DNA of 39,808 nucleotides, taken from positions 1 through 39,808 of the forward strand of contig JAUZPM010000017.1 of the NCBI GenBank assembly GCA_030705925.1, in the 5' to 3' direction. This document shows positions 1 to 39,808 of the stretch, piece after piece (within the stretch, counting starts at the first letter, position 1; each line of letters opens with the position of its first letter). The notes below the pieces were generated by a model. That model was not told the DNA's origin and did no database searches. It saw only the letters and a list, made by a program, of their open reading frames with translations. Position numbers and translations under genes: made by a program. This DNA is from Bacillota bacterium (GTDB lineage Bacteria > Bacillota > Clostridia > Oscillospirales > Feifaniaceae).

Positions 1-12
1 ATGTCGAATGTC

Positions 13-78
13 CTCCTTTTGATATGTCTTGTTGCAGTTGGCAGACCGCAGCTTTATTATATCAAAAGGAGTTTTTTT
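13..78 (+). terminator. Rho-independent terminator of an upstream plus-strand gene
   Basis: A perfect 13-bp inverted repeat (arms 13-25 and 59-71) is followed by seven T residues at 72-78 on the plus strand. The loop is long (33 nt). No gene precedes it inside the window, so it most likely ends a plus-strand gene lying before position 1 and convergent with the minus-strand genes here. Confidence 0.7.
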
Positions 79-106
79 ACTATACTCATCGCTAAAGCTT
101 TTTCTG

Positions 107-133
107 AACTCCCGGCATAGCCGGGAGTTTTCG
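107..133. terminator. Short GC-rich hairpin, possible bidirectional terminator
   Basis: A 9-bp perfect stem (107-115 with 121-129) has a 5-nt loop and a T run on the plus side. It lies between the plus-strand terminator before it and the minus-strand terminator after it, and may be a back-up terminator for either direction. Confidence 0.5.
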
Positions 134-143
134 TATTACAAAT

Positions 144-180
144 ACAAAAAAGTTCTGTAACCCTCATGGTACAGAACTTT
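144..180 (-). terminator. Terminator of the DUF362-cupin-MerR operon
   Basis: An 11-bp perfect stem (149-159 with 170-180) with a 10-nt loop is followed on the minus strand by a run of T (complement of the A run ending at 150). It lies about 50 nt beyond the MerR stop codon and so should end the leftmost minus-strand operon. Confidence 0.8.
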
Positions 181-231
181 CTTTCGATCTTATGTCCCTG
201 CTCAAATCCAGTGTTATAATACTGCAAGGCA

Positions 232-615
232 TCAATTTCCGTTTAAATGTTCTTCTTCGAATTTGAGCATCCGCTCCTCATAGCCGTCAAGTTTCCAATC
301 CAGTTTTGCCAGAATCTCGTTCATCTCGTTGATACGTGCCACAATCTGTTCACGCTGCTCAAGGAGAAGCTTTTTGCGCGCCGGAATAGTTTCCGCTCCC
401 TGATGAAACAACTTGACATATTCGATCAGCGTTTCTACTGAAACCCCAGCATCACGCATACATTTGATGTATTCTACCAAGCGGCAGTCCTCCTCAGAAT
501 AATCCCTGACCCCGCCGGGCGTCCGGCGCACACTGGGAAGCAATCCGATTCTCTCGTAATAACGCAAGGTGTCGGCCGTCAACGCGTATTGCCTTGCCAC
601 CTCTGTTATTGTCAT
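232..615 (-). CDS. MerR-family transcriptional regulator
   Basis: A 127-residue DNA-binding regulator. The N-terminal winged helix-turn-helix is typical of MerR proteins: ITEVARQYALTADTLRYYER at residues 3-22, then GLLP and R-x-x-GG-x-R-x-Y-S. A long dimerisation helix fills residues 80-120. No cysteine or histidine cluster marks a metal-sensing loop, so the inducer is more likely an organic molecule or a redox/aldehyde stress signal (inference). The start is the ATG at 615, preceded by GGGGTG. It is the last gene of the unit, behind the reductase pseudogene. A MerR-type promoter with a 19-bp spacer stands at the head of the same operon (2386-2416), so this protein probably controls its own operon by promoter untwisting. 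Confidence 0.9.
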   Translation of the reverse strand: MTITEVARQYALTADTLRYYERIGLLPSVRRTPGGVRDYSEEDCRLVEYIKCMRDAGVSVETLIEYVKLFHQGAETIPARKKLLLEQREQIVARINEMNEILAKLDWKLDGYEERMLKFEEEHLNGN

Positions 616-632
616 AGTATTTCACCCCGAAT

Positions 633-913
633 TCAACGTTTTTGGCAGTTAAGCCATAGTCCGTTATTTTTAAGTTTTTTAACTTCCTTTAACCAAAAAG
701 AAGCAGCTATCGTATTTTCGGTTTGATATTTACCTGTTTGAAAAAGCGAAATTGCCTTTTCCGGGCACTCGGCTTCTGGCATTACTACAATACTTATCCC
801 ATCAATCGGCGTCTTCTGCAGAAAGGAGCCATTCACAATGCCACTGCCCTCAAGCCGGTGACCTTTCCGTCCAGCGATGTCACCATGTGGCATATGATAT
901 ACGTTCTGTCCAT
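633..913 (-). pseudogene. Remnant of a RibD-C/dihydrofolate-reductase-like gene (internal deletion and frameshift)
   Basis: From the ATG at 913, behind a GGAGG box, the frame reads MDRTYIICHMVTSLDGKVTG. This matches the start of RibD C-terminal-domain reductases, normally about 200 residues. The frame then stops after a few codons. An overlapping frame continues with LEGSGIVNGSFLQK, the glycine-rich segment near the C-terminus of the same family, then KEVKKL..GLWL, and ends at 633. The middle of the protein, by the family's usual size well over 100 residues, is missing, and the junction is out of frame near 855-860. I read this as a dead gene with a large internal deletion. It lies 12 nt after the cupin stop and before the MerR gene, so it was probably an enzyme of this operon. 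Family assignment comes from motif recognition only. Confidence 0.72.
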
Positions 914-925
914 CGTCGCCTCCAA

Positions 926-1330
926 TTATTTTAACTTTCCATAAGCTTCGTCATTGACTGGTTCAAGCCATTCGTTAGACGCTCCCTCGGCAGGTATCTC
1001 CACTGCAAGATGAGCAAACCAGCTGTCTTTGGCCGCCCCATGCCAGTGCTTAACCTCGGCCGGAATGTTGACCACGTCACCGGGATGCAATTCCCGCGGC
1101 TCTTCCCCCCACGCCTGATACCAGCCGCGCCCCTCGGTGCAAAGCAATATTTGCCCGCCTTTATGGTGGATATGCCAGTTGTTGCGGCAGCCGGGCTCAA
1201 AGGTCACGTTGGCAATTGGGCCGCCCTTGTCGGTGAGAGGCTGTAAATAGGCCTGACCGATAAAATATTTAGAAAACATTTCGGGCAGCGGGGCGCCCGT
1301 CTTAAAAAGCTCGTTTCTTTCGTTGTTCAT
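926..1330 (-). CDS. Small single-domain cupin protein
   Basis: A 134-residue cupin. Motif 1 is W-H-I-H-H-x(3)-Q at residues 52-60 and motif 2 is P-A-E-V-K-H-W-H-G around 90-98. His53, His55, Gln60 and His95/His97 could bind a metal. Proteins of this kind often sit beside DUF362 or carboxymuconolactone-decarboxylase genes in MerR-controlled stress operons. The substrate cannot be read from the sequence. The ATG at 1330 was preferred to an in-frame codon at 1351 because AGGAG lies at the right distance before it and the family starts here. It probably belongs to an operon with the DUF362 gene (135 nt upstream), the reductase pseudogene and the MerR regulator. Confidence 0.85.
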   Translation of the reverse strand: MNNERNELFKTGAPLPEMFSKYFIGQAYLQPLTDKGGPIANVTFEPGCRNNWHIHHKGGQILLCTEGRGWYQAWGEEPRELHPGDVVNIPAEVKHWHGAAKDSWFAHLAVEIPAEGASNEWLEPVNDEAYGKLK

Positions 1331-1465
1331 TAAGTTCTCCTTTATTTGCAAGCGTCATTGACACACCTTAATGCATTCAAACTGCGGCGAAAAATCGATA
1401 AACGGCAGTCATTGAGAAAATGATGTGATGAAATGCTTTATAAAATTTCCCAGTTTTCCGAACAC

Positions 1466-2332
1466 TTAATCTATACTTATTATTTCATATTCCCTAAATC
1501 CGAGTCCCAGTGCCGCGGCAGTCTCCACAGTATGGATGCCGTTGCGTGATTCCATGCGTTCGATAAGCGCGGCTTTGCCGGGATCAGGCGAAGCGTATAC
1601 AGCGTCAACACAAGCCTGATCCAGTGCAACAGGATCGGTTGAGGCAAAAATGCCGATATCCGCCATTTCCGGATCATGAGGATTGGAATCGCAGTCGCAG
1701 TCAACAGAAAGTTTATTAGCGATATTGATGTAAACGATGTTTTCACGACCCATAAAGTCCATCACTGATTTGTCGGCGTCGGCCATTGATTCAAGAAATG
1801 AGTCATGGTCGGCCGTCCAAAGTGCGGATGGGTCACCTGCTCCGTGGATATGTGCCTTGCCATGAGAGGATGCGAAGCCGATAGACATATTTTTCAGCGC
1901 ACCGCCAAAGCCGCCCATCATATGCCCCTTGAAGTGGGACAGCATCAGCATAGAGTCGTAATTTTTCAGGTGCTCGCCGACAAAGTTTTCTTTCAGGTGT
2001 GTGCCATCTTTTACGGAAATCGAAATTTCTCCGAATTCGTCCATAATGTCACAAGGTGCAATGTCTAGGAAACCATGGTCACGGATAGCCTTCCAGTGAT
2101 CTTTTGTGGAATATCGCTTTCCTTCGTAGGCCGTATTGCATTCGGTAATAGTGCCGTCGAGCTTAGCCACAAGGGCTTTAATCAGCCCCGGCTGGAGAAA
2201 ATTATGTCCGCCCGGCTCACCAGTTGATATTTTTACAGCAACTTTCCCCGAGATGTTTACTCCAAGCGCGTCGTAGATATTGAGCAATCCCTGAGAAGAA
2301 ATTTCATGTGTGAAATATACTTTTGACTTCAT
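1466..2332 (-). CDS. DUF362 domain protein
   Basis: A 288-residue cytoplasmic protein recognised as DUF362 by the patterns KVAVKISTGEPGG (residues about 31-43), LSHFKGHMMGGFGGALKNMSIG (about 131-152) and STDPVALDQACVD near the C-terminus. Many family members carry a ferredoxin-like 4Fe-4S insert. This one has only a short cysteine pair (D-C-D-C-D), so a full cluster site is not evident. The biochemical function of the family is poorly defined, and redox or metal-centre roles are conjecture. It is the first gene of the leftmost operon, starting about 47 nt downstream of the predicted transcription start of the MerR-type promoter at 2386-2416. Confidence 0.85.
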   Translation of the reverse strand: MKSKVYFTHEISSQGLLNIYDALGVNISGKVAVKISTGEPGGHNFLQPGLIKALVAKLDGTITECNTAYEGKRYSTKDHWKAIRDHGFLDIAPCDIMDEFGEISISVKDGTHLKENFVGEHLKNYDSMLMLSHFKGHMMGGFGGALKNMSIGFASSHGKAHIHGAGDPSALWTADHDSFLESMADADKSVMDFMGRENIVYINIANKLSVDCDCDSNPHDPEMADIGIFASTDPVALDQACVDAVYASPDPGKAALIERMESRNGIHTVETAAALGLGFREYEIISID

Positions 2333-2385
2333 TTTAACCTACTTCTTTCAATATTTACATAAGCGTAGTCTTTCCGTATAAAATT

Positions 2386-2416
2386 ATTCTAATACTTAGA
2401 GCTAGCTCCAAGTCAA
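2386..2416 (-). promoter_or_regulatory. MerR-type promoter with 19-bp spacer and dyad operator
   Basis: On the minus strand, -35 TTGACT (2411-2416) and -10 TAGAAT (2386-2391) are separated by exactly 19 bp. That spacing is unusually long and is the hallmark of MerR-activated promoters. The spacer holds an 18-bp dyad, CTTGGAGCTAGCTCTAAG (2395-2412), with 16 of 18 positions symmetrical around a perfect GAGCTAGCTC core. This strongly implies control of the DUF362-cupin-MerR operon by the MerR protein encoded at its end. Confidence 0.85.
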
Positions 2417-2454
2417 GAGGTAATTTTATATTTTACAGGATAAGATTGCGCGAA

Positions 2455-2510
2455 ACAACAAAAATCCCGCAAGTCACGGTTCATACTACCGTAATGCCTG
2501 CGGGTTTTGC
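2455..2510 (-). terminator. Terminator of the peptide/exporter cassette
   Basis: Arms containing CCCGCA/TGCGGG (around 2466-2471 and 2498-2503) enclose an inner ACGGT/ACCGT hairpin. On the minus strand the stem is followed by TTTTTGTTGTTT. It lies about 170 nt past the nucleotidyltransferase stop, beyond the LTD-tail remnant, and is the first good stop for the long transcript from 13.3 kb. Confidence 0.7.
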
Positions 2511-2560
2511 TATGCAAAGTATCTCTTAGTTATTATGATTTACTTTGTTTGCATAATACT

Positions 2561-2601
2561 ATTAACTTGCAATTGTAAATTGTATAGTATACGTTTTCGT
2601 G
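2561..2601 (-). repeat. 41-bp exact direct repeat, copy A
   Basis: These 41 bases (beginning ATTAACTTGC, ending GTTTTCGTG on the plus strand) are identical to 13652-13692 in the same orientation. In both places the minus strand reads as the end of a cadherin-like beta-sandwich domain, KTYTIQFTIAS and a stop. The two copies flank the 11-kb LTD/peptide/exporter segment. Confidence 0.95.
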
Positions 2602-2650
2602 GTTCTTCTATCTTCATCGATCACAATCTGCTTCGTTGTTACCGACAGTT
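2562..2650 (-). pseudogene. Orphan 3' end of an LTD-family gene
   Basis: About 30 codons read QIVIDEDRRTTKTYTIQFTIAS and stop, aligning with the end of the cadherin-like domain that closes the broken LTD gene near 13.65 kb (AQILVSAEDG..TKTYTIQFTIAS). No start or upstream domain is present. The fragment begins within about 30 nt of the nucleotidyltransferase stop. It is a scar of a lost or rearranged LTD gene. Confidence 0.75.
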
Positions 2651-2680
2651 TAATAAATTGAATTTTACTTATTTTCTATT

Positions 2681-3871
2681 TTAATTCCATGCTCCATCAA
2701 TTTTATGTAAGTATTTTAGCTTATCGACATCCTTATCGGTTACATTATGATATATATTCACCATTTTTAAAGAATGCTTTAATCTAAATAAAAAGCATCT
2801 TACAAATCTAAATATCCAAAACACTGGCAATAAGAACGGAAATGACTTAAGGATATGGCATTGCGTTCGCATTGCACTTAAAGGAGGAAAAAATAAATAA
2901 AATTCATACAACAGTTTTGCTTTAAAGATTGAGTTTTTCTTGTAAGTATAATTGCATAAACTGGAGAGCAATGCAACGTTATAGACACCATATTGCCCAC
3001 TTGAGAAAATATACTCCGACATTTTATCATAAATTTCATTACAGAGCTCATCTCCGAACCATACATTACAAAGCCCCAAAATATTATTTTCGAATATTGT
3101 CAGCTTAATATTATTAAGTTCCTCTTTAATATAGTCCCAATTTAATTTAGGATAAAAATATTTATTGTAGATATTAATATCCATTATTGAACGAATACCT
3201 GTTCCGCCATTTGTATAATGCTTTGTTAAATGAATAAAAAGATATATTAAAAAATCTTCGGGAGGAAGTTGATATTCGTTTTTACTATTATTTGTTGGCG
3301 ATGCCTTGTCCCAAATATTATTTACATAGCTACAATATGGTGAGCTTTCAGATACAAGAGCTTTGTGTATTTCGATATTCATATAAGGTATTTTTTGATA
3401 TGCTTCATGATAATTGCAACTATCTTTTTTTATATAACCAAGTTTAATCATTATATTATTTATTTTTTTCAAATCTTTATCTTTAATAAGAATATCAATA
3501 TCCGCCATTTGTCTCATATCGGGGCAAGGGTATAGACTTTTTAATATATATCCTTTTAATACTATATAATCAATATTATTTTTTTCGAATATTCTTTTAA
3601 TATTTTCTACTTCTGCATGTTGTACTGCTTCTTTGGCAACAGCTTTTTTATAATCGATAAAAAATTTTGTAAAAATATCATTCGGCGGCATAGAAAAACT
3701 ATCAAGCTTGCTAATTCCATAATATATCATGTTGGATATTTTGTGCTTCTCTGCAATTGCATAAAGCTTTGACCAATCAAGATCCTCAGGTGGAGGGTCA
3801 GGATCAAAATCATTAATAATTGATGATAGCAGGTAAATTAAATATTTTTTTTCTGGCTGAGCAGTATACAT
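2681..3871 (-). CDS. Nucleotidyltransferase-family protein (NTP_transf_5-like)
   Basis: A 396-residue protein. The recognisable core is YIVLKGYILKSLYP (residues about 97-110) followed by R-Q-M-A-DIDILI (about 116-125). This is the G-(x)n-DxD nucleotidyltransferase signature of the uncharacterised family often found in lasso-peptide and other RiPP clusters, where it is proposed to add a nucleotide or sugar-phosphate group to a peptide (family knowledge, not shown here). The ATG at 3871 has GGAG 10 nt before it, and the gene overlaps the exporter gene by 59 nt. It is the last gene of the cassette. It is strikingly AT-rich: row 3061-3120 has 15 G+C of 60, against 28 of 60 in a valS row (25441-25500). 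Confidence 0.8.
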   Translation of the reverse strand: MYTAQPEKKYLIYLLSSIINDFDPDPPPEDLDWSKLYAIAEKHKISNMIYYGISKLDSFSMPPNDIFTKFFIDYKKAVAKEAVQHAEVENIKRIFEKNNIDYIVLKGYILKSLYPCPDMRQMADIDILIKDKDLKKINNIMIKLGYIKKDSCNYHEAYQKIPYMNIEIHKALVSESSPYCSYVNNIWDKASPTNNSKNEYQLPPEDFLIYLFIHLTKHYTNGGTGIRSIMDINIYNKYFYPKLNWDYIKEELNNIKLTIFENNILGLCNVWFGDELCNEIYDKMSEYIFSSGQYGVYNVALLSSLCNYTYKKNSIFKAKLLYEFYLFFPPLSAMRTQCHILKSFPFLLPVFWIFRFVRCFLFRLKHSLKMVNIYHNVTDKDVDKLKYLHKIDGAWN

Positions 3872-5549
3872 TGCTGTTGCTCCTTTCTATTATTGCTATT
3901 GATTGGTTGTTAAATCTAATCTCTTTATTGCAAATTGAAAAAGCGGCTTTTTTATGACTGATAATGACACAGGTTTTATCGGTCATCTTTTTTAGGTTTT
4001 GTAATAACTTTTCTTCAGTTAATTCGTCGAGCGCAGATGTAGATTCGTCTAAGAGTAAAATCGGGGCATCACTTAAAAGCGCTCTTGCAATTGCAAGACG
4101 CTGCACCTGGCCTTCGGACAGCCCGTGTCCTTTTTCTCCAATTTTTGTATCAAGGCCGCTTGGAAGCATTTGAATAAAATCAAAGGCACAGCTAATTTTA
4201 GCGGCGTCTATAATTTCTTTGTCAGTGGCGTCTGATTTAATAAAAGCGATGTTATCACGGATGCTTCCGGATAATAAAAGATTGCCCTGAGGAACATACG
4301 CGAAGAGCTTTCGTGTATGTTTGTCTATAGACAGTTCTTGGCCGTTTGAAAGCTTAATATAGATAATCCCGTCATCAGGTTTAAGGATCCCGAGCATCAG
4401 TTTGAATAGTGTGCTTTTGCCGATGCCAGAAAGACCTGATACTACGATAAAATCTCCTTTTTTTATGTTTAAATCAACATGGTTTATAACAAGTTTTTGC
4501 CCATAGCCAAAGGATAGATTTTTAAGCTCTATACTGTTCATATTTTTATAAACGGACTGAACATTAATATCATTTTGATTGATTTCCAGTTCTTCCGGTA
4601 AATTTTCAATTTCCATCATGCGTTCAGCTGAGGCCAAAACGTTATAAACCATAGGCAGCATCCCGGATAAATTTGCAAAAGGGGTTTGAACTTGTCCAAC
4701 CAGTTGCAATATAGCTGTTAGAGTTCCAAAACTGATCGTTTTAACAATCATTCCAAGTGAACTCCAGACTAGAGCAAACAGATACGCCATTGAGAAAACA
4801 AATGAGAAGCCGGTGTTTGCCATAATGCCTATGGCATTTTTTTTAAGTTTAGCTTTATAATGATCTGTTCCGAATCTTATTGTTTTATTTTCAAATTCTT
4901 TTTCTGCTCCGAATATTTTAACGACAATAATATTTTCTAGGACTTCCTGTATAAAGGAACGCAGTATTCCATCTTTCTCTTGAACATTTTTATGAAAATA
5001 TTTAAGTCTGCTTCTAAAAAATTTTGTTGTAAAAAATAAAAGTAGACCGCCTAAAATAAAAATCAGTGTAAACATTTTATCTAACATAAAAAGTATTACC
5101 AAAGAGCTGATAAGTTTTGTCATTAGTCCCGCAAAATTAGGCAGTATATTTGAAATTCCTTCACTAACGACGGTTACATCGCTTGTTAATCTATTAAGTA
5201 AATCCCCACTGTGGAATTTCATTGTATTTGAATAGTCTTTATGTAAAATCACGCTGAGCAATTTTGTTTTGTATGTCATTTCTAGTTTGCCTTGCATTTT
5301 TGCCGCTGTATAGCGGCAGAAGACGCGAAGTATTAACTGAATAATAATTACTACCAGCAATTTTAAGCTTTGAATGAACAAATAACTTTTATTGCCGGTT
5401 GATGTGCTGTCAATCACGCCTCTACATGCAAGAGCAAACAGAACACCGCATAATGCAAAAAGAGAATTGCCTACCATTAATAAAACCATTAATGGTATAT
5501 GGCTTCGGGAATTATGATACAGCCATTTAAACGTTTGCTTATCCTTCAT
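3813..5549 (-). CDS. ABC exporter half-transporter (fused membrane and ATPase domains)
   Basis: A 578-residue exporter of the lipid/peptide (MsbA/MDR-like) type. Six predicted membrane helices fill the first ~310 residues. The ATPase domain follows with Walker A GLSGIGKST (about residue 370), a Q-loop in YVPQGNLLLSG, the signature LSEGQ (about 475), Walker B ILLLDES and the switch histidine in IISHKKA. There is no N-terminal C39 peptidase domain, so any leader removal must be done by another protein, such as the adjacent S26 protease. I chose the ATG at 5549 over an upstream in-frame start at 5615 because it has AGGAG before it and lies 14 nt after the protease stop. Export of the 35-residue peptide is inferred from context. 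Confidence 0.93.
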   Translation of the reverse strand: MKDKQTFKWLYHNSRSHIPLMVLLMVGNSLFALCGVLFALACRGVIDSTSTGNKSYLFIQSLKLLVVIIIQLILRVFCRYTAAKMQGKLEMTYKTKLLSVILHKDYSNTMKFHSGDLLNRLTSDVTVVSEGISNILPNFAGLMTKLISSLVILFMLDKMFTLIFILGGLLLFFTTKFFRSRLKYFHKNVQEKDGILRSFIQEVLENIIVVKIFGAEKEFENKTIRFGTDHYKAKLKKNAIGIMANTGFSFVFSMAYLFALVWSSLGMIVKTISFGTLTAILQLVGQVQTPFANLSGMLPMVYNVLASAERMMEIENLPEELEINQNDINVQSVYKNMNSIELKNLSFGYGQKLVINHVDLNIKKGDFIVVSGLSGIGKSTLFKLMLGILKPDDGIIYIKLSNGQELSIDKHTRKLFAYVPQGNLLLSGSIRDNIAFIKSDATDKEIIDAAKISCAFDFIQMLPSGLDTKIGEKGHGLSEGQVQRLAIARALLSDAPILLLDESTSALDELTEEKLLQNLKKMTDKTCVIISHKKAAFSICNKEIRFNNQSIAIIERSNSNVYCSARKKIFNLPAIINY

Positions 5550-5563
5550 ATCCCTTCTCCTAA

Positions 5564-5998
5564 TTATTTTATTATTCTTAAATAAAACCATCTGATCGGA
5601 TATATGAAAACCCATGCTTTGCTGTACATTTTATATTTAAAACTGTCACAGGAAATATATTTATCATCTTTCCAAAACCCATTTACAACACCTATGACCT
5701 GTGAAGGATTAACGGGATATTCTTTATTAAATTGATTATCACCCATCACCTCAAAGCCATCTTCTTTTATGCCGACTATACGATGAAGAATGTATTTACC
5801 ATCCTTTCGCACAAACAAAGGAATGTCATATTTCTTTAGATCATGTACGTCAATACTTTTAATGCAGACTTTATCTTTACGATGCCGCAGCATTGGAGCC
5901 ATGCTGTTTCCTGTTATCGTAAAAATGACCTCTCCGTCTTTTTTTAAAACATCTCTCATGACAGGAATAAAGTCTGATAAATATGCCCTTTTATTCAA
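5564..5998 (-). CDS. S26/S24-type serine protease, signal-peptidase-like
   Basis: A 144-residue protein with the S26 fold signature. The catalytic serine is in TGNSMAPML (Ser32). The second conserved box is YILHRIVGI (His72) where bacterial type I signal peptidases carry a lysine, so this resembles the Ser-His SipW/ER type. G-D-N-Q-F-N follows. A hydrophobic, aromatic C-terminal segment (WVFIYPIRWFYLRII) may anchor it to the membrane. The start is a TTG at 5998 that overlaps the PqqD gene by 8 nt. The ribosome binding site is weak and the exact start is uncertain. Placed between the PqqD-like and exporter genes, it is the best candidate for cutting the peptide leader (inference). Confidence 0.85.
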   Translation of the reverse strand: MNKRAYLSDFIPVMRDVLKKDGEVIFTITGNSMAPMLRHRKDKVCIKSIDVHDLKKYDIPLFVRKDGKYILHRIVGIKEDGFEVMGDNQFNKEYPVNPSQVIGVVNGFWKDDKYISCDSFKYKMYSKAWVFIYPIRWFYLRIIK

Positions 5999-6254
5999 GC
6001 AGATCAGCTGCCTTTAATTTTACAAGAAAAGCTTTAGCATCTGCCCTAGCGGTTGTTTCATCAGTATCATATTCATTTAATATAGCGCCAAGCAATTCTT
6101 TCTCAGTTTTTTCATCTGTTAACTGCTTCCATAAAAACGCCCCTGTTTCGTTAAGCGTAATTAATCCATTAAAATCAAGAGCAGTTGCCCCTAGAGGCAC
6201 TACGATATAATTCCCTGCAACTTCTCTCATAAAATATCCGCTTTTAATTTTCAT
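5991..6254 (-). CDS. PqqD-family peptide-binding protein (RRE)
   Basis: An 87-residue protein with the PqqD pattern: a beta-rich N-terminus with GxxxLDFNGLITLNETGAFLWKQL (residues 22-45), then a helical C-terminus. PqqD domains are the RiPP recognition element that holds the leader of a precursor peptide for modifying enzymes. The gene overlaps the kinase-like gene by 11 nt and the protease gene by 8 nt, so these three are tightly coupled in translation. The predicted partner is the 35-residue peptide at 8125-8232, whose YxxPxI motif resembles leaders bound by the PqqD-like B1 proteins of lasso clusters. That pairing is inference. Confidence 0.9.
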   Translation of the reverse strand: MKIKSGYFMREVAGNYIVVPLGATALDFNGLITLNETGAFLWKQLTDEKTEKELLGAILNEYDTDETTARADAKAFLVKLKAADLLE

Positions 6255-6972
6255 TATTATCCCATCCTTTATTATTTATTGTATTATAAGCAAGCTTTAC
6301 TGCATCGAAACTTATAGTACATCCCATTTGATAAACTGGTATATCTTTTATCAAATTATCAATTAAATATAATAACTTTTCAATTTTGTCATTACTGTTA
6401 AATCGCATACTTTGATAGATTAACATTTGCGCGGCTTTTTTATTACTTAATCTTCGAATATTATTTTTCTGTGCCTGCTCTAAAAATACTACAGCTTGCA
6501 GCGGTACTCTTATATTTTTACTCAAATCACTTTTTCCACTCCAAGGAGTTCCATACACATAAAAAGTTTCATTAATAAAACGTATTGCGGGTTTATCGTC
6601 ATTAATAATGACAGCTTTGTCTGTTCCAAAATATTTTTGCCATAGATTTGTATGAGTTGACTTCCCGGTTCCGCATGGGGCGGAAAATAGAACCGCTTTG
6701 TTATTTAGCGCAACTGCTGATGAATGCAAACAAAAACCGTTATAGTTTAATAAAGAACTATAAAAAGAAAATCCCGTTTGAATATATTCCCATTCGTTTG
6801 CTGTCATGGTAGGATAATTTTTTTTTAATATTTTATGCTTTTCATCATTAACGTCTATTGAAATGTCAATCGAATTACACGTATCTGTTTTATACGGTAA
6901 TGCCTGTCTGAGTAATGTTTCACCTGTAAAATTCATAGATACTGTTAATTCGGCAATTTTATATATATTCAT
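6244..6972 (-). CDS. HPr-kinase-like P-loop protein (putative peptide serine kinase)
   Basis: A 242-residue protein. LHSSAVAL (82-89) precedes the P-loop SAPCGTGKSTHT (97-108), then IINDDKPAIR (122-131) and YGTPWSGKSDL (140-150). This order of boxes is that of the HPr kinase/phosphorylase catalytic domain, without its usual N-terminal regulatory domain. Homologues in lasso clusters such as paeninodin phosphorylate a serine of the precursor (established for that family). Here the peptide offers Ser23, Ser24, Ser28 and Thr32 as possible targets. The ATG at 6972 has GGAG before it. The gene follows the SLH gene by 53 nt and overlaps the PqqD gene. Confidence 0.83.
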   Translation of the reverse strand: MNIYKIAELTVSMNFTGETLLRQALPYKTDTCNSIDISIDVNDEKHKILKKNYPTMTANEWEYIQTGFSFYSSLLNYNGFCLHSSAVALNNKAVLFSAPCGTGKSTHTNLWQKYFGTDKAVIINDDKPAIRFINETFYVYGTPWSGKSDLSKNIRVPLQAVVFLEQAQKNNIRRLSNKKAAQMLIYQSMRFNSNDKIEKLLYLIDNLIKDIPVYQMGCTISFDAVKLAYNTINNKGWDNNEN

Positions 6973-7025
6973 AAATAAACTCCACTAACGAATGTCCTTA
7001 CAAATTCTATGATTATTTAAATGAG

Positions 7026-8045
7026 TTAATATTCTGTGATGTCGCCGCTGCTGCCTGCGTTATCAGAATTATCAGTGTTTCCCGAGCCGCCAGAGCCGCT
7101 GGATCCAGTAGACGCACCTGAGCTATTAGAACCGCTTGAACTACTTGAATCATTTAAATTGATCCCATCTTTTTCGATGACTTTATTGCCCAGATTGCTA
7201 TTTGTTATTGTTATCCTGTCAGCCCCGCCGCCCCGTATAAACGTACTTCCTGTAACTGTTACATTAACGAGACTAACAGATCCTTCACCAATTCCTTCTG
7301 AAAGATAAAGATTACCTGTAATTTTCATATTTTGAAGTACTGCATCAGGGGTGTTTATCACAACATTTCCGTCTGAATTTGTACTATAATTTCCTGGTTC
7401 ATTAATATAAAGTCTAATAATATTATTTAAAATCTGGACTGTTTCGGCTCGGCTGAGATTGCAAAATGGATCAAAAAACCCTCCATCTTTTCCGTTAATA
7501 TACCCTGAAGCCTCCATGCCAAAAATAGCATCCTTTGCCCATTCCGGCAAATTAGTGTCTTTAAAGCTTGTATGGTCTCCTGAATTTTCATTTACAGAAA
7601 AGATCCTTTTAAATATTAATGCTGCTTCAGCGCGGGTTACTGGATCGTTAGGGCGAGCCAAAAGATTCCCGCTATTATCCAGATCCCCTTTTATTATTCC
7701 TCTGGTATATGCCTTATTTATAAAATCATAATACCAATCGTTATTTTTGATATCTGAAAATGGATTATCAGTTGTTTTTTCATAACCAAAAATCCTATAT
7801 AATATAGCAGCCAGTTCTGCACGGGTAATTTGTTTATCGGGGTAAAAATTTACTCCGTCTCCATTTATAACGCCTTTACTGCTCCAGTTATTGATTGCTT
7901 GTTTTGCCCAAAATTTATCATTTACGTCTGAAAAAATAGAGGTGCCGTTTTCTTGTGCTGCCGTGATGTATCCAAAAGAATTAGTAATGATTATTGCTAA
8001 AAATAAAAACATTTCTATGGTTAATCTAAATGTACGCATTTTCAT
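7026..8045 (-). CDS. SLH-domain surface protein with serine/glycine-rich tail
   Basis: A 339-residue exported protein. A signal peptide covers about residues 1-30. Three S-layer-homology domains follow (FSDV..WAKQAI, FSDI..WYYDFI and FKDT..WAKDAI; roughly 36-90, 95-150 and 155-215), which should bind secondary cell-wall polymer. A short beta-rich region (about 230-295, DAVLQNMKITGNLYL..) leads to a low-complexity Ser/Gly/Asn/Asp tail from about 298 to the end, finishing SSGDITEY. That ending resembles the GGDTGDY end of the small peptide encoded just upstream. The gene lies inside the peptide cassette, after the hairpin at 8079-8114, with GGAGGG before the ATG. It may anchor or display the cassette's product. 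Confidence 0.92.
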   Translation of the reverse strand: MKMRTFRLTIEMFLFLAIIITNSFGYITAAQENGTSIFSDVNDKFWAKQAINNWSSKGVINGDGVNFYPDKQITRAELAAILYRIFGYEKTTDNPFSDIKNNDWYYDFINKAYTRGIIKGDLDNSGNLLARPNDPVTRAEAALIFKRIFSVNENSGDHTSFKDTNLPEWAKDAIFGMEASGYINGKDGGFFDPFCNLSRAETVQILNNIIRLYINEPGNYSTNSDGNVVINTPDAVLQNMKITGNLYLSEGIGEGSVSLVNVTVTGSTFIRGGGADRITITNSNLGNKVIEKDGINLNDSSSSSGSNSSGASTGSSGSGGSGNTDNSDNAGSSGDITEY

Positions 8046-8078
8046 ATTTGGCCCTCCATTTTATTTGCATTTCATTAT

Positions 8079-8114
8079 GAAAAACAGGCAGGCATAAGAT
8101 CCTGCCTGTTTTTC
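8079..8114 (-). terminator. Perfect hairpin after the peptide gene (terminator/attenuator)
   Basis: A perfect 14-bp stem (8079-8092 with 8101-8114) with an 8-nt loop and T-rich edges begins only 10 nt past the peptide stop codon. The downstream cassette genes have no obvious promoter of their own, so partial read-through is expected. Peptide mRNA would then exceed mRNA for the SLH, kinase and exporter genes. Confidence 0.85.
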
Positions 8115-8124
8115 AATAATTAAC

Positions 8125-8232
8125 TTAATAATCTCCTGTGTCCCCGCCGCTGGGATCGATACTACTGCATGTAATATCCTCAATTTCAAATTCTGTAATT
8201 TCAATTTCTGGTTTTTCATATTGTTTTTTCAT
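8125..8232 (-). CDS. 35-residue acidic peptide, candidate RiPP precursor
   Basis: A gene below the usual length cutoff. The ATG at 8232 is preceded at 7 nt by a perfect AGGAGG, and the stop is TAA at 8125. The peptide opens MKKQYEKPEI (1-10), continues through an acidic stretch rich in alternating I/E/F, and ends SSIDPSGGDTGDY (23-35). Y5-x-x-P8-x-I10 matches the YxxPx(L/I) leader motif bound by PqqD-like domains in lasso systems. Thr21 stands at the penultimate-leader position if the core starts at Ser23, which would put Asp31 at core position 9. The AGGAGG directly abuts the stop codon of the giant LTD gene, giving translational coupling, and a strong hairpin follows. The cassette has no lasso cyclase, so the final structure is unknown. 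Confidence 0.85.
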   Translation of the reverse strand: MKKQYEKPEIEITEFEIEDITCSSIDPSGGDTGDY

Positions 8233-8245
8233 TTTTATACCTCCT

Positions 8246-11200
8246 TTAGTTCATTGTTTGGGATACTGTATTGCTACTGTAAACAATAATGACATTGCCA
8301 TCAGCATCCTTGTAAATCAAATATGCTCTTGCGTACCAGGTATCACCGGATGTTACATTGCACTTGCGAATATAAAATTGATTTGTGGAGTTATTTTTAA
8401 TTTTTCCGCGAATAACATTTGCTGTATCTATTGTGAGTTCAGCAGTTAAAGGCGTATTTGATTTAAGTAAAAGAACGCCGCTTTCCACTAAAGTATAACC
8501 GCTTGGCACAGATCTGTTGGCTGTAAACATAATTGTCTTATTTACAGAATCCATTTGTATGTCCGATGACAATGTAATAAACGGTGAATTTACTGCTGAA
8601 ACTGCGGAGCTCACAAATACCGCTTCAAGAGTAGTGGCGTTCATCGGGGCAAAGTAATTGTAAGTGGAATCGGTGCTTATCTTTACGCCGTCCTGGCTCC
8701 AATAACTGAATTTTTGTCCAGAAGGTGCTGTATTTGCCACGACTGTTACCGGCATATCGAACTTAAACTGCCCGGATGTACCGCCCGTGGATAGCGTTCC
8801 ATTGACAACGGTTACTGTATAAGTGGTATCAAGCCTCTTATAAACGGCATTTACCGTTAAATCACTGGTAACGTTATTAAACGATTTATCCCAACCTGTA
8901 AACTGATATCCTGCAAAATTAGGTGTGCTTGGCGGAGATGCGGCTAACCCTTTTCCAACGCTGCTTGATTGCAGAATTTTGCCGCTTTTATCTTTAAATA
9001 TTACTGTGAATTGAGTTGTTTCTGCCGTTGGAATTCTTACAAATACCGCTTTCACAGAAATGTTTTCGCCCATTATAAAGTCGCAGCTCGGCTGCGTGGA
9101 AATAATGCTACCGGATATAGTGTCCTGCCAATAGGCAAATGTATCTCCATCACTCGGAGTTGCAGTAATGTGGATACTTGACCCTTTAACCGGCTGGGCT
9201 TCAAAATTAGGTGCCAAACCAGCTGAATCATTATTCATTTTGACGATGCCATTTCCTTCAGCTATGACTGTTAAAGAGCCTTTTGGCATCTCAACAAAGC
9301 TGGAGGTCAGGGATAAATCACTTGTTACTTTGAACGAATAATTAGGCAGCGGCGATACTAATTCATTTCCTGCGTACCAACCGTTGAAATTATAATTTGG
9401 ACTGGGAATTGCACGCAGAGTAGCGTACTCTCCATCACTGTATGCCCCCGCTCCGCTTATTGCTCCGTTGACTGGATCCGCTATAGTTACTATATAAGTT
9501 TTGGGTGCGGCTTCGGCAATTATTGTTGTCCCGAAAGGAGCCAAGTCTAACGCTGTATTCTTAGTTATAGTTGCAGTTAATACAACGGGGACGTTTCCTA
9601 TAGCGCTTGAAGGACGAGTCACAACGCCGTCATTACTTATATAGGCAGTGTTGGAAGAAGCCCATGTAACAATAACATCGCCGTATTTAGTTGAAATTGT
9701 TTTCGGCAACGTGATGTTCTCTGTCAACGTTGACGCAATGGAAAGTGATTCCTTAGCGAGTGAAACTGCTAATTTATCGGCAGCCGCTGTTAACGCATCT
9801 TTCTTTTCATCCGGGACAAGTGCTTTTTGCAGTACTGAAAGTCCATTATACGCGCTATTTGCGGCGTCTACTGACGTTTCAGTAGGTATTGCGCCAATTG
9901 CGTCTATCAGCGCGATTACGTTATCTGCTTCAAGGGTATCAAATGCAGTTTCAGCATCTGTTAGGGTCTTGTAATTTGAAACAAGTGCTTGATCTGCAGG
10001 CGACAGATTATTATAAGCTGTGCGTGCCGCTGCGATTGCCGGACCACTGTCCATAGATACAATGCCGATTGCGTCAATCAGATGTTCCACAGTTACATAC
10101 GCAGGAGTTCCGGCTACTGTAAATGTAATTGAATACGTCTTTGTTGTTCCGTCTTCTGCTGTCACGACTATTTCAGTTTCGCCCGGCAGTGTTGACGCCG
10201 CAGTAACATTCGCTGTTGCACTCTTATTGGCCGTTGTGGCTGAAACCATTGGGACAATAGACGTACCGTAAGGCAGCGTAACTGTATAGTTTTCCGTTGC
10301 CGGCGAGAAATTGTCTATTGTAACACCGCCTACAGTCAAGTCAGACAGTGTCGCATCGGATGATTTAGCTACTTTGAATGTAACTGTGTATGTCTTAACA
10401 TCTTTGTTCTGTGCTGTTACAACTACAGTTGCGCTATCGTTGACGGATTTTGCCTGAACGATAGACATCGTTGCTGTAGAATCCTCCAATAACGCATCAA
10501 TTGCTGGTGGGATCGATGTACCAGCTGGGAGTATTACAGTATAGTTCGTTGTCGCCGGATCAAATGCAGGTGACAGATTGTAATTTCCGACAGTAATGGA
10601 ACGCAGGTTATTATCTGTTGACGCTTCCGCAAGAGTAAAGTTAACTGTATAGGTCTTATTTGTTGCGCCGTCTTCAGCTGTGACAACTACTGTTGCCGAT
10701 CCCGTCAGAGTACTCGCTTGAGTAATTGAGACGGTTGCTCCGCCGTCTGACGTTACAGCCGAAACAATTGGTGCATCAGTCGTGCCATACGGCAATTTAA
10801 CATTGTATGTGTAGGTTGTTGGGCTGAAATTATCAATTCCACTACCATTGAATTGTAAATTAGACAACGTTGCATCATTAGATTTGGCAACTGTAAAGTT
10901 TATAGTATATGTTTTTGTTACTTTTCCGTCTTCTGATGTTACCTTAATTTGCGCTGATCCGGTTGTTGAAGCTGCCTGCGTATATGCTATAGTCGCAAAA
11001 GTGCTGGAGGCATTCGCGCTTACAGAAGGCGCACTTTTTGTTCCGTGCGGCAATGTAACCGTATACGCGGTTGTATTTGTATTAAATGAAGGCGATATTG
11101 TTCCAACAGGAACAGTTATAGACGCTAAGCCTGCATCAGAGGATAAAAGTTGCCCCGGCAAAATTGTACCCGGTGTTGCATTAGCTTTTGGTTGATATAT

Positions 11201-13234
11201 TGTTGCGGTAATTGAACCTTTTGCCTGTTTGAACAAAGCGGTTTTTCCGGCTGCAATATCAGGCGACGATTCCTTCTCACCATTGTATGTTGATGATGCT
11301 ACCGTTGCTGCTTTACCGATTGAATATAAGCTCAAGGTCGTGGCGTACGAGTTGGGGAGATTACCTGCTCCTGATATACCAGTACCATTTTCATCACATT
11401 GCAGCACTATAATACGATGGGCTTTATCCAACGATAAGTTATTTCCAAAATCAGTGCTGTTGCTAGCAAATGCTGCCCAAAAACCAGCCTTATCACTTTC
11501 GGAGGTATATTTAAGAAAAGACTTTGTGCTGCTGTCTGTCATATACATTGCAAATACATATGTTTGATGAGGCTGCAATAAAGTCGGGCCTTCTCCTTCG
11601 GTAAGAAAATACTTGTCGATAGAAGATCCCACTTTCAGCTGCAAATCAGCAAGGGGTACAGGGTCATCACCAGTAACATAAACCTCGACAAATTCTGTAT
11701 TGTCATTACTATTAGCAAGGCTTGGATCAGGAAGTGCTTCGGAGATAAGAAGGCCGTAATTATATAATTTTGATTCGTATGAAACCAGCGTATTATAGTT
11801 TGTCACCAATAATTTTTGTATAGTGCTCAAAGACTCATAGGCTGACCTTGCACTTTTTACTGCGTTTTTGTCTGTCCCGCTTAATGCGGTAATCAAATCA
11901 ATGACATCTTGAGCAGCTGATTTATCTTCTGCTGATCCTAGAGCTACGTTTAGAGGACTATCCGGCGTACCCGCGTAGGTTATATTCCCGCTGCTGTCTT
12001 CGGCTGTAATATAATAATCGATTGTGGACCCGTTAAACGGATAATAGGATAGATTTAAAGGAACTTTACAAGAAAAAGTTGAGCTTTTAACAGGGGCGGA
12101 TTTTATCATGCAGCAATTGTTACTTAATAATGATGATTTATAAGCGGTGCTGCCCGTTTGTCTATACATTACATGAAAAGAATTAAGGCCGGTTTCGTCA
12201 GTTGCCGTACCATTTATCTGTATTTCAGGCGTGGTGCCTGTAAAATATTGTGCTGTATTATTCGTAATAACCGGTTTGTTATTATCTCCGGACCCGGGAA
12301 TTTGCCAACTCTTGAGCCCGGTGCCTATTGTTGCTGTTTGCATTGTGACATGTTCTGAATCCGAATTTGCAGGTGTATATGAAACGCCAAGAACCGGATC
12401 ATAAAAAAGATCGATTGATTTGTTATTGTCGGCGGTTGAGGCGCGCATATAATATGCCGTGCTGACAATATCCGAATCATTGGTCAAAACATGGTTTTTA
12501 TCGGTGGAAGCGGTTGCGGTATTTTTAACTATGTATAAGATTCCTCGTCTGGCGGTATTGCCGGGCGTACCGGCCGGACTTGCCTGTCCGATATATGCTA
12601 GATTATCCAGGAAGAAGTTACTTCCGGCAGTATAACTGGCACTATATTGAGTTAATGAAGCAGTCATACTGGAACCGGATAAATTTTTTGGATATTCAGC
12701 ATAACAAATCCTCGAAGTATCTGTAATCCCGTATGTGCTAACAAAACTATCCTTTTTTAATGCATAATATGGAGATGATGGACTTGTGACACTACTCGGA
12801 GTCCATTTGATCCATACCGCTTTAGTATCATGAGAGTGAATAATCAGCGTGCCAGTATCAGCAACTTCACCGGCGGTATACGAAGAAGTCGCAGTAAACT
12901 TATTAATTCCTGTGTAGGTTGGACTGTAGAGTTTTGGATCGCAAACACTTGTCATTGCAAAGGGTGCCACATAATCCAATTTTTGAGCTAATGCATAATT
13001 GCTTAAATCAATATCATTGTCTGTAGTGTTGTAAATCTCGATCGCGTCAAAGCCGTCCTGGCCGGTGTTAGCCTCGTTGGCTGAGTTTTGTACTACTTCT
13101 GTCACAATTAAGGGCGGCACATTGCTTGATGCAGTCGCAGGCTGATTGTCTGCAAATGCCCCACTAGGAAATGCGCTGAAAATCATGCATGCTATTAATG
13201 CAATGGAGATGCCTGATTTAGCTGCTTTTTTCAT
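8246..13234 (-). CDS. Giant secreted multidomain protein: LTD, cadherin-like and InlB-type repeats (LTD1)
   Basis: A 1662-residue exported protein. The signal peptide is at residues 1-28 (hydrophobic IALIACMIFSAFPSGAFA). Domains in order: lamin-tail domain from about 40 (PPLIVTEVVQ..DAIEIYN), a second LTD at about 490 (LLISEALPDPSLAN), four cadherin-like beta-sandwich units at about 700-1040 (each ends near AEDG..KTYTxxFxVA), a helical region, an atrophied bacterial Ig-like domain (about 1165-1240), InlB-type repeats (about 1245-1500) and a beta-rich C-terminus. There is no LPXTG sorting signal. I chose the ATG at 13234 over one at 13279 because GGAGG precedes it and the paralogue starts there. 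The role is probably cell-surface structure or adhesion. The stop codon touches the peptide's ribosome binding site. Confidence 0.92.
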   Translation of the reverse strand: MKKAAKSGISIALIACMIFSAFPSGAFADNQPATASSNVPPLIVTEVVQNSANEANTGQDGFDAIEIYNTTDNDIDLSNYALAQKLDYVAPFAMTSVCDPKLYSPTYTGINKFTATSSYTAGEVADTGTLIIHSHDTKAVWIKWTPSSVTSPSSPYYALKKDSFVSTYGITDTSRICYAEYPKNLSGSSMTASLTQYSASYTAGSNFFLDNLAYIGQASPAGTPGNTARRGILYIVKNTATASTDKNHVLTNDSDIVSTAYYMRASTADNNKSIDLFYDPVLGVSYTPANSDSEHVTMQTATIGTGLKSWQIPGSGDNNKPVITNNTAQYFTGTTPEIQINGTATDETGLNSFHVMYRQTGSTAYKSSLLSNNCCMIKSAPVKSSTFSCKVPLNLSYYPFNGSTIDYYITAEDSSGNITYAGTPDSPLNVALGSAEDKSAAQDVIDLITALSGTDKNAVKSARSAYESLSTIQKLLVTNYNTLVSYESKLYNYGLLISEALPDPSLANSNDNTEFVEVYVTGDDPVPLADLQLKVGSSIDKYFLTEGEGPTLLQPHQTYVFAMYMTDSSTKSFLKYTSESDKAGFWAAFASNSTDFGNNLSLDKAHRIIVLQCDENGTGISGAGNLPNSYATTLSLYSIGKAATVASSTYNGEKESSPDIAAGKTALFKQAKGSITATIYQPKANATPGTILPGQLLSSDAGLASITVPVGTISPSFNTNTTAYTVTLPHGTKSAPSVSANASSTFATIAYTQAASTTGSAQIKVTSEDGKVTKTYTINFTVAKSNDATLSNLQFNGSGIDNFSPTTYTYNVKLPYGTTDAPIVSAVTSDGGATVSITQASTLTGSATVVVTAEDGATNKTYTVNFTLAEASTDNNLRSITVGNYNLSPAFDPATTNYTVILPAGTSIPPAIDALLEDSTATMSIVQAKSVNDSATVVVTAQNKDVKTYTVTFKVAKSSDATLSDLTVGGVTIDNFSPATENYTVTLPYGTSIVPMVSATTANKSATANVTAASTLPGETEIVVTAEDGTTKTYSITFTVAGTPAYVTVEHLIDAIGIVSMDSGPAIAAARTAYNNLSPADQALVSNYKTLTDAETAFDTLEADNVIALIDAIGAIPTETSVDAANSAYNGLSVLQKALVPDEKKDALTAAADKLAVSLAKESLSIASTLTENITLPKTISTKYGDVIVTWASSNTAYISNDGVVTRPSSAIGNVPVVLTATITKNTALDLAPFGTTIIAEAAPKTYIVTIADPVNGAISGAGAYSDGEYATLRAIPSPNYNFNGWYAGNELVSPLPNYSFKVTSDLSLTSSFVEMPKGSLTVIAEGNGIVKMNNDSAGLAPNFEAQPVKGSSIHITATPSDGDTFAYWQDTISGSIISTQPSCDFIMGENISVKAVFVRIPTAETTQFTVIFKDKSGKILQSSSVGKGLAASPPSTPNFAGYQFTGWDKSFNNVTSDLTVNAVYKRLDTTYTVTVVNGTLSTGGTSGQFKFDMPVTVVANTAPSGQKFSYWSQDGVKISTDSTYNYFAPMNATTLEAVFVSSAVSAVNSPFITLSSDIQMDSVNKTIMFTANRSVPSGYTLVESGVLLLKSNTPLTAELTIDTANVIRGKIKNNSTNQFYIRKCNVTSGDTWYARAYLIYKDADGNVIIVYSSNTVSQTMN

Positions 13235-13284
13235 TCTCTTTCCTCCAATTAATCGCAAAAGATTGGAAAAGCTTTCCACGATTA

Positions 13285-13312
13285 ATTATATGTCTAGATT
13301 TTGCTAACTCAA
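13285..13312 (-). promoter_or_regulatory. SigA-type promoter of LTD1 and the peptide cassette
   Basis: Minus strand: TTGAGT (13307-13312), 16-bp spacer, TATAAT (13285-13290). This places the transcription start about 44 nt before the LTD1 ATG. No other convincing promoter was seen between LTD1 and the nucleotidyltransferase, so the cassette probably depends on it. Confidence 0.65.
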
Positions 13313-13408
13313 TATGTAATATACTTACATTGTTTTATGTGACAATTGGCAGCAATTACATATAATTGCATTAAAAACATATAAAGGATGTTGAGATAAG
13401 ATATGTAA
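13312..13408. promoter_or_regulatory. Three ATATGTAA/TTACATAT boxes upstream of LTD1
   Basis: The 8-mer occurs exactly at 13312-13319 (ATATGTAA), 13356-13363 (TTACATAT) and 13401-13408 (ATATGTAA). The first two are 44 bp apart, and TGACAATTG lies between them at 13340-13348. The same arrangement, including the 44-bp spacing, recurs upstream of LTD2, which suggests a shared regulator. The remaining bases of 13280-13517 are AT-rich with no gene. Confidence 0.55.
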
Positions 13409-13517
13409 ACAATTTTAGAAAGCATATCATAAAATATTTTAAAGGCTATAATGCTTACTTCTTTCCGATTATTTCAAAACTTTTCTTTCACTTCAATTTA
13501 TATTTTTCATACTTATA

Positions 13518-13544
13518 CAAAAAAGCCCAGCTCTCGCTGGACTT
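13518..13544 (-). terminator. Terminator of LTD2
   Basis: On the minus strand, AAGTCCAGC, a GAGA loop and GCTGGGCTT form a 9-bp stem with one wobble pair, followed by a T run (complement of the A run at 13519-13524). It lies about 110 nt past the end of the broken LTD2 reading frame. The adjacent bases 13541-13558 share a TGTCGAAAAAGT motif with the element at 31.07 kb. Confidence 0.8.
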
Positions 13545-13651
13545 TTTCGACAATCTGATACTGTCGGCATAACACCGAAAGTTTTTTGTAAATAAAATTT
13601 GATAAATCTTATGCTAAAAACATCATTGCTGTTAGGCTTAAAGTTTTATAA

Positions 13652-13692
13652 ATTAACTTGCAATTGTAAATTGTATAGTATACGTTTTCGTG
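13652..13692 (-). repeat. 41-bp exact direct repeat, copy B
   Basis: Identical in sequence and orientation to 2561-2601. Here it is the last 13 codons or so of the disrupted cadherin-like domain of LTD2. Past 13692 the two loci keep only partial similarity. Confidence 0.95.
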
Positions 13693-13912
13693 CTTATCCC
13701 ATCTTCGGCAGACACAAGAATCTGCGCCGTTCCGCTCGTTGAAGTCGCCTGTGTGTAGGATATCGTTGCTGAACTGCTGGATGCTGTTGCGCATACAGTC
13801 GGCGCAGAAGTTGTGCCCTGCGGCAACGTAACGGTATACGAAGTTGTATTTGCACTAAATAAAGGTGAAATTGTTCATATAGGAACTGTTATTGATGATA
13901 GCCCTGCATATC
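13653..13912 (-). pseudogene. Detached 3' end of LTD2 (cadherin-like domain lost by frameshift and nonsense codon)
   Basis: After the LTD2 stop at 13913-13915, the next frame immediately reads AGLSSITVPI, then a TGA (13875-13877) where the paralogue has Gly, then TISPLFSANTTSYTVTLPQG through AEDG to TKTYTIQFTIAS and TAA at 13653-13655. The match to LTD1 (AGLASITVPVGTISPSF..) shows one missing base near 13908-13915 plus one nonsense change. The domain is otherwise well preserved, so the damage is recent or is read through by recoding. A sequencing error could explain the frameshift but would have to be joined by a second error to explain the TGA. Confidence 0.85.
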
Positions 13913-16900
13913 TTATAAAAGCTGGCCTGGCAGAATGGTTCCCGGGGTAGCAGTGGCATTTTTTTGATACAGCACCGCTGTAACTGAATTTGCTACTTGC
14001 TTAAATAAAACGGATTTTCCGGCGGAAATGTCAGGCGATGACGTGCTCTCGCCGTTATATGTCGAGGACGCCACCGTAGCAGCTTTTCCTTTTGAATATA
14101 AGCTCACGGTCGTAGTGGGCCCATTGGGTATATTGCTTGCGCCATCAATTCCCATTCCGTTTTGATCACACTGCAGCGCGATGATGCGGTGAGCGGCATC
14201 CAGCGATAAACCGCTGCCGAAATCAGCTGTGTTGTTTGCAAAAGCTGTCCAGAAATTCGCCTTGTCGCTTTCGTAATAATATTTGAGCGATGACTTATTG
14301 CAGCTGTCTGTTAGATATATTCCAAACACATATGTCTGGTGCGGCTGCAACGAAGTCGGTCCATTCCCCTCAGTGACAAAATAGTTATCGGTGTATGACC
14401 CGCCGGCATTTTGAATTTTAAGTGATAAATCCGAAAGAGGCACAGGGTCGTCGCCAGTAACATATACTTCTAAGAATTCTGTATTATCGTTACTGTTTGC
14501 AAGGCTTGGATCAGGCAATATTTCGGAAATTAGCAGACCATAATCATACAAATTTGATTCATACGAAACCAGCGTATTATAGTTCGTCACCAATAATTTC
14601 TGCGCCGTGCTTAACGATTCATAAGCAGATCTGGCATTTTTTACTGCTGCTTTGTCAGTTCCAGTTAATGCAGTAATCATATTTACTACATTCTGCGCTA
14701 TTGGCTCATCAGCCATTGTGCCTATATAATCAATAAGATCACAGGGGCGATCTGGCGAAATAGTATAGTCATCACCATCGTATAATATATTTCCAAGAGC
14801 ATCTTCGTAAACAAAATAAAATTGGATATCAGTCCCGCTAAACGGACAACAAGGTGTATTTATTGGGAACGTCCCATTGACGGTAACGTATGTAATAGGA
14901 GTAGAACTTAGCATGCAGCATTCTGTTTTCATCGGTTTATAGGCGGTTTCGCCGGCTTTTCTGTACATTAAATGTGCCGTAACAAATCCACTGCTGGCAC
15001 CGCTACTAGAGCTTATAGCCAATTCGGGTGTGTTGCCTGTTACCATATTCCCATAGGGAACATATTGATATCCATCAGTATTGTCGCCTCCCATTCCCGG
15101 CATTTGCCAAGTTTTAAGCCCTGAGCTGACGGGAAGTCCCATTGTAGGTGTTTGTGCTGCGGCATGTTGTGAATTAGAGTTTGCCGGCACATACGAAACA
15201 CCTAAAATCGGATCAAAGAAAAGGTCGATTGATTTGTTATTATCGGTACCGGTGGCGCGCATATAATATGCCGTGCTGACGATATCGGAATCATTAGTCA
15301 ATACGCCGTTTTTATCAGAGGAAGCAGTCGCAGTGTTTTTAACTATATACAAGATACCGCGCCTGGCAGTATTTGCTGCATCAGTTCCAGGCGTGCCAGC
15401 CGGGCTTTCTTGACCAACATATGCTAGATTATTAAGGAAGAAATTACTTCCTGCAGTATAACTGGCACTATTTTGAGTCAACGAAGCAGTCATGGTTCCT
15501 GATCCTGATAAATTCTTCGGGTATTCGGCATAGCAGATTCTTGAAGTATCTGTAATTCCGTATTTTGCAGCAAAATTACTCTTATTTAATGAATAATACG
15601 GGCAGCTTGGGCTTGTAATATTTGTGCCTGAACTTGGAGTCCACCTGACCCATACTGCTTTAGTGTCGTGGGGATGAATAATCAGTGCCTCCGCATCGGC
15701 CGCTTCACCAGATGTATATGAAGATGTTGCTGTAAATCTATTGATTCCTGTATACGTCGGACTGTAGAAATTCGGATCAAATGCGCTTGTCATATTAAAT
15801 TGTGAAACATAATCCGACTTCTGTGCTATTGCATAATCGCTTAAATTTATATCATGGTCTGAAGTGTTATAAATCTCGATTGCGTCATAGGCGTCCTGAC
15901 CGGTAGTAGATTCATTATCCGCGTTTTGCACAACTTCTGTCACTATTAATGGTGGTGCATAGTAGTTTGCAGCTTTATCGTATGAATCTCTAAAGTTTAT
16001 GGTATATGTTTTAGTTGCTCCATTTTCAGCTGTCACTACGATTTGCGCTGTCCCGGTTGAAGAAGTGGCCTGCGTGTAGGCTATAGTCGCTAAACTGCTG
16101 GACGCTGTTGCACTTACAGCCGGTGCATATAATGAACCGTATGGTAATGTACAAGTATATGTGGTTGTATTTGCAGCAAATGCAGGTGAAATTGTTCCAA
16201 AAGGAACAGTTATAGATGTTAAATTCGCATCACTTGACTGCAGCGTCTGACCGGACAAAATCGTTCCGGGCGTAGCTGCCGCCTTTTTCTGATAAAGCGC
16301 TGCAGTAACAGAATTTGCCACTTGCTTAAATAAAGCGGATTTTCCAGCAGCTATATCAGGCGAAGAAGTACTCTCGCCGTTATAAGTCGATGACGCAACA
16401 GTAGCGGCTTTCCCTTTTGAATATAAACTTACGGTAGTCGCAGGACTATTTGGAAGATTACTGGCTCCGTCTATTCCAAATCCATAATCGTTACATTGCA
16501 GTGCTATAATCCGATGCGCCTTATCAAGCGTCAAATTGCTTCCGAAATCTACGGTATTACCTGCAAATGATGTCCAGAAATTCTCTTTATCGCTCTCCGA
16601 TGTATATTTAAGGCCAGATTTATTGAAGCTATCTGTCAAATATACACCAAATACATATGTCTGATATGGCTGTAATGAAGTCGGTCCCTCACCTTCAGTA
16701 ATAAAATAATTATCGGTATACGATCCTCCGGCATTTTGAATTTTAAGCTGAAGATCAGAAAGAGGTACAGGGTCGCTGCCAGTAACATGAACCTCTAAAA
16801 ATTCTGTGTTGTCGTTGTTATTTGCAAGACTTGGATCAGGCAAAATTTCAGAAATGAGAAGACCGTAGTTATATAATTGTGATTCATACGAAACCAGCGT

Positions 16901-18379
16901 ATTATAATTTGTCACCAATAATTTTTGTGCCGGGGTTAAAGCTTCGTAAGCTGATCTTGCACTTTTAACTGCCACTTTGTCGGTTCCAGTTAGCGCAGTA
17001 ATCGTATTTACTACATTCTGCGCAGCTGTTTTATCTTGTGCAAAGCCTATTTCACATGTATTCGGGTCATCGGGAGTAGCATAACTTTCATCACCCCAAT
17101 AGAATATATTCCCGATGCTGTCCTCGCCAACAAAATAAAACTCAACGCCGGTTCCGTTAAACGGACAATAAGGTGAATTCAAAGGAATCGTTCCACTAAC
17201 AGAATCTGATGTAGGAGATGAATTTAGCATACAGCAATTATTACTTAATGACTTATAAGTGGTTTCACCGATTTTTCTATACATTATATGTAAAGAAATA
17301 AGTCCGTTATCGTCATGTGCTGTACACGAAAAATACATTTCGGTTGTGTTGCCTGTAATATAATTACTGAAGGAAACATCATCATACATACTGCTAAGTC
17401 CGCTTCCCACTCCGGGAATCTGCCAGTTCTTAAGCCCGGTGCCCATGGTTGGCGTCTGTGCCGAAGCATGCTGTGTGTTTGAATTTGCAGGTGAATATGA
17501 AACGCCAAGCATCGGATCAAAGAAAAGATCGATTGATTTGTTATTATCGGTGCTAGTCGCTCGCATATAATATGCCGTGCTGACAATATCTGAATTATTT
17601 GTCAGTATGCCATTTTTATCAGAAGAAGCCGTTGCAGTGTTTTTAACTATATACAAGATGCCCCGGCTGGGGGTATTTGCGGCATCAGTTCCGGGTATTC
17701 CAGCCGGACTTTCTTGACCTACATATGCTAGATTTTCAAGGAAGAAATTGCTTCCCGCCGTATAACTTGAACTATTCTGAACTAATGACGCTGTCATTGT
17801 GTTGGAGCCGGATAATTTTTTGGGATATTCAGCATAGCAGATCTTAGATGTATCCGTAATTCCATATTTTGCGGCAAAATTACTCTTATTTAATGAATAA
17901 TACGGGCAGCTTGGGCTTGTAATATTATTCCCCGAACTTGGTGTCAACCTGACCCATACCGCTTTTGTATCGTGGGAATGGACGGTCAGCGCGTTAGGAT
18001 CGGCCACCTCGCCGTCAGTATAAGAAGACGTTGAAGTGAAATGATTGATGCCAGTATAGGTTGGGCTGTACAAATTTGGGTCAAATACACTCGTCATTGC
18101 AAACGGGGATACATAATCAGATTTTTGGGCTATTGCGTAATCGTTTAAATTTATATCATGGTCTGTAGTGTTATAAATCTCGATTGCGTCATAGGCGTCC
18201 TGACCGGTGGTAGATTCATTATCCGCGTTTTGCACGACTTCCGTCACTATTAATGGTGGTGCATTGACCGCTGCATTTGTCGTTGTATAACCTGCGGCAA
18301 ATGTCCCTATCGGGAATGCGCTTAAAATCATGCATGCTATCAAAGCCATTGAGATTCCAGTTTTTTCTGCCTTTTTCAT
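13913..18379 (-). CDS. Giant secreted LTD protein with tandem-duplicated module (LTD2), 3'-truncated
   Basis: A 1488-residue exported protein. The signal peptide is at residues 1-29 (MALIACMILSAFPIGTFAAG). Two near-identical modules of 768 residues start at Pro41 and Pro809. Each has an LTD (PPLIVTEVVQNADNESTTGQ), a segment with a CCM motif, a helical segment (AAQNVVN..LVTNYNTLVSYES) and a second LTD (GLLISEILPDPSLAN). Module 1 ends with a cadherin-like unit. Module 2 stops at TPGTILPGQLL because of a frameshift, so the matching unit is lost. The ATG at 18379 has GGGGGA before it and its own promoter. It is paralogous to LTD1, which lies just downstream. The likely role is cell-surface structure or adhesion; no enzymatic residues were recognised. 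Confidence 0.9.
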   Translation of the reverse strand: MKKAEKTGISMALIACMILSAFPIGTFAAGYTTTNAAVNAPPLIVTEVVQNADNESTTGQDAYDAIEIYNTTDHDINLNDYAIAQKSDYVSPFAMTSVFDPNLYSPTYTGINHFTSTSSYTDGEVADPNALTVHSHDTKAVWVRLTPSSGNNITSPSCPYYSLNKSNFAAKYGITDTSKICYAEYPKKLSGSNTMTASLVQNSSSYTAGSNFFLENLAYVGQESPAGIPGTDAANTPSRGILYIVKNTATASSDKNGILTNNSDIVSTAYYMRATSTDNNKSIDLFFDPMLGVSYSPANSNTQHASAQTPTMGTGLKNWQIPGVGSGLSSMYDDVSFSNYITGNTTEMYFSCTAHDDNGLISLHIMYRKIGETTYKSLSNNCCMLNSSPTSDSVSGTIPLNSPYCPFNGTGVEFYFVGEDSIGNIFYWGDESYATPDDPNTCEIGFAQDKTAAQNVVNTITALTGTDKVAVKSARSAYEALTPAQKLLVTNYNTLVSYESQLYNYGLLISEILPDPSLANNNDNTEFLEVHVTGSDPVPLSDLQLKIQNAGGSYTDNYFITEGEGPTSLQPYQTYVFGVYLTDSFNKSGLKYTSESDKENFWTSFAGNTVDFGSNLTLDKAHRIIALQCNDYGFGIDGASNLPNSPATTVSLYSKGKAATVASSTYNGESTSSPDIAAGKSALFKQVANSVTAALYQKKAAATPGTILSGQTLQSSDANLTSITVPFGTISPAFAANTTTYTCTLPYGSLYAPAVSATASSSLATIAYTQATSSTGTAQIVVTAENGATKTYTINFRDSYDKAANYYAPPLIVTEVVQNADNESTTGQDAYDAIEIYNTSDHDINLSDYAIAQKSDYVSQFNMTSAFDPNFYSPTYTGINRFTATSSYTSGEAADAEALIIHPHDTKAVWVRWTPSSGTNITSPSCPYYSLNKSNFAAKYGITDTSRICYAEYPKNLSGSGTMTASLTQNSASYTAGSNFFLNNLAYVGQESPAGTPGTDAANTARRGILYIVKNTATASSDKNGVLTNDSDIVSTAYYMRATGTDNNKSIDLFFDPILGVSYVPANSNSQHAAAQTPTMGLPVSSGLKTWQMPGMGGDNTDGYQYVPYGNMVTGNTPELAISSSSGASSGFVTAHLMYRKAGETAYKPMKTECCMLSSTPITYVTVNGTFPINTPCCPFSGTDIQFYFVYEDALGNILYDGDDYTISPDRPCDLIDYIGTMADEPIAQNVVNMITALTGTDKAAVKNARSAYESLSTAQKLLVTNYNTLVSYESNLYDYGLLISEILPDPSLANSNDNTEFLEVYVTGDDPVPLSDLSLKIQNAGGSYTDNYFVTEGNGPTSLQPHQTYVFGIYLTDSCNKSSLKYYYESDKANFWTAFANNTADFGSGLSLDAAHRIIALQCDQNGMGIDGASNIPNGPTTTVSLYSKGKAATVASSTYNGESTSSPDISAGKSVLFKQVANSVTAVLYQKNATATPGTILPGQLL
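13916..18259 (-). repeat. Internal tandem duplication, period 2304 nt
   Basis: Module 1 (18259-15956) and module 2 (15955-13916, truncated) of LTD2 start with the same PPLIVTEVVQN sequence and stay collinear. The unit is 768 codons. Small differences, such as extra residues around the CCM segment, show that it is not an assembly copy. Confidence 0.85.
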
Positions 18380-18421
18380 TCTACTTCCCCCTATTTACAA
18401 TTTTTGGAATCCTCCATGATC

Positions 18422-18451
18422 ATTATATATATTAATATTACTCGAATGCAA
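18422..18451 (-). promoter_or_regulatory. SigA-type promoter of LTD2
   Basis: Minus strand: TTGCAT (18446-18451), 18-bp spacer, TATAAT (18422-18427), about 43 nt before the LTD2 ATG. The -35 overlaps an ATATGTAA box, as in the LTD1 promoter. Confidence 0.6.
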
Positions 18452-18521
18452 TATGTAACTGATTACGCTTTACAAAGTATGACAATTGCTCTGATTACAT
18501 ATTGTGTAACTTGTTACATAT
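18451..18521. promoter_or_regulatory. Three ATATGTAA/TTACATAT boxes and a TGTAAC dyad upstream of LTD2
   Basis: Boxes are at 18451-18458 (ATATGTAA), 18495-18502 and 18514-18521 (both TTACATAT). The first pair is spaced 44 bp exactly as upstream of LTD1, with TGACAATTG between them at 18480-18488. A perfect 6-2-6 dyad, TGTAAC-TT-GTTACA, lies at 18505-18518. This is a candidate operator for a regulator shared by the two LTD genes. Confidence 0.55.
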
Positions 18522-18546
18522 TATGGATGAATGTCCTGATTCTGAC

Positions 18547-18593
18547 CAAAAAAAGCTTGTCCAGATGCCGCTTTGGCCAATTCTGAACAAGCT
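18547..18593 (-). terminator. Terminator of the pcrA-like gene
   Basis: The outer arms AGCTTGT..CAG and CTG..ACAAGCT (18554-18564 and 18583-18593), with an inner GGCC-containing stem, are followed on the minus strand by TTTTTTT. It lies 40 nt beyond the helicase stop. Confidence 0.78.
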
Positions 18594-18632
18594 AAATTAA
18601 ATTTTACAATACCCCATTAAAGTACAAGAAAG

Positions 18633-21023
18633 CTAGCTGTTGTTTGCTTTTTTTAGTTTCGCAAAATTCGCCATAAGTTTTTTTGTTCCTACAGTGTCGA
18701 ATGCAACCTCTACCATTGCGTCACCAGCCATTTGTTTTATTGAGATAACAGTGCCCTGCCCGAAAGTTGAATGAATAACTATATCACCGGCCTGATAATC
18801 TATTGAAAATTCAGTATGCGACGGTGCGGCAACTGCCCGCTCTACATAAACTGACTGTGCAGGTTTTGGCGAAACAACTGCAAAATCGGACATTTCTTTT
18901 CTCATCACTGGCGCAGCTTTTGGAGCAGACAAGTCATCTATGTTTTTATCTGGAATTTCCTTTAAAAACCTCGATTCCGTATGGAACCCTGTGCCGTAAT
19001 ATCCACCGCGTTGGGCAGCCCTCGTTACATAGAGCTGTTCTTTAGCTCTGGTTATCGCAACATAGGCGAGGCGACGCTCCTCTTCTATCTCCGATGTTTC
19101 ACTAAGGCTGCGCATAGACGGGAAAAGGCCTTCCTCCATACCGGTTAAGAACACAACAGGGAATTCAAGTCCCTTTGCACTGTGTATCGTCATCATTGAT
19201 ACATATTCACCGTTTTCGCTCAATAAGTCAAGTTCGCTTGAAAGCGAAACCTCCTGCAAAAAGCCTGTAATACTTGGATTTTCGGCTTTTGATGCATAAT
19301 TTTCGATGTTTGATACAAGCACTTCAAGGTTCGAGAGCCTGTCACGTCCGTCTGCCTTATCCTGTTCTGAACAGAGGGAAAGATAACCCGTTTTTGTAAG
19401 AACTATTCGGACAAATTCCTCAGGTGTCGTCCCTTCCTCCTCTTTTTTGAGCTGTTCCATCATATCCATAAATTTGGTTATATTTTTCGCAGCCCTGTCA
19501 AGGTCGGGATAATCCGATACCTTCTGCAAAAGCTGATAAATTGAAATGTTTTCATTGTCCGCCAGCCTCTGTGCCGTCTCAAGAGTCGACTCGCCTATCC
19601 CACGCTTCGGCTCGTTTATTATCCTTTTAAGCCTCAGGTTATCAAGCGGATTTGTCAAAACAGTCAGATAAGATATTGCATCTTTTATCTCTTTGCGGTC
19701 ATAAAACTTCATACCTGCGACGATCTTATACGGAACACCGCATTTTAGCATTGCCTCTTCTATTGCACTTGACTGCGAGTTAGTGCGGTAAAGCACCGCA
19801 AAATCGTGATAGCTTCTGTTATTGACCCGGATCTGGTTCAAAACTTCATTCGCGATAAATACGCCTTCATCATACTGGTTTTCAGCGACATACTTTTTGA
19901 TTTTTTCACCTTCACCGTTTTCTGTCCAGAGAGTCTTTCCCTTTCTTCCGAGGTTGTTTTTAATTGCGGCGTTTGCGGAATCCAGAATGATACCTGTCGA
20001 TCTGTAATTCTGCTCAAGTCGGATGATTTTGGCTTCTTGATACTGATTTTCAAAATTCAATATGTTCTCGATCGTTGCTCCGCGAAACTTATATATACTC
20101 TGATCGTCGTCGCCGACAACGGTAAGATTGCGGTGTTTTGCCGCAAGAAGGCTTACCAGCATATATTGGACATTGTTGGTGTCCTGATACTCGTCGACAT
20201 AAGTATACTTAAACTGCTCTTGATAATGCTCTCTGACCGCTTCATTATCCCTTAAAAGCTGAACAGTGAGGCACAGCAGGTCATCAAAATCGACGGCGTT
20301 TGCAGATTTTAACCTTTTCTGATATTCAGCGTAAACTTTCCCTATCTTTTCAAGCCTCTGATCGAAACCGTTTTGCTTTAGGAACAATTCCGGCGCTGTC
20401 ATTGAGTCTTTTGCTTTCGAAATAACAGACATCACGGCGCCGACAGGATAGTTCTTTTCATTAAGATTGAGCGCCTTAAGACAATCTTTGATGAGTTTTT
20501 TCACATCATCGGTGTCGTAAATCGTAAAATCGCTGCTGTATCCGATTTTTTCGATATGCCTGCGCAGAATTCTTACACAAATCGAATGAAAAGTACCAGC
20601 CCAGATATCCGCTGCTTGCGGCCCAATGACCTTGTTAAGGCGCTCTTTAAGCTCGTTTGCCGCCTTATTCGTAAATGTAATGGCAAGCACCTCATAAGGG
20701 CGTGCAGGGTTAAAGGACATAAGCTCTTTCAGCCTGTCGTCAAAATCTTTGTCAGGATACTGTATGTAATTTTCCATGAACATGATGTCAAAGTCGCCCA
20801 ATTCCTGCGGAACGTAACTGCAGTAATAAGAATCGCCGTATTTCAGATTAAATGCAATTTTATTTACCAATACGGTAGTTTTTCCGCTTCCAGCCCCCGC
20901 AAGGATCAATAGAGGACCTTTTACGCGAAATACCGCCTCACGCTGCATTTTGTTTAGCTTGCTATATTCATGTTCAAGTATATCTTTTTTCACTTTAAGA
21001 AAACGCTCGTCTAAAGATGACAC
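18633..21023 (-). CDS. pcrA: UvrD/PcrA-type ATP-dependent DNA helicase
   Basis: A 796-residue superfamily 1A 3'-5' helicase. Q-motif region LNKMQREAV (24-32), Walker A LAGAGSGKTT (41-50), motif II VDEYQDT, motif III VGDDDQSIYKFRGA, motif IV LEQNYRST, motif V TIHSAKGLEF and motif VI YVAITRAKEQLY are all present. The C-terminus has the PcrA/UvrD Tudor-like segment (GDIVIHSTFGQGTVISI). It acts in nucleotide excision repair, replication restart and removal of RecA filaments (family knowledge). A ~35-residue stretch rich in Tyr/Phe/Asp follows motif I, a small insertion compared with many PcrA proteins. The start is a GTG at 21023 with GGTGAT before it, which is moderately sure. It lies downstream of sigF, beyond a weak terminator. 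Confidence 0.95.
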   Translation of the reverse strand: MSSLDERFLKVKKDILEHEYSKLNKMQREAVFRVKGPLLILAGAGSGKTTVLVNKIAFNLKYGDSYYCSYVPQELGDFDIMFMENYIQYPDKDFDDRLKELMSFNPARPYEVLAITFTNKAANELKERLNKVIGPQAADIWAGTFHSICVRILRRHIEKIGYSSDFTIYDTDDVKKLIKDCLKALNLNEKNYPVGAVMSVISKAKDSMTAPELFLKQNGFDQRLEKIGKVYAEYQKRLKSANAVDFDDLLCLTVQLLRDNEAVREHYQEQFKYTYVDEYQDTNNVQYMLVSLLAAKHRNLTVVGDDDQSIYKFRGATIENILNFENQYQEAKIIRLEQNYRSTGIILDSANAAIKNNLGRKGKTLWTENGEGEKIKKYVAENQYDEGVFIANEVLNQIRVNNRSYHDFAVLYRTNSQSSAIEEAMLKCGVPYKIVAGMKFYDRKEIKDAISYLTVLTNPLDNLRLKRIINEPKRGIGESTLETAQRLADNENISIYQLLQKVSDYPDLDRAAKNITKFMDMMEQLKKEEEGTTPEEFVRIVLTKTGYLSLCSEQDKADGRDRLSNLEVLVSNIENYASKAENPSITGFLQEVSLSSELDLLSENGEYVSMMTIHSAKGLEFPVVFLTGMEEGLFPSMRSLSETSEIEEERRLAYVAITRAKEQLYVTRAAQRGGYYGTGFHTESRFLKEIPDKNIDDLSAPKAAPVMRKEMSDFAVVSPKPAQSVYVERAVAAPSHTEFSIDYQAGDIVIHSTFGQGTVISIKQMAGDAMVEVAFDTVGTKKLMANFAKLKKANNS

Positions 21024-21049
21024 ATAATCACCGTTCCATAATAAAATTA

Positions 21050-21073
21050 ATTAGCCCTGCCAAACGGCAAGGC
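21050..21073 (-). terminator. Weak terminator after the spoIIA operon
   Basis: An 8-bp stem with one GU pair (21054-21061 with 21066-21073) and an AAAC loop is followed on the minus strand by an AT-rich stretch with broken T runs. It lies about 57 nt after the sigF stop. Partial read-through into pcrA is possible. Confidence 0.5.
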
Positions 21074-21129
21074 ATATTAGGACAAGCCCGGATTTATTGT
21101 ATCATCTTTATGGCGTTATTGCAACCGTG

Positions 21130-21861
21130 TCACTCCATCAGTTCCCTTATTTTTTCCAGTATACTGCGTTCAAGGCGTGACACCTGCACTTGTGATACGC
21201 CCAGTCTCCTTGCAGTTTCAGTCTGGGTTTTACAGCTAAAAAAGCGCAGCATTATGATCTGACGTTCACGGGGCGACAGCTGGGACAGCGCCTCTTTTAC
21301 CGCAATACTTTCAATAAGATTTTCAGTTTTGTCCTCACCCACGATATTGTATATCGAGCTGCCTTCGGCGTCTTCGGCTGTCTCATCTAGGGAGAGCACC
21401 GGCCGCATAGCGTCAGCCGCGGCTGCTACCTCTTCAGCACTGCAGCCCGTGAGCATGGCGACTTCTGCGACTGTCGGCTCCCGACCGTGTTCCTTTTCGA
21501 ACTGTTCACGGCACTGGTGGCACTTGAACCCGGTTTCTTTTAATCCGCGGCTCACTTTGACCGCTCCGTTATCACGGAAATATCGCCGAAGTTCACCAAT
21601 TATGAGAGGAACGGCATAGGTTGAAAAGCGCACATCCATAGTGACGTCAAAGCGCTGGATAGCCTTTATCAGTCCCATTGAACCGATCTGGACGATGTCC
21701 TCATATTCGGTGCCCCTGCCGGTAAAACGTTTTGCCGCCATGCGCACCAACCCCAGATTTTCCTGAATAAGCCTGTCGGCAGCCTCTTTGCTGCCTGACT
21801 GAGCCTCTAGGATAAGGCTGTTGGTATCTGTGCTTTTTACTGCTTCAGATAATTGTTCCAT
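21130..21861 (-). CDS. sigF: Forespore sigma factor SigF
   Basis: About 243 residues of a sigma-70 family factor of the sporulation group. Region 2 contains NLGLVRMAAKRF, DIVQIGSMGLIKAIQRFD and VRFSTYAVPLIIGELRRYFRDNG. Region 3 contains VSRGLKE. Region 4 ends with LSPRERQIIMLRF and the helix-turn-helix QTETARRLGVSQVQVSRLE. The protein directs early forespore transcription and is held inactive by SpoIIAB. The ATG at 21861 lies 13 nt after the spoIIAB stop. An in-frame TTG at 21912 would add 17 residues and overlap spoIIAB. I prefer the ATG, though its ribosome binding site is poor. Gene order spoIIAA-spoIIAB-sigF is the conserved one. Confidence 0.95.
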   Translation of the reverse strand: MEQLSEAVKSTDTNSLILEAQSGSKEAADRLIQENLGLVRMAAKRFTGRGTEYEDIVQIGSMGLIKAIQRFDVTMDVRFSTYAVPLIIGELRRYFRDNGAVKVSRGLKETGFKCHQCREQFEKEHGREPTVAEVAMLTGCSAEEVAAAADAMRPVLSLDETAEDAEGSSIYNIVGEDKTENLIESIAVKEALSQLSPRERQIIMLRFFSCKTQTETARRLGVSQVQVSRLERSILEKIRELME

Positions 21862-21874
21862 ACTGCCGCACTTT

Positions 21875-22312
21875 TCATATATTCTTGTTTGATATGTACT
21901 TTTCCATGACAACTCTCGTGCCTCTGCCGGGTTTGGATGTCACTCGGAGCTTGTCCATAAACGTCTCCATGATGGTAAACCCCATTCCGGAACGTTCCTC
22001 TTCTGCAGAGGTCGTATAGCATGGCTCCATCGCCTTTTTAATGTCGTCAATGCCGCGGCCCCAGTCTTTGATGATTATTACAACTCTGTTGTCATCAAAA
22101 AGCCTTACCTGCATCATAATCTTTCCGCTTGCCCCCGCGTATGCGTGGACTATGCAGTTTGTGACTGCCTCAGAAACCGCCGTTTTGATATCGGCAAGTT
22201 CGTCAAAGGTAGGGTCCAGCTGTGCGATAAGCGCCGCCGCGGCGACCCTTGCATACCCCTCGTTCACAGACTTTGACGGAAACTGAAGTTTGATCTCGTT
22301 TACACATCTCAT
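21875..22312 (-). CDS. spoIIAB: Anti-sigma F factor / serine kinase SpoIIAB
   Basis: A 145-residue GHKL-fold protein. The N box is EAVTNCIVHAY (48-58), the G1 box DWGRGIDD (83-90) and the G2 box RSGMGFTIM (107-115). It binds SigF with ATP, and phosphorylates SpoIIAA on a serine to stop release of SigF. The ATG at 22312 has GGGAGG before it and lies 13 nt after the spoIIAA stop. Confidence 0.97.
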   Translation of the reverse strand: MRCVNEIKLQFPSKSVNEGYARVAAAALIAQLDPTFDELADIKTAVSEAVTNCIVHAYAGASGKIMMQVRLFDDNRVVIIIKDWGRGIDDIKKAMEPCYTTSAEEERSGMGFTIMETFMDKLRVTSKPGRGTRVVMEKYISNKNI

Positions 22313-22325
22313 ACGTTTTTCCTCC

Positions 22326-22631
22326 CTAATCGATCTTTACATACTTGCCGGCGCCCGACATCTCAAGCATCTTTTTGATGCGTTTGTTGCAGTTTGTGAC
22401 TTCAACCCTTCCGCCCAATGCGGAAACAGACTTATATCTTCCCATAATAAAACCAAAACCTGAGCTGTCCATGAATTCCACACCCTTAAAATTAAGTTCT
22501 ACAACCTGCGGATGCTGTGAAGCAACCGCTTTATCGACCGCTTCGCGGACAGGCCCAATATTGTGGTGATCTATTTCGCCGTTTAAAACAACTGAAAGCC
22601 CGCCGCTGTTTTGCGTTAATTCGTATTTCAA
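22326..22631 (-). CDS. spoIIAA: Anti-anti-sigma factor SpoIIAA
   Basis: A 101-residue STAS-domain protein. The phosphorylation site is FMDSSGFGF (53-61), with Ser57 at the expected position. In its unphosphorylated form it displaces SigF from SpoIIAB. The start is a TTG at 22631 with a perfect AAAGGAGG 7 nt before it. An ATG further up in frame at 22673 lies inside the folC terminator and is rejected. TTG may limit translation. I found no convincing SigH promoter between folC and this gene, so the promoter may lie inside folC or the hairpin may be read through. Confidence 0.96.
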   Translation of the reverse strand: MKYELTQNSGGLSVVLNGEIDHHNIGPVREAVDKAVASQHPQVVELNFKGVEFMDSSGFGFIMGRYKSVSALGGRVEVTNCNKRIKKMLEMSGAGKYVKID

Positions 22632-22654
22632 CCGGATTCCTCCTTTTTTTGCAT

Positions 22655-22697
22655 AAAAAAAATAGCCTGTCATTTATTTAAAATGATAGGCTATTTT
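22655..22697 (-). terminator. Terminator between folC and spoIIAA
   Basis: A 17-bp stem with one imperfect pair (22659-22675 with 22681-22697) and a 5-nt loop is followed on the minus strand by eight T residues. It lies 15 nt after the folC stop and only 24 nt before the spoIIAA start. Confidence 0.88.
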
Positions 22698-22711
22698 ATA
22701 TAAATTTTTTG

Positions 22712-24024
22712 TCATTTTATGGTATTGATATAATATTTTTTAACATATTTTCGGGCGTCACCAAGCAGATAAAGCGACCCGCAGATAAGAACTGCATCAT
22801 GCTCTTCAGCATTGTCCAGCACCTTTTTGATCGCATTTTCGGTATCCTCATCAAAATAGGTGCGCTCGCAAAACTCATCCGCCGCCTGTGCCGCCATTTG
22901 AGGTGAAAGAGCACGCGGATTGCCAGGTGCAACCGCCATGAAAACATCGGCAAGGCTTGCGACTTTTTCGATGCATTTTTTATAGTCTTTGTCGCCCACC
23001 ATACCCATTATCACATAAAGCCGCTCATAATCCGGCTTGACAAAACGCATCACAGCGTCGCTAAGTTTGCTTATCCCGTCTGGATTATGTCCCCCGTCAA
23101 ACAGTACGACTGGCTTTTCTTTTACAATTTCAAGCCTCCCGGCAAACCGTGTCGAGGCAATGCCGCGGCGGATTTGATCGTCGCTTATTTTTACGCCCAG
23201 CCCCCGCAGGGCAAGTAGCGTTTCTATAGCGGTAACGCAGTTATTGACCTGGTGAGCCCCGGCAAGCGGACATGTCAAATTAAGACCCTTATATGAAAAC
23301 TTAGTGCCTTTTATGCTCTCTTTTTTAACGGAAACTTCTTTTAATTCTGGAACTACTAGCCTGTTTTTCTTTTCATCGGCATATTTTTTAACAACGCCGA
23401 CGACCTCGTCATCCTGAAGCGGATACATAACGGTTATCCCGTTATCCTTTATAATGCCGCACTTTTCGCCCGCAATTTTGGAAAGCGTGTCCCCCAAAAA
23501 CTGCATATGGTCAAACGAAATTGAAGTAATTACACTTACAAGCGGCGTATCTATCACATTTGTGGAATCAAGCCTGCCACCCATTCCCACTTCAAGCACC
23601 ACAAAGTCACATTGCTGCTCCACAAAATAGCAAAGCCCGACTGCGGTCACGATCTCAAATTCGCTTACAGGCGAAATGTCCTCTTCGCTTTCAGCCTTTT
23701 GCACAGCCTCGCTTACATAAGTCGTGATTCTCGCAAGGTCACCGTCTGATATATTTTCTCGGTTAATCTGTATACGCTCGTTGAACTCATCTATAAATGG
23801 AGAAATAAAAAGTCCCGTTTTATATCCCGCAGCGTGCAAAACAGATTCGGTCATCGCGGCGGTAGAGCCTTTACCGTTAGTGCCCGCAATATGAATGAAT
23901 TTCAGTTTTTTCTGGGGATCGTCAAGCCTTTTCAAAACTGCCCGAATGTTGTCTACCCCAAGCTTTTTGCTCATTCTAGGACGTGAATGTATATACGAAA
24001 GCGCCTCTTGATAGTTCATTAAAC

Positions 24025-24028
<4 letters not shown>
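22712..24028 (-). CDS. folC: Folylpolyglutamate synthase / dihydrofolate synthase
   Basis: A 438-residue Mur-ligase-like enzyme that adds glutamate to folates. ATP loop FIHIAGTNGKGST (44-56), GLFISPFIDEFNERIQIN (72-89), DFVVLEVGMGGRLDSTN, the SFDHMQFLG segment and FDGGHNPDGI in the C-terminal domain are diagnostic. The start codon overlaps the valS stop by 4 nt, giving translational coupling. Length is normal for the family. Confidence 0.96.
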
Positions 24029-26649
<2,621 letters not shown>

Positions 26650-26678
26650 GAGTTACTGCTCCTTCATATTTGTAATTA

Positions 26679-28169
26679 TTATTCTTCCCAATCCGAAGCG
26701 CGTTTTACCGCTTTGAGCCATTTTTTATATTGATCCGCGCGTTCTTCTTTCTTTTCGCCCGGAACATATTTTTTGTCCAGTTTCCACTGGCGTTTTACCT
26801 CGTCGGTGTTTTTCCAAACGCCAACGCCGATACCCGCCATATATATAGCGCCCATCCCCGTGCTTTCACGGTTCTGTGGTCTGATTACAGGCGTCTTTAA
26901 AAGGTCTGCCTGATACTGAAGCATGAAGTCGCAGACCGAAACGCCGCCGTCCACTTTAAGCTCTGCAAGCTTTAGTTTTGCATCCTGCTCCATTGCGTCA
27001 AAAACCGATTTAGCCTGGAACGCAATGCTTTCGACAGCCGCCCGGATGATATGCTTCCTGCCGCTTCCTCTCGTAAGCCCGACAATGGTGCCGCGGGCAT
27101 ACATATCCCAAAACGGTGCCCCCAGTCCCGTGAATGCCGGAACGAGATATACCCCGCCGTTGTCGGCGACCTCTTCGACGATCGTATCGACGTCTGATGC
27201 ACGCTCTATCATATGCATCTCATCGCGAAGCCATTTTATAACCGACCCGGCATTGTACACCGAGCCTTCAAGCGCATACTGAACGCCGCCGTCCATGCCC
27301 CAGGCTATTGTTGTGAGCAGGTTGTTTTCAGAGTAAACCGGTTTGTCGCCTGTATTCATCAGTATAAAACAGCCGGTGCCGTAAGTATTCTTTGCGCTTC
27401 CCACTTCAAAGCATCCCTGACCGAAAAGCGCGCACTGCTGGTCGCCGCCTATGCCCGCAATCGGGATCTCAGCACCGACGACCTTTTTGTCGGTGTAGCC
27501 GACAACGCCAACGGAAGGCACGACCTTAGGCAGGATGTCTTTCGGAATTCCTAGCATATGTAATATCTCGTTGTCCCACGTGAGGGTATGGATATTGAAG
27601 AGCATCGTCCTCGATGCGTTGGAATAGTCCGTTGCAAAGACTTTTCCGCCCGTCAACTTATATATGAGCCATGTGTCTATCGTTCCGACCATCAGCTCAC
27701 CCTTGTCTGCTTTTTCACGCACAGTGGGCACGTTGTCAAATAGCCATTTTATCTTGGTGCCCGAAAAGTAAGCGTCAAGCACGAGACCAGTTTTCTGCTT
27801 TATTGTACCCGTATACCCCTTGATGCCCTCGCATATATCCGCCGTTCTGCGGCACTGCCAGACTATCGCATTGTAAAGCGGCTTGCCCGTCACCTTATCC
27901 CATGCGATGACCGTTTCACGCTGATTCGTGATGCCGATAGCCGCAACCTCGTCCATGTCGACCTTCCAGCGTTTGGCGCAGTTTTTCATTGTAAAAAGCT
28001 GTGCTTCCCATATTTCTTCCGCGTCGTGCTCGACATATCCGGGCTTTGGGAAAATCTGTTCAAAACCTTTATTTTCGCTGAAAGCGATCTCCTGCTTTTC
28101 AATGTCATAAAAGATGGTGCGCGCGCTGGTCGTTCCCTCGTCCAGCGCAATAATATACTTTTTCTCCAC
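26679..28169 (-). CDS. glpK: Glycerol kinase
   Basis: About 496 residues of the FGGY sugar-kinase family. ALDEGTTSARTI near the N-terminus, GITNQRET, VWQCRRT and the C-terminal MEQDAKLKLAELKVDGGVS segment mark glycerol kinase. It makes glycerol 3-phosphate from glycerol and ATP. Two GTG codons stand at the start. I favour 28169 because GGAGG lies 8 nt before it, whereas it is only 2 nt from the GTG at 28175. No glycerol facilitator or glpD is next to it. The neighbours are the Ogt/O-methyltransferase fusion upstream and valS downstream. Confidence 0.96.
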   Translation of the reverse strand: MEKKYIIALDEGTTSARTIFYDIEKQEIAFSENKGFEQIFPKPGYVEHDAEEIWEAQLFTMKNCAKRWKVDMDEVAAIGITNQRETVIAWDKVTGKPLYNAIVWQCRRTADICEGIKGYTGTIKQKTGLVLDAYFSGTKIKWLFDNVPTVREKADKGELMVGTIDTWLIYKLTGGKVFATDYSNASRTMLFNIHTLTWDNEILHMLGIPKDILPKVVPSVGVVGYTDKKVVGAEIPIAGIGGDQQCALFGQGCFEVGSAKNTYGTGCFILMNTGDKPVYSENNLLTTIAWGMDGGVQYALEGSVYNAGSVIKWLRDEMHMIERASDVDTIVEEVADNGGVYLVPAFTGLGAPFWDMYARGTIVGLTRGSGRKHIIRAAVESIAFQAKSVFDAMEQDAKLKLAELKVDGGVSVCDFMLQYQADLLKTPVIRPQNRESTGMGAIYMAGIGVGVWKNTDEVKRQWKLDKKYVPGEKKEERADQYKKWLKAVKRASDWEE

Positions 28170-28182
28170 GTCCACAGCCTCC

Positions 28183-29343
28183 TTATTTTAAAACCGACAG
28201 CAGTACACCGTCGCCCGTCGGTAAAATCGTACTTATAAGTCTGTCGTCATTCATAGCCATGTCAGTAAATATCTTAAGGTTTCTCGCAATCGTCCTGTTT
28301 TTGTGTTTAACAGCCGTAAGGTCGGCGGTTATGCCCTTATACAGCACGTTATCAAATATCATAATGCCCTGTTCCCGCATTTTAGGCAGGCACATCTCCA
28401 GAAACTTGTAATACTGCCCTTTTGCGGCGTCCACAAAGATTAGATCAAACTTTTCGTCTATCCCGCTGATAAGTTCAAGCGCGTCGCCGCACCTAAGCTC
28501 GATCCGGCTGTCCTTAATATTTTCTTCCGCTTTTTTTGCCCTCGCCTCATCCCTCTCGATCGTCAAAAGGCGTTGAAGCCCCGGGGATGCGTCTGCCATA
28601 ATCAAAGCAGAAAAGCCTGTCGCGGTGCCTATTTCAAGGATCTTTTCAGGTCTTTTGACAGCGCATATAAGCTTTAAAAGAGATGCTGTCTCCGGCTTTA
28701 CGACAGGGATATTGTTCTCTGCCGCATGCGAGAGTATTTCACGATATTTCTCATCTTCCCGCAGGAACGACCTAATATATGCGGTCACTCCTGGATTAAA
28801 AAGCTCGTTTTGGCTTATTATATCATCACGAGAGCGCATCAGCACGTTCTGCTCCAGCTCCTGCAGGCGGCGTTTCACCGACGTTCCCCCGGCGTATCCT
28901 GAAAGCTGCCCGTCCCTCGCGTTCACACGGTGGCAGGGATAGATTATAGGTATTGGGTTTTTGTTGTTTGCGTTTCCGACAGCACGAAAAGCCTTGGGGA
29001 AACCTATGTCACGGGCAATGTCGGAATAGCTTGTCACCTGCCCGTAAGGAATCCTCAAAAGCCTTTCATACACTTTCATGCTGAAGTCGGATGCCAAAAG
29101 CCTTGTCTTGACACTGAAATCCCGGCGTTTTCCCGAAAAATATTCTAAAAGCTCTTCTTCCGTTTTGTTAAGAACGGCGGATTTTTCGGTGATTTCATAA
29201 TCGCCAAAGCGGCTTTTCATATATTCAAAAGCGTTATCGCTTGTCTTGTCTGAAAATTCTATCTTTACAAGTGCGTCGTCAACGCTGTAAAGCGTAAGGG
29301 GGCCAATCGGCGTTTCAATTGTCTTGTATGACGCTGACTGCAT
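28183..29343 (-). CDS. Fusion of O6-alkylguanine-DNA alkyltransferase and class I O-methyltransferase
   Basis: A 386-residue two-domain protein. Residues 1-165 are Ogt-like: RIPYGQVTSYSDIA (97-110), the active-site box IPIIYPCHRV with Cys137, and GYAGG (149-153). It would transfer alkyl groups from DNA to Cys137. Residues about 170-386 are a SAM methyltransferase of the YrrM/TrmR/catechol-OMT type: EIGTATGFSA (237-246), LIFVDAAKGQYYKF, IMIFDNVLYKG and a C-terminal GDGVLLS. Normally these are separate genes. I chose the ATG at 29343 over a GTG at 29352 because GAGG lies 8 nt before it. It follows the DUF815 ATPase gene by 13 nt. Confidence 0.9.
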   Translation of the reverse strand: MQSASYKTIETPIGPLTLYSVDDALVKIEFSDKTSDNAFEYMKSRFGDYEITEKSAVLNKTEEELLEYFSGKRRDFSVKTRLLASDFSMKVYERLLRIPYGQVTSYSDIARDIGFPKAFRAVGNANNKNPIPIIYPCHRVNARDGQLSGYAGGTSVKRRLQELEQNVLMRSRDDIISQNELFNPGVTAYIRSFLREDEKYREILSHAAENNIPVVKPETASLLKLICAVKRPEKILEIGTATGFSALIMADASPGLQRLLTIERDEARAKKAEENIKDSRIELRCGDALELISGIDEKFDLIFVDAAKGQYYKFLEMCLPKMREQGIMIFDNVLYKGITADLTAVKHKNRTIARNLKIFTDMAMNDDRLISTILPTGDGVLLSVLK

Positions 29344-29356
29344 AGCCCGCACCTCT

Positions 29357-30589
29357 TTACAGTGTTTTTAAGTAATCTATGAACTGGTGCGCTGTTCTCG
29401 GCGTTCTGCCGGGATAGTGGCTTTCCCACTCGATCGCCCTTGCCGAAAGCTCGTCTTCGCTCATGGGGATGTTCTCCTGCTTTGCAAGCTCCTGCACCAG
29501 ATTTATGAACTCTTTCTTATTAAGTGCCATGTACGGGATCTTAATACCGAAACGTTCCGACAGAGATATCTTCTCTTGAACCGTTTCATTTGCGTGGACT
29601 TCTTCCTCGGCGTCAGTCGAAAGAGTGCCCTTGCGTTCATTGAAATACTCGCGTACGAGATGGCGACGGTTAGAGGTTGCATATATTACGACGTTCTGGG
29701 GACGCATTTCAAGGCCGCCCTCCAGCACTATTTTAAGGCTTGAAAATACCTCTTCGTTATTTTCAAAGCTCAGATCGTCGATAAAGAACACAAATTTCTG
29801 CTGATGTCCCGATACCAGACGAAGCACGTCGGGTATTTCTGAAAGATGGTCTTTCGGCAGCTCGATTATGCGGAGATTATAGAATTCAGGGATGTTGACC
29901 ATCGACTTTACAGTCGCGGATTTACCAGTTCCGCTGTCGCCGTATAAAAGTATGTTGTTTACCCTGTTGCCCTTACACAGCGCACGGGTATTGTTGATGA
30001 CTTGCTCGCGCTGCCACTCAAAGCCGACCATGTTCTCGACATTGATGGTGTCGGGATTCTTTATCGCCCGAAGCGCACCGTTCTCCCAAACAAATGCATG
30101 GCTTTTTGCAAAAATGCCATAGCCGTTGATACGGTGGAAAACGGTCAGCGCGTCAAAATCGATCGGTTTTTCGCTTGTTTTCCAATCAGGCAGGCCGGAA
30201 GAAGCCTGAAATCCGCATACGTTATCTATTGAGCTTTTTATTACAGAGCAAGGCAGCGCGCAAAGCGCCGATAAAATATCAAGGTCGCGGTGTGCGGCTT
30301 TTGCGAGTCTGTCTTCCCCCTCACCGCATGCGGCGGCTCTGGCGTAAGGCGAAACGTTGAATTTTAAGAAAGGTGTTATGCTCTCTTCAAGCGTTCCTGC
30401 ATCCTGTTTTGCAAGCTCGTAATACACGGTTGCATACATTCCGCATAACTCGCCGGGGTCTGCATTTCCCTTCGCTATTTCTCCGAACAGTCTGTATAGA
30501 GTATCTACTGGTTTACTTTCCAGCACTCCTCTGTATACGGTCAAAGTCGATAAATCTATATATTGTTTTAAAAGTATGTTTTCCTTCAT
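29357..30589 (-). CDS. DUF815 family AAA-type ATPase
   Basis: A 410-residue protein. The C-terminal ATPase core has the P-loop NILLYGDSGTGKSATVKSMV at about 212-231, Walker B FVFFIDDLSF, sensor-like VVIYATSNRRHL and a C-terminal helical lid (PGRTPRTAHQFIDYL). The N-terminal 180 residues are alpha-rich and unassigned. The family is widespread in Clostridia and poorly characterised. GAGAGG precedes the ATG. Confidence 0.88.
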   Translation of the reverse strand: MKENILLKQYIDLSTLTVYRGVLESKPVDTLYRLFGEIAKGNADPGELCGMYATVYYELAKQDAGTLEESITPFLKFNVSPYARAAACGEGEDRLAKAAHRDLDILSALCALPCSVIKSSIDNVCGFQASSGLPDWKTSEKPIDFDALTVFHRINGYGIFAKSHAFVWENGALRAIKNPDTINVENMVGFEWQREQVINNTRALCKGNRVNNILLYGDSGTGKSATVKSMVNIPEFYNLRIIELPKDHLSEIPDVLRLVSGHQQKFVFFIDDLSFENNEEVFSSLKIVLEGGLEMRPQNVVIYATSNRRHLVREYFNERKGTLSTDAEEEVHANETVQEKISLSERFGIKIPYMALNKKEFINLVQELAKQENIPMSEDELSARAIEWESHYPGRTPRTAHQFIDYLKTL

Positions 30590-30603
30590 TGCCTCTCCGT
30601 TTC

Positions 30604-30906
30604 CTAAACTATATAATCTATAACGCGGCGCTCACTTCGCACCTTCGCGATATACTGAGCGACGGCCTGATGCTGCGGATGCACTATATATCCCTCAAGA
30701 GCATCCTTATCCTCAAATTCAGCGTTGACAACAACGTCGGAGGCTGTTTCAGACGGTTTAAAATTGATTCCTACCTCAAGGCGGATAAGACCGGGAACAA
30801 CCCCGTTGAGCGCCTCAAGCCCTTGCTTGATAAATTTTGCATTCTCATCTTTTGTTTTTCCCTCGGCATTGTCCAGCAGGCGGAACAATACAAAATGTTT
30901 GACCAA
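30604..30906 (-). CDS. Dabb (stress-responsive A/B barrel) protein
   Basis: A 100-residue protein with the Dabb pattern: MVKHFVLFRL at the start, a helix with KFIKQGLEALNGVVPGLIRLEVGIN, DVVVNAEFEDKDALEGYIVHPQHQ in the middle and VRSERRVIDY at the end. Such proteins form ferredoxin-like dimers of mostly unknown substrate. The start is a TTG at 30906 with AGAGGAAG before it. It is the first gene of the colinear run of housekeeping genes. Confidence 0.88.
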   Translation of the reverse strand: MVKHFVLFRLLDNAEGKTKDENAKFIKQGLEALNGVVPGLIRLEVGINFKPSETASDVVVNAEFEDKDALEGYIVHPQHQAVAQYIAKVRSERRVIDYIV

Positions 30907-31041
30907 AATTATCTTCCTCTCATATATAATTTTACTTATTATTCTTATATTTTAGGGCATTTACCCTTTTATAGTAAATTTTATTTACAAAGATTAATTA
31001 TAACATAAGTGTTATAAAAATAAAACCGCTTTATAAGAAGA
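30907..31041. other. AT-rich leader before the Dabb gene
   Basis: No gene. A perfect 8-bp dyad, TTATAACA-TAAG-TGTTATAA, lies at 30998-31017, with a TATAAT-like minus-strand -10 inside it but no good -35. It probably holds the promoter of the Dabb-DUF815-Ogt run, which I could not fix. Confidence 0.4.
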
Positions 31042-31364
31042 AAGCTGCCCTAAAAAGTTTAGAGCAGCTTCAGACTGTCGAAAAAGTACACGCACCGCAA
31101 AAGTGATTACATATACATGATAAGACAAAATGGACGTATCAAGTCTTTAAACGCAATCTTCATTACGGTTTGTAAACGCAAAATGATTCAAGCGCCCCCT
31201 TACCGGGGCACTTTTGCTTACTTCGCCAACAGGCGCCCTGCTGTATCTGCATACAGCGACGTACGCCTGTTCTTCGTCTGCTTGTCTTTTTCGAGCGTCT
31301 GTCAGTTTATCGAAAAGCATAGTTTTTCGATAAACGAAGCTGCCCTAAAATTTAGGGCAGCTTC
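31042..31364. repeat. Hairpin-dense non-coding block, possible non-autonomous element or structured RNA
   Basis: Successive inverted repeats: 31042-31070 (AAGCTGCCCTAAA stem, one mismatch), 31178-31217 (GCAAAA/TTTTGC around GCCCC/GGGGC), 31228-31271 (AACAGGCG/CGCCTGTT around the perfect GCTGTAT/ATACAGC hairpin at 31240-31257), 31305-31335 (12-bp perfect stem) and 31336-31364 (perfect, GAAGCTGCCCTAA stem). The two end hairpins share their sequence, so the block has matching ends about 320 bp apart. A TGTCGAAAAAGT motif at 31076-31087 has a weak inverted counterpart near 31286-31303. The last two hairpins may also end transcription of the LTD3 gene. No reading frame of note. Confidence 0.6.
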
Positions 31365-31376
31365 TCGTATTCCATT

Positions 31377-34300
31377 TTATTGTCTTGTCGCTCCCTGACC
31401 TGAACTTACAGTTCCGGGTGTAGATGCTGAATTTGATAGCTTCGTGCCATCCGGGATCATACCTTTCGGGTAAGTGTACTGAACTGATGTTCCATTAATA
31501 TAATCCGGGCTGCTTACTGAAAATTCATTGGTATACACTCTGGATACCGTATAATTGCTGTCTGTTTCAAGCTCAAACAACCTCGTATATGATTTTGCAA
31601 TCGTGAAATAAACAAAGTCGACGTCATTCAGAGTTAAAGATGTGTTGTAAAAACTATTAAATTTAGCAAGCTTCTGTGCGTTTGTCAGCCCCGAATCTGA
31701 ATCTGTGTAGCAAATCACAATATGTGTCTTGCCCGGCTGCAGCAAATTTGACGTTGAAAAATCACAGCGCTTACTGTATGAGGTTGACGGCGGGTTATTA
31801 GGATCATCTCCGGTTCTTGCCCACAAGTCAACTCTATAACCACTTAGATCTATCGCACTGCTGCTGTTGTTGTAGATTTCAAGGAATTGATACCCACCGG
31901 AATTAGGAGCGATACATACTTCTGAAATCATTAATCCGGATATGAATATCTCCTTAAGCGCCGAATAAGTTTTTCCACTTGAAGCGCCAGTGCCGGTTAT
32001 CTTAAGTAAAAGTGTTTTTTCTTTCACTGATGCAAGGCTTTTTGACACGCTTCCGGTCTGACCTGCCGCAATATTCCCGATGCTTGCCGTGCCAATAGGA
32101 GTTCCCGTGATATTGTTGGTCGTATAATAGCTTACTGTAACATTGTTCAAAGCCTCTGAAGCTATGTTCTTTGTCGTCAAATTTGTAATAGCATCATAAG
32201 TGCTTGAAACATTGTAATTAAGGCTTTGAACCGAAAGCGCTTTTACATTTGTTGTCCATATAGGCGCCGTTACTGAATAGTCGCTCCCCTGCATCACTTT
32301 AACATGATAATGGTCGTATAATGCAGGCAAGGTAAAGTTCCATGTCGCGTCATTGGTCGTAAAGGTCTGACTCGCAACAACTACGCCGCCGTCAGCTATT
32401 ATAGATATGGTTCCAGCAGCTCTCGTTGGATGTGTTACATGTATGCTAAAGTTTAATGTGCTTGGGTTATTAAGGATGGAACCCATCACCTGACCGTTTA
32501 TCGAATAATTAATTCGAGTGTCAGGATCGCCTGCAGAATATGTCCTTCTGTGTCTTATCGCATCAATGATATTATCACGCGTCAGCGCCGGAGTTAAAAT
32601 TACCCCGATATTCTTTGTCGTTGTCGCCCAGCCTTTTGAATGATTGTCCTCATTGCTAAGCGGCGCGACATGCCATCCGGCACTCAGCATTTCATTATAT
32701 TGCGCGTCATAGCTGGCATTATTGATTTCAGCAAGATCCACCTTAGCGTCAATAGCATCGGTTCGGCTAGCGTAATGTGCAAAATCCCCCCACAAATATC
32801 CCGGATGATTAAACTGTGCAATAACGCCTGATTGCGCTGATATTTTACTATATAAATCCGGGATCGACTTGGTATTACTCCATGATAAAACAGTATTGCT
32901 TCCGTAATTGAACACATCCATATGTCCAACCCACGGACCCATTGATTGGCTTTGGGTCCACTCATATCCGGGAAGAGTAGCAAACGTACCGGGAACGTTC
33001 ATTTTATTCGGAATGTTAATATAATCCGCATCGGGAGAGCTGCCGCCAATAGCAGAGTATTCGGCATGGTCACTAAGTCCGAAAAAGTCAACTTTGGCTG
33101 TATCTCGTGCATATGTGTATGCCTCGCTGACTGTCCCCTGCCCATCTGAATCAGTTGAATGTGAATGTATTTCACCTTTATAATGGTTCAGGTCAGTCCC
33201 ATCACTAACATAGAATTCCGACTTATAGTCAGTCTTGCTTTTCGCTGTATTATTAGCCGTCGCAATAAGCTCTACCGTATGCTTTCCAACCAAGAGTTCG
33301 GAAGGTGCCGTATAAGATATTCCGCTCGATGTCACTGTTGCGCCGGATGTAACGTCATTATTGTCAATCAAAAGCTTTACACCTGCCGTATATATGCCGG
33401 AAGCATGTGAATAACTTGCGGATATTGTCGGTTTTTTAGTATCAAGAAATGCGTAAAGATAAGAGGGTTTGAACGAGCTGATTGACGGTCCATCACTATT
33501 CAAAGGAATGTTATAAATGCTCGATTCACTTCTGCCGATGCCATCAGTCCCGGAAAAATATACGCTTAAGTTTTTAGCTGACGCCATGGTTGCAGATGGT
33601 ATATCGGCAGCAAACGAATTCCTTCCTATTGCATTCATTAACAACTTAGAATATTGTGTCTGAGTCTCTGTTTTGTAAAACAGCGTTGCCGCGCGTATAC
33701 CGGTCGAACCTTTAATCAACACTGTAATCGTATTGTCAGTTGCAGTTCTTCCGGGATAATTTTTAAAATCAATCGTCGGAGGTGCGCTATACCCGGCAGC
33801 CGGAACTTTATCAGCATCATATGTTCCGGGATTTGACGTAACAGAGCCCGATACCACTATACTGGATTTATTGGTAATAAAACTGTCATAAGCAGTGCGG
33901 CAATCTCTATAGCAGTCAGGGTAATACATAAATTCTGCAGAATAGCCGTCCTGAGCGAACTGCGTAGTTGTAGAATCATTATAAAACGCCTCTGCTGCGA
34001 CTTCTTTAGTTGATGTATTGACTAATCTTACGCCCAACACCGATTGCCCGTTCTGAAGATTATCCGTTCCCGGCATCTTTGCGTTTGTCTGACCGTGCTC
34101 ACTGCATGGGGCGATCACGAAATGATCCGCGTCAACGCTAGAGCCGTAAAACTGATTGAAAGCCGACAGTATCGCCGTTCTCCCTGCCTCCGTCGCCCAG
34201 TCGAGCGTAGTTTTAGCTGTATCAAAAGTGTATACCTGAATTATAACTGCTTCTCCCGGATCAATGATGCCCTGCTGTCCTGTCGATGATGCCGGGTAAT

Positions 34301-37300
34301 AAAACGTATTGTTTCTCCATGTTCTGTCAGAATCATAATTTGCGCAAATATTAAGTGAGTAATTCTTTATATCTACCGGCTTTCCTGAAATGTTCACCAA
34401 TTCAACGAATTCAAACACATCGTTTCCGGTCGCGCAGGTGCCCTCCCACGAATAATTTTTGCTGGCATCAAAACTAGGATTTGCGCACAGCTCTGTTACC
34501 GCAAAGAGCGGGCCTACAGAAATCGGAACTTGATTATTTTTAAATGTTCCGGGATTTGATTCTACTGAGCCCGATACTACTATACTGGATTTATTGGTAA
34601 TAAAGCTGTCATAAGCCGGGCGACAGTCTTGATAACAGCCAGGATAGTACGTAAATTCTGCCGACAGACCGTCCTGCGAAAACTCGGTAGTAGTAGAATC
34701 ATTATAAAACGCCTCAGCCGCAACAGCTTTAGTGGATGTGTTGACTAATCTGACACCCATTACCGATTGACCGTTTTGAAGGTTATCTGTTCCGTCCATC
34801 TTTGAATCAATCTGACCATGTTGGCTGCATGGAGCAATCACGAAATGATCCGCGTCAACGTTTGACCCATAAAACTCGTTGAAAGCGGACAGTATCGCAG
34901 TTCTCCCCGCCTCAGTTGCCCAGTCGAGCGTAGTCTTAGCGGTATCAAAGGTATAGACTTGAATTACAACAGCTTCTCCCGGATTAATTATGCCCTGTTT
35001 TCCCGTACTGGATGCCGGATAATAGAACGTATTGTTTCTCCATGTTCGGTCAACTGCGTAATTTGCACAAATGTTTAATGAGTAATTTTTAATATTTACA
35101 GGATTCTTCGAAATATTGACGAGTTCTACAAATTCGAACACATCGTTTCCCGTGGCGCAGGTGCCCTCCCATGAATAGTTTTTGCTGGCGTCAAACTTAG
35201 GATTGGCACAAACCTCCGTTACCGCCAAAAGCGGTCCGCTTGTCGCCTGAATCTGATATGACTTGTACGTTCCTGGATTTGATACTACAGAACCGGATGC
35301 CACTATGCTCGATTTGTCGGTAATAAAACTTTCATAAGCCGGTCTGCAGTCCTGATAACAGCCGGGATAATACATAAATTCTGCAGAATAGCCGTCTTGA
35401 GAAAACTCAGTCGTAGTAGAATCGTTATAAAATGCTTCTGCCACAACATCATTAGTAGAAGTATTGACTAATCTTACGCCCAACACCGATTGTCCGTTCT
35501 GAAGATTATCCGTTCCCGGCATCTTTGAATCGGTCTGACCATGCTGGCTGCACGGAGCAATCACAAAGTGATCGGCATCAACATTCGAACCGTAAAATTG
35601 ATTGAACGCGGTCAAAATCGCATTGCGGCCAACCTGAGTCGACCAGTCAAGCGTAGTTTTCGCCGTATCAAAAGTATAGACTTGAATTACAACGGCCTCT
35701 CCAGGATTAATGATGCCCTGTTGCCCTGTTGTTGACGCTGGATAATAAAATGTATTGTTTCTCCATGTTCGGTCAGTCTCATAATTTGAGCAAATGTTTA
35801 ATGAGTAATTTTTTATATCCACCGGCTGATTTGAAACGTTCACCAATTCCACAAATTCGAATACGTCGTTTCCGGATGCGCAGGTGCCTTCCCACGAATA
35901 GTCTTTACCAGCATCAAATTTAGGATTTGCGCACAGCTCAGTCACCGCAAAAAGCGGGCCTCCGGAGGATGGAACCTGGCTTGGTTTATATGTTCCGGGA
36001 TTAGAAACTACAGAGCCCGATGTTAATATGCTTGATTTATTGGTAATAAAGTCATCGTAAGTAGGCCGGCAGTCTTTATAACAGCCGGAATAATACATGA
36101 ATTCTGCCGACAGACCGTCCTGAGAAAACTCGGTAGTGGTTGAATCATTATAAAACGCCTCAGCCGCAACCTCGTTAGTAGCGGTGTTGACCAATCTTAC
36201 GCCTGAAACCGATTGGCCGTTTTGCAGATTATCCGTTCCCGGCATCTTGGAATCTGTTTGACCATGCTGGCTGCATGGAGCGATCGCAAAATGATCTGCG
36301 TCAACGTTCGAGCCGTAAAACTGGTTGAAAGCGGAGAGTATAGCAGTGCGTCCAGCCTCGGTTGACCAGTCGAGCGTAGTTTTTGCCGTATCAAAAGTAT
36401 AGACCAAAATCACAGCCGCTTCTCCCGGATCAATAATGCCCTGCTGCCCTGTCGATGATGCCGGATAATAAAATGTATTGTTTCTCCAAGTTTGATTTAA
36501 GGCGTAATTTGCGCAGATTTTAAGCGAGTAATTTTTTATATTTATCGGCTGATTTGTAATGTTCACTAATTCCACAAATTCGAACACATCGTTTCCTGAT
36601 GCGCAGGTGCCTTCCCATGAATAGTTTTTGCTGGCGTCAAAATCAGGATTTGCGCACAGTTCCGTTACCGCAAAAAGTGGACTTCCAGGGGTTGGAACCT
36701 GACTGGTTTTATACGTGCCTGGATTAGATACTACTGAGCCGGAAGTCAATATGCTTGATTTGTTCGTAATAAAATTACTATAGGCAGCGCGGCAGTCTCT
36801 ATAGCAGTCTGGATAGTATATGAATTCCGATGACAGTCCGTCCTGAGAAAACTGCGTAGTCGTCGAATCATTATAAAATGCCTCAGCCGCGACAGCTTTA
36901 GTCGTTGTATTGACTAATCTTACGCCCAACACCGATTGCCCGTTTTGAAGATTATCCGTTCCATCCATCTTCGAATCTGTTTGACCATGCTGGCTGCAAG
37001 GGGCGATCACGAAATGATCAGCGTCAACGCCGGAACCGTAAAACTCGTTGAAAGCGTCAAGTATTGCAGTGCGCCCCGCCTCCGTCGCCCAGTCGAGCGT
37101 AGTTTTAGCAGTATCAAAGGTATAGACCAAAATTACAACAGGTTCTCCTGGGTTAATAATTCCTTGTTGTCCCGTTGTTGACGCGGGGTAATAAAATGTG
37201 TTGTTTCTCCATGTGCGGTCGGTCTCATAATTTGCGCAGATGTTTAACGAGTAATTCTTTATATCTACAGGCTGATTGGTGATATTCACCAATTCCACGA

Positions 37301-38594
37301 ACTCGAATACATCGTTTCCCGTCGCGCAGGTGCCTTCCCACGAATAATTTTTACTGGCATCAAATTTTGGATTCGCGCATAATTCTGTTACCGCAAAAAG
37401 AGGATCGCCGACGGCAGGAACCTGACTTTGTTTATATGTTCCGGGATTAGATACTACTGATCCCGATGTCAATATGCTTGATTTTTCAGTAATAAAACTG
37501 TCATAAGCAGGCCGGCAGTCCTGATAGCAATTATTATAGTAAGTAAATTCGCACGACAGGCCGTCCTGTGCGAATTCGGTTGTGGTAGAATCATTATAAA
37601 ATGCCTCTGCCGCAACTTCGTCTGTAGTGGTATTTACCAATCTTACGCCCATTACGGACTGCCCGTTTTGAAGATTATCTGTTCCGGCCATCTTCGAATC
37701 GGTCTGCCCGTGCTGGCTGCACGGAGCAATCACGAAATGGTCAGCGTCAACGCTTGAACCATAAAACTCATTGAAGGCCGACAGTATCGCAGTACGCCCC
37801 GCCGAAGTTGCCCAGTCGAGCGTAGTTTTAGCTGTATCAAATGTATAGACCAAAATCACAGCGGCTTCTCCGGGATCAATGATGCCCTGCTGTCCCGTCG
37901 TTGACGCGGGATAATAAAATGTATTGTTTCTCCATGTCTGGTCAGTTTCATAATTTGCGCAAATGTTTAATGAGTAATTTTTAATATCTATCGCCTGTGT
38001 TGAGATATTCACAAGTTCCACAAATTCGAACACATCGTTTCCGGATGCGCATGTTCCAGCCCATGAATAATTTTTGCTGGTATCAAATTTGGGGTTTGCG
38101 CACAATTCTGTTACCGCGAAAAGGGGTGCGCCGGCAGTAACTATGGCATTTGCGGTCATAGTATTTGTATCCGCTTCACCGCTATTTTGAGATGTATCGT
38201 TTGTCGTTGTTCCGCTTGTTGTCGTTCCGCCTGTTGTTCCACCTGTCGTCGTTCCGCCTGTCGTTCCACCTGTCGCCGTTCCGTCTGTCGTTGTTCCGCC
38301 TGTTGTCGTTCCACCTGTCGTTGTTCCGCCTGTTGTCGTTCCGCCTGTCGTTGTTCCGTCTGTTGTTCCACCTGTCGCCGTTCCGTCTGTCGTTGTTCCT
38401 CCTTCGTTCGTTGTTGTTCCAGCATTAGTTTGTGTATCATTTGAAACTGTATCACCCGAATTACCGATGGTAATTGTCCCATCCTTGGTGTCAGCATAGT
38501 TTGTTTCATTGGCAAAAGTGTTAACAGGGGTCAGTGTAATTAGAAACACAGATACAAGAATATACGAGATCCTTCTTTTCCAAAGCTTACTCAT
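31377..38594 (-). CDS. Giant secreted protein with six LTD repeats, a PHP metallohydrolase domain and a C-terminal LTD (LTD3)
   Basis: 2405 residues. The signal peptide is at about 1-28. A Thr/Gly-rich linker runs about 66-131. Six tandem 241-residue LTD modules (157-1602) each begin PLFAVTELCANP (one has PLLAVTEVC). Two beta-sandwich-like segments follow (1605-1800). The PHP domain has HSHSTDSDG (His1810, His1812), FGLSDHAEY, LPGYEWTQ, GHMDVF, FNHPG (His1930) and NEDNHS, the metal-ligand pattern of CehA/McbA-like hydrolases. The C-terminal LTD (GLMISEVCIAPN, about 2218 on) matches the partial gene at the right edge. No LPXTG. The PHP domain suggests an extracellular phosphoesterase tethered by LTD modules; the substrate is unknown. 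The ATG is preceded by GGGGGA and a clear promoter. Confidence 0.93.
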   Translation of the reverse strand: MSKLWKRRISYILVSVFLITLTPVNTFANETNYADTKDGTITIGNSGDTVSNDTQTNAGTTTNEGGTTTDGTATGGTTDGTTTGGTTTGGTTTGGTTTGGTTTDGTATGGTTGGTTTGGTTGGTTTSGTTTNDTSQNSGEADTNTMTANAIVTAGAPLFAVTELCANPKFDTSKNYSWAGTCASGNDVFEFVELVNISTQAIDIKNYSLNICANYETDQTWRNNTFYYPASTTGQQGIIDPGEAAVILVYTFDTAKTTLDWATSAGRTAILSAFNEFYGSSVDADHFVIAPCSQHGQTDSKMAGTDNLQNGQSVMGVRLVNTTTDEVAAEAFYNDSTTTEFAQDGLSCEFTYYNNCYQDCRPAYDSFITEKSSILTSGSVVSNPGTYKQSQVPAVGDPLFAVTELCANPKFDASKNYSWEGTCATGNDVFEFVELVNITNQPVDIKNYSLNICANYETDRTWRNNTFYYPASTTGQQGIINPGEPVVILVYTFDTAKTTLDWATEAGRTAILDAFNEFYGSGVDADHFVIAPCSQHGQTDSKMDGTDNLQNGQSVLGVRLVNTTTKAVAAEAFYNDSTTTQFSQDGLSSEFIYYPDCYRDCRAAYSNFITNKSSILTSGSVVSNPGTYKTSQVPTPGSPLFAVTELCANPDFDASKNYSWEGTCASGNDVFEFVELVNITNQPINIKNYSLKICANYALNQTWRNNTFYYPASSTGQQGIIDPGEAAVILVYTFDTAKTTLDWSTEAGRTAILSAFNQFYGSNVDADHFAIAPCSQHGQTDSKMPGTDNLQNGQSVSGVRLVNTATNEVAAEAFYNDSTTTEFSQDGLSAEFMYYSGCYKDCRPTYDDFITNKSSILTSGSVVSNPGTYKPSQVPSSGGPLFAVTELCANPKFDAGKDYSWEGTCASGNDVFEFVELVNVSNQPVDIKNYSLNICSNYETDRTWRNNTFYYPASTTGQQGIINPGEAVVIQVYTFDTAKTTLDWSTQVGRNAILTAFNQFYGSNVDADHFVIAPCSQHGQTDSKMPGTDNLQNGQSVLGVRLVNTSTNDVVAEAFYNDSTTTEFSQDGYSAEFMYYPGCYQDCRPAYESFITDKSSIVASGSVVSNPGTYKSYQIQATSGPLLAVTEVCANPKFDASKNYSWEGTCATGNDVFEFVELVNISKNPVNIKNYSLNICANYAVDRTWRNNTFYYPASSTGKQGIINPGEAVVIQVYTFDTAKTTLDWATEAGRTAILSAFNEFYGSNVDADHFVIAPCSQHGQIDSKMDGTDNLQNGQSVMGVRLVNTSTKAVAAEAFYNDSTTTEFSQDGLSAEFTYYPGCYQDCRPAYDSFITNKSSIVVSGSVESNPGTFKNNQVPISVGPLFAVTELCANPSFDASKNYSWEGTCATGNDVFEFVELVNISGKPVDIKNYSLNICANYDSDRTWRNNTFYYPASSTGQQGIIDPGEAVIIQVYTFDTAKTTLDWATEAGRTAILSAFNQFYGSSVDADHFVIAPCSEHGQTNAKMPGTDNLQNGQSVLGVRLVNTSTKEVAAEAFYNDSTTTQFAQDGYSAEFMYYPDCYRDCRTAYDSFITNKSSIVVSGSVTSNPGTYDADKVPAAGYSAPPTIDFKNYPGRTATDNTITVLIKGSTGIRAATLFYKTETQTQYSKLLMNAIGRNSFAADIPSATMASAKNLSVYFSGTDGIGRSESSIYNIPLNSDGPSISSFKPSYLYAFLDTKKPTISASYSHASGIYTAGVKLLIDNNDVTSGATVTSSGISYTAPSELLVGKHTVELIATANNTAKSKTDYKSEFYVSDGTDLNHYKGEIHSHSTDSDGQGTVSEAYTYARDTAKVDFFGLSDHAEYSAIGGSSPDADYINIPNKMNVPGTFATLPGYEWTQSQSMGPWVGHMDVFNYGSNTVLSWSNTKSIPDLYSKISAQSGVIAQFNHPGYLWGDFAHYASRTDAIDAKVDLAEINNASYDAQYNEMLSAGWHVAPLSNEDNHSKGWATTTKNIGVILTPALTRDNIIDAIRHRRTYSAGDPDTRINYSINGQVMGSILNNPSTLNFSIHVTHPTRAAGTISIIADGGVVVASQTFTTNDATWNFTLPALYDHYHVKVMQGSDYSVTAPIWTTNVKALSVQSLNYNVSSTYDAITNLTTKNIASEALNNVTVSYYTTNNITGTPIGTASIGNIAAGQTGSVSKSLASVKEKTLLLKITGTGASSGKTYSALKEIFISGLMISEVCIAPNSGGYQFLEIYNNSSSAIDLSGYRVDLWARTGDDPNNPPSTSYSKRCDFSTSNLLQPGKTHIVICYTDSDSGLTNAQKLAKFNSFYNTSLTLNDVDFVYFTIAKSYTRLFELETDSNYTVSRVYTNEFSVSSPDYINGTSVQYTYPKGMIPDGTKLSNSASTPGTVSSGQGATRQ
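33789..38126 (-). repeat. Six tandem 723-nt repeats coding for LTD modules
   Basis: The phrase coding for PLFAVTEL recurs at intervals of exactly 723 nt (for example near 34496, 35219, 35942, 36665, 37388 and 38111), with no insertion or deletion between copies although many third positions differ. Each module has cysteines at module positions 9, 26, 56, 136, 200 and 204. Confidence 0.95.
38202..38399 (-). repeat. Thr/Gly-coding short tandem repeat
   Basis: A degenerate 15-nt array codes for repeats of GGTTT and variants (GGTTTDGTAT, GGTTGGTTT) just after the signal peptide of LTD3. It is a flexible wall-spanning linker, likely to vary in length. The long plus-strand frames across it are artefacts of the repeat. 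Confidence 0.85.
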
Positions 38595-38627
38595 AATTTT
38601 CCCCCATTCTTTTACTTATTTGTATAA

Positions 38628-38656
38628 ATTATACAATACGTATTATATTAATTCAA
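38628..38656 (-). promoter_or_regulatory. SigA-type promoter of LTD3
   Basis: Minus strand: TTGAAT (38651-38656), 17-bp spacer, TATAAT (38628-38633), 33 nt before the ATG. The -10 lies inside a perfect dyad, GTATAA-A-TTATAC (38622-38634), which could be an operator. The ATATGTAA boxes of LTD1 and LTD2 are absent. Confidence 0.75.
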
Positions 38657-38847
38657 TATTAATTAAAAGTTCTACATTTTCAGCATATTGTTTGTGCATT
38701 TTTAACAAATTAAGAGTACTAATTTTGTGTAATTAATTAGTGCAAGAAAAGTTGATAAGTATATATCGAAGTATTATGTCATTTTATGTTGGCTTTTATA
38801 TGGCTGTTTAATAACAATATGTTATTGCATTGCCATTTTTAATGATT

Positions 38848-38979
38848 AATATTAAATCATTCTTTTATTACTTATCAATACCGGGAAAAATAGACAAGTA
38901 TAATGATATCGAGATAGATGTAAAAGCGGAAAAGATTTATGAAAGAGCGGTACATGACAAACAATTCAAAATGGAATAA
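38848..38979 (+). other. Possible plus-strand coding remnant in the 38.6-39.3 kb gap
   Basis: The only stretch of the gap outside the promoter and the MITE that looks coding. The frame ending at TAA 38977-38979 reads KIDKYNDIEIDVKAEKIYER and then AVHDKQFKME, a composition typical of real protein. No start codon with a ribosome binding site precedes it, and I do not recognise the family. The rest of the gap is AT-rich with nothing I can name. Confidence 0.3.
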
Positions 38980-39080
38980 TTATGCGAATGAGATGATAAG
39001 TTTGTCCTTGATAATGCAAGTAAATTTGACACATGTGCAAACAGTCTGCGCCTTCGATCAATGAATATGATAAATATTAA

Positions 39081-39237
39081 AAAGGGGCTGTTGCAAAACG
39101 CCCCTTTAGAAAATAATGTACAAAAATGCGCCTTGATTTGGCCACTAAAAGCCATTTCAAAGCGCATTTTTCTATTGATTAAGCTGCTTTCGTTGTGTAA
39201 GATTGCTATCGCAAATTTATTTTGCAACAGCCCCTTT
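39081..39237. mobile_element. MITE-like element with perfect 18-bp terminal inverted repeats
   Basis: AAAGGGGCTGTTGCAAAA (39081-39098) is repeated inverted at 39220-39237. The 157-bp interior holds a second nested inverted repeat, AAAAATGCGC (39122-39131) with GCGCATTTTT (39162-39171), and no transposase. GGGGCTGTTGCAAAA resembles the ends of some IS families of Firmicutes, so a full parent element may exist elsewhere in the genome. No target-site duplication is evident. Confidence 0.75.
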
Positions 39238-39288
39238 CAACTCTACATAAGAAATAGGAGCGCTAACTCTAATGTAAAACAAGCAGTT

Positions 39289-39309
39289 AAGAAGCCTTTA
39301 GGCCTTCTT
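39289..39309 (-). terminator. Weak terminator of the rightmost LTD gene
   Basis: An AAGAAGGCC / GGCTTCTT hairpin with a TAAA loop and one bulge lies on the minus strand, 11 nt after the stop of the partial LTD gene. The downstream T run is broken. Confidence 0.5.
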
Positions 39310-39319
39310 GACTCGATTT

Positions 39320-39808
39320 CTATTGTTTAGCAGGATGTTGATCAGCAGATACAGTGCCAGGAGAAAACTTTGCATTATATAATTTTGTACCATCAGGCAT
39401 CATATCTTTTGGGTATGTGTAATGTACCGACTGACCAGAAATATTATCTGGCGCGCCTTTGGTAAACTCATTCGTATAAACTCTGGATACTGTAGTATTA
39501 TTGTCAGTTTCAAGTTCAAACATTCTCGTCGCAGTTGTTGATATTGATGTTTTAACAAAAGTCACATCGTTAAGCGTCAAAGATGTTCCATACATGCTGT
39601 TGAATGTTGCCAAAGCATTTGCATCTGTCGCAGAGTTTGGATTACAAATCACTAGATGTGTTGCGCCCGGCTGTATTGTTCCGCTAGTAAAGTCACAGCG
39701 CGCGCCTATCGACGAGCTTGTGTTTGGATCATTCGGATCACAGCCGCTTTTACCCCAAATGTCAACCCTGTAACCGCTTAAGTCAACTGCGCTGCTGCTG
39801 TTATTATA
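39320..39808 (-). CDS. C-terminal part of a fourth LTD protein (runs off the window)
   Basis: The last 162 residues are visible and the gene continues beyond position 39808. The visible part is one LTD: NNSSSAVDLSGYRVDIWG at the edge, GARCDFTSGTIQPGATHLVI, then FNSMYGTSLTLNDVTFVK, TRMFELETDN..VSRVYTNEF and a C-terminus in SPGTVSADQHPAKQ. It lines up with the end of LTD3 almost residue for residue (SRVYTNEF, YTYPKxMxPDGTKL, PGTVS), so this is a tandem paralogue upstream of LTD3. No sorting signal at the end. Confidence 0.9.
   Translation of the reverse strand, partial: YNNSSSAVDLSGYRVDIWGKSGCDPNDPNTSSSIGARCDFTSGTIQPGATHLVICNPNSATDANALATFNSMYGTSLTLNDVTFVKTSISTTATRMFELETDNNTTVSRVYTNEFTKGAPDNISGQSVHYTYPKDMMPDGTKLYNAKFSPGTVSADQHPAKQ

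Follow-up and report, generated by a model that had tools for sequence, protein, structure and literature searches.

An LPP-like RiPP gene array in Clostridia and its small peptide genes behind genes for secreted proteins

Introduction

A 39,808-nucleotide stretch of a Clostridia genome (in the following, the window) carries accessory genes of the kind known from phosphorylated lasso peptides, but no lasso cyclase gene, and its small peptide gene directly follows the gene for a large surface protein. This raises the question of what such an array produces, and whether the surface protein is a chance neighbour or a partner of the product. The analysis led to the conclusion that the machinery is of the Linear Polyphosphorylated Peptide (LPP) type and thus known in kind, and that the secreted-protein partner is what is new.

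Gene content and order of the window array

An earlier note on this DNA had described the gene set together with three overlapping junctions, and all genes were found in place on the minus strand (Table 1). The overlaps comprise 11 bp (HprK/PqqD), 8 bp (PqqD/S26) and 59 bp (ABC/NTP). A further overlap between the S26 and ABC genes needs the distal ABC ATG; from a comparison with locus L004, the ATG at 5549, with its GGAG, is the likelier start. The surface-protein gene stops 13 bp before the ATG of the peptide gene, and AAAGGAGG fills the gap.

Table 1. Features of the array in the window
Feature	Position	Strand	Evidence and remarks
Precursor peptide gene	8125..8232	-	35 codons, MKKQYEKPEIEITEFEIEDITCSSIDPSGGDTGDY; homologues at equivalent site in L003, L004, L006, L123, L124
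Large secreted surface protein with LTD, cadherin-like and InlB-type repeats	8246..13279	-	Pfam
Secreted SLH protein	7026..8045	-	Pfam SLH 3.4e-25; orthologues in L004, L006, L123
HprK-like kinase, LppK position	6244..6972	-	NCBIfam below cut-off, fold ranking, kept residues
PqqD-like discrete RRE, LppB position	5991..6254	-	Pfam PqqD 3.9e-17
S26 signal-peptidase-like serine protease, LppS position	5564..5998	-	S32/H72/D87; families below cut-off
MsbA-like ABC exporter, LppD position	3813..5615	-	ABC_membrane + ABC_tran; likely start 5549
NTP_transf_5 nucleotidyltransferase-like protein, LppN position	2681..3871	-	Pfam 3.7e-61; DxD D124/D126

The array of CTD-protein, peptide, (SLH), HprK, PqqD, S26, ABC and NTP genes recurs at five further loci (L003, L004, L006, L123 and L124) and is thus not a product of chance. 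The SLH gene is inserted behind the peptide gene in the window, L004, L006 and L123.

For the kinase, Pfam gives no significant match, and the NCBIfam matches to ScmC (2.3e-11) and HprK_rel_A (5.6e-4) are both below cut-off. HPr kinase/phosphatase is the top Foldseek rank for its predicted model, and the P-loop K, the Asp of NDD and the His of HxS are each kept in 60 of 61 homologues. A search for plasmid copies of the kinase matched three records, none covering 80%. The S26 protease matches archaeal-type signal peptidase I (2.5e-10) and Peptidase_S24 (1.4e-4), again below cut-off, and its catalytic S, H and D are each kept in all 54 homologues. Both Asp residues of the NTP_transf_5 DxD are kept in 12 of 12 homologues, and for the ABC exporter no C39 peptidase domain is listed in Pfam or NCBIfam. 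ScmC is the best family match of the kinase and ScmD is one of several for the RRE, but these SynChlorMet families and HprK_rel_A have equivalog cut-offs that the window proteins miss, and they occur in a gene context other than that of the window.

Relation to lasso peptides and to LPP

The YxxP leader and the B1-like RRE would fit a lasso peptide system with a cyclase and a B2 protease encoded elsewhere in the genome. In the window genome, which is 95% complete, Transglut_core3 (B2) gave no match and PqqD gave one. Asn_synthase gave one weak match, which from its translation we take to be GMP synthase, and a lasso cyclase acting in trans was therefore rejected. The place of B2 is taken by the S26 protease. 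The absence of cyclase and B2 and the substitution by S26, both reported earlier, are confirmed, and a lasso system is highly improbable, even though HprK and NTP transferase genes are common to phosphorylated lasso clusters (PMC13381572). Paeninodin-type peptides share the RRE, the HprK-like kinase and the nucleotidyltransferase with the window system, but have a leader Trp (WxxP) where Tyr or Phe is found here (YxxP in the window), and Gly42 of the PbaB1 RRE corresponds to Asn here (Asn35 in the window).

The lpp cluster of Paenibacillus alginolyticus was published in May 2026 (Popov et al. 2026, PMC13381572). There, the LPP core genes are given as a SpI-like peptidase, a discrete RRE, an HprK-like kinase, an NTP transferase and an MsbA-like exporter, with one to three precursors per cluster. 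The experiments of that report demonstrate a linear phosphorylated peptide that is RRE-guided and cleaved by an SpI-type (S26) peptidase, whereas deletion of lppN changed no detectable product. All core genes are present in the window array, and the order lppA-K-B-S-D-N is matched in the window and at all five recurrent loci. The likeness extends to the lack of cyclase and B2, the YxxP leader, the Asn/Asp/Phe pocket of the RRE, the Ser-His-Asp SpI-type leader peptidase and a Ser close behind the leader; LppB (9x8z) itself gave a weak phmmer match (E 0.17).

Because genes and order are shared with lpp, the core of what had been proposed earlier from the window is largely correct, though of a kind already known: homology to lpp and the kept catalytic residues point to a linear, RRE-guided peptide that is probably phosphorylated and cut by S26. 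The nucleotidylation proposed alongside is unsupported, given the lppN result.

The precursors differ. From the LPP motif YxxPxVLxHQxIxFETxxS, the YxxPx[hydrophobic] part and a nearby Ser are present here, but HQxIxFET is missing (HQ in 0 of 119 peptides), as is Px9Fx[T/A] (0 of 119), and the Ser is mostly located one residue later. The system is named LPP-like because of this different signature. In addition, LPP clusters are found at capsule loci and hold their precursors within the cluster, whereas the precursors here have surface-protein partners and can be scattered genome-wide.

Peptide motif and RRE pocket

The peptide consensus is [YF]xxPxIEIxxFxxE[DN][IV]xT[TA]S, and the [YF]xxPxI...S pattern is conserved across 119 peptides. 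The window peptide has the YxxPxI leader motif, with Ser23/Ser24 as the predicted acceptor. N35, D72 and F76 of the window RRE align with N33, D70 and F74 of LppB, and among 143 aligned rows the pocket residues are N in 141, D in 113 and F in 127. In LppB, the Asp is described as hydrogen-bonded to the leader Tyr (PMC13381572). In 52 genomes or loci, taking the first RRE of each, the Asp was present with Tyr-only peptides in 32 cases and with Phe peptides in none, whereas another residue at this site accompanied Phe peptides in 13 cases and Tyr-only peptides in seven (Fisher 1.2e-7). This set comprised peptides with [YF]xxPx[hydrophobic], without duplicates over 22 aa and without genome G186, which has no such peptide. 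The association is phylogenetically clustered; only three independent pairs could be placed on branches with good support, and a sign test on them gave no significance.

Peptides were found in 48 of the 291 genomes of the host's class. A matching RRE occurs in 43 of these 48 compared to 86 of all 291 (p 8e-22). The window genome has a single peptide, some genomes have 12-21 copies each, and a recognisable peptide is absent at 63 of the 80 PqqD loci, where some contigs are cut and some contexts differ.

The short distance between the ORF start and the upstream stop codon would also fit an ORF that serves the surface-protein operon through translational coupling or regulation and is no substrate of the RRE machine. 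Against this speak the conserved [YF]xxPxI...S pattern, the joint occurrence of peptides and RRE, and the association of leader Tyr with pocket Asp, and such an ORF is highly improbable.

Pairing of peptides with secreted proteins

The genes next to the peptides were surveyed for 81 peptide ORFs, in stretches that come from 13 of the 48 genomes with peptides and cover part of the matches in each (ORFs with E >0.05 or >140 aa dropped). Of these, 74 start between -8 and +48 bp behind a gene on the same strand, and the upstream genes have a median length of about 548 aa. According to a crude, home-made hydropathy rule, 59 of the 74 upstream genes encode a signal peptide compared to 97 of 329 other genes in the same stretches. 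The domains in 66 scanned upstream proteins are mostly extracellular, among them LRR_5 (7), Laminin_G_3 (4), Big_2 (3) and InlB-type repeats (3); nine of the 74 fell outside the scan because they were truncated at an edge, shorter than 200 aa or longer than 1300 aa. Surface-protein partners had been called unusual for such a cluster, a view that is not upheld: the window peptide follows a surface-protein gene, and mostly secreted-protein genes precede dozens of peptides elsewhere. Searches of the open-licence PMC literature listed no peptide/secreted-protein pairs of this kind.

Similarity of the peptide cores covaries with that of the last 100 aa of the upstream proteins in five of six genomes (Mantel r 0.70-0.98), for cores of at least 12 aa, upstream proteins of at least 200 aa and genomes with at least five pairs; in the sixth, G016 with seven pairs, there is no covariation (r -0.06). 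Among pairs with differing N-termini the core-CTD correlation is 0.69 in G216 and 0.91 in G017, and restriction to pairs with dissimilar N-termini lowers it to 0.37 in G076. In G076 and G017 the covariation with both core and CTD extends to the N-terminal parts, a pattern that duplication of entire pairs would produce. Leaders, too, vary together with the CTD (r 0.46-0.90 in five of six genomes), and the effect is thus not specific to the core.

These data bear on whether the product is, as in Bacilli, an LPP-type linear phosphopeptide that acts on its own as an antimicrobial, a signal or a biofilm factor, with the surface-protein gene as a co-transcribed neighbour. The machinery equals that of the lpp cluster, and in the sections of their report covered here the LPP authors mention no partner among surface proteins and regard a biofilm role as tempting (PMC13381572). 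However, 74 of 81 ORFs lie behind a same-strand gene, mostly for a secreted protein, and the peptides track its C-terminus, which makes a free peptide somewhat unlikely. We consider it probable that the array encodes LPP-like RiPP machinery and that its product has an extracellular protein as partner, and the repeated peptide genes behind secreted-protein genes suggest an unrecognised peptide-plus-protein surface system.

Proposed pathway and role of the pairs

For the chemistry on the window peptide, the export route and the role of the pair we infer the following scheme. The RRE would grip the [YF]xxPxI leader, and the HprK-like kinase would phosphorylate the conserved Ser after the E[DN][IV]xT[TA] stretch. 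Cleavage near this stretch would fall to the S26 protease, to which the RRE would deliver the peptide; the MsbA-like pump would export the linear phosphopeptide, possibly after further decoration by the nucleotidyltransferase. The protein whose gene lies just upstream would be secreted via Sec. Outside the cell, peptide core and Ig-like CTD may belong together, for example if the modified peptide binds or decorates the CTD; alternatively, the peptide could tie the CTD to the S-layer or a wall polymer, in line with the SLH protein in the operon.

A broader version is put forward tentatively: one RRE/kinase/S26/exporter machine may serve a set of peptides, each behind and co-evolving with the CTD of its own secreted protein, to give a two-part extracellular complex in which the phosphopeptide completes, protects or anchors the protein, a way of building the surface that has not been described. 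PEP-CTERM/exosortase and sortase likewise combine a single machinery with many dispersed surface-protein substrates, as does MYXO-CTERM. In such sorting systems the recognised element is the C-terminal tail of the protein, whereas here it is a separate small gene behind the protein gene.

The clostridial pairing offers a testable answer on the role of LPP: instead of being free natural products, the peptides may form part of surface proteins. In that case RiPP machinery would play a structural role on the cell surface in many Clostridia, and cluster-only genome mining would miss most precursors in genomes carrying 12-21.

The surface protein of the window and a possible link to the S-layer

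The surface protein of the window ends in a C-terminal FN3/Ig-like domain (8249-8593), conserved in L003, L004, L006 and L080. Its AlphaFold2 model has a pLDDT of 91.5. A special fold was considered and rejected, as AlphaFold and Foldseek indicate a sandwich of the usual FN3/Ig-like kind (best E 3e-3, no match at E <= 0.001).

As a sub-case of the partner reading, the peptides could be carriers or tags that anchor secreted proteins devoid of a sortase-type anchor. LPxTG-like anchors are found in 0 of 58 upstream secreted proteins, but equally in 0 of 70 controls, and do not set the partners apart; a C-terminal hydrophobic stretch occurs in five of the 58 compared to 16 of the 70 control secreted proteins. 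SLH genes are located near 10 of 80 machinery loci compared to two of 74 dispersed loci. The link to the S-layer is thus not general, most machinery loci having no SLH gene nearby, and the SLH protein was dropped as a general partner; anchoring by the peptide is unlikely. By sequence length, 11 SLH proteins are encoded in the 717 kb that lie no more than 5 kb from PqqD, and three in 399 kb further out. The SLH protein within the window operon has three SLH domains, a low-complexity linker and an acidic C-terminal tail, GDITEY.

Gene array and machinery

The minus strand of the window, from 13279 down to 2681, carries an eight-gene array extending from a surface protein to an NTP_transf_5 protein. 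The three overlapping gene junctions described in the earlier note were recovered, with overlaps of 11 bp (HprK/PqqD), 8 bp (PqqD/S26) and 59 bp (ABC/NTP). Pfam gave no significant match for the HprK-like kinase. In a Foldseek search with its AlphaFold model (pLDDT 91.2), HPr kinase/phosphatase was the top match (E 7e-6, TM to target 0.50), ahead of PEP carboxykinases.

Features of the window, with the array in gene order
Feature	Position	Strand	Length	Place or remark
Surface protein	8246-13279	minus	1677 aa	first of array
Precursor peptide	8125-8232	minus	35 aa	behind surface protein
SLH protein	7026-8045	minus	339 aa	
HprK-like kinase		minus		behind SLH protein
PqqD-like protein (RRE)		minus		behind kinase
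S26 protease		minus		behind RRE
MsbA-like ABC protein		minus		behind S26 protease
NTP_transf_5 protein		minus		last of array
Second large LTD-type surface protein	13913-18379			related to 8246-13279, without its C-terminal domain
Secreted repeat protein	31377-38594		2405 aa	many near-identical repeats

Scanning genome contigs for PqqD yielded 179 relatives, of which 80 loci were kept. Among these, the S26 Ser, His and Asp are each retained in 54/54 homologues, the kinase P-loop Lys, Asp and His each in 60/61, and the nucleotidyltransferase DxD in 12/12. At E <= 1e-3 the peptide profile detected 18 ORFs, spread over 17 of the 80 loci. With both strands searched, all of them lie on the PqqD strand; many had themselves served to train the profile, whose training rows were drawn from the PqqD strand. 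The remaining 63 loci held no recognisable peptide. The C-terminal domain (CTD) of the surface protein and the peptide occur again with the full set of five machinery genes in L003, L004, L006, L123 and L124, joined by the SLH gene in L004, L006 and L123.

The SLH proteins of the window, L004, L006 and L123 end in similar acidic tails (GDITEY, ADTVEL, ADMVDY, ADIVDY) after divergent linkers, and these resemble the peptide tails GDTGDY, GGDIIDLED, EGIDLD and DGIDLN. In one relative (L023:10724-11395) a kinase-like protein without the P-loop Lys adjoins the RRE and S26 genes and is perhaps a binding-only copy. Another (L033) has an HprK-PqqD pair without S26, beside DUF1846 and chaperonin genes and with an ApbE gene on the opposite strand (Pfam); judged by gene lengths, L016, L021 and similar loci probably share this arrangement.

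Relation to lasso peptide and LPP clusters

The earlier note held that a lasso cyclase and the transglutaminase-like B2 protease are missing, and this was borne out in the genome that holds the window, a 95% complete assembly of 2.25 Mb in 115 contigs. It has a single PqqD match, no Transglut_core3 match and one weak Asn_synthase match, whose translation we take to be GMP synthase.

The machinery of the window is LPP-like, and that part is known in kind. In the work of Popov et al. (PMC13381572) on linear polyphosphorylated peptides (LPP), lppA, K, B, S, D and N encode the precursor, HprK kinase, RRE, SpI-like protease, exporter and NTP transferase. The kinase phosphorylates S3 of the core, the protease cleaves after T-1 and requires the RRE, and deletion of lppN is described there as causing no detectable product change. 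Compared with that cluster, gene set and order are equal except for the SLH gene inserted in the window, and LppB N33, D70 and F74 align with N35, D72 and F76 of the window RRE. The precursors differ. The consensus of 119 distinct peptides is [YF]xxPxIEIxxF(84%)xxE(73%)[DN][IV][ILV]T(63%)[TA]S(77% at P+16), and none of the 119 matches the LPP motif Px9Fx[T/A]. By spacing, the LPP acceptor Ser lies at P+15; the window peptide has Ser at both P+15 and P+16. The system is therefore named LPP-like, short of proven LPP.

In the LPP system the LppB Asp (D70) hydrogen-bonds the leader Tyr (PMC13381572), and Phe is without the hydroxyl for such a bond. In 52 genomes or loci where RRE and peptide both occur, Asp at the D70 place accompanied Tyr-only peptides in 32 and Phe in none, and another residue accompanied Phe in 13 and Tyr only in 7 (Fisher 1.2e-7), the rows being partly dependent, as in the identical RREs of L003 and G086. 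A weakly resolved tree shows 9 changes of Tyr/Phe and 8 of Asp/other; supported branches hold just three independent pairs, which leaves the association short of significance once phylogeny is controlled for.

Distribution among genomes

In a tool-drawn survey of 291 genomes of the class Clostridia, including that of the window, the CTD was found in 12, the RRE (E <= 1e-10) in 86 and the peptide (E <= 0.01) in 48. The RRE is present in 11 of the 12 CTD genomes (p 8e-6; the exception is G117) and in 43 of the 48 peptide genomes (p 8e-22; exceptions G014, G038, G128, G260 and G288), the latter with a profile itself built from RRE-locus peptides. Peptide counts are high in G216 (21), G076 (15), G017 (14), G016 (13) and G104 (12). 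In genome G138 a near-identical peptide stands behind each of four CTD genes, which lie on contigs other than that of its single PqqD match. A YxxP peptide with a ribosome site follows the CTD in 9 of 25 readable survey CTD loci (including the window and L085), and the only peptide match in the window's genome is the one behind the surface protein.

Pairing with secreted proteins

From 13 peptide-bearing genomes 79 stretches were taken (four stretches for machinery). In these, 74 of 81 peptide ORFs start -8 to +48 bp past a gene on their own strand, and for 56 of these 74 the distance is 12-24 bp. The seven exceptions comprise one ORF at a contig start with no gene upstream, four with the same-strand upstream gene 119-254 bp off (one being a second tandem peptide) and two for which the closest gene call lies on the opposite strand. 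The upstream proteins have a median length of about 548 aa, and by a crude rule 59/74 bear a signal peptide, versus 97/329 other genes in the same stretches. A domain scan of 65 of the 74, plus the window's own, found LRR_5 in 7, LRR_8 in 6, Laminin_G_3 in 4, Big_2 in 3 and InlB-type repeats in 3, with further families in one or two. An LPxTG-like anchor was found in 0/58 signal-peptide-bearing upstream proteins and likewise in 0/70 controls. The window CTD is modelled as an FN3/Ig-like sandwich (pLDDT 91.5); its Foldseek search gave a best E of 3e-3, with no match under 0.001.

Within each genome, similarity of the cores was compared with that of the last 100 residues of the upstream proteins. 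Mantel r was 0.73 in G216 (16 pairs, p 0.0005), 0.91 in G017 (12 pairs, p 0.0005), 0.87 in G076 (13 pairs, p 0.0005), 0.98 in G104 (6 pairs, p 0.02) and 0.70 in G255 (5 pairs, p 0.02); G016 showed no covariation (r -0.06, 7 pairs, p 0.52). Among pairs with dissimilar N-termini, core/CTD r was 0.69 (G216), 0.91 (G017), 0.98 (G104), 0.37 (G076) and -0.34 (G016). Leaders likewise covary with the CTD (r 0.46-0.90, G016 excepted), as do N-terminal parts in G076 and G017; thus the pairs travel or evolve as units. Since co-duplication may explain such covariation, it supports a lasting partnership, short of proof of contact. On balance we favour the reading that this LPP-like machinery makes the peptide as a partner dedicated to the secreted protein encoded upstream. 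Candidate roles of the pair are anchoring, fold completion and protection. Secreted-protein pairing, dispersed precursors and peptide/CTD covariation were not found in the open literature searched.

In L184-L257, many cores of different genomes share a similar end motif (e.g. FFGN, IFGN, MFGD, DIYG, LFKN), possibly the sign of a shared binding site. Elsewhere in the window, the secreted repeat protein includes a segment that resembles a PHP-type phosphoesterase, going by its motif.
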